Source: Aeromicrobium camelliae
Lineage (GTDB): Bacteria > Actinomycetota > Actinomycetes > Propionibacteriales > Nocardioidaceae
Direction of reading: 5' to 3'
Assembly (NCBI RefSeq): GCF_003850045.1
Contig: NZ_RQJX01000021.1
Location: 1 to 64,000 of the forward strand
DNA length: 64,000 bases
The notes beneath the pieces are model-generated. The model did not search any database and had not been told where the DNA came from. It was given only the letters and a program-made list of their open reading frames with translations. This document shows positions 1 through 64,000 of the stretch, piece by piece. The stretch's first letter is position 1, and the number at the start of each line of letters is the position of its first letter. Both the position numbers and the translations under genes were made by a program.

Positions 1-875
1 ACGGCACACCGCCCGGTGACCTCACCGTCGACGCCACCGACGAGAACGGCAACACCGCCACCGAGACGGTCGAGGTCGCCGACGCGAATCCGGGTGAGCC
101 GACCATCACGGCCGGTCCGGACACGGTGACGGAGGGCGACACCGTGTTCGTGCTCGGTGCCGGGTTCTCGCCGAACAGCGAGGTCACGGTGACGTTCACG
201 GACGCCGACGGCAACGAGGCCGGCAGCGCGACCGCCACCAGCGACGACGATGGCACCTTCACCGCCGAGTTCGTGGTGCCCGAGGGCACGGCGATCGGGG
301 AGCTGAGCATCGCAGCGGAGGACGCTGACGGCAACACCGCCACCGACAGCGTGACGGTCGAAGAAGCGCCCGCCCCGGGGGAACCGGTCCTGTCGGTCGA
401 CCCGGACACGGTCGACCCCGGCGACACGATCACCGTCGACGGCTCCGGCTACGCCCCGAACTCGGAGGTGACGATCATCTACACCGACGCGGACGGCAAG
501 GTCATCGGTGAGCAGACCGTGACCACCGACGAGAACGGGGACTTCACCACGGAGTTCGTCGTTCCCGAGGACGCCGTGACCGGTCCGTTGACGATCGTCG
601 CCACCGATGCGGACGGCAACTCCGCCAACGCGGTCGTTCAGGTCGCGGCGGCGGGCGACGGCGGAGCCCCGGGTAGCGGTGGTGGCGACACCGGTGCCGG
701 CGCCGGCACGGGCGGCTCAGGATCGGGCGGCTACGGCTCGAGCCGGGGCAGCTCGTGGCTGCCGAACGCCGGTGCTCCGGTCGCCCTCGGCGGCCTGCTG
801 CTCGGGCTCGCGCTGCTGGTCACCGGCGCCGCCGGCGTCGTGACCGGACGCACCCGGGGCCGCGCCCGCGAGTAG
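1..875 (+). CDS. Cell-wall-anchored surface protein with tandem Ig-like repeats (5'-truncated)
   Basis: The gene runs off the left edge; the reading frame is open from base 3, so the start is missing. About three copies of a ~90-residue unit are visible, each opening with a GEPxL/I-type segment, a core like GSGYAPNSEVTI and an acidic DADGN motif. This is typical of bacterial Ig-like beta-sandwich stalk domains. A Gly/Ser-rich spacer follows, then LPNAG, a hydrophobic segment of about 22 residues and an Arg-rich tail. That is the layout of a sortase sorting signal, with Ala in place of Thr in LPxTG. The protein is therefore probably exported and wall-linked, and acts as an adhesin or stalk. 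Ligand and N-terminal head domain cannot be seen. No sortase gene is in the window. Confidence 0.8.
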   Translation, partial: GTPPGDLTVDATDENGNTATETVEVADANPGEPTITAGPDTVTEGDTVFVLGAGFSPNSEVTVTFTDADGNEAGSATATSDDDGTFTAEFVVPEGTAIGELSIAAEDADGNTATDSVTVEEAPAPGEPVLSVDPDTVDPGDTITVDGSGYAPNSEVTIIYTDADGKVIGEQTVTTDENGDFTTEFVVPEDAVTGPLTIVATDADGNSANAVVQVAAAGDGGAPGSGGGDTGAGAGTGGSGSGGYGSSRGSSWLPNAGAPVALGGLLLGLALLVTGAAGVVTGRTRGRARE

Positions 876-895
876 CGCGGCCGCACCGCGCGGCG

Positions 896-935
896 AGGCG
901 GTGGGGAGGGCTCGACGAGTCCCTCCCCACCGCCT
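896..935. terminator. Bidirectional hairpin terminator
   Basis: Perfect 15-bp arms at 896-910 and 921-935. The 10-base loop (CTCGACGAGT) can itself pair further. It lies between the convergent surface-protein gene and the DUF808 gene. There is no strong U-tract, as is common in GC-rich actinobacteria. Confidence 0.7.
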
Positions 936-957
936 TCGTCGTGAGAGCGGTTCGGCC

Positions 958-1893
958 TCAGGCGTGCGAACGACGCGGAATCAGATGCATGACGGCGACG
1001 ATCGCCGCGCCCACGAGCACCCCGAGCAGCGCCGAAGCCGCTGTGTTCGTCAGCCAGGCGAGCAGTCCGTCGAGCGCCGGGCTGGCGTGCGCGACGAGCT
1101 CCTCGAGATGGTGGACGGCGTCGTAGAGGCCGTGCCATCCCAGATCATGGGTGCCGACGAGCAGGATGTGTCCGCCGACCCACAGCATCGCGGCCACACC
1201 GACGGTGGCGAGCAGCACCATGACCTTGGGCATGCCCTTGACGAGGGCGCGCCCGATGCGCTGCGCGCCTGGCGACTCGCGCTCCGCAAGGCCCAGACCG
1301 ATGTCGTCCATCCGCACGATGAGCGCCACCACCCCGTAGACGAGAGCGGTGATGCCCACCGCCACGATCGCGAGGATCACCGCGCGGGAGAGCAGCCCCT
1401 CACCCGCCACCTCATTGAGCGAGATGACCATGATCTCCGCCGAGAGGATGAAGTCGGTGCGCACCGCTCCGGAGACCACGGCGTCCTCGTCCGGGCCGTC
1501 CTCAGCCGCGGCAGGCTTCTCGGGACCGTGATGACCGGGCCCGAACTTCTCCCAGAGTTTCTCCGCCCCCTCGAAGCACAGGTACGCACCACCGACCATG
1601 AGCAAGGGCGTCAGCAACCAGGGCAGGAACTCGCTGAGCAGCAACAGCGCCGGCAGGATGAACACCAGCTTGTTGCGGAACGAGCCCTTGGCGATACGCC
1701 AGATGATGGTGAGCTCGCGCTTGGGGTCCAGGCCTTGCACGTAGCGGGGGGTCACCGCCGCGTCATCGACGATGACGCCCGCCGCCTTCGCACTCGCGCG
1801 GCCGGCGGCCGTGCCGATGTCGTCGACCGAGGTTGCCGCCAGACGGGCGAGTGCTGCAACGTCGTCGAGCAGCGCGACGAGGCCGCCGCTCAC
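958..1893 (-). CDS. DUF808 / YedI-family inner membrane protein
   Basis: A 311-residue protein matching the DUF808 (YedI) family from end to end. It begins with the family's SGGLVALLDDVAALARLAA segment, followed by DDIG and an alternating set of soluble stretches and about five to six hydrophobic helices. Length is normal for the family. The GTG start lies 8 bases after a GGAG ribosome binding site. It is a single gene, divergent from ppgK and convergent with the upstream surface protein. The molecular function of the family is not known, and nothing here adds to it. Confidence 0.85.
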   Translation of the reverse strand: MSGGLVALLDDVAALARLAATSVDDIGTAAGRASAKAAGVIVDDAAVTPRYVQGLDPKRELTIIWRIAKGSFRNKLVFILPALLLLSEFLPWLLTPLLMVGGAYLCFEGAEKLWEKFGPGHHGPEKPAAAEDGPDEDAVVSGAVRTDFILSAEIMVISLNEVAGEGLLSRAVILAIVAVGITALVYGVVALIVRMDDIGLGLAERESPGAQRIGRALVKGMPKVMVLLATVGVAAMLWVGGHILLVGTHDLGWHGLYDAVHHLEELVAHASPALDGLLAWLTNTAASALLGVLVGAAIVAVMHLIPRRSHA

Positions 1894-1987
1894 CGGGGAT
1901 CTCCGCAGATCGTGGAAGTCACGGGTTCAGCGTAGGGCGCGGGCGTGATCCGAGCGGCGTGCACCGACGAACGGGCGCAGACCGCAC

Positions 1988-1993
1988 TAGACT
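1988..1993 (+). promoter_or_regulatory. -10 box (TAGACT) of a probable leaderless ppgK transcript
   Basis: TAGACT fits TANNNT and is separated by 7 bases from the ppgK ATG at 2001. Transcription would begin at or next to the start codon. No Shine-Dalgarno sequence is present. Confidence 0.55.
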
Positions 1994-2000
1994 CGCCGCC

Positions 2001-2747
2001 ATGATGGGATTCGGCATCGACATCGGCGGCACGGGCACCAAGGGCGCTCCGGTGGACCTCGACACCGGTGCTCTGGCCGGTGACCGGACCCGCTTCGACA
2101 CGCCCGAGAAGTCCACCCCCGAGGCGCTCGCCGACGTCTGCCAGAAGATCATCGACGCGTTCCCCGACGCCCCGCAGCCTCCCGTCACCGGTGTCGCCAT
2201 CCCGGCCGTCGTCCAGCGCGGCGTGGCCCGGTCCGCCGCCAACATCGACAAGAGCTGGATCGACACCGACGTCGACGCCCTGTTCACCAAGCACCTCGGC
2301 CGGGAGGTGCACGTCGTCAACGACGCCGACGCCGCCGGCTTCGCCGAGGCGAAGTACGGGGCGGCGCGCGGTCGCGGCGGCGTCATCATGGTCATCACCC
2401 TCGGCACGGGGATCGGATCGGCGCTCATCATCGACGGCAAGCTCGTGCCCAACACCGAGCTGGGCCACCTGGAGTTCAAGGGCGACGACGCCGAGCATTA
2501 CGCCGCCACCAGCGCCCGCGAGCGCGAGGACCTCAGCTGGGAGTCGTGGGCCGGGCGCCTGCAGGAGTACTTCAGCCATCTCGAGCGGCTGTTCTCGCCG
2601 GACCTGTTCATCGTGGGCGGCGGGGTCAGCAAGGACCACCAGCGGTTCCTGCCCCTGCTCTCGCTGCGCACCGAGATCATCCCGGCCGAGTTGCGCAACA
2701 ACGCCGGCATCATCGGTGCCGCCGCCCTCGCCGCCGAAGAACACTGA
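2001..2747 (+). CDS. ppgK: Polyphosphate glucokinase
   Basis: A 248-residue ROK-type sugar kinase that phosphorylates glucose to glucose-6-phosphate using inorganic polyphosphate (and often ATP). The N-terminus GIDIGGTGTKG is the phosphate-binding loop. Further along are the NDADAAG and TLGTGIGSALI motifs, and ELGHLEF corresponds to the substrate loop. Length equals that of actinobacterial PpgK, which is shorter than ordinary ROK kinases because it lacks their zinc-finger region. The open frame extends upstream, but ATG 2001 gives the family N-terminus and sits just after a -10 box. It stands alone, between a divergent DUF808 gene and a repeat-rich gap. Confidence 0.92.
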   Translation: MMGFGIDIGGTGTKGAPVDLDTGALAGDRTRFDTPEKSTPEALADVCQKIIDAFPDAPQPPVTGVAIPAVVQRGVARSAANIDKSWIDTDVDALFTKHLGREVHVVNDADAAGFAEAKYGAARGRGGVIMVITLGTGIGSALIIDGKLVPNTELGHLEFKGDDAEHYAATSAREREDLSWESWAGRLQEYFSHLERLFSPDLFIVGGGVSKDHQRFLPLLSLRTEIIPAELRNNAGIIGAAALAAEEH

Positions 2748-2768
2748 CCCCGCCCGCCTCTCCCCGTA

Positions 2769-3004
2769 GGTGGTCGAGTAGGCGAAGCTCTGCGGAGCCG
2801 ATGGAGCCATCGCAGGAGGGGCGTAGCCGCGATGGAGCGAGACCACCTTGCGTCCACTGGTCTCGATACGCTCCCTCGTTCCGGTTCCTGAGCAGCCGCG
2901 AGGAACGAGCGGCGTATCGAAGGGCGGTCGCTACTCGACCACCTATCCGGGACCTCGGTGGTCGAGTAGGGAGGCCGGCCGCGGCCGACCGTATCGAGAC
3001 CACC
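2769..3004. repeat. Cluster of three REP-like palindromic repeats
   Basis: The gap between ppgK and the TetR gene (2748-3040) has no gene. It holds three related palindromic units. Unit 1, 2769-2847, runs from GGTGGTCGAGTA to GAGACCACC-type ends. Unit 2, about 2859-2943, is in inverted orientation, with internal arms TCGATACGC/GCGTATCGA and CTCGTTCC/GGAACGAG. Unit 3, 2957-3004, is the most compact (GGTGGTCGAGTA...GTATCGAGACCACC). Such elements are common between genes in Nocardioidaceae and Microbacteriaceae. They may act as terminators or be REP/MITE-like mobile sequences; no transposase is nearby. Confidence 0.8.
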
Positions 3005-3040
3005 TACCGGGCGCTCGACCATCACACAGCGGGCTCGTGG

Positions 3041-3631
3041 TCAGGTCAGCAGGGCGCGGAGGGTGAGTTCCATGGCGGCGCGACACGCAGCGGCGTCGCG
3101 TTCATGGTCGTCATGGAGCAGCGACCACGCGTTCCAGCTCGCGGCGACGGTGAGCGCATCGAGCAGTGCATCGCGATGGTCACTCTCCTCGAGCTCGTCG
3201 GCGAACACCCGCTCCAGTTCGTTGCGTACCCGGTTGATGTGGCCGGCCCGGCTGGCGCGCAGCGTCGGTGAGACCGGCTCGAGCAGCAGCGCCGCCCGCG
3301 CAGCCGGAGCGATGTTGAGCAGCCGTCGCTCCCGCCCCGCGCAGAACTGGGTGATGCGGTCGTCCAGAGGCTGGTCGGCATCGATCGGCTCGACGAGCGC
3401 GTCGTCGGACGCGAACCAATAGGCCACCGTCTCGGCGAACAGGTTCTCCATGTCGCCGAAGCTCCCCCACAGCGTCCGCACCGACACGCCCGCCTCCTGG
3501 GCGATCTGCTTGGCGCTGGGGCGCAGTTCACCGTTCCGCAGCAGCCGCGCGTGGGCGTCGACGATGGCCGCGCGGGTGCGCTCCGAACGACGCGCCCGCC
3601 CATCGGTCTGGCGCGAGACGAATTCCTCCAC
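3041..3631 (-). CDS. TetR-family transcriptional regulator
   Basis: A 196-residue protein with an N-terminal TetR helix-turn-helix (residues about 10-60): RRSERTRAAIVDAHARLL, then SAKQIAQEAGVSVRTLWGSFGDMENLF. The C-terminal helical ligand and dimer domain is not diagnostic. An ATG 24 codons further upstream keeps the frame open, but GTG 3631 is preferred. It lies 7 bases after TAAATT (-10, minus strand 3644-3639), and the extra residues do not look like TetR. The gene is divergent from the LivFG-FadD-LivHMK operon, which it probably represses, with an acyl or acyl-CoA ligand as the likely inducer. The operator is described separately. Confidence 0.85.
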   Translation of the reverse strand: MEEFVSRQTDGRARRSERTRAAIVDAHARLLRNGELRPSAKQIAQEAGVSVRTLWGSFGDMENLFAETVAYWFASDDALVEPIDADQPLDDRITQFCAGRERRLLNIAPAARAALLLEPVSPTLRASRAGHINRVRNELERVFADELEESDHRDALLDALTVAASWNAWSLLHDDHERDAAACRAAMELTLRALLT

Positions 3632-3638
3632 GGCGAGA

Positions 3639-3679
3639 AATTTACACCCCGTGTGCAGAAAGTGGGTGACGCGGGTCAC
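3639..3679. promoter_or_regulatory. TetR gene promoter with candidate operator GTGAC-N4-GTCAC
   Basis: A perfect inverted repeat GTGACgcggGTCAC lies at 3666-3679 in the divergent intergenic space. On the minus strand a -10 box TAAATT (3644-3639) precedes the TetR GTG by 7 bases, so the palindrome would cover its -35 region. This geometry fits autorepression and control of the divergent operon starting at 3732. Confidence 0.5.
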
Positions 3680-3731
3680 GTTGTGTGCCAGGATGCTGGG
3701 CATTCACTCACGCGGGAGTTAGGGAGTCGTC

Positions 3732-4514
3732 GTGCTGAGCGTGAAGAACCTCGAGGTCGTCTACAACGACGTCATCCTCGTGTTGCGCGGGGTGAGCCTC
3801 ACGGTGCCCCGCGGACAGATCGTCGCGCTGCTCGGCGCGAACGGTGCCGGCAAGACCACCCTGCTGCGGGCGCTGTCGGGCCTGCTCGACATCCACGACG
3901 GCAGGATCACCAAGGGCGAGATCCTGCTCGGCGATCGGCCGATCCACGGGTGGGACGCGCCCAAGATCGTGGCGGCCGGACTGGGCCAGGTGCTTGAGGG
4001 ACGCCGCGTCTTCGGCGAGTTCACCGTGGAGGAGAACCTCCGCGTCGGCGGACACACCCGGCGGGGAAGCCTGACCGACTCGATCGACGAGATCTACACG
4101 TTGTTCCCGGTGCTCAAGGAGCGCCGCAAGCGCACCGCCGGCTACCTGTCCGGCGGCGAGCAGCAGATGCTCGCGATGGGCCGCGCCCTCGTGGCGCAGC
4201 CCGACGTCATTCTGCTCGACGAGCCGAGCCTCGGCCTCGCGCCGCGGATCGTCCAGCAGATCAAGGACATCGTCGTGCAGATCAACGAGGAACGCGGCAC
4301 CACGGTCCTGCTGGTCGAGCAGAACGCCACGATGGCGCTGTCGATCGCCCAGCACGGCTACGTCATGGAGCACGGGAAGATCGTGATGGATCAGCCCGCC
4401 GCGGCCCTCCTGGAGGACGACGACATCCGCGACTTCTACCTGGGCCGCGGTGAGCTCGCCACCTCCTACCGCGACATCAAGCACTACAAGCGCAGGAAGC
4501 GGTGGCTGTCATGA
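3732..4514 (+). CDS. LivF-type ABC transporter ATP-binding protein
   Basis: A 260-residue ABC ATPase of the branched-chain amino acid (HAAT) uptake family, LivF branch. Walker A GANGAGKTT is near residue 38, the signature LSGGEQQM near 140, Walker B VILLDEPSLGLAP near 160, and an H-loop-like EQN segment follows. The start is GTG 3732 after a GGGAG-rich leader. It is the first gene of a tight six-gene operon, and its stop overlaps the next ATG (ATGA). LivF-type families import branched-chain amino acids but also amides, urea, aromatics and lipids. The FadD gene two positions downstream argues for a carboxylic-acid substrate rather than an amino acid. Confidence 0.88.
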   Translation: MLSVKNLEVVYNDVILVLRGVSLTVPRGQIVALLGANGAGKTTLLRALSGLLDIHDGRITKGEILLGDRPIHGWDAPKIVAAGLGQVLEGRRVFGEFTVEENLRVGGHTRRGSLTDSIDEIYTLFPVLKERRKRTAGYLSGGEQQMLAMGRALVAQPDVILLDEPSLGLAPRIVQQIKDIVVQINEERGTTVLLVEQNATMALSIAQHGYVMEHGKIVMDQPAAALLEDDDIRDFYLGRGELATSYRDIKHYKRRKRWLS

Positions 4515-5323
4515 CCGAGTCCATCCTCGAGGTGACCGACGTCGAGCTGAGCTTCGCCGGCGTCAAAGCGCTGGGCGGCGTGAGCTTCGACATCCGCGGG
4601 CACGAACTGTTCGCGATCATCGGCCCGAACGGCGCGGGCAAGACGTCGATCTTCAACGTGCTCTCCGGCGTGTACCGGCCGCAGGTCGGCGCGGTGCGGT
4701 TCGGCGGGGAGTCCATCCTCGGAGTCGCCCCGCACCGCATCGCCGAACGCGGCCTCGCCCGCACCTTCCAGAACATCGAGCTGTTCGAGAACCTCGACGT
4801 CGTCGACAACCTCATGCTCGGCCGACACCACCACCTCGGCTACGGCTGGCCTTCGGCGGTCGCCTGGCTGGGCAAGGCGCGGCGGGCGGAGGTCGCGAAC
4901 CGCCGGCGCGTCGAGGAGATCATCGACTTCCTCGAGATCGAGAGCTACCGCCATCTGCCGGTGGGGATGCTGCCGTACGGCGTGCAGAAGCGGATCGAGC
5001 TCGGCCGCGCCCTGGCGATGGAACCGCGCCTGCTGCTGCTCGATGAGCCCGTCGCCGGCATGAACGGCGAGGAGACCGAGGACATGGCGCGTTTCATCCT
5101 CGACATCCGCGACGAACTCAAGATCCCGATGATCCTCGTCGAGCACGACATGGGGCTCGTGATGGATCTCGCTGACCGCGTCATGGCGATGGACTTCGGC
5201 GTCCCGATCACGATCGGCACCCCGCACGAGGTGCAGACCCATCCTGACGTCGTCCGCGCCTACCTCGGCACGGTCGACGACGCCACCATCGCCGACGTCA
5301 TCGAGGAGGTCTCGACCCGATGA
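4511..5323 (+). CDS. LivG-type ABC transporter ATP-binding protein
   Basis: A 270-residue ABC ATPase of the LivG branch, the second nucleotide-binding subunit of the importer. Walker A GPNGAGKTS is visible near residue 39, ARTFQNIELF is the LivG-type Q-loop, and RLLLLDEPVAGMNGEE is Walker B. The signature region reads LPYGVQKRIELGRAL instead of LSGGQ, a common LivG variant. ATG 4511 overlaps the LivF stop (ATGA); a GTG nine bases earlier is in frame but less likely. Its own stop overlaps the FadD start in the same way, indicating translational coupling through LivF-LivG-FadD. Confidence 0.88.
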   Translation: MTESILEVTDVELSFAGVKALGGVSFDIRGHELFAIIGPNGAGKTSIFNVLSGVYRPQVGAVRFGGESILGVAPHRIAERGLARTFQNIELFENLDVVDNLMLGRHHHLGYGWPSAVAWLGKARRAEVANRRRVEEIIDFLEIESYRHLPVGMLPYGVQKRIELGRALAMEPRLLLLDEPVAGMNGEETEDMARFILDIRDELKIPMILVEHDMGLVMDLADRVMAMDFGVPITIGTPHEVQTHPDVVRAYLGTVDDATIADVIEEVSTR

Positions 5324-7164
5324 GCACCTTGGCCCTGCGCATCCGCGAGCGCGCCGAGCGCACCCCGGGCGCCGTCGCGATGCGCGAGAAGAACTTCGGT
5401 ATCTGGGAACAGGTCACCTGGCAGGACTACTGGCAGAACGCCGTCCTCGTCGGACATGGTCTGCTCGCGCTGGGGGTGCAGCCCGGCGACCGCGTCGCCG
5501 TGCACAGCGAGAACCGGCGCGAATGGCTGTTCAGCGACATCGGCATCACCGCGGTGCGCGCCGTGACGGTCGGCCTCTACCCCACGAACCCCGCGCCGGA
5601 GGTGCGGCACGTGCTGAGCGACTCCGGGTCGTCGGTGCTCATCGCCGAGGATCAGGAGCAGGTCGACAAGACCCTGGAGATCGTCAACGAACTCCCCGAC
5701 CTCAAGCACATCGTCTACATCGACCCGCGCGGCATCCGGGGCCGCTACACCGATCCGCGGCTCATGTCGTGGGAGGAGTTCCTCGCGCTCGGTGAAGAAC
5801 ACCGCGCACAGCACCCGGGCGCCGTGGAGGAGCGTGCGGAGCAGGCCGAACTCACCGACGTCGCGACGCTGGTCTACACGTCCGGTACCACCGGTCCGCC
5901 GAAGGGCGCGATGCTGACCATCAGCAACATCGAGTTCGTCATCGACACGCTCGCCAACCAGGGCGCGTTCGTCGACCCGCCGGCCAGCGACAAGGACCTC
6001 ATCGTGTCCTACCTGCCGCTGTGCCACGTGGCCGAGCGCGTGTTCACGACGTGGTTCAACGCGGCGGTCGGCTCGCAGGTCAACTTCGCCGAGTCGATCG
6101 AGACGGTGCAGGTCGCCCTGCGCGAGGTGCAGCCCACGATCGTCTTCGGTGTCCCGCGGATCTGGGAGAAGATCGCCGCCGGTGTGCACATCCGCATGAG
6201 CGGCGCCTCGCGCCTCAAGCGCGCCAACTTCGCCCTGTGGATGCGCGTCTCGCGCTGGATCGGCCGCAAGCTCGTCGAGAACGAGGGCAACCACACCCTC
6301 GCCACCCGCCTGGCCTACGCCGCCGGCTGGGTGTTCTTGTACCGCCCGCTGCGCGAACGGCTCGGGCTGGCGAAGGCACGCTACGCCGCGTCCGGCGCCG
6401 CGCCGATCGCGCCGGAGGTGCTCGAGTTCTTCATGGGCATCGGCCTGTCGATGCACGAGGTCTACGGCATGACCGAGAACAGCGCGATCGCCACCGCCAA
6501 CGTCGCCGGCCGCATCAAGGTCGGCACGGTCGGCGAGCCTCAGCAGGGCGCGGAGGTGCGGATCGACGAGGAGACCGGCGAGATCCTCACCCGTCACCCC
6601 GGCACGTTCGCCGGCTACTGGAACAACCCCGACGCCACCGCCCGCACCATCGACCCGGACGGGTGGCTGCACACGGGCGACGTCGGCGAGTGGGTGGATG
6701 GCACCCACATCAAGATCACCGACCGGATCAAGGACATCATCATCACCGCCGGCGGCAAGAACATCGCCCCGAGCGAGATCGAGAACAGCCTGAAGTCCTC
6801 GCCGTACATCAAGGAGGCGATCGTCGTCGGCGACCGCCGCCGCTACCTGACCGCGCTCATCGGCATCGAACTGGACACTGTGGGCGACTGGGCGCAACGA
6901 CGCAAGATCGCGTTCACGACCTACCGCGACCTCACCGAGAAGCCCGAGGTGCGCGAACTCGTCCAGCAGATCGTCGACGAGACCAACACCAAGTTCGCCT
7001 CGGTGGAGACGATCAAGCGTTTCACGCTGCTGCCCAAGGAACTCGACCACGAGCAGGGCGAGCTCACCGCGACGCAGAAGGTCAAGCGATCAGCCATCAC
7101 CGAGCAGTTCGCGGCGCAGATCGCGGCGATGTACGACGAGGCACCCCAGGAGGTGCCGGCATGA
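5320..7164 (+). CDS. Long-chain fatty acid--CoA ligase-like AMP-forming synthetase (FadD15 type)
   Basis: A 614-residue ANL-superfamily enzyme that activates a carboxylic acid through an acyl-adenylate to its CoA thioester. The P-loop is LVYTSGTTGPPKGAM near residue 190. YGMTENSAIAT is the A5 motif, GWLHTGDVGEW the A7 motif and DRIKDIIITAGGKNIAPSEIEN the hinge and A8 region. TATQKVKR near the C-terminus carries the catalytic lysine. The central insert and C-terminus match long-chain (FadD15/FAA1-like) rather than short-chain synthetases. It lies between the ATPase and permease genes of an ABC importer, so it probably traps the incoming acid as a CoA ester at the inner membrane face. The exact substrate is unknown. 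Confidence 0.88.
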   Translation: MSTLALRIRERAERTPGAVAMREKNFGIWEQVTWQDYWQNAVLVGHGLLALGVQPGDRVAVHSENRREWLFSDIGITAVRAVTVGLYPTNPAPEVRHVLSDSGSSVLIAEDQEQVDKTLEIVNELPDLKHIVYIDPRGIRGRYTDPRLMSWEEFLALGEEHRAQHPGAVEERAEQAELTDVATLVYTSGTTGPPKGAMLTISNIEFVIDTLANQGAFVDPPASDKDLIVSYLPLCHVAERVFTTWFNAAVGSQVNFAESIETVQVALREVQPTIVFGVPRIWEKIAAGVHIRMSGASRLKRANFALWMRVSRWIGRKLVENEGNHTLATRLAYAAGWVFLYRPLRERLGLAKARYAASGAAPIAPEVLEFFMGIGLSMHEVYGMTENSAIATANVAGRIKVGTVGEPQQGAEVRIDEETGEILTRHPGTFAGYWNNPDATARTIDPDGWLHTGDVGEWVDGTHIKITDRIKDIIITAGGKNIAPSEIENSLKSSPYIKEAIVVGDRRRYLTALIGIELDTVGDWAQRRKIAFTTYRDLTEKPEVRELVQQIVDETNTKFASVETIKRFTLLPKELDHEQGELTATQKVKRSAITEQFAAQIAAMYDEAPQEVPA

Positions 7165-7243
7165 GCACCCACCAGGACGCCCGAATGACGCAGTGTCGAC
7201 CCGTCGCCTGCCCCACCCTCGACTCTTCCAGGCAGGTGACCGG

Positions 7244-8140
7244 ATGAACCAGTTCGCGCAGGCCATCTTGAACGGCTTCAGCCAGGGTGCGATCTACGCG
7301 CTCCTCGCGCTGGGCTACGTCATGATCTACAAGGCGACCCACGTCATCAGCTTCGCGCAGCCGGCGCTCATGGTGTGCGGCGGTTTGTTCAGCTACCACC
7401 TCACCGCACAGATCGGGCTGCCGTTCTGGCCGGGTCTGCTGCTCGCGATGATCCTCGGCGCCCTCCTGGGCATGGCAGTCGAGCGCCTCGCGCTCCGGCC
7501 GATGGTCGGCAAGCCGGTCTTCACGCTCGCGATCATCACGATCGGCGTGGACATCGTGCTGCGCATCGCCGCGAACCGCTACATGGGAGCCAACCCCCGC
7601 ATCGTCACGTTCCCCGACGGATCGCGGCAGTACGAGTTCCTCGGGCTTTCCATCACTCATCAGCGGGTGGCGCTCATCGCGGTCACCGCGATCACGGTGG
7701 TGGCCCTGGTGATGTTCTTCCGTTACGCCAAGGCAGGCCTGGCGATGCGGGCGACGGCGCTCAATCAGGAGACGGCGCTCGCCCAGGGGATCCGCGTCGG
7801 CGCGATCTTCGCGCTGGCCTGGGCGATCGCCGGCGGTCTGGCCACCATCGCCGGCACCTTCGTCGCCGCGGGGTCCGCGGGCATGGAACAGAACACGTGG
7901 ATCATCGCGCTCAAGGCGCTCCCCGCGATCATCATCGGCGGTCTGGACAGCCTGCCCGGGGCCGTCATCGGCGGCCTGGCGGTCGGCATCGTCGAGTCGC
8001 TCACCGCCGTGTACCAGCCGGACGTCGCACCGTTCCTCGGCGCGAACTTCGCCCTGGTGGCGCCCTACGCCCTGATGTTCCTGGTGCTGCTCGTCAGACC
8101 GTACGGACTCTTCGGCACCCGAGAGGTGGAACGCGTATGA
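7244..8140 (+). CDS. LivH-type ABC transporter permease
   Basis: A 298-residue permease of the branched-chain amino acid family with about eight hydrophobic helices. It opens with FAQAILNGFSQGAIYALLALGYVMIYK, the typical LivH start, and carries the EAA-like segment ALNQETALAQGIRV and the late GGLDSLPGAVIGGLAVG loop. An in-frame start exists at 7193, but ATG 7244 gives the family N-terminus and follows a GCAGGTG leader. About 80 non-coding bases separate it from FadD. Its stop overlaps the next ATG. Confidence 0.87.
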   Translation: MNQFAQAILNGFSQGAIYALLALGYVMIYKATHVISFAQPALMVCGGLFSYHLTAQIGLPFWPGLLLAMILGALLGMAVERLALRPMVGKPVFTLAIITIGVDIVLRIAANRYMGANPRIVTFPDGSRQYEFLGLSITHQRVALIAVTAITVVALVMFFRYAKAGLAMRATALNQETALAQGIRVGAIFALAWAIAGGLATIAGTFVAAGSAGMEQNTWIIALKALPAIIIGGLDSLPGAVIGGLAVGIVESLTAVYQPDVAPFLGANFALVAPYALMFLVLLVRPYGLFGTREVERV

Positions 8141-9291
8141 CCAGCATGCTCACCCCCCGCCGCGCTCCGCGGCCCCCGCGGGGCCGGCCTCAGCTGCGCA
8201 CCTCCTACGCCCAGGACATGGGGCTGCTGAACACCCCGGCGAAACGGCGCTCGACGGCGCTGGTCATCCTCGCCGCGTTCACGGTGCCGTTCCTCGTCAC
8301 CGACGACCTCCTGCTGATCTTCACGCTCGGACTCATCGCCTCCGTCGGAGCGATCGGCCTCAACCTCGTGACCGGCTATGCCGGACAGGTGTCCCTCGGT
8401 CACGCCTTCTTCCTCGGCCTCGGCGCCTACACGGGCGCGGTACTCGGCGGGGATCCGGAAGGCAGCGTGACCGGTTACGGGCTTCCGATGTGGATCTGGC
8501 TGCCCGCCGCCGGAGTCGTCGCCGCGATCGCCGGTCTCATCGTCGGTCCCGTGGCCGTCCGCCTGCGCGGGCTCTACCTCGCGATCGTCACGCTCGGCCT
8601 GGTGTTCCTCGGCGAGCACATCTTCCGCGAGGCGCGCACCTTGACCGGCGGCCCCGGTGTCGGTCGGCGCGGCCCGGATCTCGAGTTGTTCGGCATCGAC
8701 TTCGCCGAGGCGGGATCGCTGTTCGGGCTCGGCCTCAGCCGCGACCAGCAGCAGTACCTGCTCGCGCTGGTCTTCCTCATCGTCTTCGCGATCCTCGGAC
8801 GCAACATCGCCCGCTCCGGTGTCGGCCGTGCGTTCTCGGCCGTCCGCGACCGCGACGTCGCCGCCGCCGTCATCGGTGTGAACCTGACCGTTTACAAAGT
8901 CATGGCGTTCGCGATGTCGTCGTTCTTCGCCGGTGTCACCGGAGCGCTGTACTACGCCGTGGTCGGCGTGTTCGAGCCCGGCGCCTTCGGGCTGCTGCTG
9001 AGCATCCAGTACCTCGCCATGGTGCTCATCGGCGGCGTCGCGACGATCTCCGGCTCCATCATGGGCGCGCTGTTCATCACCTCGCTGCCGCGCATCGCGC
9101 AGGAGATCGCGCACCTCTTCCCGATCATCAGCACGTCCACCGTCGGGGGCGGCCTCATCAACGTCTTCCAGTTCGAGGCCATTCTCTACGGCCTGCTGAT
9201 CATCGGCTTCCTCATCTTCGAGCCTCGGGGCTTGTTCGGCATCTGGATGCGGATCCGGAACTACTGGAAGGGCTGGCCCTTCTCCTACTGA
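8137..9291 (+). CDS. LivM-type ABC transporter permease
   Basis: A 384-residue second permease subunit, with a basic N-terminal arm of about 40 residues and then roughly nine to ten membrane helices. The family segment TGYAGQVSLGHAFFLGLGAYTGA lies near residue 80, RGLYLAIVTLGLVFL in the middle, and FSAVRDRDVAAAVIGVN is the cytoplasmic coupling loop that touches the ATPases. ATG 8137 overlaps the LivH stop (ATGA). It pairs with LivH to form the transmembrane channel of the importer. Confidence 0.87.
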   Translation: MTSMLTPRRAPRPPRGRPQLRTSYAQDMGLLNTPAKRRSTALVILAAFTVPFLVTDDLLLIFTLGLIASVGAIGLNLVTGYAGQVSLGHAFFLGLGAYTGAVLGGDPEGSVTGYGLPMWIWLPAAGVVAAIAGLIVGPVAVRLRGLYLAIVTLGLVFLGEHIFREARTLTGGPGVGRRGPDLELFGIDFAEAGSLFGLGLSRDQQQYLLALVFLIVFAILGRNIARSGVGRAFSAVRDRDVAAAVIGVNLTVYKVMAFAMSSFFAGVTGALYYAVVGVFEPGAFGLLLSIQYLAMVLIGGVATISGSIMGALFITSLPRIAQEIAHLFPIISTSTVGGGLINVFQFEAILYGLLIIGFLIFEPRGLFGIWMRIRNYWKGWPFSY

Positions 9292-9301
9292 AAGGAAAGA
9301 A

Positions 9302-10603
9302 GTGATCATGACGCACCGACGGTTCATGACCCGGGCGCTCGCGGGAGCGGCCATCGCCGCCCTCGTGCTCAGCGGGTGCCGCAGTGGAGGGGGCGGCTCG
9401 GAGGACGGCGCAAGCGCCGGCATCACCGAGGAGCCCTGTCCGGACGCGGTGAACGAGGACAACGGCTGCATCTACCTCGGCGCCATCTCCGACCTCACCA
9501 AGGGCCCGTTCGCGCCCTTGGCCGTGCCCATCACCGACGCCCAGAAGGCGTTCTGGCAGCGGGTCAACGAGGAAGGCGGCGTCGGCGGCTACGACATCAA
9601 CATCGAGGACCACATCGCCGACGCCGAGTACAACCCGGAGATCCACAACCGGCGGTATCAGGAGATGCGCAACGACATCCTGGCGCTCGGCCAGACGCTC
9701 GGCTCTTCGCAGACCCTCGCGATCCTCGACGACATGAAGAACGACGACGTCATCGGCATCCCGGCGTCGTGGAACTCGGCGTGGTCGTTCGAGGACCAGA
9801 TCCTCGAAAGTGGCGCGAACTACTGCTTCGAGGCGATGAACGGCGTCGACTGGGCGGTCAAGGCTCGCGGCGTGAGCGGCAAGGTCATGGCGATCAAGTA
9901 CCCCAACGACTACGGCGGAGACGCCGCCGCGGGTGCGAAGGCGGCCGCTGAGGCCAACGACCTCGAGTTCGTGGAGGTCGAGACGCCGACCGGTCAGGAC
10001 AACCAGGCCGGCGCCGTGGCCGCGGTGCTGCAGCAGCAGCCCGAGCTGATCGTCGTGACGACCGGTCCGGCCGAGATGGCCACGATCGTCGGCGGCGCGG
10101 CGGCTCAGGGCTGGCAGGGAACCGTCGTCGGCTCGAGCCCGACGTGGAACCCGGCGCTGCTGCAGTCGGCGGCCGCACCGGCACTGGAGGCGATGTACTT
10201 CCAGGCCGGTCCGTGGGGACCGTGGGGCACCGACACCCCCGGTCACGAGGCGATGCGCAACGCACTCGGCGACGTCACCCCCAACGACGGGTACACCTCC
10301 GGCTGGGCGTGGAGCTACCCGCTCCTCGCCGCGCTCGAGGCGGCCGCGGAGATGGACGGCGGCATCACCCGCGCCAACCTCGTCGAGGCGGCGCAGAACC
10401 TCGAGGAGGTCGACTACGAAGGCATGCTTCCTCCGGAGTCCGGCAACCAGGCCGGTGACCCGGAGGAGGTCGCCTGGCGCGAGAGCGTCATCAGCAAGGT
10501 GGATCCGGACGCCCCGACGGGAGTCTCGATCGAACAGGAGATGATGGCCGGCCCCACCGCCGAGTCGTATGACTTCTCCGAACCCTGCTTCGCACTGCGG
10601 TAA
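9302..10603 (+). CDS. LivK-type ABC transporter substrate-binding lipoprotein
   Basis: A 433-residue periplasmic-binding-fold type I protein. The N-terminus is a lipoprotein signal ending in LVLSGC, so the mature protein would be lipid-anchored outside the membrane. The body shows the receptor-ligand (ANF/LivK) pattern: YLGAISDLTKGPFAPL at the start of lobe 1, then LGSSQTLAILDDMKNDDVIGIPASWNSAW, then GVSGKVMAIKYPNDYGGDAAAGAKAA. AAAGD-AAAGAKAA opens lobe 2. The GTG at 9302 follows AAAGGA by 5 bases; ATG 9308 is the alternative start. It is the last gene of the operon, before a strong hairpin. The ligand cannot be deduced. Confidence 0.87.
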   Translation: MIMTHRRFMTRALAGAAIAALVLSGCRSGGGGSEDGASAGITEEPCPDAVNEDNGCIYLGAISDLTKGPFAPLAVPITDAQKAFWQRVNEEGGVGGYDINIEDHIADAEYNPEIHNRRYQEMRNDILALGQTLGSSQTLAILDDMKNDDVIGIPASWNSAWSFEDQILESGANYCFEAMNGVDWAVKARGVSGKVMAIKYPNDYGGDAAAGAKAAAEANDLEFVEVETPTGQDNQAGAVAAVLQQQPELIVVTTGPAEMATIVGGAAAQGWQGTVVGSSPTWNPALLQSAAAPALEAMYFQAGPWGPWGTDTPGHEAMRNALGDVTPNDGYTSGWAWSYPLLAALEAAAEMDGGITRANLVEAAQNLEEVDYEGMLPPESGNQAGDPEEVAWRESVISKVDPDAPTGVSIEQEMMAGPTAESYDFSEPCFALR

Positions 10604-10615
10604 CCGATCACGACA

Positions 10616-10645
10616 CGAGGGGCCGGGCGTCTACCCGGCCCCTCG
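10616..10645 (+). terminator. Hairpin terminator of the LivFG-FadD-LivHMK operon
   Basis: Perfect 12-bp arms CGAGGGGCCGGG (10616-10627) and its complement (10634-10645) enclose a 6-base loop, 12 bases after the LivK stop. There is no long U-tract. Confidence 0.75.
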
Positions 10646-10716
10646 GTCGTGGTCGAGGAGTTGCTCGCAGGCTCGTCGGTCAGGAGATTGCACTGACGCC
10701 GGTAAGGTGGCCTATC

Positions 10717-12144
10717 GTGCCTGAGCTGACCGATCTCGAACGCCAACGCCTGGATGCGCTGCTGTCGGCGCACCCCGTGCTGACCGACCTCGGCCGGCGT
10801 TTCTCCGCGGCCGGACACGAACTGGTTCTGGTCGGCGGACCCGTCCGCGACGCCCTCCTCGGCCGCGTCGTCCACGACCTCGACTTCGCCACCTCAGCCT
10901 CCCCCGACGCCATCGAGAACGTGCTCACCGGGTGGGCCGACGCCACGTGGGACGTGGGACGTGAGTTCGGGACGATCGGGGCGCGCAAGGGTTCGGATCA
11001 ACTGGAGATCACCACCTATCGCACCGACGAGTACGATCCCGCCACCCGCAAACCGGTGGTGGCGTTCGGCGACACCCTGGACGGCGACCTCTCTCGACGC
11101 GACTTCACGATCAACGCGATGGGCCTGCGCCTGCCCTCGGGTGAGTTCGTGGACCTGTTCGGCGGACTCGACGACCTCGCGGACCGGCGGCTGCGCACGC
11201 CCGTCACCGCGGAGCAGTCGTTCAGCGACGACCCACTGCGCATGATGCGCGCCGCCCGGTTCACCGCGCAGCTCGCCGTCGCGCCCACCGACGACGTGAT
11301 CGCGGCGATGACCCAGATGGCCGAGCGTCTCGACATCGTCTCCGCCGAACGGATCCGCGACGAGCTCAGCAAGCTGCTGCTGGCGGACTTTCCCGTCGCG
11401 GGCTTGCGGATCCTCGTCGAGACCGGGCTTGCGGACCGCATGCTGCCCGAGCTCCCGGCGCTGATCCTCGAACGCGACGAGCATCACCGGCACAAGGACG
11501 TCTACGAGCACTCCCTCACGGTGCTCGAGCAGGCCATCGACCTGGAGGCGCGGCTCGACGAGCGGCCCGACCTCATCGTCCGGCTCGCGGCCCTGCTGCA
11601 TGACATCGGCAAGCCCGCGACGCGGCGGTTCCAGTCCGACGGGACGGTCACGTTCCATCATCACGATGTCGTCGGCGCCAAACTCGCCCGCAAGCGGCTG
11701 CGTGCGCTGCGCTACCCCAACGATGTGGTGGACTCGGTGAGCAAGCTCGTCGAACTGCACCTCCGGTTCCACGGCTACGGCACCGGGCAGTGGACCGACT
11801 CCGCAGTGCGCCGGTACGTGCGGGACGCGGGCGACGAGCTCGAGCGGCTCCACATCCTCACCCGCGCCGACAGCACGACCCGCAATCAGAAGAAGGCACT
11901 GCGACTCCAACGTACGTACGACGATCTGGAACGACGGATCGGACAACTGGCCCAGCAGGAGGAGCTCAACGCGATCCGGCCGGACCTCGACGGCAACCAG
12001 ATCATGCAGATCCTGGGCGTCGGGCCTGGTCGCGTCGTGGGTGAGGCCTACCGGTTCCTCCTCGACCTCCGCATGGACCGCGGTCCCCTCGGCGAGGAGT
12101 CCGCGGCCGAGGCCCTGCGCGCGTGGTGGGCCGCGCGGGACTGA
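10717..12144 (+). CDS. cca: CCA-adding tRNA nucleotidyltransferase
   Basis: A 475-residue class II nucleotidyltransferase that adds or repairs the 3' CCA of tRNAs. It shows the N-terminal catalytic motif GGPVRDALLGR followed by DLDFATS (the metal-binding DxD), then RRDFTINAMG, and DPLRMMRAARF in the neck. A C-terminal HD domain follows, with LLHDIGKP and HHDVVGAKLARKR. This is the actinobacterial PcnA/Cca layout. GTG 10717 follows TAAGGT by 8 bases, so the mRNA may be leaderless. Position next to a DUF6049 gene and murJ matches actinobacterial synteny. The NUDIX gene often found between them in relatives is absent. Confidence 0.9.
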   Translation: MPELTDLERQRLDALLSAHPVLTDLGRRFSAAGHELVLVGGPVRDALLGRVVHDLDFATSASPDAIENVLTGWADATWDVGREFGTIGARKGSDQLEITTYRTDEYDPATRKPVVAFGDTLDGDLSRRDFTINAMGLRLPSGEFVDLFGGLDDLADRRLRTPVTAEQSFSDDPLRMMRAARFTAQLAVAPTDDVIAAMTQMAERLDIVSAERIRDELSKLLLADFPVAGLRILVETGLADRMLPELPALILERDEHHRHKDVYEHSLTVLEQAIDLEARLDERPDLIVRLAALLHDIGKPATRRFQSDGTVTFHHHDVVGAKLARKRLRALRYPNDVVDSVSKLVELHLRFHGYGTGQWTDSAVRRYVRDAGDELERLHILTRADSTTRNQKKALRLQRTYDDLERRIGQLAQQEELNAIRPDLDGNQIMQILGVGPGRVVGEAYRFLLDLRMDRGPLGEESAAEALRAWWAARD

Positions 12145-12199
12145 ACGGCAGGACGTCGCGATGCCCGGCCCGGTGTGCGCCCGCCCCTACCATGGGGCG

Positions 12200-14272
12200 G
12201 TGACCTCCCGACGGATCCGGCTGCGCGGCCTCCTGCTCGCCGTGGGCGCCGCGATGGTCTGGATGGTGCTCGGCGGTGTCGCCGCAGCCGAGGAGAAGAG
12301 CGACCAGGGCGGGCTCACCGTCACGATCGACGCCCTCAGCCCCGCCCGCCTCGACCCTGACGCCACGATCCAGCTGTCGGGGACGATCGAGAACACGGGC
12401 ACGTCGGAGTGGACGGCCGTTCAGGCCTATCTCGTGATGGCGCGCTCGCCGTTCACCACACGCGACCAGGTCGAGGCGGTCGCGACCGACGACACGACGT
12501 ACATCGGCGACCGGATCATCACACCGGGGCTGTTCGACGAGGTCGGGGACCTGGAGCCCGGCGAGTCAGCCTCCTTCGACCTGGAAGTGCCGCTCGCTGA
12601 GGTCGGGGTCACCGGCGCCCAGGGGGTGTATCCCGTCGGGGTGCAGCTGCTCGCGACGGACGCGGAGGGCACCCGTTCGGACCGGTCGGTCGCGCGCGCC
12701 ACCACCTTCCTCCCGTGGGTCGAGGATCCGAGTGATCCCGTGCCCTCGGGGTTGGTGTGGTCGTTCACGCTCGGCCCGCACCGAGAGGACGCGGCGGACG
12801 ACGTCGAGGCACTGCGCGACGCGATCTCCGACGGTGGACGCATGCGCCAACAGCTCGACCTGGCCGCCTCGCTGCCCACGTCCTCACGGACACTCGTGAT
12901 CGACCCTGCCGTCCTCGACGCCGCGCAGAACCTCGCCGACGACACCGGGATCCCCGAGGCGGCCGACATCGAGGACGACGATCGTCGCGCTGCGGACTCC
13001 TTCCGCGAGGACCTCATCGCGTTGGCTCGCAGTTCCGCGACGTGGATCGTCGACTACGACCGGCCCGACCGTGTCGCCCTCGTCAATCGCCCAGACCTCG
13101 AAGCCACCATCGCCCCACAGTTGGAAGCCGCGACCACTGACGCACTCTCGCGCCACCAGCTGACCGGTCGACGCGCCCACTGGGCGGCTGAGACCGGTGC
13201 GACCACAGGACTGATGAACTCCCTGCGCTCGGCCGGTGAGAGTCCGACGATCGTCCGATCGTCGTCGCTCCCGGACTGGGAGCAGCGGCACGGGAGTCTG
13301 GTGACGGTCGAGACACGCAGCGGGCCCGCTCCCCTCGCCGTCAACGACACGCTCCGGGCGGGCGACGGAACGGAGACGACGGTGACGCTGCGGCAGCGCG
13401 TCTTGGTGCAGGCGGCGCTGGCGAGCCTGTCGCGTGCCGTCGACCCGCAGTCGCGTGCCGACGCCCTCACCTTCGTGGACCCGTCGTGGGTTCCCGACGA
13501 GGACGCCCGCGCCACGACGCTTCTGCCCGCATTGGGCGATGATGACCTCACGCACGCGGTCACGCTCGACGAGCTCCTCGCCGGCGGTGTCGACGGATAC
13601 GACGAGGAGCTTCCGGATCAGCCGCTGACGGCTCCGCTCCCCAGTCCGGTCCTGTCTGCCGTGGAGCAGCTGCAGCAGGCCCAGACCATGGCGGCGGCCG
13701 CTGTGACCGGCCAACAGGACCAGGAATCGGTGCTCGCGCGGCAGCTCGCGGGCGCCCTGTCGGTCAGGTGGCTCGACCAGCCCGAGCGCGCGGCCGTCTC
13801 GGCCACCCAGCAGGCCGACCAGATCACCGAGAGCCTCGACGGCATCGAGGTCCTCGGGCCACGTGCCGTGACATTGTCCAGCAGTCAGGGGAGCTTCCCC
13901 CTCACCATCAGCAATCCCACGACCCTGCCGATCTCGGTGTCGATCGCCCTCGACGCGAGCAACCCCGCGTTGGACCCGGAGGCCCTTCCGCCCGTCGACA
14001 TCGCGCCCGGCGAGCGGAAGACGGTGAACGCAGACATCGATCTCGGCCGGCAGACCTCGACGACGCTGACCGCTCAGGCGATGGCCGGCGAGACACCGAT
14101 CGGGCGTCCCGCCGAGTTCAACGTCCGCTCGAGTCAGGTCGGCGTCATCGTCTGGCTCGCGATGGGCGCCGCTGCGCTCGGTGTCATCGTGGCCATGGGG
14201 CGCAGGTTCTCGCGGCGCGGCTTCCGACGCCTGTCCGACGATGCGGCCTCGAAGGCCTCGGCCGATGAGTGA
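12200..14272 (+). CDS. DUF6049-type exported membrane-anchored protein
   Basis: A 690-residue protein with an N-terminal signal or anchor helix (LRGLLLAVGAAMVWMVLGGVAAAE), a long extracytoplasmic region and a single C-terminal membrane helix (VIVWLAMGAAALGVIVAMG) before a basic tail. The start of the outer part (LTVTIDALSPARLDPDATIQLSGTIENTG) resembles an Ig-like CARDB domain. A similar fold reappears near residue 570. The position between cca and murJ equals that of mycobacterial Rv3909. Function is unknown, but location implies cell-envelope assembly. GTG 12200 sits 6 bases after TACCAT, supporting this start over an in-frame ATG at 12161. Confidence 0.75.
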   Translation: MTSRRIRLRGLLLAVGAAMVWMVLGGVAAAEEKSDQGGLTVTIDALSPARLDPDATIQLSGTIENTGTSEWTAVQAYLVMARSPFTTRDQVEAVATDDTTYIGDRIITPGLFDEVGDLEPGESASFDLEVPLAEVGVTGAQGVYPVGVQLLATDAEGTRSDRSVARATTFLPWVEDPSDPVPSGLVWSFTLGPHREDAADDVEALRDAISDGGRMRQQLDLAASLPTSSRTLVIDPAVLDAAQNLADDTGIPEAADIEDDDRRAADSFREDLIALARSSATWIVDYDRPDRVALVNRPDLEATIAPQLEAATTDALSRHQLTGRRAHWAAETGATTGLMNSLRSAGESPTIVRSSSLPDWEQRHGSLVTVETRSGPAPLAVNDTLRAGDGTETTVTLRQRVLVQAALASLSRAVDPQSRADALTFVDPSWVPDEDARATTLLPALGDDDLTHAVTLDELLAGGVDGYDEELPDQPLTAPLPSPVLSAVEQLQQAQTMAAAAVTGQQDQESVLARQLAGALSVRWLDQPERAAVSATQQADQITESLDGIEVLGPRAVTLSSSQGSFPLTISNPTTLPISVSIALDASNPALDPEALPPVDIAPGERKTVNADIDLGRQTSTTLTAQAMAGETPIGRPAEFNVRSSQVGVIVWLAMGAAALGVIVAMGRRFSRRGFRRLSDDAASKASADE

Positions 14273-15905
14273 ACGTCCGGCCCTCGCGCGGGCCAGCGCC
14301 TGGATGGCGCTCGGAACGATCGTCTCGCGCATCACCGGCATGCTGCGGTCGATCGTGCTCATCGCGGTCATCGGCGCCTCGCTGAACGCGGACCTCTTCA
14401 ACATCGCGAACTCGATCCCCAACTCCCTGTACATCCTCGTGGCCGGCGGCGTCTTCAACGTCGTGCTCGTGCCGCAGCTCGTGCGCGCCATGAAGAACGA
14501 CGAGGACGGCGGCGACGCCTACGCGAACCGGGTCATCACGCTGGGACTTCTCGTCCTGCTGGCCGCCTCGATCGTGTTGACGATCGCGGTTCCGCTGATC
14601 ATGCGACTGCTCTTCGACGGCGCGCTGTTCACGCCCGAGTTCGCCGATCAGCGACGCTCAGCCCTGCTCCTGATGGTGCTCTGCATGCCGCAGGTGTTCT
14701 TCTACGGGGCGTTCGTCCTCGTCGGCCAGGTGCTGAACGCTCGGCAGCGGTTCGGACCCATGATGTGGGCGCCGATTCTCAACAACCTCATCGCCCTGGC
14801 CATGCTGGGGACGTACGCCTGGTTGTTCGGGACGTCGGATGCCGCCGACGGTTTCTCGACCGGTGAGGCGCTGCTGCTCGGCCTCGGTTCCACGCTCGGG
14901 ATCGTGGTGCAGGCGGTGACACTCGTGCCGTATCTGCGCGCCGTCGGCTTCCGCTACCGGCCCCGGTTCGACTTCCGCGGCGTCGGCCTCGGTCACACCG
15001 CCCGTCTCGGCGCCTGGACCCTGGGGTTCATCGTGGTCAACCAGATCGCGTTCTTCGTGATCGCTCGTATCGGCTCGGGCGCGACGATCGAGGGCCGCCG
15101 CACCGGCCAAGACGCGGCCGGCCAGACGGTCTACGACCTCGGTTTCCTGCTCGCCCAGGTGCCGCACGGCGTCATCACCGTCTCTCTGGCGACGGCGATC
15201 ATCCCCACCCTTGCGGCGTACGCGGCCGACGGACGCCTCGCCAGGGTCGGCTCCGAGCTGGGCCGGACCTTGCGGCTCGTGCTGATCCTCATCGTGCCGA
15301 TCGCCGTCGCCACTGCTGTGCTCGGACCACAGCTCGCACAGGTGCTCGCCTCGGGCGGTGCGGCGAGCTCGTCGGTGGGCGCGATCGGGACGACGATCTC
15401 CGCGTTCAGCCTCGGCATGCTGGCCTTCACCCTGCATTACGTCGTGCTCCGCGGTTTCTACGCGATGGAGGACACGCGCACGCCGTTCTGGATCCAGACG
15501 GTCATCGCCGCCACGAACGTCCTCGTGGCCTTCATCGCCTCCTCGCTGGTCTCCCCGATCTGGGTATCGACGATCCTGGCGCTGTCCTTCGGCGCGGCCT
15601 ACCTCGTCGGCCTCACGATCTCCGTGACGCTGCTGTCGCGCCGGGTCGGCGGCCTCGCCACAGCGGAGATGACCGGATTCCTCGTGCGACTCGCGCTCGT
15701 GACGCTGTTGACCTGCGCGGTGATGCTCACGGCCAGTGTCGGATGGTTGCGGCTCGATCTCGGCCCGGACGGGACGTTCCTCGGGGCCCTGCTCCACCTC
15801 GTCGTCGTCGGCGGGTTCGGCGCGCTCGTCTACCTCGTAGCGGCACACCTCGCTCGACTCCGTGAACTCCAGTACGTCGTTCGCAGCCTGCTCCGCCGTG
15901 GCTGA
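14265..15905 (+). CDS. murJ: Lipid II flippase MurJ (MviN family)
   Basis: A 546-residue MATE/MVF-superfamily membrane protein with about 14 hydrophobic helices. It begins with ASAWMALGTIVSRITGMLRSIVLIAVIG, the MurJ TM1 motif, and carries LVPQLVRAMKND after TM2. MurJ moves lipid-linked peptidoglycan precursor across the membrane. ATG 14265 overlaps the preceding stop by 8 bases. In mycobacteria MurJ is fused to an intracellular pseudokinase and an extracellular domain. Here it ends after the membrane part, and the pseudokinase is the next gene. Confidence 0.9.
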   Translation: MSERPALARASAWMALGTIVSRITGMLRSIVLIAVIGASLNADLFNIANSIPNSLYILVAGGVFNVVLVPQLVRAMKNDEDGGDAYANRVITLGLLVLLAASIVLTIAVPLIMRLLFDGALFTPEFADQRRSALLLMVLCMPQVFFYGAFVLVGQVLNARQRFGPMMWAPILNNLIALAMLGTYAWLFGTSDAADGFSTGEALLLGLGSTLGIVVQAVTLVPYLRAVGFRYRPRFDFRGVGLGHTARLGAWTLGFIVVNQIAFFVIARIGSGATIEGRRTGQDAAGQTVYDLGFLLAQVPHGVITVSLATAIIPTLAAYAADGRLARVGSELGRTLRLVLILIVPIAVATAVLGPQLAQVLASGGAASSSVGAIGTTISAFSLGMLAFTLHYVVLRGFYAMEDTRTPFWIQTVIAATNVLVAFIASSLVSPIWVSTILALSFGAAYLVGLTISVTLLSRRVGGLATAEMTGFLVRLALVTLLTCAVMLTASVGWLRLDLGPDGTFLGALLHLVVVGGFGALVYLVAAHLARLRELQYVVRSLLRRG

Positions 15906-15956
15906 CTGCTGGGCTGGCCCGGCGTCTTACCATGGTGGAGACCGAAGGAGTACACC

Positions 15957-17537
15957 GTGACGAGCGAACGACGCGCCCTCGCGCCGGGCGTCGTGCTGGC
16001 CGGACGGTATGAACTCCACGATCTGGTGAGCGAGAGTCTCGGGGCCTCCAACTGGCGGGCTCACGACCACATCCTCAACCGCAACGTGCGCGTCGAGCTG
16101 CTGCCGTCGGACGATCCGCGGTCCGGCAACTTCCTGCAGGCCGCACGCGACTCCACGAAGGTGACCGACCACCGCTTCCTCCGGGTGCTCGACCTGGTCG
16201 AGGACGATGCGGGATATCACGTCATCGTGCGCGAGTGGGCGCGGGCCGTGCCGCTCAGCAGTCTGCTCGTCCAGTCGCCGTTGCCCAACCGTCGCGCCGC
16301 CACGGTGGTGGCCGAAGTCGCCCAGGCGCTCGCGCACGCTCACGAGCACGGCCTGTACCACCGGCGGCTCACCCCCAACCAGGTCCTGCTCAAGGAGTCC
16401 GGCGCCGTGCGCATCGTCGGGCTCGGCGTGGCCACGGCCCTGGCACCCGTCGACCAGCAGGTCTCGGCAGCGGACCTCGACAGCTACGAGCGCGCCGACG
16501 TCCACGCGATCGGCAAACTTCTCTACGCGTGCCTCGTCAGCCGGTGGCCGGGCGGACATGTGGACGGTCTGCGCGCGGCACCCACTGAGCACGGCCGACT
16601 GCTGCGCCCCCGCCAGGTGCGCGCCGGCGTCGCCCGCGACATCGACACAGTGTGCGACCGTATCCTCGGCGATCCCCCGCGGCATCACGAGCCTCCGCTG
16701 ACCAAGGCGTCGGACATCGCGCACGTGCTCCTGCTGACCGGTGAGGACGACGACGTCGACTCCGAACAACTCGTCCACTCCCCGGTGTCGTCGCCGGACC
16801 TGCTCCGGCTGGATCCGGTCATCCTCCCGTCGGGTCCCCCGCCGGGGCTCACCCCGCCGCGCCGTCGGCCCAAGGCTTTCGAACCCCCTCCACCGACGCG
16901 GTTCGAGCGTGGTCGCCGTCGCCTGCGCGAAGCCGCCCGCGGCGACCGTGGGCTCGTGCTGCTGGGGGTGCTCGGCACCGTCATGATCGTCGCAGTGCTC
17001 GCCTTGCTCGTGGCCCAGTCCACCCGGTCCTCGGGCCCGGACAGTTCCAGCACCCCGTCGGCAAGCGAGCCCGCGCGCGTGCTGCCGATCCAGGCGGCGA
17101 TCGATTTCGATCCCCAAGGCGCTGACCTCGAGGAGAACTCGCGCCTGGTCGACAATGCTCTCGACGACGACCCGGAGTCGGGGTGGTACACATCGACGTA
17201 CTACGGCGATCCCGCGTTCGGACGGCTCAAAGACGGCGTGGGCCTGATCCTGGATCTCGGATCGCCCACGCAGGTCGAACAGGTGCAACTTCGGCTCGCC
17301 GGTTCTCCGACCGACCTGTCCATCATGACCGCACCGTCGACGATGCAGCAGGTACCGACGTCACTCGACGATCTGCGCGAGGTCGCCGTGCTCGACGCCG
17401 CCGGTGAGGACGCCGCCATCGCGCTGCCGTCGGGCACCTATACGAGGTACGTCGTCGTGTGGCTGCGATCGCTGCCGCAGGTGGGCAGTGACGAGTATCG
17501 CGGCGAGATCCGCGGTGTCGCTGTCCGCGGACGATGA
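15957..17537 (+). CDS. Pseudokinase with C-terminal discoidin-like domain (MurJ partner)
   Basis: A 526-residue protein in three parts. Residues 1-265 have a Ser/Thr kinase fold without catalysis: the HRD motif reads HRR at 135-137, the DFG region reads VGLGV, and neither a Gly-rich loop nor a VAIK lysine is seen. A Pro-rich linker leads to one membrane helix (GLVLLGVLGTVMIVAVLALL). The outer part (about 380-526) resembles an F5/8-type galactose-binding domain. This equals the non-MurJ half of mycobacterial MviN, whose phosphorylated pseudokinase recruits the FHA protein FhaA; the corresponding role here is inferred. GTG 15957 follows GAAGGAG. A TACCAT -10 box lies at 15928-15933. Confidence 0.83.
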   Translation: MTSERRALAPGVVLAGRYELHDLVSESLGASNWRAHDHILNRNVRVELLPSDDPRSGNFLQAARDSTKVTDHRFLRVLDLVEDDAGYHVIVREWARAVPLSSLLVQSPLPNRRAATVVAEVAQALAHAHEHGLYHRRLTPNQVLLKESGAVRIVGLGVATALAPVDQQVSAADLDSYERADVHAIGKLLYACLVSRWPGGHVDGLRAAPTEHGRLLRPRQVRAGVARDIDTVCDRILGDPPRHHEPPLTKASDIAHVLLLTGEDDDVDSEQLVHSPVSSPDLLRLDPVILPSGPPPGLTPPRRRPKAFEPPPPTRFERGRRRLREAARGDRGLVLLGVLGTVMIVAVLALLVAQSTRSSGPDSSSTPSASEPARVLPIQAAIDFDPQGADLEENSRLVDNALDDDPESGWYTSTYYGDPAFGRLKDGVGLILDLGSPTQVEQVQLRLAGSPTDLSIMTAPSTMQQVPTSLDDLREVAVLDAAGEDAAIALPSGTYTRYVVVWLRSLPQVGSDEYRGEIRGVAVRGR

Positions 17538-17550
17538 GTCGGCGTCTGCG

Positions 17551-17576
17551 GGAATGTCCTGCACCTAGAATCCGTT
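17551..17576 (+). promoter_or_regulatory. SigR/SigH-type thiol-stress promoter of trxBA
   Basis: GGAAT (17551-17555) is followed by exactly 18 bases and GTT (17574-17576), the GGAAT-N18-GTT pattern of Streptomyces SigR and mycobacterial SigH. A TAGAAT at 17566-17571 could additionally serve as a housekeeping -10. Both are about 35-60 bases upstream of trxB. Confidence 0.6.
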
Positions 17577-17612
17577 TGCACCAGTAGTTCCACCGTCGAC
17601 GAGAGAGTCTCC

Positions 17613-18584
17613 ATGAGCGAAGTCCGCAACGTCATCATCATCGGCTCGGGTCCGTCGGGCTACACCGCCGCCGTCTACGCCGCGCGGGCGAACCTCGAGC
17701 CTCTGGTCTTCGAGGGTTCCGTGACCGCCGGCGGCGCGCTCATGAACACGACCGACGTCGAGAACTTCCCCGGCTTCCCTGACGGCATCATGGGCCCCGA
17801 GCTCATGGACAAGTTCCGCGCCCAGGCTGAGCGTTTCGGCGCCGAGCTCATCGCCGACGACGTCACCAACGTCGACCTCGCCGGCCCGATCAAGACGGTC
17901 TCCCTCGCTGACGGCCGGACGTTCTCCGCACGCGCCGTCATCCTCGCCATGGGCTCGGGTTACCGCAAGCTCGGTCTCCCCGGCGAGGACCGCTTGTCCG
18001 GCCACGGCGTGAGCTGGTGCGCCACGTGCGACGGCTTCTTCTTCCGTGGCAAGGAGATCGCGGTGGTCGGTGGCGGCGACTCGGCGGTCGAGGAGGCGAC
18101 GTTCCTGACGCGCTTCGCCGACAAGGTCACGCTGATCCACCGCCGCGACGAGCTGCGGGCGAGCAAGATCATGGCGCAGCGCGCGCTGGCCAACCCCAAG
18201 ATCGAGTTCGCCTGGAACAGCGAGGTCGCCGAGATCCACGGTGACGGCACGCTCGAGGCCGTGACGCTGCGTGACACCCGCACCGGCGATACCCGTCAGC
18301 TGCCGGTCAGTGGCCTGTTCATCGCGATCGGTCACGACCCGCGCTCCGAGCTCCTCATCGGGCAGGTCGACCTCGACGACGAGGGATACGTCCTGACCCA
18401 GCCGGGCTCGACCGCCACGAACATCCCGGGCGTGTTCGCCGCCGGCGACCTCGTCGACCACACGTACCGCCAGGCCATCACGGCCGCGGGCACCGGCTGC
18501 TCGGCCGCCCTGGATGCCGAGCGTTATCTCGCCAGCTTCGAGGAGGCCGGTGAACCCGCACCGGCCGCCGCACTGACCGAATGA
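17613..18584 (+). CDS. trxB: Thioredoxin-disulfide reductase
   Basis: A 323-residue NADPH:thioredoxin oxidoreductase of the low-molecular-weight type. FAD-binding [15 protein letters not shown] is at the N-terminus. The redox motif CATCDG (Cys136, Cys139) sits in the NADPH domain, which has [13 protein letters not shown] and [10 protein letters not shown]. The C-terminal FAD motif is [23 protein letters not shown]. It reduces the thioredoxin encoded immediately downstream. The stop is followed by the trxA ribosome binding site, so the two form one operon, probably induced by disulfide stress through the SigR-type promoter upstream. Confidence 0.95.
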
Positions 18585-18601
18585 ACGAAGGAGCACATCG
18601 C

Positions 18602-18928
18602 ATGGCTGACATCGCTGCCGTCACCGACGCCGACTTCGAGGAGAAGGTCCTCAAGGCCGACGGACCCGTCCTCGTGGACTTCTGGGCCTCGTGGTGTGGT
18701 CCGTGCCGCCAGGTTGCCCCGATCCTCGAGGAGATCGCGGCCGAGAACCCCGACACGTTGACCGTCGTCAAGATGGATGCGGACGCGAACCCGGTCACGC
18801 CCGCGCAGTACCGCGTGACCGGTCTGCCGACCATCAACCTCTACCAGAACGGCGAGCTCGTCCGGTCCATCACCGGCGCCCGCCCGAAGTCGGCGATCCT
18901 CAACGAGATCGGCGATTTCATCTCCTGA
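18602..18928 (+). CDS. trxA: Thioredoxin
   Basis: A 108-residue thioredoxin with active site WCGPC at 31-35 (Cys32, Cys35) in the context [20 protein letters not shown], and the cis-proline segment [10 protein letters not shown]. It reduces cytosolic protein disulfides and is recharged by TrxB. ATG 18602 follows GAAGGAG by 7 bases; an upstream in-frame ATG at 18581 would overlap trxB and lacks such a site. The operon ends at a very strong palindrome shared with convergent parB. Confidence 0.96.
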
Positions 18929-18936
18929 TCACTGAG

Positions 18937-18980
18937 ACGATAAAGCCCCTCGTAGATATATCTACGAGGGGCTTTATCGT
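18937..18980. terminator. 44-base perfect palindrome, bidirectional terminator
   Basis: The segment is fully self-complementary (22 + 22 bases, core CCCCTCGTAGATA and its complement). It is flanked by A/T-rich edges, so either strand gives a GC stem ending in a U-rich tail. It lies between convergent trxA and parB, 8 bases after the trxA stop. Confidence 0.92.
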
Positions 18981-18989
18981 TTTGTCGAC

Positions 18990-19871
18990 TTATGGGTTGA
19001 TCAGACCCACGATGCGCTCGAGGTCGTCGATCGTCGCGAACTCGATCGTGATCTTGCCCTTCGACTTGCCCAACTGCACCGTGGCGCGGGTGTCGAAGTG
19101 CTCGGAAAGGCGGTGCGCGAGTTCGGCGACCTTCGGCGACGTCGGGCGCGTGGTCTGCTTGCGCGGTGTCCCCTGCGGCTCATCCTGACCGAATCGCACG
19201 ATCTCCTCGAGGCCGCGCACCGAGATGCCCTCCGCGACGACGCGTTGCGCGAGTCGGTCCTGCACCTCCGGGTTGGTCACCGAGACGAGCGCCCGTGCGT
19301 GCCCCGCGGACAACACGCCGGCGGCGACGCGACGCTGCACGGCCGGAGTGAGCTTCAGGAGCCGGATGGTGTTGGTGATCTGCGGACGTGACCGGCCGAT
19401 ACGTGCCGACAGTTCGTCATGGGTGCACCCGAAATCGTCGAGAAGCTGCTGATAGGCGGCCGCCTCCTCCAGTGGGTTGAGCTGGGAGCGATGCAGATTC
19501 TCCAGCAGCGCGTCGCGAAGGAGATCCTCGTCGGTTGTCTGGCGGATGACCGCGGCGATCGTGTCCAGACCGGCGAGCTGATGGGCGCGCCAGCGCCGCT
19601 CCCCCATGATCAGCTCGTACTGGTCGGCGCCCAGTTCGCGCACGACGATCGGCTGGAGGAGCCCGACCTCCTTGATGGAGTGCACGAGCTCGCTCAGTTC
19701 CTCTTCATCGAACACCTGACGCGGCTGCTTGGGATTCGGACGGATCGACGCCACGGGGATCTCCGCGAACCGAGCGCCCTCGACTTCGGCCAGCCCTTCC
19801 CGTTCCGCCGCTGCACGCGACGTCGGGATCAACGCCTCCAAGCCACGTCCAAGACCCGGTCGTGTGGTCAT
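18990..19871 (-). CDS. parB: Chromosome partitioning protein ParB
   Basis: A 293-residue ParB/Spo0J CTPase that binds parS and spreads to load condensin and position the origin. It has an N-terminal ParA-interacting tail ([13 protein letters not shown]) and the ParB N-domain with [17 protein letters not shown] and the [15 protein letters not shown] motif. A KorB-type helix-turn-helix ([27 protein letters not shown]) follows, then a C-terminal dimer domain. Its start overlaps the parA stop by 4 bases. Two parS-like sites lie within 3 kb upstream. Confidence 0.95.
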
Positions 19872-20806
19872 GCTCGGCTCTCCTCACGTCGATGCGTCGT
19901 GATCTCCCGCGCCGCCTCGAGGTACGACAGCGCACCCGTCGAGGTCGGATCGTACGTCAGGATGGTCTGCTGATAACCCGGCGCCTCGCTGATCTTGACC
20001 GACCGCGGAATGGCGGTGCGCAGTACTCGATCACCGAAGTGGTGTCGGACCTCGGCCGCGACACTCGCCGAGAGATTCGTGCGGGCGTCGTGCATCGTGA
20101 GCAGCACAGTGGAGACCTCGAGGCGCGGGTTCAGGTGCTGCTGCACGAGTTCGATGTTGCGCAGCAGCTGGCTGAGTCCTTCCAGAGCGTAGTACTCGCA
20201 TTGGATCGGAATGAGCACCTCACGCGCGGCCGCCATCGCGTTCACGGTGAGCAATCCGAGTGAGGGTGGACAGTCGATAAACACGTAGTCGACCGGGTCG
20301 CTGCTCGCCGCGAGGTAGGCGTCGATCGCCTTACGGAGCCGCTGCTCGCGACTGACGAGCGAGACGAGCTCGATTTCCGCACCCGCCAGGTCGATCGTCG
20401 CCGGCACCACGGCGAGGTTCTCGATCTCGGGGGCGTTCTGGGCGACGTCGGCGATGGCCGCCCCGTCGAGAAGGACCTCGTACGTACCGGGAGTGCCGCT
20501 GCCGTGCTCGATGTTCGTCGCGGTGGACGCATTTCCCTGCGGGTCGAGGTCGATGAGGAGCACCCGCAGTCCTCGCATCGCCATGGCTGCGGCGATGTTG
20601 ACTGAGGTGGTCGTCTTACCGACGCCGCCCTTCTGATTGGCGACCACGAAGACCCGGGGCGATGACGGACGCTCGAAGTCGCCCACTGTGGACAGCCGCT
20701 CAAGCATCGTGACGTGGTCACGTGCCTGCGTGGCCAACGGGGTCGAGGCGTCCTCCTCGAATGCCTGGGCAGCGAACTCCGCTGCCGTCGGCGTCTGCTC
20801 AGCCAT
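19868..20806 (-). CDS. parA: Chromosome partitioning ATPase ParA
   Basis: A 312-residue ParA/Soj ATPase. The deviant Walker A motif KGGVGKTTT is at residues 59-67, preceded by a ~50-residue acidic N-terminal extension typical of actinobacterial Par[21 protein letters not shown] is the A' motif, and [18 protein letters not shown] is Walker B. It moves ParB-bound origins, and in actinobacteria also links to polar growth proteins. ATG 20806 follows an AAGGA site. A 40-codon ORF lies just upstream and is translationally linked to rsmG. Confidence 0.95.
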
Positions 20807-20808
20807 CG

Positions 20809-20931
20809 TCAGTCCTTCGTTGTTTCACGTGGAACCTGCCACCCGACGGGCGCACTCGCCTCGGGACTGAGCTCCTCCTCCATGGGGCGCTCCTCCACGA
20901 GGGGCCATCCCAGTTCCGGCACGACGGTCAT
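20809..20931 (-). CDS. Candidate 40-residue ORF between rsmG and parA
   Basis: ATG 20931 overlaps the rsmG stop as ATGA, and the frame ends at 20809, two bases before the parA ATG. The parA Shine-Dalgarno sequence lies inside its last codons. The peptide is acidic and proline-rich (it contains GWPLVEERPMEEEL) and has no membrane segment or known domain. The tight fit at both ends is what a real gene in this operon would look like. It also covers a parS-like site at 20821-20836, which could explain part of the sequence. It could instead be a non-coding spacer that is open by chance. Confidence 0.45.
   Translation of the reverse strand: MTVVPELGWPLVEERPMEEELSPEASAPVGWQVPRETTKD
20821..20836. 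promoter_or_regulatory. parS-like site 1 (TGTTTCACGTGGAACC)
   Basis: Fourteen of 16 bases match the parS consensus TGTTTCACGTGAAACA. It lies 15 bases upstream of parA on the same strand as the par operon promoter region. It is a probable ParB-binding site that may also autoregulate parAB. Confidence 0.7.
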
Positions 20932-21560
20932 CGGGTCACCTCCACCACAGTTGTCGGGATCTCGAGCTGGTCGTCACCGTACGTCGTGACCACGATAGAC
21001 CGAGCGCCGAGGCGGTCGAGGACGCCACGCGCCTCCTCGACCTCGGTCGCTGCACTACTGCCCTTCAGTGCGAGGAAGATGCCACCGGACCCGACGAGAG
21101 GCAGGCACCACCGCGCGAGCTTGTCCATCCGCGCCACAGCCCTCGCCGTGACGACGTCGAACCGGTCGTTCACGTCCTCAGCGCGCCGGCGGACGATCGT
21201 GACGTTCGTCAGCCCCAACACCGCGACGACATCATCGAGGAAACGCGTACGCCGCAACAACGGTTCGATCAACGTCATCTGAACGTCTGGCCGCGCGATC
21301 GCCCACACGACACCGGGGAGGCCGGCACCCGTTCCGACGTCAGCGACCGTCGCACCCTGCGGGAGCCGGGGACATACGACGGCGGAGTTCAGTAGATGAC
21401 GCTCCCAGAGCCGCGGCGCTTCGCGTGGACCGATCATTCCGCGTTCGACCCCGTCGGTCGCGAGGATTTCGGCGTAGCGCTCGATCAGTGGCGCGCGATC
21501 CCCGAAGAGCGCGGAGATGAGCGTTTCACGTGAAACAGAGACTCGACGTTCCTCGGTCAT
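20928..21560 (-). CDS. rsmG: 16S rRNA (guanine-527-N7) methyltransferase
   Basis: A 210-residue SAM-dependent methyltransferase (formerly GidB) that methylates G527 of 16S rRNA. ERHLLNS precedes motif I VADVGTGAGLPGVVWAIARPD. MTLIEPLLRRTRFLDDV is motif II, FDVVTARAVARMDKL motif IV, and FLALKGSSAATEVEEA lies near the end. Start and stop overlap neighbours by 4 bases each (khpB upstream, small ORF downstream). Its first codons contain a nearly perfect parS site. Loss of this enzyme gives low-level streptomycin resistance in other bacteria; the gene here looks intact. Confidence 0.93.
   Translation of the reverse strand: MTEERRVSVSRETLISALFGDRAPLIERYAEILATDGVERGMIGPREAPRLWERHLLNSAVVCPRLPQGATVADVGTGAGLPGVVWAIARPDVQMTLIEPLLRRTRFLDDVVAVLGLTNVTIVRRRAEDVNDRFDVVTARAVARMDKLARWCLPLVGSGGIFLALKGSSAATEVEEARGVLDRLGARSIVVTTYGDDQLEIPTTVVEVTR
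21522..21537. promoter_or_regulatory. parS site 2 (perfect GTTTCACGTGAAAC core)
   Basis: The 14-base palindromic core at 21523-21536 is identical to the parS consensus, and 15 of 16 consensus bases match. It lies inside the 5' end of rsmG (codons for SVSRET), about 4.1 kb left of the main oriC. Confidence 0.88.
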
Positions 21561-22030
21561 GCGGATGCAGGGCGAACAACCACGTGACGGGAGGCACCGG
21601 TGCCCTCGGATTCACTCACGAGGCCCGCTGCTGCGACCACGTCGTGCACCACTTTGCGTTCGAACGCCGACATCGGAGCCATGGCGACTTCGGCGGCACC
21701 AGCCTTGACCTCGTCGACCGCCGCAGTGGCCTCGTCGACGCGGCGACGGCGAATCGCGGCGCGGTGACCGCCGATGTCGAGCATGAGCCGGCTGCGCTGC
21801 CCGGTCTCGCGGTAGACGGCAAGGCGGGTCAGCTCCTGCAGCGCGTCCAGCACTTCGCCGTCGCGACCGACCAGGTGGTTGAGCTCACCGCCCACGATCT
21901 CCACCGCCGCGCGGTCACCATCGACGTCGATGTCGATATCGCCATCGAGATCGGCGATATCGAGCAACTCCTCGAGGAAGTCCGCCGCGATGTCGCCCTC
22001 ACGCTCCAGATCCTGAGCCGTCTCGCTCAT
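21557..22030 (-). CDS. khpB: KH/R3H RNA-binding protein (Jag/KhpB family)
   Basis: A 157-residue single-stranded nucleic acid-binding protein. The first ~40 residues are very acidic. A KH domain follows, with the GxxG-like GRDGEVLDALQELTRL. The C-terminal R3H domain has MSAFERKVVHDVV and RHVVVRP. It lacks the Jag-N domain of firmicute proteins, as usual for actinobacteria. ATG 22030 follows GGGAGGGG by 5 bases; ATG 22051, which overlaps the yidC stop, is an alternative. The conserved place next to yidC suggests a role in membrane protein or wall synthesis control. Confidence 0.87.
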   Translation of the reverse strand: MSETAQDLEREGDIAADFLEELLDIADLDGDIDIDVDGDRAAVEIVGGELNHLVGRDGEVLDALQELTRLAVYRETGQRSRLMLDIGGHRAAIRRRRVDEATAAVDEVKAGAAEVAMAPMSAFERKVVHDVVAAAGLVSESEGTGASRHVVVRPASA

Positions 22031-22047
22031 CGGTGCCCCTCCCGTAC

Positions 22048-23025
22048 TCATCGCTTCTTCGGGGTGTTCTTCGGCCCCTGCTTACGCTGACTGCGAGGCT
22101 GCTTCTTCGGCTGCTGACGCTTCTGCGCCGCCTCGCGCGCAATGCGCTTGCGCTCCTCTGCCGCGGCCTCCGCCGGGTCGATCTGCGGCGCCTTACCGCG
22201 CTTGCGATCACGCTCCTGCTTGGCTTTGAAGGCAGGCGTACCGGGTGCCGGATTGTTGCGGATGACGTAGAACTGCTGCCCCATGGTCCACAGGTTCGAG
22301 GTGGTCCAGTAGACGAGAACTCCCAGCGGGAATGCCACACCGGACACCGCGAAGACGATGGGCAGGATGTAGAGCAGCATCTTCTGCTGCTGCGCGAACG
22401 GCCCGTTGAGCGCTTCAGGCGGCATGTTCTTGGCCATCAGCTGACGCTGCGTGATGAACTGCGTGGCGCTCATCAGCACGACCATCGCCATCGCGATGAT
22501 CTTCGTCTCGAGGTGCTCGCTCGTGAGGAACGTGTCGGCGATGCGGCCGCCGAGCCATTCGGCATCCTGCAACGACTCGGCGTGGTCCCGGGACAGGAAG
22601 CCGAGCGCCCCGTCCCCGCCCTTGCGGGCGGCCTCGTTGATGACCCGGAACAGTGCGAAGAAGATCGGCATCTGCAGCACCAGTGGCATGCACGAGGAGA
22701 ACGGGTTCGTCCCCGAGTCCTTGAACAGCTTCATCTGTTCCTGGGCGAACCGCTCACGGTCATGTCCGTACTTCTCCCGCAACTCGCGCAACTGCGGCTG
22801 AAGGAGCTGCATATTGCGGCTGGACTTGATCTGCCGCACGAACAACGGGATCAGCATCGCACGGATGGTGACGGTCAGGCCGACGATCGACAGCGCCCAC
22901 GACCACCCCGACGCCGAGTCGAGGAACAACGAGAACAACTCGTGCCACAGCAGGACGATGCCCGACACCGCGTAGTACAGCGGCGTCATGATCGCGTTGA
23001 GGATCGAGCCTAGGAAGTCGAACAT
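22048..23025 (-). CDS. yidC: Membrane protein insertase YidC
   Basis: A 325-residue Oxa1/YidC-type insertase with about five membrane helices. It shows the hydrophilic-groove arginine helix ([25 protein letters not shown]), the cytoplasmic hairpin ([34 protein letters not shown], quoted in two parts by position about 75-110), [15 protein letters not shown], and [13 protein letters not shown] at the end of the last helix. The ~70-residue C-terminal tail is rich in Lys/Arg/Gln and probably contacts ribosomes. There is no lipobox. The start overlaps yidD by 16 bases. Confidence 0.94.
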
Positions 23026-23276
23026 GCCTCTCCTTGTTCAGACGCGCGGACAGGGCGCGCCGTCGTGGGGGGAACGGGGTCGTAGCCACCTGCGGTCCAA
23101 GGATGGCAGCGCCCCAGACGCCGGGCGGCCATGAGCGAGCCGTGCCAGGCGCCGTGCCGCTCCACCGCCTCGAGCGCATAAGCCGAGCAACTCGGGTAAT
23201 AACGACACACCTGCCCGTAGAGCGGGCTGATGACTGCGCGGTAGCCGCGCAGCAATCGCACCAGAAGCCACCTCAT
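23010..23276 (-). CDS. yidD: Membrane protein insertion efficiency factor YidD
   Basis: An 88-residue protein with the family's whole core: [32 protein letters not shown], then [24 protein letters not shown] (two separate segments). Cysteines at CRYYPSC and the GRCHPW motif are conserved. It assists YidC-dependent insertion at the inner membrane face. Overlaps at both ends (4 bases with rnpA, 16 with yidC) show one operon. Confidence 0.93.
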
Positions 23277-23620
23277 CGCCGGCGGCCGTTCAGCGCGCGC
23301 GTCATCGCACGATCGAGGTCACGAGACAGCGACGACGACGGCGCCTGGGCCGCAGGCGGCAGGGCACGCACCACGACCCAGGTGGGATCTTGAAGGTCGT
23401 CGATCCGGTCGCGCATCAGATGCCGGAGACGGCGCTTGACGCGGTTTCGGTCGACGGCCGACCCGACGGCCTTGCTCACGACGAAACCGACGGACGAATC
23501 CGCCGGTTCCGGAGCAGTCACCGCATGGACGACGAGCGTGGGGGCCACGCCTTTGGTTCCGCGCCTCATCGTGTGGCGGAACGCGTCACCGTCGCGCATG
23601 CGGTGGGCACGCGCGAGCAC
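23273..23620 (-). CDS. rnpA: Ribonuclease P protein component
   Basis: A 115-residue basic protein, the protein subunit of RNase P, which matures tRNA 5' ends. The family signature [16 protein letters not shown] is present near residue 60, preceded by [12 protein letters not shown]. It starts 5 bases after the rpmH stop and overlaps yidD by 4 bases. Length is normal. Confidence 0.94.
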
Positions 23621-23625
23621 GTGAA

Positions 23626-23763
23626 TCAGGCAGCCAGCTTCGCGCGGCCCTTACGGCGACGCGACGAGATGATCGCGCGACCGGCGCGGGTCCGCATGCG
23701 CAGGCGGAAGCCGTGCTTCTTCGCGCGACGACGGTTGTTGGGCTGGAAGGTGCGCTTGCTCAC
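23626..23763 (-). CDS. rpmH: 50S ribosomal protein L34
   Basis: A 45-residue, extremely basic protein: [19 protein letters not shown] and a C-terminus RKGRAKLAA. This is the complete bacterial L34 pattern. GTG 23763 gives the canonical N-terminus and follows AAAGGAAA; an ATG 16 codons upstream is not used by the family. It is the first gene of the rpmH-rnpA-yidD-yidC-khpB-rsmG series, divergent from dnaA. Confidence 0.96.
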
Positions 23764-24162
23764 GAGAGTTTCCTTTGACGTCTGGATCTGTGTCGGCCGA
23801 TCGACGGCCACCGCTCGCTCACGAAGGATACTTCGTGGGCACGCGGCGGGAGTCGCGCAGGGACGACCAGTTCAACGGTACGGGGGTGACCCGAATCGGG
23901 TCAAACTGACCTCAGTACTCGCCAGATCAGCTCCAGGTCCAGCCGACACGCCGACGTCGTCCACACAATTATCCGAACCGGCTTGTCGCCGTTGCCGCGG
24001 CACCGTTAGAGTCCCAGAAGGCTTTTCCACAGGTCGTGAGGCGTCCGCCACCAGTCATACACATGGTGTGGACAACTGTGTGAACAAGTTCGTGAACAAG
24101 TTCCGGGGAACGTCCTGGAACGCCAGGAAAACCCCGGCAACGACGCGAGGAGTGCAGACGCG
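23764..24162. other. rpmH-dnaA intergenic region with DnaA boxes
   Basis: No gene is seen in these 399 bases. DnaA-box-like 9-mers are present: TTGTCCACA on the minus strand at 24067-24075 (perfect), its one-mismatch copy at 24079-24087, a weaker one at 24091-24099, TTTTCCACA at 24023-24031 and TCGTCCACA at 23957-23965. They cluster in the last 200 bases before dnaA, so DnaA autoregulation or an accessory part of a bipartite origin is likely. Divergent promoters for rpmH and dnaA must also lie here. Confidence 0.7.
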
Positions 24163-25647
24163 GTGAGCGATGTGGACCACGGCCAGAACATCGATCTTCG
24201 GGATCTGTGGGACCAGGCCGTGTCCACGCTGTCGCCGGGCGCGAAGGTCTGGGTCTACGGCGCAAAGCCGCTCTCCCTGCACGACGGCATCCTCATCGTC
24301 GCGGTTCAGGACGATCTCACCCGCGCGCAGCTCGAATCGCGCGTCCGGCCCGCCCTTGAGCAGGCGCTGACCTCTCGGCTGGGCAGAGACGCCCGTCTCG
24401 TCGTCACGATCGACCCGACCGTCCTCGACGACTTGGAGACAAATCTGCAAGTCGACAAAGACACACCGGCGTCGGCCGAGCTCGACGAGGACGACGATCT
24501 GGACGAGACCGATGAACCCGCCGACCGCGACGGCTTGACCCCCAGCTGGGTGAGCCGTCCGGCTGCTGTCGGACCGGTCAGCAGCGAACAGCATCGCAAC
24601 AGCATCGCGGAGGCTCGACTCAACCCGCGTTATCAGTTCGAGAACTTCGTCATCGGATCCTCGAACCGTTTCGCCCACGCCGCCGCCGTCGCCGCCGCCG
24701 AGGCACCGGGTAAGGCGTACAACCCACTCGTCATCCACGGCGACTCCGGACTGGGCAAGACCCACCTGCTGCACGCCATCGGTCACTACGTCCTCAACCT
24801 CTACCCGTCCTCGCGGGTGCGGTACGTCAGCTCCGAGGAGTTCGTCAACGACGTCATCAACGCGATCGGCGAGAACCGCACCCCTGCCCTGCGCCGCAAG
24901 TACCGCGAGATCGACGTCCTGCTCGTCGACGACATCCAGTTCCTGGAGCGCAAGGAATCGACGCAGGAGGAGTTCTTCCACACCTTCAACGCGCTGCACA
25001 ACGAGAACAAGCAGATCGTCATGACCTCGGACCGGCCACCGCAGGAGCTCAAGACCCTCGAAGAGCGGCTGCGCAATCGGTTCACGTGGGGCCTGCAGAC
25101 CGAGATGCTGCCGCCCGACCTCGAGACCCGCATCGCGATCCTGCGCAAGAAGGCCTCGAACGAGAAGCTCACGGCGCCGGCCGACGTGCTGGAGTTCATC
25201 GCGAGCAAGGTCCAGACCAACATCCGTGAACTGGAGGGCGCCCTCATCCGCGCCACGGCCTTCGCGAACCTCAACGGCACCACTGTCGACCTGCAGCTCG
25301 CGCAGATCGTCCTCAAAGACCTCGTCGCCGAGGGCGAGGAGCCGGAGATCTCGATCGGCCTGATCATGGCGCAGACCGCGGCCTATTCGGAGTTCACGAT
25401 CGAGGAGCTCTGCAGCACCAACCGCTCGCGCGACCTCGTGCTCGCCCGCCAGATCGCGATGTACCTGTGCCGCGAACTCACCGAACTCTCACTGCCCAAG
25501 ATCGGCCAGGAGTTCGGCAATCGCGACCACACGACCGTGATGCACGCCGAACGCAAGATCCGCAAGCTCATGGCCGAGAAACACGCCGTCTACAACCAGG
25601 TCACCGAGCTCACGGCCCGCATCAAGCAGCAGGCCAGGCAATCGTGA
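24163..25647 (+). CDS. dnaA: Chromosomal replication initiator protein DnaA
   Basis: A 494-residue AAA+ initiator. Domain I spans about residues 1-85 and is followed by an acidic linker with a [11 protein letters not shown] stretch. The ATPase domain has Walker [16 protein letters not shown] near residue 190, Walker [14 protein letters not shown], sensor [17 protein letters not shown], and [16 protein letters not shown]. Domain IV carries the box-binding helix and signature [25 protein letters not shown] (two segments). The linker is shorter than in Streptomyces. GTG 24163 is used, with a GAGGAG site upstream. It initiates replication at the adjacent oriC. Confidence 0.97.
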
Positions 25648-26047
25648 CCCGCACGGCCCCTCTACTGCGCGACAGGTCGCTGCGTCAAGTGCTTTTCACA
25701 CGTGGGGAAAACCCTGTGGGTAACTGTGGACAACAGGTGGACGACGCGCCGGATCCCTGTGAACGCCTCGTGGATGCCCCCGTCGGATCCACAACGCACG
25801 GGGGCGCATCCACGCTCGACTCCACACGTCGTCCACGGGACCCACGCCCCGCTGACCAGCGCAAACAGGGGTTCTCAACACTTTCCACAGTGCCTACTAC
25901 GACGACGACAGAGATACATATGACAGAAGTTCGTCGAAGTCATGCGCACCGGGATGTGTGGATTCCTCGCTCGACTACGCTGCTGTCTCCGCACCGTGGC
26001 AGGATTCGACTCGTCGCCTCCCTCGACCCTGGAAAGGCCTTGCTCTC
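25648..26047. other. Probable chromosomal origin oriC (dnaA-dnaN intergenic region)
   Basis: Four hundred bases between dnaA and dnaN hold no credible gene. DnaA-box-like sites include minus-strand TTGTCCACA at 25725-25733 (perfect), TTACCCACA at 25715-25723, CTTTCCACA at 25881-25889, and weaker relatives near 25785 and 25838. An AT-richer stretch at about 25895-25945 (with ATACATATGACAGAAG) could be the unwinding element. Location between dnaA and dnaN is the standard origin in actinobacteria. The dnaN promoter is at the right end. Confidence 0.85.
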
Positions 26048-27190
26048 GTGAAGTTCCGCATCGATCGCGACACCCTCGCTGATGCCGTCGCGTGGACCGC
26101 GCGCAGTCTTCCCAACCGTCCGAGCGTGCCGGTGCTCGCGGGACTGCTCATGGAGACCGCCAACGATCAGCTGACTCTCGCCGGCTTCGACTACGAGACG
26201 TCGACCCGCGCCACGCTGCCGGCCGAGGTCTTCGACGACGGCAAGGTGCTCGTGTCCGGGCGGCTCCTGGCCGAAATCGTCAAGGCCTTGCCTCACCAGC
26301 CGGTCGACGTCTCGCTCGACGGCAGCAAGGTGCAGGTCGTGTGCGGTAGCGCGCGATTCAGCCTGCAGACCATGCCGGTCGACGAGTACCCGCAGCTCCC
26401 GGAGATGCCCACTGCGTCGGGAACCATCAAGGCCGACGCGTTCGCCACCGCCGTCGCCCAGGCCAGCGCCGCGGCCGGCCGCGACGAGATGCTCCCGCTG
26501 CTCACCGGCGTGCGCCTCGAGCTCGAAGGCGAGACGATCTCCTTGATGGCCACCGACCGCTTCCGTGCGAGCCTGCGCGACCTCGACTGGTTCCCCGAGT
26601 CCAGCGACATCTCCGCTCGCGCTCTCGTTCCCGCCCGCGTGCTGGGCGAGGCCGCACGCGCATTGGCGGCGAGCGGCGACGTCACGATCGCAGTCTCGGC
26701 CGGCGAGACCGGTGACGGCATGATCGGTTTCGAAGGCACCGTCGGTAACGGCGTGCGCCGCACCACCACCCGCTTGCTCGAAGGCGACTTCCCGCGGGTT
26801 CGGCAGCTGTTCGCGGCGCAGGCTGAAACGGTCGCCTACGTCGGCACGCAGACCTTCGTCGACGCGGTCAAGCGCGTGGCGCTCGTCGCCGAGCGCAATA
26901 CGCCCGTGCGACTCACGTTCTCCGAAGGTCAGGTCCTTCTCGAGGCTGGCAGCGGCGACGAGGCTCAGGCGTCGGAGTCCATCGAGGCCACGATCCAGGG
27001 CAACGACATCTCGATCGGCTTCAACCCCACCTACCTGCTCGAGGGCCTCTCGGTCATGAACGAGCCGGTCGTCCACCTCGCCTTCACCCAGCACACCAAG
27101 CCCGCCGCGATGTCAGGCGTGTCGGAAGTGGGTACGGATCCCGATGGCGCCTTCCGTTACCTGATCATGCCGGTGCGACTGCAGAACTGA
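26048..27190 (+). CDS. dnaN: DNA polymerase III sliding clamp (beta subunit)
   Basis: A 380-residue three-domain clamp. The N-terminus KFRIDRDTLADAVAWTARSLPNRP and the repeated domain pattern (YEQTST-like FDYETSTRATLPAEV; LLTGVRLELEGETISLMATDRFRASL) identify it. The C-terminus ends HLAFTQHTKPAAM...YLIMPVRL, with the family PVR(L/I) end. The frame is open 30 codons further upstream into oriC, but GTG 26048 with GGAAAGG before it gives the family start. Confidence 0.96.
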   Translation: MKFRIDRDTLADAVAWTARSLPNRPSVPVLAGLLMETANDQLTLAGFDYETSTRATLPAEVFDDGKVLVSGRLLAEIVKALPHQPVDVSLDGSKVQVVCGSARFSLQTMPVDEYPQLPEMPTASGTIKADAFATAVAQASAAAGRDEMLPLLTGVRLELEGETISLMATDRFRASLRDLDWFPESSDISARALVPARVLGEAARALAASGDVTIAVSAGETGDGMIGFEGTVGNGVRRTTTRLLEGDFPRVRQLFAAQAETVAYVGTQTFVDAVKRVALVAERNTPVRLTFSEGQVLLEAGSGDEAQASESIEATIQGNDISIGFNPTYLLEGLSVMNEPVVHLAFTQHTKPAAMSGVSEVGTDPDGAFRYLIMPVRLQN

Positions 27191-27225
27191 CCTCATACGA
27201 CAACGCGAACCAGGAGTGACGCCTC

Positions 27226-28140
27226 ATGCACATCGGTCTCGTCGGACTCGGCAAGATGGGCGGCAACATGCGAACCCGGATGCAGCGTGCCGGGCTCACC
27301 GTCGTCGGCTACGACCTCGACCCCAAGGTCAGTGACGTCGGATCGCTCAGCGAACTGGTCGAGCAGCTTCCCTCCGATGCGCCGAAGGTCGTCTGGGTCA
27401 TGGTGCCGCACGGCGGCCCCACCCGCGCCACCGTCGAGGAGCTCGCCGGGCTGTTGGGCCAGGGCGACGTCGTCGTCGACGGCGGCAACTCGCGTTGGAC
27501 CGACGACCCGATCCACGCCGCCATGCTCGCGGAGAAGGGCATCGGCTTCGTTGACTGCGGCGTGAGCGGTGGCGTCTGGGGCCTTGAGAACGGCTACGCA
27601 CTGATGGCCGGCGGATCCGCTGAGGACGTCGCCAAGGTGCAGCCGGCCTTCGACGCGCTGCGACCTGACGACGAGAGCGGGTTCGTGCACGCCGGCAAGA
27701 TCGGCGCTGGCCACTTCGCGAAGATGGTCCACAACGGCATCGAGTACGCGATGATGCAGGCCTACGCCGAGGGTTACGAACTGCTCGAGAAGGCCGAACT
27801 CGTGGAGAACGTCACCGAGGTGTTCGACTCCTGGCGTGTCGGCACCGTGGTGCGCTCCTGGCTGCTCGACCTCCTGGTCAAGGCACTGCAGGACGACCCG
27901 GGACTCTCGGAGATCCGCGGTTACGCCGAGGATTCGGGTGAGGGTCGCTGGACCGTCGAGGCGGCGATCGACCACGCGGTGCCCATGCACGCGATCTCGG
28001 CGGCGCTGTTCGCGAGGTTCACGTCCCGGCAGGACGAGTCTCCGGCGATGCAGGCCGTGGCGGCCATGCGCCAGCAGTTCGGCGGCCACGCCGTCCGCGC
28101 CACGCTGGAGTCGCCGGACGTCCCCCCCGCCAAGGAGTGA
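27226..28140 (+). CDS. gnd: 6-phosphogluconate dehydrogenase (decarboxylating), short form
   Basis: A 304-residue enzyme converting 6-phosphogluconate to ribulose-5-phosphate and CO2. The dinucleotide fold GLVGLGKMGGNM opens the protein. VVDGGNSRWTDD and the signature GFVDCGVSGGVWGLENGYALMAGG follow, and GAGHFAKMVHNGIEYAMMQAYAEG carries the catalytic Lys and His. It is of the ~300-residue class, often NAD-dependent, rather than the 470-residue class. The place between dnaN and recF is typical for many actinobacteria. It follows dnaN by 35 bases and is probably co-transcribed. Confidence 0.93.
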   Translation: MHIGLVGLGKMGGNMRTRMQRAGLTVVGYDLDPKVSDVGSLSELVEQLPSDAPKVVWVMVPHGGPTRATVEELAGLLGQGDVVVDGGNSRWTDDPIHAAMLAEKGIGFVDCGVSGGVWGLENGYALMAGGSAEDVAKVQPAFDALRPDDESGFVHAGKIGAGHFAKMVHNGIEYAMMQAYAEGYELLEKAELVENVTEVFDSWRVGTVVRSWLLDLLVKALQDDPGLSEIRGYAEDSGEGRWTVEAAIDHAVPMHAISAALFARFTSRQDESPAMQAVAAMRQQFGGHAVRATLESPDVPPAKE

Positions 28141-28181
28141 GCCGCTCGCTGGTGTGAGGCTGTGCCGACACGGCCACCCGT

Positions 28182-28187
28182 TACCGT
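28182..28187 (+). promoter_or_regulatory. -10 box (TACCGT) before recF
   Basis: TACCGT lies 6 bases before the recF GTG, so a leaderless transcript is predicted. No Shine-Dalgarno sequence is present. Confidence 0.5.
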
Positions 28188-28193
28188 GGTCCT

Positions 28194-29333
28194 GTGCACG
28201 TCGCCCGGCTCTCCCTCGTCGATTTCCGCTCCTATCCGAGCGTCGACATCGAGCTGAGCCCCGGTGCCACGGCGTTCGTCGGCGCCAACGGTCAAGGCAA
28301 GACCAACCTCGTCGAGGCGATCGACTACCTGTCGCGGATGGACTCCCACCGCGTCTCGTCGGACGCGCCGCTCGTGCGCGCGGGAGCTGAGCGGGCGGTC
28401 GTACGTGCCGATGTGGTCAAAGAGGGGCGCAGCGCGCTCATCGAGCTGGAGATCACTCCCGGCAAGGCCAACCGCGCTCGCGTCAACCGCAATGCCGTCC
28501 CCCGGATCCGCGATCTCGTCGGGACAGTGCGGACGATCATCTTCTCGCCGGAGGATCTCGCCTTGGTCAAAGGCGACCCTTCGGACCGGCGGCGGTTCCT
28601 CGACGGGCTCTTGGTGCTCCGCACGCCCCGACTCGCGGGCGTGAGAGCGGACTACGAGCGCACCTTGCGTCAACGCAACACCTTGCTGAAGTCCGCGGGC
28701 CGCCGTCGCGAGGTCGACCTGTCGACACTGGACATCTGGGACGAGAATCTCGCTCGCATCGGTGGGCAGTTGACGGCTGCGAGGCTCGCGCTGCTCGACG
28801 CTCTCGCGCCCTACGCGACGCGCGCGTACCGCGCCGTCGCTGCGGCGGCCGCCGAGGACCGGCAGACGGTGGGACTCACCTATCGTTCGTCCGCTCACGA
28901 CCTGGATCCCAGCGAACGGGATGCGGACGCGATCGCCAAGTCGCTCATGGACCACCTCGAACAGCGCCGCCGCGACGAACTCGAGCGCGGCATCAGCCTC
29001 GTCGGTCCCCACCGCGACGAGGTCGTGCTCTCGATCGGCGACCTTCCGGCCAAGGGGTACGCGAGCCATGGCGAATCGTGGTCGCTCGCCCTGGCCCTGA
29101 AGCTCGCGGCCTTCGACCTCGTACGCGACGACGGCGACGACCCCATCCTCATCCTCGACGACGTGTTCGCCGAGCTCGACCAGCGACGTCGCGAGCATCT
29201 CGCCGAACTGGTCGCGAGCGCCGAGCAGGTCCTCGTCACCGCCGCGGTCGAGGACGACGTGCCAGAGGGACTGAGCGGACGGCGATTCACGGTGCGATCC
29301 GGGGAGGTGACAGCGCATGACCACCGAACCTGA
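28194..29333 (+). CDS. recF: DNA replication/repair ATPase RecF
   Basis: A 379-residue SMC-like ABC ATPase that loads RecA at gaps. Walker [15 protein letters not shown] is near residue 30, and [21 protein letters not shown] is the family signature. [13 protein letters not shown] precedes the ABC signature-like [15 protein letters not shown], and Walker [14 protein letters not shown] ends the core. GTG 28194 is the start. The 3' end overlaps dciA by 17 bases, so both are one transcript. Confidence 0.95.
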
Positions 29334-29823
29334 CGAGCCGGCGCGCAGCCCCGAGGACGTGCTGCGCCTCGCGCGAGAGATCGCCGACTCCTACCGGACC
29401 GGCGGTGTCCCGGCGGCCCCACGGCGCCGGCGCCCCGGCCCGCGACGACCCGCGCGACCCGAACGCGAGGATGCCACGCCAGTCTCGGACTTCCTGGGCG
29501 ACCTCGTGCGTCAGCAGGGCTGGACCGACCAGTTGGCCGCGACCCGCGTCTTCACCGACTGGCCCGCGATCGTCGGACCCGAAGTGGCGCAGCACTGCGA
29601 GGTCGTCGAGTTCACGGACGGCATCGTGCGGATTCAGGCCACCTCGACCGCGTGGGCCAAGGAGCTCACCTTGCTCGCGCCGCGGCTCGTCGCCAAGCTC
29701 AACGAACTGCTCGGCGACGGATCCGTGCTGCGCCTCGAGATCCGCGGGCCGCAGGCGCCGTCGTGGAAGAAGGGCCGCAGATCGGTGCGGGGCGGGCGAG
29801 GCCCGCGCGACACCTACGGCTGA
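29317..29823 (+). CDS. dciA: DciA-type helicase loader (DUF721)
   Basis: A 168-residue protein with an Arg/Pro-rich flexible N-terminus and a DUF721/DciA domain at about 55-145: [37 protein letters not shown] and [19 protein letters not shown]. DciA recruits or loads the replicative helicase in bacteria without DnaC. The C-terminus is again basic. The start inside recF and the place before gyrB are conserved in actinobacteria. It is convergent, with a 3-base gap, to a PAP2 gene. Confidence 0.88.
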
Positions 29824-29826
29824 GCG

Positions 29827-30648
29827 TCAGTCGCGTGCGGGAGTGACCAGCGTTAGCAGCGCCACCGCGATGCTCGTGGCCAGCGCGACCACACCGAGGA
29901 CACCGATCGCCAGGACGACGTCCTGCCACGAGTGCTCCGGCCGAACGCCGAGTACGACGAGCATGACGACCGAGCTCGCTGCTCCGAGGAACGCTGCAAC
30001 GCTGGACAGGAGCCACGAGCCGCGCCGGCCTCCGACGACGGCGGACACCGCACCGGTCCAGGCGAGCACCACCAGCAGCGCGGCGATGACATCGGCGGGC
30101 CGGTGCCAGCCGGCGACGACGGTGGACAGCCCGGTGAGACCGATCGCTGCCGCGCCGATGACGGCCATCAGCGGGCGCATGACCGCCGGCAGGACCAGCA
30201 GCAGCGCCGCCACAGCACTCACGACCACAGTGGTATGCCCGCTGGGCAGGCTGTTGTGCACGCCGAGGCCGAGATTCGGCCGATCGAGCACGTCCTTGAG
30301 CACCTGTGTGGTGACGTTCGATCCGCCGATGATCGCGATGGCCCCCACCGCGAGCGCGAAACGGCGGCGCAGGACCGCGATGACGACGCAGCCGATCGCC
30401 ACTGCGAGGATCGCGCCGAGCGACACGCGCCCCAGTCCGCTCAGCAGCGTCAACTCGGTCGTGTTGCTCGCCGTGACGGCGTTCATCGCCGCGTCGTCGA
30501 CGAGCTGGCCCGCCGAGGACGTGAGCGCAGCGCCGACGAGGGCAGCCAGCCCCAGTACGGCCGCCACCGCGACGACCGCCGCGAGACCGTTGACTCTGCC
30601 GCGGCGCGCGACGGGTCGCGTAGGCTGCACGGGAGTATCGACGGACAT
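29827..30648 (-). CDS. PAP2-superfamily membrane phosphatase
   Basis: A 273-residue membrane protein with about seven to eight hydrophobic helices and all three PAP2 phosphatase motifs: KDVLDRP, PSGHTT (catalytic-relay His) and GWHRPADVIAA in place of SRxxxxxHxxxD. It would hydrolyse lipid phosphates or pyrophosphates, such as phosphatidic acid or undecaprenyl pyrophosphate, on the outer membrane face. ATG 30648 is preferred over an ATG 12 codons upstream, though GGAGG is only one base from it, so the start is uncertain. It lies against the direction of the recF-dciA and gyrB-gyrA genes, splitting them. Confidence 0.8.
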   Translation of the reverse strand: MSVDTPVQPTRPVARRGRVNGLAAVVAVAAVLGLAALVGAALTSSAGQLVDDAAMNAVTASNTTELTLLSGLGRVSLGAILAVAIGCVVIAVLRRRFALAVGAIAIIGGSNVTTQVLKDVLDRPNLGLGVHNSLPSGHTTVVVSAVAALLLVLPAVMRPLMAVIGAAAIGLTGLSTVVAGWHRPADVIAALLVVLAWTGAVSAVVGGRRGSWLLSSVAAFLGAASSVVMLVVLGVRPEHSWQDVVLAIGVLGVVALATSIAVALLTLVTPARD

Positions 30649-30859
30649 ACCTCCACTGTGCCGCACCGGGCCGAACGCTTTCACGCTCCCACGCGGATCG
30701 CCCTCAGCGCGGCCCAGCCGGTGCTCGGACGGGGTGCTGGTCGTCGCCGGGCCCGCGAAGAAGTCCTGAGGGCCGTTACGTCCCGTTCACCGCTACTTCA
30801 GCAACGACATGACGCTCACTTTTCGGGCCTGGGATCCGTGAGAGCCACGAGGTTGCCCG

Positions 30860-30865
30860 TATACT
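30860..30865 (+). promoter_or_regulatory. -10 box (TATACT) before gyrB
   Basis: TATACT is close to the ideal TATAAT and ends 6 bases before the gyrB GTG at 30872. The gyrBA transcript is probably leaderless, starting at the GTG. Confidence 0.65.
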
Positions 30866-30871
30866 TGACGA

Positions 30872-32893
<2,022 letters not shown>

Positions 32894-32970
32894 CCGACTC
32901 CGTCTCGGTGGCCGAGGGCTGCGCGTAACAGCGTCCCGCGATCACCACATCCGCAAGAGGTACTGGACCT

Positions 32971-35517
32971 ATGACAGACACTCCCATCGAACGCGATCGG
33001 ATCGAGCCGGTCGAGTTGCACGACGAGATGCAGCGCTCGTACATCGATTACGCCATGAGCGTCATCGTGTCGCGCGCGCTCCCCGACGTGCGCGACGGGC
33101 TCAAGCCGGTGCACCGCCGCGTGCTCTACGCGATGTTCGACGGTGGGTACCGCCCCGACCGCGGCTTCTCCAAGTGCAGCCGCATCGTCGGTGACGTCAT
33201 GGGTCAGTACCACCCCCACGGCGACAGCGCGATCTACGACACCCTCGTGCGCCTCGCGCAGCCGTGGGTGATGCGCGCGCCGATGATCTCCGGGCAGGGC
33301 AACTTCGGTTCGCCGGGCGACGATCCGGCGGCCGCCATGCGGTACACCGAGTGCAAGCTCGCGCCGATCGCCATGGAGATGGTCCGCGACATCGAGCAGG
33401 AGACCGTCGACTTCAAGCCGAACTACGACGGCCGCTCGCAGGAGCCCACGGTCCTGCCGTCGCGGATCCCGAACCTGCTCGTCAACGGCTCCGCCGGCAT
33501 CGCCGTCGGCATGGCCACGAACATCCCGCCCCACAACCTGCGCGAGGTCGCCGAGGGTGTCCAGTGGGCTCTCGCGCACCCCGACGCGTCGAGCGAGGAG
33601 CTGCTCGAGGCGCTCATGCAGCGCATCAAGGGCCCCGACTTCCCGACGGACGGCCTCATCGTCGGCACCAAGGGCATCGAGGACATGTACCGCACGGGCC
33701 GCGGCTCGGTCACGATGCGTGCCGTCGTCACGATCGAGGAAGACACCAAGGGCAAGATCCAGCTCGTCATCACCGAGCTGCCCTACCAGGTCAACCCGGA
33801 CGCGCTCATGCGCAAGATCGCCGACCTGGTCAACAGCGGTCGGCTTCAGGGCATCGCCGACCTGCGTGACGAGTCGAGCTCGCGGGTCGGCCGCCGCATC
33901 GTCATCGAAGTCCGCCGCGACGCGGTGGCCCGTGTGGTGCTCAACAACCTGTACAAGTTCACCGAGCTGCAGAGCAACTTCAGCGCCAACATGCTCGCGC
34001 TCGTCGACGACGTCCCCCGCACGCTCACGCTCGACGGGTTCGTCCTCAACTGGATCCACCACCAGATCGAGGTCATTCAGCGCCGGACCCGCTACCGGCT
34101 GCGCGAGGCCGAGAAGCGCGCCCACGTCTTGCGGGGTCTCGTCAAGGCGCTCGATCAGCTCGACGAGGTCATCGCGCTCATCCGCCGCAGCCCCACTGTG
34201 GAGGAGGCGCGCGAGGGCCTGAAGTCGCTCCTGGAGATCGACGACATCCAGGCCGGGGCCATCCTCGACATGCAGCTGCGCCGTCTGGCCGCACTGGAGC
34301 GCCAGAAGATCATCGACGATCTGGCCAAGATCGAGGCGGAGATCGCCGAGCTCAAGGCGATCCTCGAGAGCGAGGCGCGTCAGCGGCAGATCGTCAGCGA
34401 GGAACTCGCCGAGATCGTCGAGAAGTACGGCGACGACCGCCGTACCAAGATCATCCCTGCCGACGGCGACCTGTCCGACGAAGACCTCATCCCCGACGAG
34501 GAGGTCGTCGTCACGATCACCAAGGGCGGGTACGCCAAGCGCACCAAGACCGACCTGTACCGGGTGCAGAACCGCGGCGGCAAGGGCGTCCGGGGCGCCT
34601 CGCTGCGCGGTGAGGACTCCGTGGCGCACGTGTTCGCCACGACGAGCCATCACTGGATCCTGTTCTTCACCACCGCCGGTCGGGTCTACCGGGCCAAGGC
34701 ATATCACCTCCCTGAGGGCGGCCGCGACGCCCGCGGCGGCCACGTCGCGGGACTGCTGAGCTTCCAGCCCGAGGAGGAGATCGCGCAGGTTCTCGCCATC
34801 CGCGACTACGAGCAGGCCCCGTACCTCGTGCTTGCGACCAAGAAGGGTCTGGTCAAGAAGACCCGCCTGGCCGACTACAACAGCCCGCGCCAGGCCGGCG
34901 TCATCGCGATCAACTTCCGCGATCCCGACGATGAGCTCATCGGTGCCGAGCTGGTGTCCCCCGAGGACGACATCCTGCTCATCAGCCGCAAGGCGCAGTC
35001 GATCCGTTTCCGCGCGAGCGACGAGCAGCTGCGCCCGATGGGCCGCGCCACGTCCGGCGTCACCGGCATGAAGTTCCGTCCTGACGACGAACTGCTCTCG
35101 ATGACGGTGGTCAAGGCCGGCGCCGACGACGAGGACGACCAGCTGTACGTCTTCACCGTCACGGACGGTGGTTACGCCAAGAAGACCCCGATCGACGAAT
35201 ACCGCGTCCAGGGCCGCGGTGGCCTGGGCATCAAGGCCATGCAGATCACCGAGAGCCGCGGCGAACTCGTCGGTGGCCTCGTGCTCCGCGACAGCGACGA
35301 CGTCATCAGCGTGACCGCCAGCGGACAGATCACCCGCAGCCTGGTGTCCGGCGTTCCTTCCAAGGGACGTGGCACGATGGGGGTGAGCTTCGTCAAGTTC
35401 AAGGGGGACGACCGGGTGGTGACGATCGCACGGAACACCGAGTTGGTGGCCCAGAACGAAATCGAGTCGCAAGCCGACGAAGCCACGTCGACCGATGAGG
35501 GGCAGAGCAGTGACTGA
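32971..35517 (+). CDS. gyrA: DNA gyrase subunit A
   Basis: An 848-residue gyrase subunit. Catalytic Tyr125 is in [12 protein letters not shown]. The quinolone region reads [13 protein letters not shown], with Ser86 and Asp90 intact, so it is of the susceptible type. After the breakage-reunion and coiled-coil domains come the C-terminal beta-pinwheel blades. The GyrA box reads QNRGGKG at residues 533-539, with Asn where QRRGGKG is usual. The tail is acidic. The 3' end overlaps the DUF3566 gene by 8 bases. Confidence 0.96.
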
Positions 35518-36472
35518 CAAGCCAGAGGGCAACGGTCCGGGCCAAGGCGAGGCGCCCACGCAGCAGATGCCGCGCGTCCCGAAGGACGAGCCGAAGGCCG
35601 AGGCTCCCACCTCGCAGAACAGTGCGTCGAAGGAGCCGGACACGTCTGCCTCCTCGGACACGTCGGCGTCGAAGGCCTCGCCGACTCCGAGCAAGCCGGT
35701 GACACAGAAAACCGCCGGTGCCAAGCCCGCCTCGGGGTCGCAGGAGCCCAGCGTCTCGGCCCGGCAGCCCCTCAGCCGTCCGGCCGGGAGCACGGGGACG
35801 TCCGCAGCCGGTGGTCCTCGCAAGCCGCTCAGCGGCCTGAGTAAGGACGAGTACACGCGCACCACGAAGGCCGGTCCCGATACCACCGCGGTGATCCCGG
35901 CGGTCAAGGACGACGCACCCACCCCGCAGTCCAAGGGCGAGGGCGCGCCGCGCACCACCAAAGCGTCCGCACCCGCTGCGAAGAAGGCCGACGTCACCAA
36001 GCCCGAGCCCGCGAAGCGCGAGCCCAAGAAGGCGGACGCCAAGGCGCCGGCCCCGGCCTCGAAGCCGGCCGTCCAGGTCGAGCCTGACACGGCCGCCGCG
36101 GCCGCGGGCCAGGCGACGCTGCGGCTGCGCTACATCGAGCCGTGGTCCGTCACCCGGCTCGCGTTCGTCGTCTCGGTCGCCATGATGATCGTCGGCGTCG
36201 TGGCCGTGGCCGTCTTCTGGGTCGTGCTGCAGGTAACCGGTGTGTGGTCGGCGCTCAACGACAGCGTCGCCAACATCCTCAGTGACGACGCCGGCGGCTT
36301 CGACATCACCGAGTACTTCGGCTTCGGTCGCCTCGTCGGCCTGACGCTGGTGCTGTCGGCGCTCAACGTGGTGTTCATGACCGCGCTCGCCACCATCGCC
36401 GCGCATCTGTACAACCTCGCTGCGCAGATCCTCGGGGGCATCAAGCTCACCTTCGCCGACCAGAAGAAGTGA
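35510..36472 (+). CDS. DUF3566 transmembrane protein with long disordered N-terminus
   Basis: A 320-residue protein. Residues 1-205 are low-complexity (Pro, Ala, Lys, Ser, Glu). The remaining ~115 form the DUF3566 domain: [21 protein letters not shown], two membrane helices and the end [20 protein letters not shown]. In mycobacteria the orthologue (Rv0007, also called CwsA-region neighbour) always follows gyrA; function is poorly defined. GTG 35510 overlaps the gyrA stop, so it is translated with gyrA. The disordered region is longer than the domain itself. Confidence 0.85.
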
Positions 36473-36529
36473 GTCCCACCCCCGCCACGACAGCGCGTGG
36501 ACACGTACGGTAGAGTTCATCGCTGTTGC

Positions 36530-36604
36530 GGGCCTATAGCTCAGCTTGGTTAGAGCGCTTCCCTGATAAGGAAGAGGTCGCTGGTTCAAGTCCAGCTAGG
36601 CCCA
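36530..36604 (+). tRNA. tRNA-Ile (GAT anticodon)
   Basis: A complete 75-base cloverleaf. The acceptor stem is GGGCCTA/TAGGCCC, the D-arm GCTC...GAGC, and the anticodon stem CTTCC/GGAAG with loop CTGATAA (anticodon GAT at 36565-36567). The T-arm is GCTGG TTCAAGT CCAGC. CCA is not encoded (CCG follows the discriminator A). Confidence 0.97.
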
Positions 36605-36626
36605 CCGCCCACCGGAGGGAAACGAC

Positions 36627-36734
36627 ATGAAGAAGCTCCTCGTCATCGTCGCCGCGGGTGCCGGCGTGTTCGCTCTCCTGCGTCGCCGTTCGGCCCGTCA
36701 GGATCCCTGGGCGCAGGCCAGCGACAAGGTCTGA
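36627..36734 (+). CDS. DLW-39 family small membrane peptide
   Basis: A 35-residue ORF between the two tRNA genes, with an excellent GGAGG site 8 bases before ATG 36627. It has a short hydrophobic N-terminal segment (KKLLVIVAAGAGVFALL), an Arg-rich turn and an end with QDPWAQASD. This fits the actinobacterial DLW-39 family (about 39 residues, found near tRNA-Ala/tRNA-Ile after gyrA). Pro replaces Leu in the name-giving DLW. Function is unknown. It ends 9 bases before tRNA-Ala. Confidence 0.82.
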   Translation: MKKLLVIVAAGAGVFALLRRRSARQDPWAQASDKV

Positions 36735-36743
36735 TCCGATCCG

Positions 36744-36819
36744 GGGGCTGTGGCGCAATTGGTAGCGCACCTGCTTTGCAAGCAGGGGGTTAGGGGTTCG
36801 AGTCCCCTCAGCTCCACCA
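36744..36819 (+). tRNA. tRNA-Ala (TGC anticodon)
   Basis: A complete cloverleaf. The acceptor is GGGGCTG/CAGCTCC (one G-U pair), the D-arm GCGC/GCGC, and the anticodon stem CCTGC/GCAGG with loop TTTGCAA (anticodon TGC). The T-arm is AGGGG TTCGAGT CCCCT. CCA is encoded at 36817-36819. Confidence 0.97.
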
Positions 36820-36958
36820 CGTACACGTGAGCGACTGACGCCGTCGTCGCCACTCGCGGCGAACCTTCTCCTCGCGGACCAGGACACCTCCGAACGGTCT
36901 CCTGCGCGCGGTTCCTCTGGCACGATGTGACGATGCAGCGACACTGGGGCGTACGCCG

Positions 36959-37887
36959 ATGAGCGCGGTCGAGCCTTTGGCCTCCTGGCCCACTCCCATC
37001 GAGCCCATGACCCGCCTCGGTCCCGCACTGGGGCTGGGGCCCGACGACCTCTGGATCAAGCGCGACGACCTCGTCGGATTGGGACGGCAACAAGGTGCGC
37101 AAGCTCGAGCGGAGCATGGCCGACCTGATGGCCCGCGGCGTCGACGTGATCGTCACCAGTGGCGCGGCGCAGAGCAACCATGCCCGTTTGACGGCGGCGG
37201 CCGGGGCGAGGCTCGGTGTTCCGGTCATCCTCGTGCTGAAGGGCCGCGCCCCAGAGGTCGAGACCGGCAACCTCCTCCTCGACCGACTGTTCGGCGCCCG
37301 GATCGCATGGGCGGGCGAGGAGGACGTGGACACGGCCGTGCAGCGCGAGGTCGCAGCTGCGGAGACGGCGGGTGCGCGCGTGGGTGTCGTCCCGTTCGGG
37401 GGCACGAATGCCGCAGCGGCACGCGCCTACACCGATGCCGGGGAGGAGCTGCTGCAGCAACTGCCGGATGTGCGTCGCGGCCGGGTCGGGCGGGACGATG
37501 GCCGGTCTGGTCGCAGCATTGGGGCCGGACCGGGTGCTGGGCGTCGACGTCGGAGCCGTCGACGATGTGGTGGAGCGCGTTCAGCGCTTGTGGGGGGAAC
37601 TCGTCGACGACGCCGACACCGATCCCCGGCGGCTGACGATCCGTGCCGACGTCGTCGGTGAGGGGTACAGCGTCTTCACACAGGCGTCCCGCGAGGCCTT
37701 GCAGCTCGTCGCGCGCACGGAGGGCATCGTGCTCGATCCGGTCTACACCGGGCGGGCCGCGGCGGGCCTGATCCGGGCCGTCCGGGAGGGCACGATCCGG
37801 CAGGGTGAGCGCACGGTACTCCTCCACAGCGGCGGACTCCCCGGCCTTTTCGGCCATGCCCACGCCACACCGTGGAGGGTCGCCTGA
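36959..37887 (+). pseudogene. ACC deaminase / D-cysteine desulfhydrase-like PLP enzyme, two frameshifts
   Basis: Three successive frames together give one fold-type II PLP enzyme of about 305 residues. Part 1 (36959 to ~37084) has SWPTPIEPMTRL and DDLWIKRDDLVGLG. Part 2 (~37085-37475) continues with GNKVRKLERSMADL (the PLP lysine), SGAAQSNHARLTAAAG and VPFGGTNAAAARAY. Part 3 (to 37887) has VAAGSGGTMAGLVAALGPDRVLG and TGRAAAGLI. Removing C37085 restores GLGGNKVRK, and a few bases seem missing near 37475. This is either a pseudogene or two sequencing errors. It is a single gene after tRNA-Ala. Confidence 0.8.
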
Positions 37888-37963
37888 TGCTCTCCTGGCG
37901 GCGTGTGGTCCGGAACGCTCGTGCCGTCGACGGCAGGGGTTCGTGCGATGCGAGTCGCGGCGC

Positions 37964-38350
37964 TTACGCCGGCCGGCTCGCGCAGGTGATGCACGTGCGG
38001 GCAGCCGGCCGTGCCAACAGCCGTTCCTGATTGATCTCGGCGCCGCAACGTTCGCAGCGGCCGTAGGTGCCGTCGTCGATCTTCGACAGCGCCGAGTCGA
38101 CGTCGCTCAGGTGCTCGACGGCCGATGCGAGCAGGGCGCTCGCCTGCGACCGCTCGAAGGCGCTCGTCGTACCGTCCGGATCGTGCTCGTCGTCGGTGGC
38201 CGTCAACTGCGCGTCCTCGACGATCGCGGTGAAGTCCTTGTCGAGAGCGAGGATGCGCGCCGCGGTTCTCGCCCGGTCGGCGATCAACAGTGCGCGCACG
38301 TCTGAGAGGAACGCGTCCCGCTCCTCCCCCGGCATCCCCATGCGCTCCAT
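37964..38350 (-). CDS. DksA/TraR-family C4 zinc-finger protein
   Basis: A 128-residue protein with a helical N-terminus and a C-terminal DksA-type zinc finger, CERCGAEINQERLLARPAARTCITC (CxxC-N17-CxxC; the segment begins near residue 97). The HDPDGTTSAFERSQASALLASA part matches the coiled-coil region of small DksA-like (YocK/RbpA-unrelated) regulators. Such proteins reach into the RNA polymerase secondary channel. The acidic tip of true DksA is not clear, so activity may differ. It is divergent from the GNAT gene. Confidence 0.82.
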   Translation of the reverse strand: MERMGMPGEERDAFLSDVRALLIADRARTAARILALDKDFTAIVEDAQLTATDDEHDPDGTTSAFERSQASALLASAVEHLSDVDSALSKIDDGTYGRCERCGAEINQERLLARPAARTCITCASRPA

Positions 38351-38412
38351 GGCGTCCCACCTTCTCTCACCTCGAGACCAGCCAACGTATGACGTTAGCT
38401 AGGATGGCGCGA

Positions 38413-38985
38413 ATGACCGCCGTACGTGAGGCCGACGCGAACGACCTCGCCGCCGCCGCCCGCACCCTGGCCGCCGCGTTCGACGGGTACGCCTGGACCG
38501 ACTGGATCCTGCCGCCGGAGAATCGCGCGGAGCGCCTGCGGGAGGTGCAGTACCTCTACCTCGCGCATCTCGCGATGCCCCAGGGTCTCATCATGGTCAC
38601 CGACGACCTGGCCGCCGTCGCCGCCTTCGTTCCGCCCTTGGGTGCTGAACTTCCTGAGGACGCGGAGCGGAGGGTCGTCGACCTCCACGGTGACCGGATC
38701 GCACGGCTCGCCTCGGTCGACCTTCCGGCCCCCGCGGACCCCGGATCCTGGACCCTCGCCACCGTGGGAGTCCGGCCTGACCAGCAGGGCCGCGGCCTCG
38801 GCAGCGCGGTGCTGCGCGCTGCTCTCGATCACCTCGACGAACGTGTCGGCGCGAGCGTGCACCTGGAGACCTCGGATCCGCGCAACGTCACCCTGTACGA
38901 GCGCCACGGGTTCGTCACCTCGGCGGTGACCGAGATCCACGACGGGCCGACTGTCTGGAGCATGGCGCGTCCTCGCCCGGCCTAG
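38413..38985 (+). CDS. GNAT-family N-acetyltransferase
   Basis: A 190-residue acetyl-CoA-dependent acyltransferase. The acetyl-CoA loop is seen in LATVGVRPDQQGRGLGSAVL (Q/RxxGxG/A), and the C-terminal strand NVTLYERHGFV is typical. The substrate cannot be inferred. TAGGAT at 38400-38405 lies 7 bases before ATG 38413, so a leaderless start there is preferred to the ATG at 38404, which overlaps the box. The 3' end overlaps the convergent BenE gene by 4 bases. Confidence 0.82.
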   Translation: MTAVREADANDLAAAARTLAAAFDGYAWTDWILPPENRAERLREVQYLYLAHLAMPQGLIMVTDDLAAVAAFVPPLGAELPEDAERRVVDLHGDRIARLASVDLPAPADPGSWTLATVGVRPDQQGRGLGSAVLRAALDHLDERVGASVHLETSDPRNVTLYERHGFVTSAVTEIHDGPTVWSMARPRPA

Positions 38986-40133
38986 TGACCTCGTGGCCGG
39001 AGTGCGAGATGTACGACGACGCCGGTCACGAGAGCCCAGAACGCCGCTCCGACACCGAACACGCTGATGCCCGACGCGGCGACGAGGAAGGTCGCGATCG
39101 CCGGTTCGACGCGCTCGTCCGCACTCAGCGCCGACCGCAGTGATCCGGCCAGCGTCGTCAACAGAGCGAGTCCTGCCGCTGCGGCCACAAGCCCTGACGG
39201 TGCCGCGACGACGATGGCGGTGAGCAGGGCGGCCATCGGAGCGATGACGAGGTAGGACGCGCCCGTGGTGACCGCCGCGATCCACCGGCGCGACGGATCC
39301 GGCCCCGCCTCGGGCGATGCCGAGAGCGCTGCGCTGATCGCGGCGAGGTTGATCGCGTGGCCGCCGGCTGGTGCGCCAGCCACGGTTCCGACTCCGGTCA
39401 CCACCATCGCGGAGCGCCACGGCGGCCGGTAGCCGAAGCTCGACAACACGGCCGCGCCCGGGACGTTCTGCGCCGCCATCGTCACCAGATAGAGCGGCAC
39501 CGCGAGGCCGATCACCGCGCCGAGCGAGAAGGTCGGCGTGGTCCAGGTCAGCTGCGGCCACAGCGCTCCGGATCGCTCGTCTCCTGCTACGACAGCGAGC
39601 ACGAGCGCGACGACGAGGGCGGCCGGCGAAGCCCAGCGTGGTGCCACCGCCGCGAGCAGCAACCACGTGAGCACGACCGGTGCGAGCAGCAGTGGCCGGT
39701 CCGCGGTCGCCGTCACCGGGGCGAGACACAGGGGCACGAGGACCCCCGCGAGCATGGCCTGAGCGATCGAGGTGGGGATCGCGCGCACGAGGTCGGCGAG
39801 TTGGCGGATGGCGGCGGTGGCGATCACGAGGATCCCGACGATCAGGAAGGCGCCCACCGCGGCCGGCCAGCCGCCCTCCACGGCGCCGGTCGTGGCGAGC
39901 AGCGCTGCACCGGGAGTCGACCATGCCAGGGTCACCGGCACGCGATACCGGAGCGCGAGCAGCAGGGTGCCGAGGCCCTGAGTGACGCACAAGATCAGCA
40001 GACCGGACGCGGCCTGGGCGGGCGTGGCCCCCACGGCATCGAGTCCGGCGAGAACCACCGCGAAAGAACTGGTGAAGCCGACGGCGGCGGTGACCAGCCC
40101 GGCCACGACTGCCGCTCTTCGGTCCGCTCGCAC
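38982..40133 (-). CDS. benE: BenE-family benzoate/proton symporter
   Basis: A 383-residue membrane protein with about 12 hydrophobic helices. Family segments include VAGLVTAAVGFTSSFAVVLAGL, VPVTLAWSTPGAALLATTGA, IAQAMLAGVLVPLC and PLYLVTMAAQNVPGAAVLSSFGY, as well as APAGGHAINLAAISAA. BenE proteins import benzoate or related aromatic acids with protons. No benzoate-degradation genes are next to it, so its substrate is uncertain. Confidence 0.85.
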   Translation of the reverse strand: MRADRRAAVVAGLVTAAVGFTSSFAVVLAGLDAVGATPAQAASGLLILCVTQGLGTLLLALRYRVPVTLAWSTPGAALLATTGAVEGGWPAAVGAFLIVGILVIATAAIRQLADLVRAIPTSIAQAMLAGVLVPLCLAPVTATADRPLLLAPVVLTWLLLAAVAPRWASPAALVVALVLAVVAGDERSGALWPQLTWTTPTFSLGAVIGLAVPLYLVTMAAQNVPGAAVLSSFGYRPPWRSAMVVTGVGTVAGAPAGGHAINLAAISAALSASPEAGPDPSRRWIAAVTTGASYLVIAPMAALLTAIVVAAPSGLVAAAAGLALLTTLAGSLRSALSADERVEPAIATFLVAASGISVFGVGAAFWALVTGVVVHLALRPRGH

Positions 40134-40180
40134 ATCCGGAGCGTAGCGGGCCCCGCGCTCGGACGGCGCTATGACGTCGA

Positions 40181-40211
40181 ACGCCCGGCGACCACGAGGA
40201 CCACCGGGCGT
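40181..40211 (-). terminator. Hairpin after the YtxH-like gene
   Basis: Arms ACGCCCGG (40181-40188) and CCGGGCGT (40204-40211) lie about 20 bases after the stop of the minus-strand YtxH-like gene. It is a probable terminator separating it from BenE. Confidence 0.5.
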
Positions 40212-40230
40212 CGGACGTGTAGGAGAAGGG

Positions 40231-40824
40231 TCAGCTGGTCGAGCCGGGTCGCGGCTCGTCGATCACGGTCTCCTCAAGCTGCTCGTCGATCGCGTCCTTG
40301 GTGTACGCCGCCGTGGCGTCGCCACGGGCCGCTTGCGACTGCGCAGCCTCGGCGAGATCCTCGGCGGCGGTCTGCGCCTCGTTGGCACTCTGCGCCGCCT
40401 CGGCACCATCGACGTCACCGAACGTCGCCTCAGCGTCGGCACGGGCATAGTCGGCCTGCGCCTGCGCGGAGAGATCGTCGGCGCGGTTCCAGGTCTCGTT
40501 CGCCTGGGCGGCGTCCGCGTCACCGGGCTCTTCGGAGGCGAAGTCCGCCGCACTCTTGACCTTGGAGGTCATCGCGCTCGCTGCGTCGCTCGCAGTCTCG
40601 GTGACCTTGTCGCTCACGGTGCTCGCGACGTCCGCGGCCTTGTGACCAGCATCAGAAGCGGCATCGCGAGCGACGTTCTGCACGGTGTCGACCGTGCTCT
40701 GCACCGGTTCGGAGCGCCACAGCTTCTCCGCCTGAGCCTTGATCTGCTCGTACCGCTCCCGCCCGGCCTTCGTGCCGAGGACGTAGCCGACGGCAGCCGC
40801 CGCCAGCAGGGTCAGCTTCTTCAC
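40231..40824 (-). CDS. YtxH-like protein with Ala-rich helical tail
   Basis: A 197-residue protein. The N-terminal hydrophobic segment ([18 protein letters not shown]) followed by RERYEQIKAQAEKLW is the YtxH-type start seen in many actinobacteria. After it come about 150 residues of charged, Ala-rich sequence. VASTVSDKVTETASDAASAM and similar 11-residue-like periodic stretches suggest amphipathic helices, as in LEA or apolipoprotein-like stress proteins. Function is unknown; general-stress or membrane-protective roles are only suggested by composition. ATG follows a GGAG site. Confidence 0.7.
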   Translation of the reverse strand: MKKLTLLAAAAVGYVLGTKAGRERYEQIKAQAEKLWRSEPVQSTVDTVQNVARDAASDAGHKAADVASTVSDKVTETASDAASAMTSKVKSAADFASEEPGDADAAQANETWNRADDLSAQAQADYARADAEATFGDVDGAEAAQSANEAQTAAEDLAEAAQSQAARGDATAAYTKDAIDEQLEETVIDEPRPGSTS

Positions 40825-40881
40825 GGTCGTTCACTCCTTCGGATGGACAGGTTTCCATTCTGTCGCGCCCGGACCGATTCC

Positions 40882-41742
40882 TCATGTCGAGATCGGTGGA
40901 GGGCCCATCGCCCACCGGATGCCGCTCGTGGCGGTGGTGCCGGCTGCTCGCACCGCGGTCGCTTCGACCACCGGAAGCCACGGCAATCGCAACGGCCACC
41001 GAGCCCACACCGGCAGGAGACCGACCGCTGCCGCGGCGAGGAGCCCGTACGGCGCGCGCACAGCCAGCGGGACCGGCGGGTGGACGAGAAGGAACCGCGC
41101 GGCTGCTCGCGCTGCCGCAGTGGACGCGAGTTCGGGCCGGTAGGAGGCGAGGGCCGCATCGAGTTCCTCGACCGAGCGCGGCACCTCGTCGGCGCCCAGC
41201 AGTTCACCCGTCACAGCCGCCTGCGCGACGTACTGATCACGCTCCTCGGGGCTGAGCGGTCGCGCGCCGTACCGGTCGTGTGCGCGCAGGAACGAGTCGA
41301 CTTCGGCGACGTGCACCCAGCGCAGCAGGTGAGGATCGCTCGCCGCGTACGGCCGTCCGTCCGGCGCCGTCCCGCTGATATGTGCGTGCACGGCCCGGAC
41401 GACCGCGATCGCGCGATCGGCCTGGTCCACGGGCGCGAACGTGGTCTCGGCGAGGAACCCGCTCGTGCGCTGCAGCCGTCCCCACGGGTCCCCGCGGAAT
41501 CCCGAGTGCTGGTCGACCGCTGCCATCGCGAGCGGGTGCAGGGACTGCAGCAGCAGGGCACGGATGCCGCCGACGAACATCGACGCATCGCTGTGCACAC
41601 GCCAGATCGGATCGGCCGGACCGAAGCGTCGCGGCCCCGGCGAACCATGGATGCGGTCGCGCCGCGCCGGGCCCTCGTCGCCGGCGACGCGCGCGAAGAT
41701 CGCAGCGCTGACCCGCGATCGCACAGCCTCGAGGGCGTCCAT
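40882..41742 (-). CDS. DUF2236 / MpaB-like oxygenase family protein
   Basis: A 286-residue helical protein of the DUF2236 family, whose founding members are the latex-clearing protein Lcp and fungal MpaB heme oxygenases. [34 protein letters not shown] and [14 protein letters not shown] are the conserved stretches (quoted in part), with histidines positioned as possible heme ligands. No export signal is visible, unlike Lcp, so a cytosolic oxidation is more likely. The substrate is unknown. The minus-strand -10 box TATGCT (41754-41749) lies 6 bases before the ATG, which indicates a leaderless mRNA. Confidence 0.85.
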
Positions 41743-41774
41743 GTCCCGAGCATAGGCGGTATTTCCTGGCCGGA

Positions 41775-41780
41775 TACCCT
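41775..41780 (+). promoter_or_regulatory. -10 box (TACCCT) before glyA
   Basis: TACCCT ends 6 bases before ATG 41787; a leaderless transcript is predicted. The short intergenic space leaves no room for a glycine riboswitch. Confidence 0.5.
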
Positions 41781-41786
41781 TCTGAT

Positions 41787-43064
41787 ATGAGCCATGACGC
41801 GCACCTCGTCGATTTCGACCCCGAGATCGCCTCGCTGCTGGATGCTGAGCTGAAGCGTCAGCAGAGCACCCTCGAGATGATCGCCTCGGAGAACTTCGCT
41901 CCCGTTGCCGCCCTCGAGGCGCAGGGCAGCGTGCTCACGAACAAGTACGCCGAGGGTTACCCCGGTAAGCGCTACTACGGCGGGTGCGAGTTCGTCGACG
42001 AGGTCGAGCAGATCGCGATCGACCGGCTCAAGCAGCTCTTCGACGCTCAGTACGCCAACGTCCAGCCGCACTCGGGTGCGTCGGCGAACGCCGCGGCGCT
42101 CCACGCGCTCGCCAGCGCCGGCGACACGATCCTGGGTCTGGACCTGGCCAACGGCGGCCACCTCACGCACGGCATGAAGCTCAACTTCTCCGGCCGCCTC
42201 TACAACGTCGTGCCGTACCACGTCGTGCCCGAGACCGGCCTCGTCGACATGGACGAGGTGCGCTCGCTGGCTCTCGAGCACCGCCCGCGCGTCATCATCG
42301 CCGGTTGGTCGGCCTACCCGCGTCAGCTCGACTTCGCCGCGTTCCGCGCGATCGCCGACGAGGTCGGCGCGAAGCTCTGGGTCGACATGGCGCACTTCGC
42401 GGGTCTCGTCGCCGCCGGTCTGCACCCCAGCCCGCTCCCCCACGCGCACCTCGTCACCACCACGACGCACAAGACGCTCGGCGGCCCCCGCGGTGGCGCG
42501 ATCCTCACCAACGACGAAGAAGTCGCCAAGAAGATGCGGTCGGCCGTCTTCCCCGGCCAGCAGGGTGGCCCCCTGGAGCACGTCATCGCGGCCAAGGCCG
42601 TGGCGTTCAAGATGGCGCTCGAGCCGGAGTTCAAGGACCGGCAGGCGCGCACCCTCGAGGGCGCTCGGATCCTCGCTGAGCGTCTCCTCGCCGACGACGC
42701 GAAGTCCGCGGGCATCCAGGTGCTCAGCGGCGGGACCGACGTGCACCTCGTGCTCGTCGACCTGCGCAACTCCGAGCTGGACGGTCAGCAGGCTGAGGAC
42801 CGCCTCGACGAGGTCGGCATCACGGTCAACCGCAACGCCGTCCCCAACGACCCGCGTCCCCCGATGGTGACGTCGGGCCTGCGCATCGGCACCCCGGCCC
42901 TCGCTACTCGCGGCTTCGGAGCCGAGGAGTTCGCCGAGGTCGCCGAGATCATCGCCGCTGCGTTGCAGCCGGGCGAGGTCGACATCGCCGGACTGCGGCA
43001 GCGCACGGCGGCCCTCGCCGATCGTTTTCCGCTTTACCCCGGACTCACCCCCTTCACCGCCTGA
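41787..43064 (+). CDS. glyA: Serine hydroxymethyltransferase
   Basis: A 425-residue PLP enzyme converting serine and tetrahydrofolate to glycine and methylene-THF. Family motifs are [13 protein letters not shown] near the N-terminus, [32 protein letters not shown], and the PLP-lysine motif [14 protein letters not shown], with the Lys at residue 229. Length is normal. It appears to start its own transcript; the SURF1 gene follows after 3 bases and DUF3817 overlaps that, so they may share the mRNA. Confidence 0.96.
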
Positions 43065-43067
43065 ACC

Positions 43068-43841
43068 TTGTCCTCCGACCGTCCCCCCTCGACTCTCCGG
43101 CTGTGGTTCCGGCCGTCGATGCTGGGCCTGCACGCCTTCGCGATCGCGGCCTTCGTCGTCTGTCTGGTGGCCGGCGCGTGGCAGTTGGGCGTCTACGACG
43201 CTCGCCAGGAGAGCGAGCGGGCGGATCGGCAGGAGGTGCCCACCAAGCCGCTCGCCGAGGTGTGGGGGCCGGACGAGGTCTTCACCGCCCGGCAGCAGAT
43301 GCGGCCGGTGACGATCACCGGTGAGTTCCGTCCCGCGGAGGAGCAGCTGTGGGTGACGGGCAAGGAGTTCCCCGGAGCCGGAGTGGGTTCCTGGCTCGTC
43401 GCTCCGGTCATGGTGGACGGTTCGGCCTTGCTCGTGGTGCGGGGCTGGGCCCCGGAGCCGGACGGTTTTCCCGAGGTCCCGAGCGGGACGGTGTCCTTCG
43501 ACGGCGTGCTGCAACCCTCCGACGGGCCGGCGGGGCGTTTCGATCCCGAGTCCCGCACGATCGGGTCGGTCCGCATTCCGACGCTCATCAACGACCTCCC
43601 GTACGACCTGTGGTCCGGCTACGCGCTCGCCGACGACGAGAACATCGTGCCCGCCGGTCTCCGCTCGCCGGATCTGCCGGAGCCGGACGTCTCGTGGACC
43701 GCGGGCGGACGCAATCTCGGCTACAGCCTGCAGTGGTGGGTGTTCGCCGCATTCGTCGTGTTCATGTGGTGGCGCATGGGCCGCGAGTCGGTGGAGACGG
43801 CGCGGGAACGGTTGGACCGCGGCGATACCCTGGCGTCGTGA
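43068..43841 (+). CDS. SURF1-family cytochrome oxidase assembly protein
   Basis: A 257-residue protein with two membrane helices at its ends (residues about 18-40 and 220-240) and an external domain between them, the SURF1 layout. GAWQLGVYDAR follows helix 1, and VTITGEF, VLVVRGW-type (LLVVRGWAP) and GYSLQWWVFAAFVVFMWW are family signatures. SURF1 helps insert heme a into cytochrome c oxidase. The start is taken as TTG 43068, because no ATG or GTG fits; an alternative further in would lose part of the N-terminus. Confidence 0.83.
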   Translation: MSSDRPPSTLRLWFRPSMLGLHAFAIAAFVVCLVAGAWQLGVYDARQESERADRQEVPTKPLAEVWGPDEVFTARQQMRPVTITGEFRPAEEQLWVTGKEFPGAGVGSWLVAPVMVDGSALLVVRGWAPEPDGFPEVPSGTVSFDGVLQPSDGPAGRFDPESRTIGSVRIPTLINDLPYDLWSGYALADDENIVPAGLRSPDLPEPDVSWTAGGRNLGYSLQWWVFAAFVVFMWWRMGRESVETARERLDRGDTLAS

Positions 43842-44173
43842 ACGACCGGCTGTTGCGCGCGTATCAAGTCATGGCCACGATCGTCGGCCTCAATCTCCTC
43901 GTCGTGATGGCCGGCTTCCTGGGCAAGTTGCTCACCGACCCGGGATCCTTCTGGCATCGTCACCAGGACACGTTCCTCATCATCGATCAGGTGCACGGCC
44001 TGCTGTTCATCGTGCTCGTCGTCCTCGTGGCCAAGCTGACGCTGCGACAGAAGTGGAGCTGGGGCTACATGGTGAGCGTCCTGCTGCTCGCGTGCATCCC
44101 GGCGGTCTCGTTCGCCGCCGAACGGCGGACCACGCACCGGGTGCATCGGGACGCCGCCCCCGCCGCGGTCTGA
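43838..44173 (+). CDS. DUF3817 small membrane protein
   Basis: A 111-residue protein with three hydrophobic helices matching DUF3817: LLRAYQVMATIVGLNLLVVM, then IIDQVHGLLFIVLVVLVAKL and WSWGYMVSVLLLACIPAVSFAAER. GTG 43838 overlaps the SURF1 stop (GTGA) and also has TACCCT 6 bases upstream. Coupling and a leaderless internal start are therefore both possible. Function is unknown; it is often next to SURF1 or GuaA in actinobacteria. Confidence 0.85.
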   Translation: MNDRLLRAYQVMATIVGLNLLVVMAGFLGKLLTDPGSFWHRHQDTFLIIDQVHGLLFIVLVVLVAKLTLRQKWSWGYMVSVLLLACIPAVSFAAERRTTHRVHRDAAPAAV

Positions 44174-44191
44174 CCCCGGCGGGCGCTGCCG

Positions 44192-44995
44192 TCACAGTGC
44201 GTCGTCGAGTGAGGCGACGCGCTCCAGCTGCTCCTCGATCTCCGTGGCCGTCGCGCGCAGCTCGGCCAGTATCCCGCTGAAATCATCGGGCACGGCGGTG
44301 GTCGAGGGTCGTGCCGCGGCGATCGCCGCGATGACGCGGCCCCCGGCGCGGATCGGTACCGAGACCGCATGCAGACCGACCTCGTTCTCGCCCACGTTCG
44401 TGGCGTACCCGTTGCGCTCGACCTCGTCGAGCTCCTGCTCGAGCGCCGCGATGCTGGCGATGGTGTTCTCGGTGACGCGCGGCGGATCCTGGGGGTACAG
44501 GCTCGTCAGGTGCTGACGGGGCAGGCTCGCCAGCAGCACCTTGCCGCTGCTCGTGCTGTGGGCCGGGGAGCGTGAGCCGATGCGCACCGTCACCCGGATC
44601 GGTCGGGGACTCTCGCTGCCGTCGATGAAGCGGATATCGGTCCCCTCGAGCACCGAGAGGTGGACGGTCCATTCGCGCTCCTTCGCGAGCCGTTCGATAT
44701 GGGGCATCGCGATCTGCCGGAGCTCCTGATGCCCGGTGGAGGCGAGCGCGATCTCGACCAGCACGTCACCGGGGACGTAAACCCGCTTGACCGGGTCGTG
44801 GCGCAGAAAGCCCAGATAGGTCAGGGTCGACAGCAGTCGATGCGCGGTCGACGGGGCCACGCCGAGCTCCGCGCTGACCTCGGTGACGCGGACCTGGGAG
44901 GCGTGGCGCAGCGCCAACAGGATGCGCAGGGCGTTCTCCGCGGACTCGATGAGATAGGGCGGTCGGCCCTCCTGGTCATCAGCAGGTTTTCCCAT
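44192..44995 (-). CDS. IclR-family transcriptional regulator
   Basis: A 267-residue regulator. The winged helix-turn-helix at residues 15-70 includes SQVRVTEVSAELGVAPSTAHRLLSTLTYLGFL. The IclR effector domain follows, with GSRSPAHSTSSGKVLLASLP and NVGENEVGLHAVSVPIRAGG. Effectors of this family are small organic or aromatic acids. It is divergent from the catabolic operon starting at 45181 and very probably controls it. The -10 box TAACGT (minus strand 45008-45003) lies 7 bases before ATG 44995, predicting a leaderless mRNA. Confidence 0.9.
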   Translation of the reverse strand: MGKPADDQEGRPPYLIESAENALRILLALRHASQVRVTEVSAELGVAPSTAHRLLSTLTYLGFLRHDPVKRVYVPGDVLVEIALASTGHQELRQIAMPHIERLAKEREWTVHLSVLEGTDIRFIDGSESPRPIRVTVRIGSRSPAHSTSSGKVLLASLPRQHLTSLYPQDPPRVTENTIASIAALEQELDEVERNGYATNVGENEVGLHAVSVPIRAGGRVIAAIAAARPSTTAVPDDFSGILAELRATATEIEEQLERVASLDDAL

Positions 44996-45180
44996 GAGCG
45001 GAACGTTACCTCTTTTTTACGTCTATTGGCAGAATCTGTGCACGATGTTAACAAGATGTTCCGTATAAAAGAATTGTCTTGGCAAAGCTTTCCACTCACC
45101 GGCACGCGTGTTTAGATGACTCCTACCGCCCGTGGCGTGACCTACACCACACGAACGGCGGCGAGTGAAGGAGAGAGACC
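44996..45180. promoter_or_regulatory. AT-rich divergent promoter region, iclR / catabolic operon
   Basis: No gene is seen. Bases 45001-45080 have about 36% G+C by hand count, against a GC-rich background. A direct repeat TTGGCA occurs at 45026-45031 and 45079-45084, with TATAAA at 45064-45069 between them. GAAGGAGAGA precedes the GTG at 45181. This is the likely IclR-binding and promoter region. Confidence 0.55.
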
Positions 45181-46455
45181 GTGCCCGAAGCCCGCAGTTC
45201 CGTCGCGACGTTCGAGGGGTCCGTCCCCCTGGGAGAGCTCCCCGAGGTGGGCTCGGTGCCCAGCTCGATGACGGCGTTGGTCGTGCGTCAGGACCGTTTC
45301 GGGGATCCGGCGACGGCCTTCCAGGTCGAAACCGACATTCCCGTTCCGCCGATCAGCTCGACCGAGGTCCTGATCGGCGTCAAGGCGGCGGGCGTCAACT
45401 ACAACAACGTGTGGGCGGCCCGCGGCTACCCGGTGGACGTCATCGGCGCCCGTCAGCGACAGGGCGATCCCTACGACTTCCACGTCGGCGGTTCGGACGC
45501 CTCCGGGATCGTCTACGCGGTGGGCGCCGACGTCGCCGACATCGCGGTCGGCGACGAGGTCATCGTGCACCCGGGCTACTGGGACGCCGACGACGCGTGG
45601 ACCCGCTCGGGCAAGGACCCGATGATCGGTCCGAGCGCCCAGATCTGGGGCTACAACACGAACTTCGGATCCTTCGCCCAGTTCGCCCGGGTGCAGGCGC
45701 ACCAGGTGCTGCCGAAGGCCGACCAGCTCTCGTGGGCCGAGGCCGCGGCGCCGACCCTCGTCGGCACGACGGCCTACCGGATGCTGCACGGCTGGGCCGG
45801 GAACACCCTCCAGGCCGGTGACGTCGTCCTGGTCTGGGGCGGTTCTGGCGGTCTCGGCACCCAGGCGATCCAACTCGCCCGGCATGCCGGCGCTCAGGCG
45901 GTCGCGGTGGTCTCGGACGATGAACGCGGCCGCTACGCCGAGAAGCTGGGAGCGGTCGGCTACATCAACCGCCGGGATTTCAGCCACTGGGGCATTCCCC
46001 CGCTCGTCGACGACGCCGCCGGGCAGAAGGAATGGACCGCCGAGGCACGGCGGTTCGGCAAGCGCATCTGGGAGATCGTGGGCGAGCGCAAGGATCCGGC
46101 GATCGTGTTCGAGCACCCCGGCAGCGCCACCATTCCCACGAGCATCTTCGTCTGCGAGCCCGGCGGCATGGTCGTCATCTGCGCCGGCACCACCGGCTAT
46201 GACGCGATGGTGGACCTGCGGTACCACTGGACGCGTCAGAAGCGCCTCCAGGGCAGTCACGGCACCAACGACGAGCAGGCCCGTGCCTACAACGACCTCG
46301 TCCGCGCCGGCCACATCGACCCGTGCCTGGGCCGCACCGTCGCCTTCGACGAGCTGCCCGCCGCCCACGCCGAGATGGGACGCGGCGAACAGGTCTTCGG
46401 CAACATCGTCGGCCTCGTCGCCGCGGCCGACGAGAACGAAGGACGCCGCTCATGA
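45181..46455 (+). CDS. Crotonyl-CoA carboxylase/reductase-like zinc-free MDR enzyme
   Basis: A 424-residue medium-chain dehydrogenase/reductase of the Ccr (enoyl-CoA reductase) clade. AGVNYNNVWAARGYPVDV, FHVGGSDASGIVYAVG and GYNTNFGSFAQFARVQ are typical. The nucleotide loop is VWGGSGGLGTQAIQLAR, and RLQGSHGTNDEQA carries a conserved His near the C-terminus. Ccr enzymes reduce crotonyl-CoA or acrylyl-CoA with NADPH, some with CO2 fixation. Whether this one carboxylates cannot be decided from sequence by eye. It is the first gene of the IclR-flanked operon; its stop overlaps the next ATG (ATGA). Confidence 0.8.
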   Translation: MPEARSSVATFEGSVPLGELPEVGSVPSSMTALVVRQDRFGDPATAFQVETDIPVPPISSTEVLIGVKAAGVNYNNVWAARGYPVDVIGARQRQGDPYDFHVGGSDASGIVYAVGADVADIAVGDEVIVHPGYWDADDAWTRSGKDPMIGPSAQIWGYNTNFGSFAQFARVQAHQVLPKADQLSWAEAAAPTLVGTTAYRMLHGWAGNTLQAGDVVLVWGGSGGLGTQAIQLARHAGAQAVAVVSDDERGRYAEKLGAVGYINRRDFSHWGIPPLVDDAAGQKEWTAEARRFGKRIWEIVGERKDPAIVFEHPGSATIPTSIFVCEPGGMVVICAGTTGYDAMVDLRYHWTRQKRLQGSHGTNDEQARAYNDLVRAGHIDPCLGRTVAFDELPAAHAEMGRGEQVFGNIVGLVAAADENEGRRS

Positions 46456-47306
46456 CCACCACCTCCACCACCGCCCTGAACGGAGTGCCGCCGATGCACT
46501 ATGACGACCTGACCCTCGCCCACACCAACGGCGTCACCACCATCACCATCAACCGGCCGGAGAAGCACAATGCGCTGCGCCAGCAGACGTTCGCCGAGCT
46601 CGGCGCGGCCATCGACGCCGCCGCGGCCGACCCGGCGACCCGCGTCATCGTGCTCACCGCGGCGGGCTCGCGCATCTTCTGCTCCGGCATCGATCTCGAG
46701 GCCGACGGGCTGCCTGCCACGACCGAGGAATGGGACGACCACACCAAGGGCAACGCCGACGTCATCAAGCGACTCTGGTACTGCGACAAGCCGCTCATCA
46801 CCGCGCTCAACGGCGGAGCGATCGCCGGCGGCTGCAATCTGGCGATGGTCGGCGACCTCACGATCGCCGCCGACACCGCGTTCCTGTCCGAGCCGGAGAT
46901 CCGGCACGGGGCGCTGTCACCGCTGCTGATGCTGCCATGGCTCATGCAGTTCAAGGGCTTCAACGAGCTCTACCTCACGGGGGACCGTCTCGACGCTGCG
47001 CGAGCCCGCGAACTGGGGCTGGTCAACTACGTCGTGCCCGGCGACGAGCTGGCCGCCGCGGCCCAGCAGCTGGCCGAGCGCGTGGCGCACGCCCCCATGT
47101 TCGCCCTCACGCTGGCCAAGCGGGCCGTCCGGCTGACGCTCGACATCCAGGGCTTCAAGGCCGCCCAGGACGCCCACCGGTACATCGACACGTTGCTGCT
47201 CGGGTCGCAGGGGGTCGTGGAGAAGGAGCGGCTGATGACGGTGCTCGCCGAGGACGGCATGGGGGCGTTCCTGCGGGCACGGGACACCCCCTACGGAGAA
47301 CGCTGA
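46452..47306 (+). CDS. Enoyl-CoA hydratase/isomerase family protein
   Basis: A 284-residue crotonase-fold protein. ITINRPEKHNALRQQTFAEL opens the domain. The oxyanion-hole loops are FCSGIDLE and NGGAIAGGCNLAM. The usual first catalytic Glu (in GGGxELA) is Asn here (GGCNLA), while the second acidic site (SEPEIRHG) is kept. It may therefore act as an isomerase, hydrolase or lyase rather than a normal hydratase. ATG 46452 overlaps the previous stop; an internal ATG at 46494 is possible. Its stop overlaps the next ATG. Confidence 0.83.
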   Translation: MTTTSTTALNGVPPMHYDDLTLAHTNGVTTITINRPEKHNALRQQTFAELGAAIDAAAADPATRVIVLTAAGSRIFCSGIDLEADGLPATTEEWDDHTKGNADVIKRLWYCDKPLITALNGGAIAGGCNLAMVGDLTIAADTAFLSEPEIRHGALSPLLMLPWLMQFKGFNELYLTGDRLDAARARELGLVNYVVPGDELAAAAQQLAERVAHAPMFALTLAKRAVRLTLDIQGFKAAQDAHRYIDTLLLGSQGVVEKERLMTVLAEDGMGAFLRARDTPYGER

Positions 47307-49408
47307 TGTCCGCACTGCGCCCGCTGCTGGACCCCCGGTCGATCGCCGTCGTCGGCGCCTCGCCGCGCGGCAACCGGGGTCTGCAGATCATCGAGAACCT
47401 GCAGCGGTTCGGCTCGACCGCCCGGATCTACCCGGTGCATCCCCGCGAGGCGAGCATCGCCGGTCTCCCGGCGTACCCGGACCTCGCGTCGCTGCCCGAG
47501 ACCTGCGAGTTCGTGGCGATCGCCCTCGATGCTGACCGCGGCCTCGACGTGCTCGAGGAGGCGATCGCCGCCGGCATCGGTGCCGGCATGCTCATCGCGA
47601 GCGGCTTCGGTGAGGGTGGCGCCGGGGCACATCGGCGGGAGCGGCTGACCGCGTTGCTGGACGCCTCCGGCTTCCTGCTCTGCGGACCGAACTGCTACGG
47701 GATCCTCAACGTCGCGAGCGGCTTCGCCGCGTACAGCGGTCAGATCGTCGAGCCGTTCACGCCGGGCCCCGTCGGTCTCATCATGCAGTCCGGCGCCCTC
47801 ACCCACTCGGTGACCGACTCGGCGGTGGGCCGCGGGCTCGGCCTCAGCCACCTCATCACGACGGGCAACGAGGTCGGGGTGAGCCTGGGACAGTACGTGC
47901 GCGCCCTCGCCGCCGACGACCACGTCGGGGTGATCGGCCTGTTCATCGAGGGGCTGCGTGATGCCGACGACTTCGCCGCGGCCGCCATCGAGGCGGCTGG
48001 CCGCGGCAAGCCCGTCGTGGCGCTCACGGTGGGCCGCTCGGAGTTGGCGCAGCACGCGGCTCATGCGCACACCGGAGCGATCGCGGGGCACGGCTCCGCT
48101 CTCGCGGGGCTGTTGCGTCGGTGCGGCGTCGTGCAGGCCGGCGATCTCGACGAGTTCCGCGAGCTGCTGGTGCTGTTCGGGTCCGGCATCACGCCGACGG
48201 CCGATGCGGTGGCGGTCTCGTCGATCTCCGGAGGCGGCACCGGCCTGCTCGCCGACCTAGCCGAGGACGCCGGGCTCGAGCTCGCGACGCTGGAGGCGCG
48301 GACCGTCGCGCAGTTGGCGGCGACGCTCCCGGATTTCGCGACCGTCGCGAATCCGCTCGATCTGACCGGTGCCGCCGTGGAGGACCACGGCATCGCCAGT
48401 GAGGCGCTGGCCGCTCTGCAGTCGGACTCCGGCGTCGGGTTGGTCGTGCTGGCGCTCAACGTTCTCGCCGGATCCGCGGGCCAGCAGGAGCTCTACCGCG
48501 ACCAAGCCCGGATCCTCGCGAAGCGTGCCGGTGAGGCCGGAAGCCCGGTGCTCGCGCTCAGCCTCACCAGCGGGGCGTGTGACCCCGTGGTCGCCGCGAC
48601 GCTGTCGGAGCGCGGCGTGCCGCTGCTCGCGGGCGCCCGGCCGAGCCTCACCGCGATCGCCGCCTGGCAGCGCTGGCACCGTCAGCCGCCGCCACGACCG
48701 CTCAGCCGGTCGAGCGGCGACAGCGCGCTGCCATGGGACGGCACGGTGTTGGTGGGCAAGCCCGCCATGGACGTCCTGGGCGAGGCCGGCATCGCGGTGC
48801 CCGAGGCGGTCCTCGCGGCCTCGCCCGCGGCGGCCGCTGCGGCGTGGGGTGAGCTGAGCGCCCCGGTCGTGCTCAAGCTCGAAGCCGCCGGGCTCGCGCA
48901 TAAGACCGAGCTCGGTGGTGTGGTGACCGGCATCAGAAGCCGAGACCAGCTGGCCGAGGAAGCCACGGCGATGCTCGCGACCGTGCGGGACCGTGCACCT
49001 GAGCTCGACATCGCCGGCTTCCTGCTGCAGGAGCAGGTCGTGGCCGACGCCGTCGAGTGCATCGTCGGCATCGTCCGCGACCCCCAGGTCGGTCTCGTGC
49101 TGACGGTGGCGCCCGGCGGCGTGCTGGCCGAGCTCGCCGGCCCCGCCAGCACCACGCCGGTCCCGGCAGCCGCCGAGGACATCGACGCCCTCATCGACGG
49201 CTCCGCCCTCGGGACGCTGTTGGCCGGGTACCGCGGTGCTCCGCGCGCCGACCGCGCGGCGCTCGTCGAGCTCGTCCGGGCGTTCAGTGACCTGGTGCAC
49301 CGCGGCGGTCCCGAGGTGGCGGCCGCCGAGCTCAACCCTGTCCTTGTGCTCCCCGAAGGCCAAGGAGCCGTCGCCGTCGACGCACTGTTCGTGAAGGAGG
49401 AGTCATGA
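47306..49408 (+). CDS. Acetate/acyl--CoA ligase, NDP-forming (fused alpha-beta)
   Basis: A 700-residue ADP-forming acyl-CoA synthetase of the fused type. It has an N-terminal CoA-binding domain (RSIAVVGASPRGNRGLQIIENL), then succinyl-CoA-synthetase-like domains with LCGPNCYGILN, IMQSGALTHSVTDSAVGRGLG and the phospho-histidine loop AHTGAIAGH (His255). The C-terminal ATP-grasp domain (~480-700) has SAPVVLKLEAAGLAHKTELGGV. It would activate a carboxylic acid to its CoA ester with ATP, giving ADP and Pi. ATG 47306 shares a base with the previous stop. In this operon it is the entry enzyme for the imported acid. Confidence 0.87.
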   Translation: MSALRPLLDPRSIAVVGASPRGNRGLQIIENLQRFGSTARIYPVHPREASIAGLPAYPDLASLPETCEFVAIALDADRGLDVLEEAIAAGIGAGMLIASGFGEGGAGAHRRERLTALLDASGFLLCGPNCYGILNVASGFAAYSGQIVEPFTPGPVGLIMQSGALTHSVTDSAVGRGLGLSHLITTGNEVGVSLGQYVRALAADDHVGVIGLFIEGLRDADDFAAAAIEAAGRGKPVVALTVGRSELAQHAAHAHTGAIAGHGSALAGLLRRCGVVQAGDLDEFRELLVLFGSGITPTADAVAVSSISGGGTGLLADLAEDAGLELATLEARTVAQLAATLPDFATVANPLDLTGAAVEDHGIASEALAALQSDSGVGLVVLALNVLAGSAGQQELYRDQARILAKRAGEAGSPVLALSLTSGACDPVVAATLSERGVPLLAGARPSLTAIAAWQRWHRQPPPRPLSRSSGDSALPWDGTVLVGKPAMDVLGEAGIAVPEAVLAASPAAAAAAWGELSAPVVLKLEAAGLAHKTELGGVVTGIRSRDQLAEEATAMLATVRDRAPELDIAGFLLQEQVVADAVECIVGIVRDPQVGLVLTVAPGGVLAELAGPASTTPVPAAAEDIDALIDGSALGTLLAGYRGAPRADRAALVELVRAFSDLVHRGGPEVAAAELNPVLVLPEGQGAVAVDALFVKEES

Positions 49409-50223
49409 GAACGGCAGCCAGTGAACCGGCCCAGGCCGGTCAGCGACACGATGAGCAGCTCATCTCGATCCGAGGGGCGACGCTCGCTTATCCCACCGCC
49501 AGCGGCGATCCCGTCCAGGCGCTCAACCCGATCGACCTCGACATCCGCGCGGAGGCGTTCGTCTCGCTCGTGGGGCCCTCGGGCTGCGGCAAGAGCACCC
49601 TGCTGAAGATCCTCGCGGGTCTGCTCCACCAGTCCGAAGGTGAGGTGACGTTGGACGGCCGGCCGCTGACCGGACCGTCCCCCAACGTCGGCGTCGTCTT
49701 CCAGCAGCCGGTCCTGCTGCCGTGGCTGACGATCCTCAACAACGTCCTCCTCCCGATCCGGGTGCAGAAGCGGAACGTGGACGAGTACCGGCAACGCGCC
49801 ATGGACCTGCTGGCGATGGTCGGGCTGGAAGGCTTCGAGTCGCGCTACCCGTCCGAGCTCTCCGGGGGCATGCAGCAGCGCGTGGGCATCGTCCGCGCGC
49901 TCGTCCCCGACCCCCAGATCCTGCTGATGGACGAGCCGTTCGGAGCGCTCGACGCCTTGACCCGTGAGCAGCTGAACGACGATCTGCAGACCATCTGGGC
50001 CGAGCAACGCAAGACCGTCTTCTTCATCACGCACTCCATTCCGGAGGCCGTGTACCTGAGCGACCGGGTGCTGGTCATGTCCGAACGCCCCGGCCGGGTG
50101 ATCGCCGACTTCGAGGTCGACATCCCCCGTCCGCGCTCGCTTGAGGACGTGTCGCTTCCCGAGTTCGTCGAGCTCACCGGGCGGATCCGCCGCCTGCTCA
50201 ATGCCAAAGGAGGAATCGACTGA
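49405..50223 (+). CDS. SsuB/TauB-type ABC transporter ATP-binding protein
   Basis: A 272-residue ATPase of the nitrate/sulfonate/taurine importer family. Walker A is GPSGCGKSTLLKILAGL, the Q-loop VFQQPVLLPWLTILNNV, the signature LSGGMQQRVGIVRAL, Walker B ILLMDEPFGALDALTR, and the H-loop FITHSIPEAVYLSDRVLVM. The start overlaps the synthetase gene (ATGA), and the stop shares a base with the permease start. With the next two genes it forms one importer. Co-transcription with CoA enzymes suggests a carboxylate or aromatic acid as substrate rather than sulfonate. Confidence 0.88.
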   Translation: MRTAASEPAQAGQRHDEQLISIRGATLAYPTASGDPVQALNPIDLDIRAEAFVSLVGPSGCGKSTLLKILAGLLHQSEGEVTLDGRPLTGPSPNVGVVFQQPVLLPWLTILNNVLLPIRVQKRNVDEYRQRAMDLLAMVGLEGFESRYPSELSGGMQQRVGIVRALVPDPQILLMDEPFGALDALTREQLNDDLQTIWAEQRKTVFFITHSIPEAVYLSDRVLVMSERPGRVIADFEVDIPRPRSLEDVSLPEFVELTGRIRRLLNAKGGID

Positions 50224-51074
50224 TGACCGCCGACCTGGCTAGCGCCTCCCCCCGGACATCACCGGCACCACGACGGACCGCCCGGCGCACCGCGCGCCGT
50301 GCCCGCCGCGCCGACTGGATCGCGGTGGTTTCGACCTTCGTGGTCGTCGTCGGCGGCTGGGAGGCCGTCGTGCGCATCGCCGACATCTCCTCCATCGTGC
50401 TCCCGCCGCCCTCGCTCATCGTGGGCAAGCTCTACGACGGCCTCGTGCACGGCACCTTCGTGAAGAACCTCGGCTACACGATGGCCGAGACGGTGCTCGG
50501 TTTCGCGATCGCCGCGTTCCTCGGGATCGTGCTCGGCGCGCTCGTCGCGGAGATCCGCTGGATCCGCCGGGCCGTCTACCCCTACATCGTGGCGTTCCAG
50601 ACGGTGCCCAAGATCGCACTCGCCCCGCTGCTGGTGATCTGGTTCGGGTTCGGCATGACGAGCAAGGTCATCGTGGCGGTCACCGTCGCGTTCTTCCCCG
50701 TCATCGTCAACACCATCGAGGGTCTGCAGAATACCGATCATCAGCGCATCGACATGATCCGCGCGATGGGGGCGGGGCGCTTCGAGGCGTTCCGTCGGGT
50801 CAAGCTGCCCTCTGCGCTCCCATACATCTTCGCGGGCCTCGACGCGGCGATCGTGCTTTCGCTGCTCGGTGCCGTCGTCGGCGAGTTCATGGGGTCGCGC
50901 GCGGGCCTGGGCAACCAGATCCTCATCTTCAACTCGGTGCTCGACATCGCCGGCTCGTTCGCCGTGCTGATCCTGCTGTCGATCATCGGATTCCTGCTGC
51001 ACCTCCTGCTCGTCATGGTTCAGAAGAAGGTCGTGTTCTGGACCAACGTCCACGCTGTCTCCAGCGGCGCCTAA
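50223..51074 (+). CDS. SsuC/TauC-type ABC transporter permease
   Basis: A 283-residue permease with an Arg-rich N-terminus and about six membrane helices. The EAA-type coupling loop is MIRAMGAGRFEAFRRVKLPSALPYIFAGL. FQTVPKIALAPLLVIWFGFG and VVGEFMGSRAGLGNQI are hallmark segments of the BPD type II (SsuC) class. ATG 50223 directly follows the ATPase stop. It is the transmembrane part of the importer. Confidence 0.88.
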   Translation: MTADLASASPRTSPAPRRTARRTARRARRADWIAVVSTFVVVVGGWEAVVRIADISSIVLPPPSLIVGKLYDGLVHGTFVKNLGYTMAETVLGFAIAAFLGIVLGALVAEIRWIRRAVYPYIVAFQTVPKIALAPLLVIWFGFGMTSKVIVAVTVAFFPVIVNTIEGLQNTDHQRIDMIRAMGAGRFEAFRRVKLPSALPYIFAGLDAAIVLSLLGAVVGEFMGSRAGLGNQILIFNSVLDIAGSFAVLILLSIIGFLLHLLLVMVQKKVVFWTNVHAVSSGA

Positions 51075-51101
51075 CCCCCCACCCCCTCAGGAGCCCCCTC
51101 C

Positions 51102-52178
51102 ATGAAACTCTCCAAGCTCAGCCTGTCCATCGCCGGCGCCGTCGCCGCTGCCCTCACGATGTCCGCCTGCTCCGGCTCCTCGTCCGACGCCGGCGAGAAC
51201 ACCTCCCTCGTGGTCGCCATGGGCCACGAAGCGCCCTACCCGGGCGAAGAGGCCGTCATGTACGCGATCCCCAAGGGGCTCGGGTTGTTCGAGAAGTACG
51301 GCATCGACGTCCAGTTCCAGCCGACCGCGGGCTCGGGCGTCGCGATCCAGCTCGTGCAGGCCGGTGAGGCCGACCTCGGCCAGGGCAACCCGTCCTCGGT
51401 GATGGCGGCCGTCGACAAGGGTGTCGACATCAAGGTCGTCTACAACATCATCCCCACTTACGGTTCCGGGCTCGCGGTGCTGCCTGACAGTCCGATCACC
51501 TCCCCGAAGGACCTCGCCGACACCACCATCGGCGTCGCCTCCCTCTCCTCCTCACGGCTTCCGGAGGCGCAGGCGATGGTCGCGGAGGCGGGCCTCACCG
51601 ACTCGGTCGAGTTCGTCGCCGTCGGCGTCGGCGCTCAAGCCGCGAGCGCGTTGACCTCGGGCAAGGTCGACGGCCTCTACCTGTGGGACGCTGCCTACAA
51701 GTCCATCGAGCTCAGCGGCACGCCACTGCGGGTCATCCGCGACGTCTTCACTGAGTCCGCCCAGCTGCTGGACTTCGTCCAGTACGCGAGCGCCGACGCC
51801 ATCGAGAACAAGGCCGACGCCATCGAGAAGCTCGGCAAGGCCGCGGCGGTGGCCCACGCCTGGGCGAAGGAGAATCCGGAGAAGGCCCTCGACCTGTTCT
51901 ACGAGGAGTTTCCGAATGCCCGGTCCGACGAGGCCGGTCGGCAGCGTGACCTGGCGATCCTGACCTTCACGCTCGAGCAGTTCGATCCCGAAGGCACCGA
52001 CCAGTCCGGCTTCGGGGACACTCCGGAGAAGCGCACCACCACGACGGCGAAGTTCCTGGCCGATCATCAGTTGATCCCCAAGGCGCTGGCCGCTGAGGAG
52101 TACGTCGACAACCAGTTCGTTCCTGCCTACAACGAGGGCGTCGAGGACGACCTGGCCCAGCTCTCCGGCAAGGAGTGA
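51102..52178 (+). CDS. SsuA/NMT1-like substrate-binding lipoprotein
   Basis: A 358-residue periplasmic-binding type II protein. The signal peptide ends in MSACSG, a lipobox, so it should be lipid-anchored outside. AMYAIPKGLGLFEKYGIDVQFQ-type start (MYAIPKGLGLFEKYGIDV), GSGVAIQLVQAGEADLGQGN and SALTSGKVDGLYLWDA are NMT1/SsuA-like. It delivers the ligand to the SsuC/SsuB pair. Ligands in this class include sulfonates, nitrate, thiamin precursors and phthalate-like acids, and sequence alone does not tell which. Confidence 0.86.
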   Translation: MKLSKLSLSIAGAVAAALTMSACSGSSSDAGENTSLVVAMGHEAPYPGEEAVMYAIPKGLGLFEKYGIDVQFQPTAGSGVAIQLVQAGEADLGQGNPSSVMAAVDKGVDIKVVYNIIPTYGSGLAVLPDSPITSPKDLADTTIGVASLSSSRLPEAQAMVAEAGLTDSVEFVAVGVGAQAASALTSGKVDGLYLWDAAYKSIELSGTPLRVIRDVFTESAQLLDFVQYASADAIENKADAIEKLGKAAAVAHAWAKENPEKALDLFYEEFPNARSDEAGRQRDLAILTFTLEQFDPEGTDQSGFGDTPEKRTTTTAKFLADHQLIPKALAAEEYVDNQFVPAYNEGVEDDLAQLSGKE

Positions 52179-52179
52179 G

Positions 52180-53781
52180 GTGCGAGTCGTCGACCGCCTC
52201 GCGCAGTCGCTGCGCGAGGCGGGCATCTCGACCGTCTTCGGCCTCTTGGGCGATGGCAACCTCGATCAGGTTCTCGCCTTCGCGGCGCACGGCGGCCGGT
52301 TCGTCCCCACCCTCGACGAGTCGGGGGCGGTGAGCGCGGCCGACGGCTGGGCACGCACCACCGGGCAGGTCGGCGTCGCCTCGGTCACCCATGGGCCCGG
52401 CTTCACCAATACGCTGACCGCGCTCACCGAGGCGGTCCGCGCGCGCAGCCACCTGCTGCTGCTGACCGGAGACACCGCGCCGGTAGCGCATCATCTCCAG
52501 CGGTTCGATCTCGCCGCCGCGGCGCGGCTCGCGGGGGCGGAGTACGTGCGGGTGGGGGCGGATACCGCCGGCGCCCAGATCGCCGCGGCGATGGAGCAGG
52601 TGCGGGCCGCCTCGGTGCCGCTCGTGCTCGACGTGCCGGTCGACATCGCAGCGGCAGAGGTCATGGCGGTCGCGGATCGCTCGGACCCGCCGGCGCCGGC
52701 GGTCGTCGAGCCGGACGAGGCCGCCCTGGACACGGCGATCGGCATCATGGCGACCGCGCGCCGGCCGCTTGTGCTGGCGGGCCGGGGCGCGGTGCTGGCC
52801 GATGCCCATGACGAGCTGGTTCGGCTGGCGGGGCTGCTGGGGGCGCCGCTGGCGACCTCGCTTCTCGGCCGGGAGTACTTCGCCGGTGATCCGTTCGACC
52901 TCGGCATCGCCGGGACGTTGAGCGAGCCGGCGGTGCTGGACGCCTTGCTGAGCTGCGACTGTCTCATCGCGTTCGGCGCGAGCCTCAACCGGTTCACGAC
53001 GGCCGACTTCGCGCTCGCCACCGGTCGTCCGGTCATCCAGGTGGACCGCGACCCGGCCGCCTTCGGTCGGTACACCGCACCGACCGTGGCGGTCACGGGT
53101 GACGCCCGCCAGGTCGCCGCCGCGATGAGCCGGGCGCTCGAGGGGGCCGAGCTCGAGCCGAGCCACTGGCGGCAGCAGGCCCGCGAGGCCCGGATCGCGG
53201 CAGCACCCGAGGACGGGCCGCGCGCTGCGGCGGGAACACTCGACCTGCGCACCGCGATGCGGGTGCTCGACGAGGCGCTGCCGGACGACCGGCTCGTCGC
53301 CACGGACACCGGCCGGTTCATCTACACCGCATGGCGCGAGCTGCGGGTCGCGGACCCGCGCGACTTCGTGCACACCCTCAACTTCGCGTCCATCGGGCTC
53401 GGGATCGCCACCGCGGTCGGGGTCGCGGCGGCTCACCCCGATCGCATGACCGTGGCCGTCGCGGGTGACGGCGGCGGGATGATGGGCCTGGGCGAGCTGA
53501 CAACCGCCGTGCGCGAGCGGCTGCCGCTCGTCGTCGTCATCGCCGACGACGGCTCCTACGGCATGGAACGGCACCACCTGCGCCGGGCCGGGCTCGACCC
53601 GGAGCACGCGAGCACGCAGTGGCCGAGCTTCGCCGAGGTGGCCCGCGCGTATGGGGCCGAGGGCCACACCGTCACCGACGCGGACCAACTCCGCAAGGTC
53701 CTCGAAGGGCTCGACCCGCTCCCGGCGGGTCCGGTGCTCATCGACGTGCTGGTCGACCCGGACGCGGTGGTCGCGCAATGA
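52180..53781 (+). CDS. ThDP-dependent enzyme, acetolactate synthase/decarboxylase-like
   Basis: A 533-residue thiamin-diphosphate enzyme with the Pyr, central and PP domains of the POX/AHAS family. The catalytic Glu is in TLDESGAVSAADGWAR (residue about 48). The ThDP site is VAGDGGGMMGLGEL...ADDGSYGMER, with Asp-Asp instead of the usual Asn-Asn or Asn-Asp. No FAD-site signature or regulatory subunit is seen. It could be a 2-oxoacid decarboxylase, a carboligase or a 2-hydroxyacyl-CoA lyase. GTG 52180 overlaps the end of the lipoprotein gene's stop region. It is the last gene of the IclR-linked operon. Confidence 0.83.
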   Translation: MRVVDRLAQSLREAGISTVFGLLGDGNLDQVLAFAAHGGRFVPTLDESGAVSAADGWARTTGQVGVASVTHGPGFTNTLTALTEAVRARSHLLLLTGDTAPVAHHLQRFDLAAAARLAGAEYVRVGADTAGAQIAAAMEQVRAASVPLVLDVPVDIAAAEVMAVADRSDPPAPAVVEPDEAALDTAIGIMATARRPLVLAGRGAVLADAHDELVRLAGLLGAPLATSLLGREYFAGDPFDLGIAGTLSEPAVLDALLSCDCLIAFGASLNRFTTADFALATGRPVIQVDRDPAAFGRYTAPTVAVTGDARQVAAAMSRALEGAELEPSHWRQQAREARIAAAPEDGPRAAAGTLDLRTAMRVLDEALPDDRLVATDTGRFIYTAWRELRVADPRDFVHTLNFASIGLGIATAVGVAAAHPDRMTVAVAGDGGGMMGLGELTTAVRERLPLVVVIADDGSYGMERHHLRRAGLDPEHASTQWPSFAEVARAYGAEGHTVTDADQLRKVLEGLDPLPAGPVLIDVLVDPDAVVAQ

Positions 53782-53787
53782 CCGGCG

Positions 53788-54561
53788 CTATTCGCCGATG
53801 AAGGTCGCCTTGCCGGGCCCGTCGGCGAGGAACGAGGCCATGCCGTGCTGCAGGTCGGCGGTGTCGAAGAGTGCCGAGGCGATGGCCGTCGTGGCGGCGT
53901 TCGCTCCGGGGACGCCACCGGCCTCGTAGGCGCGCAGGATGTCCTTCGCGGCGCCGAACGCCCGTGTCGGGCCGTCGGCGAGGTCCTGCGCGAACCGGTG
54001 GACCTCGGCATCGAAGTCGGCCGGTTCAATGACCCGGTTGACGACGTTCCAGCGCTCCAGCGTGGCCGCGTCGTAGTGCGTACCGGTGAACACCAGCTCC
54101 TTGGCCCGAGCGACGCCGGCCCGAGCGGCCAGGCGCTGCGTGCCGCCCATCGTGGGCGTGAGACCGATGACGCGCTCGACAAGACCGAACCGGGCGGCGG
54201 TGCTGGCCAGCAGCACGTCGCAGGCCAGCGCGACCTCGAACGCCCAGGTGAGGGTCAGGGCGTGCGCGGCGAAGATCGTCGGGATGCGCAGGGCCGCGAT
54301 CCGGTCCGGCAGCTCCATCATGCGGTCGTACAGCGCCTGAGTGGCATCACGCGAGGGGCAGGCGGCGAACTGCGCGACATCGACGCCTCCGGAGACGATC
54401 CGGCCCTCCGCGCCGATCACCAGCACACGCGGCAGCTCCGCCTCGATCTGGTCGAGGGCCCGATCGATCTCGTCGTGCAGGTCCAGCGAGTACAGGTTGA
54501 GCGGAGGCGCGGAGACGACGAGGGTGGCGACGCCGCCCTCGCGCTCGACGCGGACCGTCAC
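53788..54561 (-). CDS. Enoyl-CoA hydratase/isomerase family protein (second copy)
   Basis: A 257-residue crotonase-fold protein. Oxyanion loops are IVSGGVDVAQF and AAHALTLTWAFEVALACDV. Both catalytic acids seem present (AFEVALA and GLVERVIGL), followed by TPTMGGTQRLAARAG. It is therefore a better hydratase candidate than the copy at 46452. GTG 54561 overlaps the stop of a 36-residue ORF (GTGA) and gives the family N-terminus. The 3' end is 6 bases from the convergent ThDP gene. Confidence 0.85.
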   Translation of the reverse strand: MTVRVEREGGVATLVVSAPPLNLYSLDLHDEIDRALDQIEAELPRVLVIGAEGRIVSGGVDVAQFAACPSRDATQALYDRMMELPDRIAALRIPTIFAAHALTLTWAFEVALACDVLLASTAARFGLVERVIGLTPTMGGTQRLAARAGVARAKELVFTGTHYDAATLERWNVVNRVIEPADFDAEVHRFAQDLADGPTRAFGAAKDILRAYEAGGVPGANAATTAIASALFDTADLQHGMASFLADGPGKATFIGE

Positions 54562-54668
54562 TGCGCGGACGGCTGGTAGACGCCGCCCTTGTCGGCGGTG
54601 GCCTTGCGGTACACGACGACACCGGCAGCGACGAGCCCGGCGAGGACAAGGAGGCGACGTGCAGACAT
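54558..54668 (-). CDS. 36-residue single-helix membrane peptide
   Basis: ATG 54668 to TGA 54558 gives a small protein with a basic start (MSARR), one membrane-spanning stretch (LLVLAGLVAAGVVVY), a basic boundary (RKATADKGG) and a short polar tail. The stop overlaps the GTG of the enoyl-CoA hydratase gene by 4 bases (GTGA), which points to translation coupled to it. It resembles the DLW-39-like peptide at 36627 only in general layout. No family is recognised. Divergent from the cyclophilin gene. Confidence 0.6.
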   Translation of the reverse strand: MSARRLLVLAGLVAAGVVVYRKATADKGGVYQPSAQ

Positions 54669-54739
54669 GCCCCCACCGTAGCGGGCTCCGCGGGCGTGCA
54701 CGTGGGAAGATGAAAGAAATCCCCTCGAAAGGACCTGCA

Positions 54740-55258
54740 GTGCCCCTCACCGCCACTCTCCACACCAACCGCGGCGACATCGTGCTGAATCTCTTCGACA
54801 ACCATGCCCCCGTCACGGTCGAGAACTTCGTGGGTCTGGCCGAGGGCGGCAAGGAATGGCTCGACCCGACGACGCAGCAGGTCACCAGCAAGCCGCTCTA
54901 CAACGGGGTCGTCTTCCACCGCGTCATCTCCGGGTTCATGATCCAGGGCGGCGATCCGCTCGGCAACGGCACCGGCGGGCCCGGCTACGAGTTCGCCGAC
55001 GAGTTCCATCCCGAGCTGAGCTTCGACCGGCCGTATCTGCTCGCGATGGCCAACGCCGGACCGGGCACCAACGGCTCGCAGTTCTTCATCACGGTCGGTC
55101 CGCAGCCGCACCTCAACCGTCGGCACACGATCTTCGGCGAGGTCGCCGATCAGGCGAGCCGGGACGTCGTCGATGCGATCGCCAGCACCCCGACCGATCG
55201 CTTCGATCGTCCGACCGAGGACGTCGTCATCACCTCGGTGACCATCGACCGCTCGTGA
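54740..55258 (+). CDS. ppiA: Cyclophilin-type peptidyl-prolyl cis-trans isomerase
   Basis: A 172-residue cytosolic cyclophilin. Core motifs are LYNGVVFHRVISGFMIQGGDP (active-site Arg/His region; first part quoted), LAMANAGPGTNGSQFFIT and HTIFGEV. It catalyses proline isomerisation. There is no signal peptide. GTG 54740 follows AAAGGA by 6 bases, whereas ATG 54710 lacks a site. The orthologue follows the gyrA region in mycobacteria (Rv0009), and its stop overlaps the rhomboid start (GTGA). Confidence 0.93.
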   Translation: MPLTATLHTNRGDIVLNLFDNHAPVTVENFVGLAEGGKEWLDPTTQQVTSKPLYNGVVFHRVISGFMIQGGDPLGNGTGGPGYEFADEFHPELSFDRPYLLAMANAGPGTNGSQFFITVGPQPHLNRRHTIFGEVADQASRDVVDAIASTPTDRFDRPTEDVVITSVTIDRS

Positions 55259-56103
55259 CACCGACGCCGTACCGCTGCTACCGGCACCCGGACCGCGAGG
55301 CTTACATCCAGTGTCAGCGGTGCGAGCGGTACATCTGCCCCGACGACATGCGCGAGGCTGCGGTCGGCTTCCAATGCCCTGAGTGCGTGGCGGCCGGCAA
55401 CGCCGGGATGCGGCGGACGCGTACTCCGGTCGGCGGGACTATCACGGCGCGGGGCGGCGTCGTCACGTTCGCCATCATCGGGCTCAACGTGCTCGCCCAG
55501 GTGCTCGTGCTGCTGACCGGCGGCACCTCCGGGTCGATCTTCCGTGACGGTGCGATGGTGGGCTTCCAGGTCGCGTTCGGCGACGAATACTGGCGTCTGC
55601 TCACCTCGGCCTTCCTGCACGGCGGGCTCCTGCACCTGGCCTTCAACATGCTCGCGCTCTACCTGTTCGGGCCGTTCGTCGAGTCGATGGTGGGCCGCTG
55701 GCGGTTCATCGCGACCTACGCCACGGTGGCGCTGGTGGCCTCTGTCTTCGTGTACTGGTTGTCGCCGCCGCAGGCCGCCACCATCGGGGCGTCCGGGGCG
55801 GTGTTCGGCATGTTCGGCCTCGCCCTCGTCTTCCTCATCCGGCAGGGGCAGAACATCACCGGGATGCTCGTCCTGCTGGCCGTCAACGGTGTCATCAGCC
55901 TGCAGGCGGGCATCAGCTGGCAAGGACACCTCGGGGGTTTCCTCACCGGCTGCCTGCTCGGCGCCGTGTTCGTCGCGGCGCCGCGCGAACGCCGCACCCT
56001 CGTGCACGTGGCGGCGCTCGTCGGTCTGTGGCTGCTCAGCGCCGGCGCCGTCGCGCTCCGCTCGGCCGAACTCACTCAGGGCCTCGGAACCCTGCTGGGC
56101 TGA
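55255..56103 (+). CDS. Rhomboid-family intramembrane serine protease
   Basis: A 282-residue protein. The first ~50 residues have a B-box-like zinc-binding pattern (CYRHPDREAYIQCQRCERYICPD and CPEC, in parts). The rhomboid domain then has FLHGGLLHLAFNMLALYLFG, the catalytic-serine motif GASGAVFGMFG and the partner histidine in WQGHLGGFLTG. It has about six to seven membrane helices. It cleaves transmembrane substrates inside the bilayer; the substrate is unknown. GTG 55255 overlaps the ppiA stop. Confidence 0.9.
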   Translation: MTPTPYRCYRHPDREAYIQCQRCERYICPDDMREAAVGFQCPECVAAGNAGMRRTRTPVGGTITARGGVVTFAIIGLNVLAQVLVLLTGGTSGSIFRDGAMVGFQVAFGDEYWRLLTSAFLHGGLLHLAFNMLALYLFGPFVESMVGRWRFIATYATVALVASVFVYWLSPPQAATIGASGAVFGMFGLALVFLIRQGQNITGMLVLLAVNGVISLQAGISWQGHLGGFLTGCLLGAVFVAAPRERRTLVHVAALVGLWLLSAGAVALRSAELTQGLGTLLG

Positions 56104-56121
56104 CGAATCACATCCATGTAG

Positions 56122-56173
56122 TTATCCACACCTGTGCACACAGCTGTGGAGAGTTACATCGGTGTTATTCACA
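56122..56173. other. Remote DnaA-box pair between rhomboid and crgA
   Basis: A perfect TTATCCACA (56122-56130) and TTATTCACA with one mismatch (56165-56173) lie in the same orientation, with GCTGTGGA between them. They are 30 kb from oriC, between convergent genes. They may titrate DnaA or be left over by chance. Confidence 0.5.
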
Positions 56174-56199
56174 CGCTTACCCCCAGCGGTGGACGAACA

Positions 56200-56239
56200 C
56201 GACGACGGCGCAGGTGGTGATCCACCTGCGCCGTCGTCG
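56200..56239. terminator. Bidirectional terminator, rhomboid / crgA
   Basis: Perfect 18-bp arms (56200-56217 and 56222-56239) with a TGAT loop stand between convergent genes. It is among the strongest hairpins of the window; there is no U-tract. Confidence 0.85.
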
Positions 56240-56261
56240 GGGTCGAGTCCGTGCGGTTGGC

Positions 56262-56498
56262 TCACTCCCACTTCATGGCGAAGCCGAACGCCGCCACGAT
56301 GAAGCCCATGCCGATGGCCAGGTTCCACTGACCCAGGTCCGAGTACCACGGGATGGTGATGTCGGTGGAGCTGATCGTGTAGAACACGACGATCCAGGCC
56401 AGCCCGATGACGGCCGAGATCACCATCGCCGGGGCGGCCCAGCGGTTGCCGATCTTCTGCGGCTTGGGGCCCTGGCTCTCCTTGTTGCGTCGTCGCAC
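56262..56498 (-). CDS. crgA: Cell division protein CrgA
   Basis: A 78-residue protein with a basic cytoplasmic start and two membrane helices: GNRWAAPAMVISAVIGLAWIVVFY and LAIGMGFIVAAFGFAMKWE. Between them is the CrgA signature ISSTDITIPWYSDLGQWN. It links FtsZ, FtsI and FtsQ at the septum in mycobacteria and delays division in Streptomyces. GTG 56498 follows GGGAGAA and gives the family start; longer in-frame versions read into the DUF881 promoter. Confidence 0.93.
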   Translation of the reverse strand: MRRRNKESQGPKPQKIGNRWAAPAMVISAVIGLAWIVVFYTISSTDITIPWYSDLGQWNLAIGMGFIVAAFGFAMKWE

Positions 56499-56549
56499 GG
56501 TCGTTCTCCCGGTGGTCGCTACGGCACACGGCCGTGGTGGATTCTCGAC

Positions 56550-56555
56550 TAGCCT
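56550..56555 (+). promoter_or_regulatory. -10 box (TAGCCT) before the DUF881 gene
   Basis: TAGCCT ends 7 bases before ATG 56563 without any Shine-Dalgarno sequence, so a leaderless mRNA is likely. Confidence 0.5.
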
Positions 56556-56562
56556 AGTGCGC

Positions 56563-57312
56563 ATGGCGGAGCATGAGGAGTCCGGGAGCACACGTCGGTC
56601 CCGGCGGGGCTGGCACCTGGCCGTCCTCGGTGTGTCCGTCGCGTGCGGATTCTTCTTCGTCTCGGCGAACGTGAGCTCCGCCGGGCTCGACCTGCGGCCC
56701 GCCGGCGGCGACATCAGCACCGTGCTGAGCGACCGCGCGCGGTCGGTGGAGACCCGGCAGCAGCGGGCCGCCGCGCTCCAGGAGGAGATCGATCACCTCA
56801 CGCAGCAGGTGTCGGCCTCCCAGGATCTCGATGCGGCACGCGCCCAGGTGCAGGACCTCGAACCTCGCAGCGGTTTCTCCCCGGTCGTCGGTCCCGGCGT
56901 GCGCATCACGCTCTCGGACGCTCCGCGTGATGTCGAGGTTCCGGCCGGACTCGACCCGAACTTCCTCGTCGTGCATCAGCAGGACATTCAGGCCTTCGTC
57001 AACGCGCTGTGGGCCGGTGGAGCGGAGGCCATCACTCTGCAGGGCCAGCGGCTCATCTCCACGACCGGCATCAAGTGCGTCGGCAACACGGTCGTGCTGG
57101 ACGGTGTGCCCTACTCGCCGCCGTACGTCATCGAGGCCGTGGGCGACCCGTGGGAGCTGACCGGTGCGCTCGACGACTCGGCGGAGGTCGCGACGTACCG
57201 CGACTGGGCGGACCGTTACGACCTCGGCTACGAGCGCAAGGTGGTGCGCGAGGTCAACGCCCCGGCGTACCAGGGGTCGCTCAACCTCCGGCACGCCGAG
57301 ATCGTCAACTGA
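56563..57312 (+). CDS. DUF881 family membrane-anchored protein
   Basis: A 249-residue protein with a short basic N-terminus, one membrane helix (WHLAVLGVSVACGFFFVSA) and an outer region. A coiled coil of about 45 residues (RARSVETRQQRAAALQEEIDHL) leads into the DUF881 domain, with GPGVRITLSDAP, VHQQDIQAFVNALWAGGAEAI, TTGIKCVGNTV and PPYVIEAVGDP. It is always near crgA and division genes in actinobacteria; function is unknown. It is convergent with pknB, only 9 bases away. In relatives a sortase and pabA follow it, but not here. Confidence 0.88.
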   Translation: MAEHEESGSTRRSRRGWHLAVLGVSVACGFFFVSANVSSAGLDLRPAGGDISTVLSDRARSVETRQQRAAALQEEIDHLTQQVSASQDLDAARAQVQDLEPRSGFSPVVGPGVRITLSDAPRDVEVPAGLDPNFLVVHQQDIQAFVNALWAGGAEAITLQGQRLISTTGIKCVGNTVVLDGVPYSPPYVIEAVGDPWELTGALDDSAEVATYRDWADRYDLGYERKVVREVNAPAYQGSLNLRHAEIVN

Positions 57313-57321
57313 CGACGCGGC

Positions 57322-59103
57322 TCAGTCGTTCGGCGGCGGGGTGCTCGGCGAGTTGCCGCGCCCATTGCCGTTGCCATTGCCGTTGCCGCCGCCTTCGTTG
57401 TCCTCGCCATCGTTGGACGAGACGGTGAGGGTGATGGTCGAGCCCGGCGCGACTGACGTCCCCGCCGAGGGGTTCTGCGCGGTGACCTGCCCGGCCGGTG
57501 CGGAGGCGTTCGGGTCCTCGTTCACGACGACCTGGAACTGCGCGCCTTCGACACCGGCGAGGGTCTGCTCGGCCTGCTCACGCGTCTGCCCGACGACGTT
57601 CGGCACCGAGACCTGACCGCGCGACACGATCAGCGTCACCGTCGACCCGCGTTCGACCGAGGTGCCCGCCGGTGGATTCGTGTTGAGAACGCGGCCCGCG
57701 GGCTGCTCGCTGTCGGCCTCCTCGACTTGGACGACGAGGCCGTAACGTTCGCCCTCCAGCAGCGACTTGGCCTGATCGAGCATGTAGTCAGAGACGTCCG
57801 GCACCTGCACCTGTTCCGGCCCCGAACTCAGCACGAGGTCGACGGCGCTGCCTTCCTCGACGGAGGTTCCCTCCTCCGGGTCGGTGCGAATGACGCGATC
57901 CTGCGGGACGTCGCTGCTCGCCTCGGAGGTGACATCGCCGAGTTGCAGCCCGGCCTGCTCCAGCGCGCGTTGGGCCGACTGCTCGTCCATCCCTTGCAGG
58001 CCGGTCGGGACGTCGACCATCGCCGGGGGCGGCTCCTCCTGATTGGTGAACGCCCACACCAGGCCGGCCGCCGCCAACAAGGCGATGAGCAGAACTGCGG
58101 CAGCGATCCACCACTTCTTCTTGGAGGACTTCTTCTCCTCCTCCTCGTTCGCGGCAGCTGCCGCCGGGATCGTGGACGTGGCCGCGGCCGGAGCGACCGC
58201 TGTGGCGCCGAGGGCCGCCGTGGCCTGGGTCGGAGCGTCGACGCTGCCGCCGGCGAGCACCCGCTCGATGTCCTTGCGCATGTCGGCGGCGCTGGAGTAG
58301 CGGTCGTCGACGCGCTTGGCGAGTGCCTTGGCGACGATGTGGTCAACCTCGATGGTGACCTCGGGGTTGAGCTGCGAGGGAGGTGTGGCTTCTTCGCGCA
58401 CGTGCTGGTACGCGACTGAGACCGGGCTGTCACCGACGAACGGCGGACGGCTGGTCAGCAGCTCGTAGAGCACACACCCGGTGGAGTAGATGTCGCTGCG
58501 GGCGTCGACGGTCTCTCCGCGCGCCTGCTCGGGCGAGAGATACTGCGCCGTGCCGATGACCGCGGCCGTCTGGGTCATCGCCGAGGACGAGTCCGCGATC
58601 GCCCGCGCGATACCGAAGTCCATGACCTTCACCTGACCCGCGGGGGTCAGCATGATGTTGGCCGGCTTGATGTCGCGGTGGATGATGCCGGCGCGATGGC
58701 TGTAGTCGAGCGCGCTCAGGATGTCGGCCGTGATCGACAACGCCCGCTCGGGCATGATCTTGCGGCCGTCGCGCAGGATGTCGCGCAGCGTCCGGCCCTC
58801 GACGAGTTCCATCACGATGTACGGGATGTCGTTGCCGTGGACGTCGGGCGCCTCGCCGGTGTCGTAGACCGCGACGATGGAGGGGTGGTTCAGCGAGGCC
58901 GCGGACTGGGCCTCGCGACGGAACCTCTCCTGGAAGGTCGGGTCCGCGGCCAGGTCAGCGCGCAGCTGCTTGATGGCGACCGGGCGTCCCAGGCGAAGGT
59001 CACGACCGATGCGCACCTCCGCCATGCCGCCCCGTCCCAGCAGCCCGCCCACTTCGTAGCGGTCGCTCAACGGGACGGTGGGGGTCTCGTCCGATTCGGT
59101 CAT
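57322..59103 (-). CDS. pknB: PASTA-domain Ser/Thr protein kinase PknB
   Basis: A 593-residue receptor kinase. The kinase domain (15-280) has LLGRGGMAEV, the ATP lysine Lys45, HRDIKPAN (Asp144), DFG at 162-164 and the activation loop with MTQTAAVIGTAQYLSPEQ. A juxtamembrane Ala-rich region and one helix (WWIAAAVLLIALLAAAGLVW) follow. Three PASTA repeats lie at about 365-570, one fewer than the four of mycobacterial PknB. The C-terminus is a GNGNGN-rich tail. It senses muropeptides or lipid II and controls wall synthesis. ATG 59103 fits the family start. Confidence 0.93.
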   Translation of the reverse strand: MTESDETPTVPLSDRYEVGGLLGRGGMAEVRIGRDLRLGRPVAIKQLRADLAADPTFQERFRREAQSAASLNHPSIVAVYDTGEAPDVHGNDIPYIVMELVEGRTLRDILRDGRKIMPERALSITADILSALDYSHRAGIIHRDIKPANIMLTPAGQVKVMDFGIARAIADSSSAMTQTAAVIGTAQYLSPEQARGETVDARSDIYSTGCVLYELLTSRPPFVGDSPVSVAYQHVREEATPPSQLNPEVTIEVDHIVAKALAKRVDDRYSSAADMRKDIERVLAGGSVDAPTQATAALGATAVAPAAATSTIPAAAAANEEEEKKSSKKKWWIAAAVLLIALLAAAGLVWAFTNQEEPPPAMVDVPTGLQGMDEQSAQRALEQAGLQLGDVTSEASSDVPQDRVIRTDPEEGTSVEEGSAVDLVLSSGPEQVQVPDVSDYMLDQAKSLLEGERYGLVVQVEEADSEQPAGRVLNTNPPAGTSVERGSTVTLIVSRGQVSVPNVVGQTREQAEQTLAGVEGAQFQVVVNEDPNASAPAGQVTAQNPSAGTSVAPGSTITLTVSSNDGEDNEGGGNGNGNGNGRGNSPSTPPPND

Positions 59104-59149
59104 GCTGTTCAGTCTCCCAGAGGGTGAGTTGGGGCGGGGAAGGACGGGG

Positions 59150-60619
59150 TCACCGGAGGACGGCTTCCATGACGGAGCGGGCGATCGGCCCGCCGAGGCG
59201 TCCGCCGCCGATGTCGGAGGTGTCACCGTTGACCGACTCCACGAGCACCGCGACGGCGACCTGGGGATCGTTGGCCGGGGCGAACCCCACGAACCACGCG
59301 TACGGGGGACGGTCTGCGGCCGACTCCGCCGTGCCGGTCTTGCCGCCGACCTGCACGCCGGGGATGGCAGCCGGACTGCCGGTGCCGCTGTCCACGACCG
59401 AGACCATCATGTCCTTGAGCATGCCTGCGGTCTCGGGGCGCATCGCCTCACCGAACTCGGACGGCTCGGTCTGCTCGAGCACCTCCAGGTTCGGCGCGCG
59501 GAGGGTGTCGACGATGTACGGGTTCATCACGACGCCGTTGTTGGCGATCGCACCGGCGACCATGGCCATCTGCAGGGGCGTCGCGGCGACCTCGTACTGG
59601 CCGATGCCCGTCTGCGCGAGCTGCGTGTCCTCGAGTCCCTCGGACTCCGCGCCGACCACACGACTCTTCTCGAAAGCCAGGCCGTCGAGCGGATCGGCGC
59701 CGAAGCCGAAGCGTTCGGCCTGCTGGACGAGGGCCTCCTCGCCGACCTGGTTGGCCAGGTCGCCGAACGAGACATTGCAGGAGACCTCGAGTGCCTGACG
59801 CAACGAGATCGGGTCACCGCCGCAGTTGCTGCCTCCCTGGTTGGGGAGCGTGTACTGCTTGCCCGGGAACGTCAGCTCCGTGCCGCCCTTGACCTGGGAG
59901 TCGGGAGTGAGGTTGAGGTTCTCCAGCGCGGCCGCGGCGGTCACGAGCTTGAACGTCGAACCCGGCGGCAGCGTGAGCTGGGTGGACCGGTTGAGCATCG
60001 GCTGGTTGGGATCGTTGGTCAGCTGGTCCCATGCGGCTTCGGTGGCGGAGAGGTCGTGACTGGCGAGGGCGTTCGGGTCGTAGGTCGGCTGGCTGACCAT
60101 CGCGAGGATCTCTCCGGTCTGCGGGTTGATCGCCGCGACCGCCCCGCGCGTTCCCTCACCGAGGTCGCGGAGCCCTTCCGCGGCGGCTCGCTGCGCCACA
60201 GGATCGAGCGTCAGCTCGACGCTGCCGCCTTGCGGCTCCTGGTTGCCCAGCAGGTCCACCACGCGGTTGACGAAGAGTCGGTTGTCCGAGCCGGACAGGA
60301 TGCTGTTCTGGCTGCGCTCGAGCGCGCTCTGACCGTAGATGTAGGAGAAGTAGCCGGTGATGGGCGCGTACAGCGCCGCCTCGGGGTACTGGCGCTGGAA
60401 CTTCCACCGGTCGTCAGTCGGCACGCTCTCGGCGATCGGCGTTCCGTCGACGAGGATGGCACCGCGTTCGCGGCTGAACTCCTCGTCGATCACCCGCTTG
60501 TTGCCCTGGCGGGAGTTGAGGTCGTCGGCCTGCACGACCTGCAGCACGTTGGCGTTGACGAGCAACGCCGCGAACATCAGCAGGCACGCGATGGAGAGCA
60601 GTCGGATCGGCTTGTTCAC
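59150..60619 (-). CDS. pbpA: Penicillin-binding protein 2-type transpeptidase PbpA
   Basis: A 489-residue class B PBP that crosslinks peptidoglycan. The N-terminal anchor helix LLSIACLLMFAALLVNANVLQVV is followed by a dimerisation region. The transpeptidase domain has STFK (Ser221), SCN in LEVSCNVSFGD, and KTGTAE (Lys427). Length matches mycobacterial PbpA. GTG 60619 overlaps the RodA stop (GTGA), showing coupling with the glycosyltransferase partner. Confidence 0.94.
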   Translation of the reverse strand: MNKPIRLLSIACLLMFAALLVNANVLQVVQADDLNSRQGNKRVIDEEFSRERGAILVDGTPIAESVPTDDRWKFQRQYPEAALYAPITGYFSYIYGQSALERSQNSILSGSDNRLFVNRVVDLLGNQEPQGGSVELTLDPVAQRAAAEGLRDLGEGTRGAVAAINPQTGEILAMVSQPTYDPNALASHDLSATEAAWDQLTNDPNQPMLNRSTQLTLPPGSTFKLVTAAAALENLNLTPDSQVKGGTELTFPGKQYTLPNQGGSNCGGDPISLRQALEVSCNVSFGDLANQVGEEALVQQAERFGFGADPLDGLAFEKSRVVGAESEGLEDTQLAQTGIGQYEVAATPLQMAMVAGAIANNGVVMNPYIVDTLRAPNLEVLEQTEPSEFGEAMRPETAGMLKDMMVSVVDSGTGSPAAIPGVQVGGKTGTAESAADRPPYAWFVGFAPANDPQVAVAVLVESVNGDTSDIGGGRLGGPIARSVMEAVLR

Positions 60620-61986
60620 AGCTTCACCACCTGAGTCTGTTCGTCGCTGCCGACGCTCGAGGTGGGCGGCGCCGGCCGGCGCGTCTGGTCACTGATGCGC
60701 AGCAGCAGCGCGATGATCGCCCAGTTCATGACGATCGAGGAGCCGCCCTGCGCGAGGAACGGTGCCGTGAGGCCGGTGAGCGGGATGAGGCGGGTGACGC
60801 CGCCGGCGACGATGAACACCTGGATGGCGAAGGACATCGTCAGGCCGATGGCGAGCAGTTTTCCGAAGCCGTCACGGCACGTCAGCGCGATGCGCAGGCC
60901 GCGCTCGACGATGAGCCCGTAGATCAGCAGGACGGCCATGAGACCGGTGAGCCCGAGTTCTTCACCGAGCGAGGCCAGGATGAAGTCAGAGAAGGAGAAC
61001 GGGGTCAGCTCCGGGCTGCCCTGGCCCCAGCCGCGGCCGATGATGCCGCCGTGCGCCAGGCCGAACATCGCGCTGACGATCTGCATGTTGCGGTCGGGAT
61101 CGGCGAACGGATCGAGCCAGGCGTCGAAGCGCACCCGGACGTGCCCGAACGCGACGTAGCCGAACCACGCGCCGAAGGCGAACAGCAGGCTGCCCACGAC
61201 GAGCCAGCCCGGACGCTCGGTGGCGACGAATAAGACGACGACGAACAGCCCGAAGAACAACAGGGACGAGCCGAGATCGCGCTGGAACACGAGGATCCCG
61301 ACGCTGATCAGCCAGCCGAGCAGGATCGGGCCGAGGTCGCGGCCGCGCGGCAGATCGATGCCGAGGAGACGCTTGCCGGCGAGTGCGAGGACGTCGCGCT
61401 TGACGACGAGGTATCCCGCGAAGAAGATCGCGAGGCAGATCTTGGCGGCCTCACCGGGTTGGAAGCTGAACGGACCGAGGTGGATCCAGATGCGAGCACC
61501 GTTCTGCTCGTGGCCGATGACCGGGAGCAGCGGCAGGATCAGCAGGACGATCGCCGTGAGCCCGAACGTGTACGTGAACGCCTGCAGCCGGCGATGGTCG
61601 CGGACGATCAGCAGCACGGCGGTGAAGGCCACGATGCCGACGAACGTCCACATGACCTGACTTCCCGCGAATGCGGACCGGTCGGGATCGAGTGCCTGAC
61701 GTCCGAGATCCAGCCGGTGGATCATGACGAGCCCGAGGCCGTTGAGACACAGCACGAGCGGGAGCAGGACGGGATCGGCGTACGGCGCGAACTGCCGGAC
61801 GGCGAGGTGCGCGCCGATGGCCGCGAGAACGAGGCCGCCGATGAGCGTGTACGTGTCGGAGGGGATGGTCCCGGAGACGCCGAGACCGACGGCGATGTAG
61901 CCGAACACGCTGATGCCGACCGCCATGACGGTCAGGACGAGCTCTGCGCCGCGGCGGCGTCGGGGCACCCACGTCGGTGTGCTCAC
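60616..61986 (-). CDS. rodA: FtsW/RodA/SpoVE-family SEDS peptidoglycan glycosyltransferase
   Basis: A 456-residue SEDS polymerase with about 12 membrane helices. Typical pieces are GARIWIHLGPFSFQPGEAAKICLAIFFAGYL, DLGSSLLFFGLFVVVLFVATERPG, VRFDAWLDPFADPDRN (containing the catalytic-loop Asp) and LAQGGSSIVMNWAIIALLLRIS near the end (quoted in part). It polymerises lipid II together with PbpA. GTG 61986 overlaps the PstP stop. The pairing with PbpA makes RodA a better name than FtsW. Confidence 0.92.
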   Translation of the reverse strand: MSTPTWVPRRRRGAELVLTVMAVGISVFGYIAVGLGVSGTIPSDTYTLIGGLVLAAIGAHLAVRQFAPYADPVLLPLVLCLNGLGLVMIHRLDLGRQALDPDRSAFAGSQVMWTFVGIVAFTAVLLIVRDHRRLQAFTYTFGLTAIVLLILPLLPVIGHEQNGARIWIHLGPFSFQPGEAAKICLAIFFAGYLVVKRDVLALAGKRLLGIDLPRGRDLGPILLGWLISVGILVFQRDLGSSLLFFGLFVVVLFVATERPGWLVVGSLLFAFGAWFGYVAFGHVRVRFDAWLDPFADPDRNMQIVSAMFGLAHGGIIGRGWGQGSPELTPFSFSDFILASLGEELGLTGLMAVLLIYGLIVERGLRIALTCRDGFGKLLAIGLTMSFAIQVFIVAGGVTRLIPLTGLTAPFLAQGGSSIVMNWAIIALLLRISDQTRRPAPPTSSVGSDEQTQVVKL

Positions 61987-63275
61987 GGTCGTGCCTCCTC
62001 TGCGCTCGGCGACTGCCGCGGCGAGGGGCTCTCGCTCGGTCTGGGGGACGGGCGGTCCACCGCGTCCTCGAGGTTGGCGACGATCTGTTCGGCTTCCGCG
62101 CGGCTGGCCGCGCTGATGCCGGCCTCGACGCGACCCTGCTGATAGTCGGGGAGGTCTTCGACGTCGATCTCGGTGACTTCGTCGACGCGGCTGAGCGTGA
62201 TCCCAGGAAGTTCGGCCTTCACGCCGCGATAGACGGCGACCTTGCCGCCGTCGTCGGCGACGTAGTACTGCTGCTGGCTCCAGTCGTAGGCCCAGTAGGC
62301 CGCTCCACCGGCGAGTGCGAGCAGAATCGCCGCACCGAGGACCCAGCGCAGTGCGCGCCAACGGCTCGGTGGTCGGGGCGCGTAACGCAGCTCTTCAGGG
62401 TCGGGCTCATCCTGCGCGGGCGTCGCGGAGAGGCCGGCGCTGTCGCGGGTGGCGTCGATCTCGTCAGCGCCCCGGGGGCGCGGCGCGTCGGCGGCGGCGC
62501 CGACGATCTGGGGAGAGCCGTCAGCACACGCCAGATCAGGGTCGGCCTCATGGTCGGCGTCGACGAACTCGGCGATCACGACCGTGACGTTGTCGAAGCC
62601 GCCGGCCTCCAGAGCCAGTCGCACCAGCTCGGCGGCGACCATGTCGATCGTCTCGAGGCGCATGGTGCGCTCGATCGTGTCGTCGTCGACCATGTCGGTG
62701 AGGCCGTCGCTGCACAGGAGGTAACGGTCGCCGGCCGCCGGCTGGAGCCAGGAGAGGTCGGCGTCGTTGTCGTCGCGTCCGAGGATCGCGCGCAGCAGCA
62801 GGGACCGGTGCGGGTGGACGCGGGCTTCTTCACGCGTGATGCGGCCTTCGTCGACGAGGCTCTGGACGAAGGTGTGATCGGTGCTGATCTGGGTCAGCCG
62901 GCCGTCACGCAGCCGGTAGACGCGAGAATCGCCGATGTGCGCCCACGCGAGCTTCTCGCCGTCCCACACCATCGCTTCGAGGGTCGTGCCCATGCCTTCG
63001 ACGGCCGGGTCGTCGGCGATGAGTTCGCCGAGCCGGGCGTTGGCGTGATCGACGGCGATGCCCAGCGCGCTCAGCGCGTCGGTGTTCTCGAGTTCGCGGT
63101 CCAACTCCTGCCGGATCACCCGCAGCGTCTGCGACGAGGCGAGGTCGCCGGCCGCGGCCCCGCCCATGCCGTCGGCGATGACCAGGAGCCGGTCGCTGGC
63201 GTACCCGGAGTCCTGGTTGTTGGACCGTCGCAGACCCGTGTCGGTGAGCGCGACGTAGCGGTAGGTGAGAGCCAT
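61983..63275 (-). CDS. pstP: PP2C-type Ser/Thr protein phosphatase PstP
   Basis: A 430-residue membrane phosphatase. The catalytic domain (1-240) has the metal-binding motifs RRSNNQDSGYA, VIADGMGGAAAGD, AHIGDSRVYRLRDG, LCSDGLTDMV and FDNVTVVIAEF. One helix (VLGAAILLALAGGAAYWAYD, near 310-330) leads to an outer domain of about 80 residues. It reverses PknB phosphorylation. Its start is 3 bases after fhaB, within the fhaA-fhaB-pstP-rodA-pbpA-pknB operon. Confidence 0.94.
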   Translation of the reverse strand: MALTYRYVALTDTGLRRSNNQDSGYASDRLLVIADGMGGAAAGDLASSQTLRVIRQELDRELENTDALSALGIAVDHANARLGELIADDPAVEGMGTTLEAMVWDGEKLAWAHIGDSRVYRLRDGRLTQISTDHTFVQSLVDEGRITREEARVHPHRSLLLRAILGRDDNDADLSWLQPAAGDRYLLCSDGLTDMVDDDTIERTMRLETIDMVAAELVRLALEAGGFDNVTVVIAEFVDADHEADPDLACADGSPQIVGAAADAPRPRGADEIDATRDSAGLSATPAQDEPDPEELRYAPRPPSRWRALRWVLGAAILLALAGGAAYWAYDWSQQQYYVADDGGKVAVYRGVKAELPGITLSRVDEVTEIDVEDLPDYQQGRVEAGISAASRAEAEQIVANLEDAVDRPSPRPSESPSPRQSPSAEEARP

Positions 63276-63278
63276 CTG

Positions 63279-63770
63279 CTACTTCCGCAACTCGACGATC
63301 GTCTTGCCGAGCCGCACCTGCGTGCCCATCGAGAGCGGAACGGGCGAGGTGACGCGCTGGCTGCCGATGTAGGTGCCGTTGGTGGACCCGAGGTCTTCGA
63401 CGAACCACTGCTCGCCGTTCGAGGCGAAGCGGGCGTGCCGGGTGGACACGTAGTCGTCGTTCAGCCGGATGGCGGCGTCAGTACCGCGGCCGAGGATGAT
63501 CGGATCGTCGCCCAGCGGGACGCTCTGGCCGGAGTTGGGACCGTCGACGATCTGCAGGAGGCTGGGCTGGCCGCGCTTACCGCGCCGCCGCTTGGCTGGT
63601 TTGCTCTTCTGCGCTGGCGCGGCCGACTTCTTGGCCGGCTTGGCGACCTGCCGGTTGGGAACGCGCGTGCCGAAGATGTCGGTGCGGATGACCGAGACCG
63701 CCGAGAGCACGAAGATCCACAGCACGGCCAGGAAGCCGAGCTTGATCAGGGTGAGGGTCAGTTCGCTCAT
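63279..63770 (-). CDS. fhaB: FHA-domain protein FhaB (FipA)
   Basis: A 163-residue protein with an N-terminal membrane helix (LIKLGFLAVLWIFVLSAVSVI), a Lys/Arg-rich linker and a C-terminal FHA domain: IILGRGTDAAIRLNDDYVSTRHARF, with the phosphothreonine-binding Arg and Ser, then LGSTNGTYIG. It binds phosphothreonine on kinase substrates; in mycobacteria it stabilises the FtsZ-FtsQ divisome. Only 3 bases separate it from pstP. Confidence 0.93.
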   Translation of the reverse strand: MSELTLTLIKLGFLAVLWIFVLSAVSVIRTDIFGTRVPNRQVAKPAKKSAAPAQKSKPAKRRRGKRGQPSLLQIVDGPNSGQSVPLGDDPIILGRGTDAAIRLNDDYVSTRHARFASNGEQWFVEDLGSTNGTYIGSQRVTSPVPLSMGTQVRLGKTIVELRK

Positions 63771-63779
63771 GAGCGGGAT

Positions 63780-64000
63780 TCACCGGGCCTTGGAGGACGA
63801 CGGGATGCGAACCGTGAGCGTAGTGTTTCCCAGCCGAATGTGCGAGCCGTCGCCGAGCGGGCTGGAGTCCACGCGCCGGCCGTCGACGATGACGCCGTTG
63901 GTGGAGCCGAGGTCCTCGATCGCCACGGCGGGGGCGTCGGCCATGCCGCCGACCCGCAGCCGAGCGTGCCGCCGCGAGATGCCCGGATCGTCGATCTTGA
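63780..64000 (-). CDS. fhaA: FHA-domain protein FhaA, C-terminal part (truncated by window edge)
   Basis: The minus-strand frame is open to the right edge and ends at TGA 63782-63780. About 72 residues are visible. They are the second half of an FHA domain with GISRRHARLRVGG, the phosphothreonine-reading IEDLGSTNGVIVDGRRV and a final beta strand. Position next to fhaB indicates FhaA. The N-terminal DUF3662 domain would lie outside the window. FhaA binds the MurJ-associated pseudokinase in mycobacteria. Confidence 0.88.
   Translation of the reverse strand, partial: KIDDPGISRRHARLRVGGMADAPAVAIEDLGSTNGVIVDGRRVDSSPLGDGSHIRLGNTTLTVRIPSSSKAR

Follow-up and report, generated by a model that had tools for sequence, protein, structure and literature searches.

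The window analyzed here is a 64,000-nucleotide stretch of Aeromicrobium camelliae DNA (contig NZ_RQJX01000021.1), in which seven same-strand genes (45181 to 53781) lie beside a divergent IclR-family regulator gene, in the place and orientation that a sequence-only reading had given them (Table 1). That reading also described the junctions as mostly 1- to 4-base overlaps, which holds for four of the six: from the reductase through the permease, consecutive genes overlap by 4, 1, 4, and 1 bases, and the binding-protein gene is separated from the permease gene by 27 bases and from the ThDP enzyme gene by 1 base. One promoter-like site, inside the binding-protein gene (shuffled sequences, 0.5; standard deviation, 0.7), and one terminator-like site (shuffled sequences, 2.0; standard deviation, 1.4) were returned by the respective scans, neither above chance. 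The convergent crotonase gene at 53788 to 54591 was rejected as a further member of the operon: it belongs to the genus core (45 of 49 genus genomes) and is found in Aeromicrobium genomes with or without the block.

Table 1. Genes and features of the locus
Feature	Position	Strand	Family evidence
IclR-family regulator, divergent	44192-44995	-	PF01614 130.6 bits, PF09339 56.4 bits (IclR_C/HTH_IclR)
Divergent promoter region	44996-45180		Candidate regulator half-sites
ECR/Ccr-like enoyl-CoA reductase	45181-46455	+	TIGR01751
Crotonase-family enzyme, N129 replacing first catalytic Glu, E149 kept	46452-47306	+	ECH_1 152 bits
NDP-forming acyl-CoA synthetase (ACD type)	47306-49408	+	CoA_binding_2, Succ_CoA_lig, ATP-grasp_5
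ABC importer ATPase, SsuB/TauB/NrtD type	49405-50223	+	NCBIfam models shown all under cut-off
ABC importer permease, SsuC/TauC type	50223-51074	+	NCBIfam models all under cut-off
Substrate-binding protein, NMT1/THI5 class, lipoprotein-like start	51102-52178	+	NMT1 domain
ThDP-dependent enzyme, acetolactate synthase/decarboxylase fold	52180-53781	+	TPP_enzyme N, M, C

Together with the IclR gene, the seven genes make up a single accessory unit. The order IclR-reductase-crotonase-ligase-ATPase-permease-binding protein-ThDP enzyme is kept in two further Aeromicrobium genomes (61 to 89% identity) and in two Nocardioides genomes (59 to 86% identity), which indicates that the block is more than a chance assembly. 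Both related Aeromicrobium species hold it at the same site as the window, and it is missing from all six other Aeromicrobium loci examined, a hand-picked subset of the block-free genomes of the genus. The two Nocardioides carry it elsewhere, with fetched flanks that contain none of the genes flanking it in Aeromicrobium. The idea, put forward in the sequence-only reading, of an importer-plus-catabolism unit beside an IclR gene is supported.

The ligase, crotonase, ThDP enzyme, and reductase are, moreover, a real recurring set. Among 294 Nocardioidaceae genomes, 12 close relatives of the ligase (E ≤ 1e-100, window included) were found in 9 genomes, and within 12 kb of these genes lie a crotonase in 12/12, a ThDP enzyme in 12/12, and the reductase in 8/12. 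The settings vary: in five loci, the window included, the set stands alone with the window-type importer (type I), and the others combine dipeptide-type importers with hydantoinase or nucleoside-hydrolase genes, several of the type II and III family names resting on matches below NCBIfam cut-offs. All six type II clusters contain a hydantoinase-like gene, two carbamoylase-like hydrolases, and a class III aminotransferase; five of them also have glutamate dehydrogenase-family and semialdehyde-dehydrogenase-like genes. In 396 genomes of the phylum, only the window ligase was retrieved at E ≤ 1e-150, and plasmids yielded 11 records at E ≤ 1e-45 (best E = 3e-97); the plasmid counts may be lower bounds.

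The reductase belongs to the ECR family (TIGR01751, crotonyl-CoA carboxylase/reductase, 493.4 bits against a cut-off of 378.55), and its nearest PDB sequence is a Mesorhizobium ECR (9KVA, 603.6 bits, E = 2.6e-180). It carries N159 in place of Glu171 of the K. setae ECR, which we take to be the CO2-binding residue. Across 134 aligned rows, this position is D in 107, N in 26, and E in one, the Streptomyces PKS outgroup; the rows are not independent (the window appears twice, also as P0001, L005 appears twice, and further loci are also present as P entries) and include a single outgroup and 120 listed of 2625 homologues. In the family survey, which found 20 reductase genes in 16/294 Nocardioidaceae genomes, the residue is N in 5/5 type I loci and D in the other 15. 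The eight reductases at ≥77% identity, the window included, all lie inside ThDP-ligase clusters, and the 12 at 69 to 73% identity have no ThDP relative within the 17.5 to 18 kb read; at E ≤ 1e-185, the 396 phylum genomes contain two reductases, counting that of the window. The Ccr of the ethylmalonyl-CoA pathway shares the TIGR01751 family but has Glu in M. extorquens (4GI2) where the window enzyme has Asn, and, unlike that pathway, the block has no mutase or epimerase gene. The location of one Streptomyces plasmid ECR (54% identity) in a PKS cluster suggested a role in polyketide extender-unit supply, which was set aside, as the block has no PKS gene.

The ligase unites CoA-binding, ligase-CoA, and ATP-grasp domains in a single chain (Pfam), as in ACD enzymes, and DddX His292 aligns with the His of its HTGAIAG motif, so that the phosphohistidine is kept; the earlier proposal that an NDP-forming ligase would carry out the CoA activation is supported. 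The nearest PDB sequences are DddX (7CM9, 265.5 bits) and 4-hydroxybutyrate-CoA ligase (201.6 bits), with an ADP-forming 3-hydroxypropionate-CoA ligase third among solved relatives. An ATP-dependent lyase of the DddX type, cleaving DMSP to DMS and acryloyl-CoA, would match the nearest solved relative and give a product that suits the reductase. However, the residues given as key to DddX in PMC8163506 are all replaced in the window: W391 by T, the catalytic E432 by Q, and F435 by L (pairwise HMMER alignment, the last two beside a gap), although the phosphohistidine is retained. A DMSP lyase is therefore highly improbable and was set aside on these residues.

At the positions of Glu144 and Glu164, presumably the catalytic pair of rat enoyl-CoA hydratase, the window crotonase has N129 and E149 and so departs from the two-glutamate hydratases. 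The first Glu is replaced in all 12 ligase-ThDP clusters (11 N, 1 W) with the second kept; in the comparison loci, the first position is E or D in 12/13. Loss of the first Glu with retention of the second is also characteristic of hydroxycinnamoyl-CoA hydratase-lyase, and NDP-forming ligases are paired with such lyases for ferulate in Sphingobium. The crotonase could accordingly split an aryl-enoyl-CoA into an aldehyde, used by the ThDP enzyme, and acetyl-CoA, but the reductase would then be needless and no such lyase model appears among the best 25 of 69 crotonase NCBIfam matches, which makes this reading very unlikely. A malonyl-CoA or methylmalonyl-CoA decarboxylase was also considered for the crotonase.

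In two ThDP-gene neighborhoods without an ACD ligase, the crotonase residues follow other patterns. In Rhodococcus rhodochrous (L057), the crotonase after the ThDP gene has Y and H at the glutamate positions; in Tomitella (L008), that crotonase is Q/E, the next one D/F, and the two upstream E/E and N/F. These residues count against the reading proposed below.

The importer had been described as SsuBCA type, which fits its architecture and not its binding protein. The latter belongs to the NMT1/THI5 class (PF09084, 100.8 bits; cut-off, 20.5), and structural comparison ranks pyrimidine/thiamin binders and Thi5, not sulfonate binders, at the top. Scores against SsuA and TauA models are low (SsuA_fam, 70.7 bits against a cut-off of 163.5; taurine models, 34.3 and 31.1 bits), and the eight genes from 44192 to 53781 include no sulfonate monooxygenase, so the features of an alkanesulfonate or taurine importer are not found among them.

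The ThDP protein has 533 aa, with the TPP C domain ending at 523. Its Glu47, which we take to be the cofactor-activating residue, is invariant in all 14 aligned sequences (window included; one of two overlapping L005 gene calls was excluded beforehand). The acetolactate synthase equivalog TIGR00118 scores 223.5 bits, below its cut-off of 538.35, and among PDB sequences, acetolactate synthases match best; the structural neighbors, from a weak model, tie, with AcHACL among them, and so point to no particular function. The sequence-only reading had placed this enzyme last, after CoA ester formation, reduction, and rearrangement, where it could act as a 2-hydroxyacyl-CoA lyase releasing an aldehyde or ketone and formyl-CoA. 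Besides AcHACL among the tied neighbors, such an order is favored by ThDP relatives (48 to 49% identity) that adjoin crotonase, acyl-CoA dehydrogenase, and AMP-type ligase genes in R. rhodochrous and Tomitella, and by the pairing of a CoA ligase with a ThDP lyase in the actinobacterial 2-hydroxyisobutyrate cluster (lyase-HCL), as described in PMC7176365. That cluster differs from the window in its specific 465-aa HCL ligase, dehydrogenase genes, and adjoining GntR gene, and its 590-aa ThDP protein has a C-terminal lid (PMC8760513) that the 533-aa protein lacks; since that paper presents the lid as special to AcHACL, its absence is compatible with other 2-hydroxyacyl-CoA lyases. The acetolactate synthase matches, the lack of a formyl-CoA handling gene in the unit, and type II settings indicative of amino-acid and 2-oxo-acid steps argue against a terminal ThDP cleavage, which we regard as doubtful. 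The missing hydratase Glu of the crotonase and the occurrence of reductase relatives in acrylate-type operons also speak against the proposed order.

These operons are among the nearest parallels to the unit. On Rhodococcus plasmids, ECRs of the same subfamily (69 to 73% identity) lie beside crotonase and AMP-type ligase genes in all four annotated loci read (L022 to L025, the ccrA operons), with iron-ADH and CoA-acylating methylmalonate-semialdehyde dehydrogenase (MMSDH) genes in 3/4 and nitrile/amide hydrolysis genes nearby in 2/4; at the border of the stretch read, L024 carries a distant ACD-type ligase gene as well. In Variovorax (L062) and Caballeronia (L063), an AcuI acrylyl-CoA reductase (524 and 502 bits; cut-off, 440) replaces the ECR ahead of a ligase-crotonase pair of the window families, with an adjoining ABC importer in L062 as in the window. 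Rhizobial pseudouridine clusters (L059, L065, and L068) likewise join these ligase and crotonase families to an AcuI-type reductase (in L059, 427 bits, just below the cut-off) and all have a 2-oxo-acid ferredoxin oxidoreductase-family gene; unlike the window, neither group has an annotated ThDP gene. Given the shared reductase family and ligase-crotonase-reductase logic, and the 3-hydroxypropionate-CoA ligase among solved relatives, the unit might assimilate acrylate or 3-hydroxypropionate through a ligase, a 3-hydroxypropionyl-CoA dehydratase (the crotonase), and an acryloyl-CoA reductase, the ThDP enzyme being a side activity. The unit is nevertheless unlike acrylate-type operons, because its crotonase lacks the first Glu and its binding protein is nearest to pyrimidine/thiamin binders. 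Tested acrylate-type crotonases keep an acidic residue there, those of the ccrA operons keeping both glutamates; the MMSDH, iron-ADH, and hydrolase-like companions (the last a crotonase in 4/4 ccrA operons) are absent from the eight genes; and the ThDP gene, present in 12/12 loci and absent, like an NMT1 importer, from the ccrA stretches read, would go unexplained. Acrylate assimilation is thus unlikely.

The cyanuric-acid-hydrolase cluster of Rhizobium pMK-3 (L056) shares the order crotonase-ligase-ATPase-permease-binding protein (crotonase 52%, ligase 40%, binding protein 47% identical), and its crotonase likewise lacks the first Glu although no ThDP or ECR gene is annotated in 26 kb, which also counts against the reading proposed below; AtzD, D-2-hydroxyacid dehydrogenase, thioesterase, and ArgE-like genes are additional. 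A search of open-licence papers returned no characterized pathway matching the set, in agreement with the sequence-only reading, and the unit is a new combination of known families.

From the observed gene content, unit boundaries, recurrence, and residues, we infer all chemical steps and the sequence they follow, as well as the regulation and substrate class, of an IclR-controlled accessory catabolic unit in which the ThDP enzyme acts before a ligase-crotonase-reductase series, a tentative reading to which we assign a probability of roughly 0.36. The NMT1-class importer would take up a small molecule; an acid that is N-heterocycle-like or carries a heteroatom substituent, or the corresponding 2-oxo acid, is the probable substrate. 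The ThDP enzyme would decarboxylate a 2-oxo-acid precursor to an aldehyde, which a host dehydrogenase could oxidize to the acid substrate of the ligase; amino-acid-releasing and aminotransferase genes in one ThDP-linked class (type II) suit such a decarboxylase ahead of the ligase and not at the end. The ligase would form the CoA thioester via its phosphohistidine, the one-glutamate crotonase would catalyze beta-elimination of a leaving group (or isomerization) to an acryloyl-CoA-like enoyl-CoA, and the ECR-family enzyme would reduce this, with or without CO2, to propionyl-CoA or methylmalonyl-CoA. Either product could enter a mutase route; genome G000 has acyl-CoA mutase-family genes (TIGR00641, methylmalonyl-CoA mutase type), as do 8/14 control genomes.

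One specific version, which we consider rather improbable, would be a new route that removes a propionate-type side chain from a heterocycle or other heteroatom: the ThDP enzyme would convert a 4-substituted 2-oxobutyrate to a 3-substituted propanal, the derived acid would be joined to CoA, and the crotonase would expel the heterocycle, leaving acryloyl-CoA for the ECR. One example of a source of the 2-oxobutyrate would be a 3-amino-3-carboxypropyl group that derives from SAM, such as that of the tRNA base acp3U. If true, this route would unite the crotonase change with the pyrimidine-type binding protein and with the neighbors present elsewhere (hydantoinase and nucleoside hydrolase) in one pathway. 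More generally, the NDP-forming ligase, one-glutamate crotonase, enoyl-CoA reductase, and ThDP enzyme, acting as one set, would constitute an additional pathway. Because three kinds of neighbors accompany this set, resolving its biochemistry once would allow loci of several kinds to be annotated. Closely related reductases that have or lack a ThDP partner, and crotonases that carry one glutamate or two, offer a natural contrast in which the difference in reaction is directly testable.

The IclR gene accompanies the block in 5/5 type I loci. The protein scores 148.6 bits against the NCBIfam PcaR/PobR family, under the cut-off of 284.75. The promoter scan found no sigma-70-like site in the divergent region. 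Candidate half-sites there read CGGAAC (44999 to 45004) and GTTCCG (45058 to 45063), a pattern that is weak in Nocardioides; the aligned positions in PE09-221 and A. piscarium read CAGAAC and GTTCTG, so that both putative half-sites covary.

The seven genes named by the sequence-only reading, and the divergent IclR gene beside them, were all recovered, and the protein families assigned to them were matched by both Pfam and NCBIfam. The short overlaps claimed for the row were borne out at the first four junctions (4, 1, 4, and 1 base, with boundaries read from the sequence); the other junctions are gaps of 27 bases 5' of the binding-protein gene and 1 base 5' of the ThDP gene. The enoyl-CoA reductase (ECR) exceeds the curated TIGR01751 cut-off (493.4 versus 378.55 bits), and no NCBIfam model exceeded its cut-off for the other proteins among the matches listed (the best 25 or fewer for each). 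Candidate inverted half-sites lie between the IclR and ECR genes; in two related species both are altered, to CAGAAC and GTTCTG, so the halves change together.

Coordinates of the block and its neighbors, with the related cluster types (identities are to the window proteins)
Feature	Coordinates	Strand	Remarks
IclR gene	44192-44995		Divergent
Candidate half-site CGGAAC	44999-45004		Between IclR and ECR
Candidate half-site GTTCCG	45058-45063		Between IclR and ECR
Seven-gene row	45181-53781	+	ECR, crotonase, ligase, ATPase, permease, binding protein, ThDP
Crotonase 2	53788-54591	-	Convergent, adjoining the block
L056, Rhizobium pMK-3	10003-16816		Cyanuric acid amidohydrolase gene overlaps a window-like crotonase-ligase-ABC importer row
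Type II			6 loci, Nocardioides-group genomes; ligase 49-51%, crotonase 52-54%, ThDP 48-54%
Type III			1 locus, PE09-221; ligase 51%, ThDP 47%, crotonase 37%, ECR 77%

The host genome (3.06 Mb, 40 contigs) is placed in one genus with Aeromicrobium sp. PE09-221 and A. piscarium, both of which carry the whole block with its order unchanged. Identity to the window is 82% for the ECR, 89% for the crotonase, 71 to 72% for the ligase, 82 to 83% for the ATPase, 85% for the permease, 76% for the binding protein, 74 to 75% for IclR, and 61 to 62% for the ThDP protein, the least conserved of the block; among 37 genus genomes, ThDP matches above 60% identity are confined to these three. In all three, IclR and the seven genes sit exactly between DUF3817 and crotonase 2. 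Six hand-picked Aeromicrobium loci used as an empty-site comparison share the gene order SHMT-SURF1-DUF3817-crotonase 2-PPIase-rhomboid, with 24 to 816 bases between DUF3817 and crotonase 2 (67 in genome G023), and block genes were matched in none of the six. Because all six sites are empty and the block occupies that exact site in three genomes, the eight genes constitute a single accessory unit, acquired or lost whole. Crotonase 2, present in 45 of 49 genus genomes both with and without the block, is a genus-core gene and simply a neighbor. Two Nocardioides genomes, G657 and G685, also carry the eight genes, and searches of the 19 kb read around either block with seven proteins from the Aeromicrobium flanks gave no match.

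The gene neighborhoods were compared by searching 294 Nocardioidaceae genomes with the ligase (E ≤ 1e-100) and scanning all resulting loci. The search returned 12 loci in nine genomes, the window included, and the full gene set proposed from the sequence is present at five of them (type I). A crotonase and a ThDP relative accompany the ligase at all 12 loci, adjacent to it or up to 12 kb away, and an ECR is present at eight (type I, 5/5; type II, 2/6; type III, 1/1). In tblastn searches, all six type II loci encode a hydantoinase-like amidohydrolase, two carbon-nitrogen hydrolases, two luciferase-like oxidoreductases, a class III aminotransferase, a DUF1185 protein, an Opp/Dpp-type permease, and DMGDH-like, PurU-like, and FolD-like proteins, and genes for a glutamate dehydrogenase-family protein and a semialdehyde-dehydrogenase-like protein are present at five of the six, these family names resting on one or two members each. 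The window block has none of the hydantoinase-like, carbamoylase-like, aminotransferase, and semialdehyde-dehydrogenase-like genes. An F420 reductase gene was identified at one type II locus (198 versus 149.8 bits), and the DMGDH-like, PurU-like, and FolD-like neighbors resemble genes for the breakdown of N-methyl compounds. Three type II genomes (G618, G673, and G680) have no ECR genome-wide at E ≤ 1e-110; at the same threshold, the ECR of G685 lies solely in its type I block. The companions at the type III locus are genes for a dipeptide-type importer, an MR/MLE enolase, an FAA hydrolase, SMP-30-like and BtpA proteins, a nucleoside hydrolase (IU_nuc_hydro, 191.6 bits), and a 2OG-Fe oxygenase.

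The reductases fall into two groups. At E ≤ 1e-185, 20 ECR genes were found in 16 of the 294 genomes; the eight of 77 to 100% identity are exactly those in ThDP clusters, and none of the 12 of 69 to 73% identity has a ThDP relative in the 17.5 to 18 kb scanned around it, although neither count is independent of descent. Among these 12, two loci (L113 and L114) contain distant ligase relatives (at 30% and 34%), three (L117, L118, and L090) have an adjoining AMP-type ligase and crotonase, and L113 also has iron-ADH, MMSDH, hydrolase-like, and crotonase relatives. A further A. piscarium ECR gene lies with a crotonase, an NMT1-type importer, an IclR relative, and genes for CaiB-type CoA transferases, one of which was confirmed, and has no ThDP relative in the stretch scanned. 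Residue N159 of the window ECR aligns with what we take to be the CO2-binding glutamate of the Kitasatospora setae enzyme. Across 134 aligned rows this position is D in 107, N in 26, and E in one, a Streptomyces PKS outgroup; it is N in all five type I loci and D in the remaining 15 family loci. The Mesorhizobium ECR 9KVA (603.6 bits to the window ECR), described as a dimer in PMC12632816, likewise has N.

In the 12 cluster crotonases, the first hydratase glutamate is replaced by N in 11 and by W in one, and the second is present in all. Comparison crotonases keep E or D at the first position in 12 of 13 (L113, L114, L117, L118, L090, L024, L026, L059, L062, L063, L065, and L066), the exception being L056, with L. 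Crotonases that adjoin ThDP relatives without such a ligase are more variable (Y/H in Rhodococcus rhodochrous; Q/E and D/F in Tomitella). Judging from these residues, an enzyme with only the second glutamate would be unlikely to perform the usual addition or removal of water; expulsion of a better leaving group, or isomerization, is easier to imagine.

The nearest solved relative of the window ligase is the ATP-dependent DMSP lyase DddX, in which three residues are needed for DMSP binding and cleavage, according to PMC8163506. They read T, Q, and L in the window protein, which retains the phosphohistidine; we thus interpret it solely as a ligase, and a DddX-type DMSP lyase was set aside on these replacements. 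All 14 aligned sequences retain the cofactor glutamate of the ThDP enzyme, and structure comparison does not discriminate among 2-oxo-acid enzymes, carboligases, and acyl-CoA lyases. The C-terminal lid that PMC8760513 describes for the 2-hydroxyacyl-CoA lyase AcHACL is missing from the window protein. In the metal motif GDG...N, the Asn is Asp (DDGSYG) in the three Aeromicrobium proteins and Asn in the other 11.

The scheme that uses most of these facts, to which we give a probability of roughly 0.36 and of which we infer every arrow, starts with the ThDP enzyme, which would convert a 2-oxo acid to an aldehyde. A host dehydrogenase would oxidize the aldehyde to an acid, the ligase would form the acyl-CoA, the crotonase would release an acryloyl-CoA-like product by elimination, and the ECR would reduce it to propionyl- or methylmalonyl-CoA. 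The hydantoinase-like, carbamoylase-like, and aminotransferase genes of type II could supply this 2-oxo acid, with a hydantoin-type compound as the precursor. Each enzyme family is already known; their association was not found in the open-licence literature searched.

Parts of this association recur on plasmids. ECR matches at E ≤ 1e-80 comprise 24 plasmid records, of which six, all Rhodococcus, show 69 to 73% identity; five of the six were examined and four were annotated. In all four, a quinone-oxidoreductase-family gene and a crotonase lie downstream of the ECR, with an AMP-type ligase gene nearby; three have iron-alcohol dehydrogenase and CoA-acylating methylmalonate-semialdehyde dehydrogenase (MMSDH) genes, and two have nitrile or amide hydrolysis genes close by. 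Such an arrangement is expected for acrylate/3-hydroxypropionate catabolism, and these operons have that look, with an ECR-family gene. In Variovorax and Caballeronia, an AcuI acrylyl-CoA reductase (over the curated cut-off) precedes the ligase-crotonase pair. Because the Rhodococcus operons and these independent AcuI clusters share it, the combination of an acid-activating enzyme, a crotonase, and an acryloyl-CoA-type reductase is a recurring module.

Three rhizobial loci (L059, L065, and L068) encode a pseudouridine glycosidase, a nucleoside hydrolase, a crotonase, a ligase, and an AcuI-like (MDR) reductase; they have a 2-oxo-acid:ferredoxin oxidoreductase-family gene but no annotated ThDP decarboxylase-type gene. 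The Terrarubrum locus L066, interrupted by a transposase gene, has no such oxidoreductase gene in the stretch read, and shares with the three a pseudouridine glycosidase, a sugar kinase, a crotonase, an NDP-forming ligase, and a 2OG oxygenase. Among the matches listed, the nearest plasmid relatives of the window crotonase, ligase, and binding protein (52, 40, and 47% identity) are those of L056, whose first gene exceeds the cyanuric acid amidohydrolase cut-off (537 versus 360 bits). Because cyanuric acid offers a CoA ligase no carbon chain, the substrate there may be a substituted isocyanurate.
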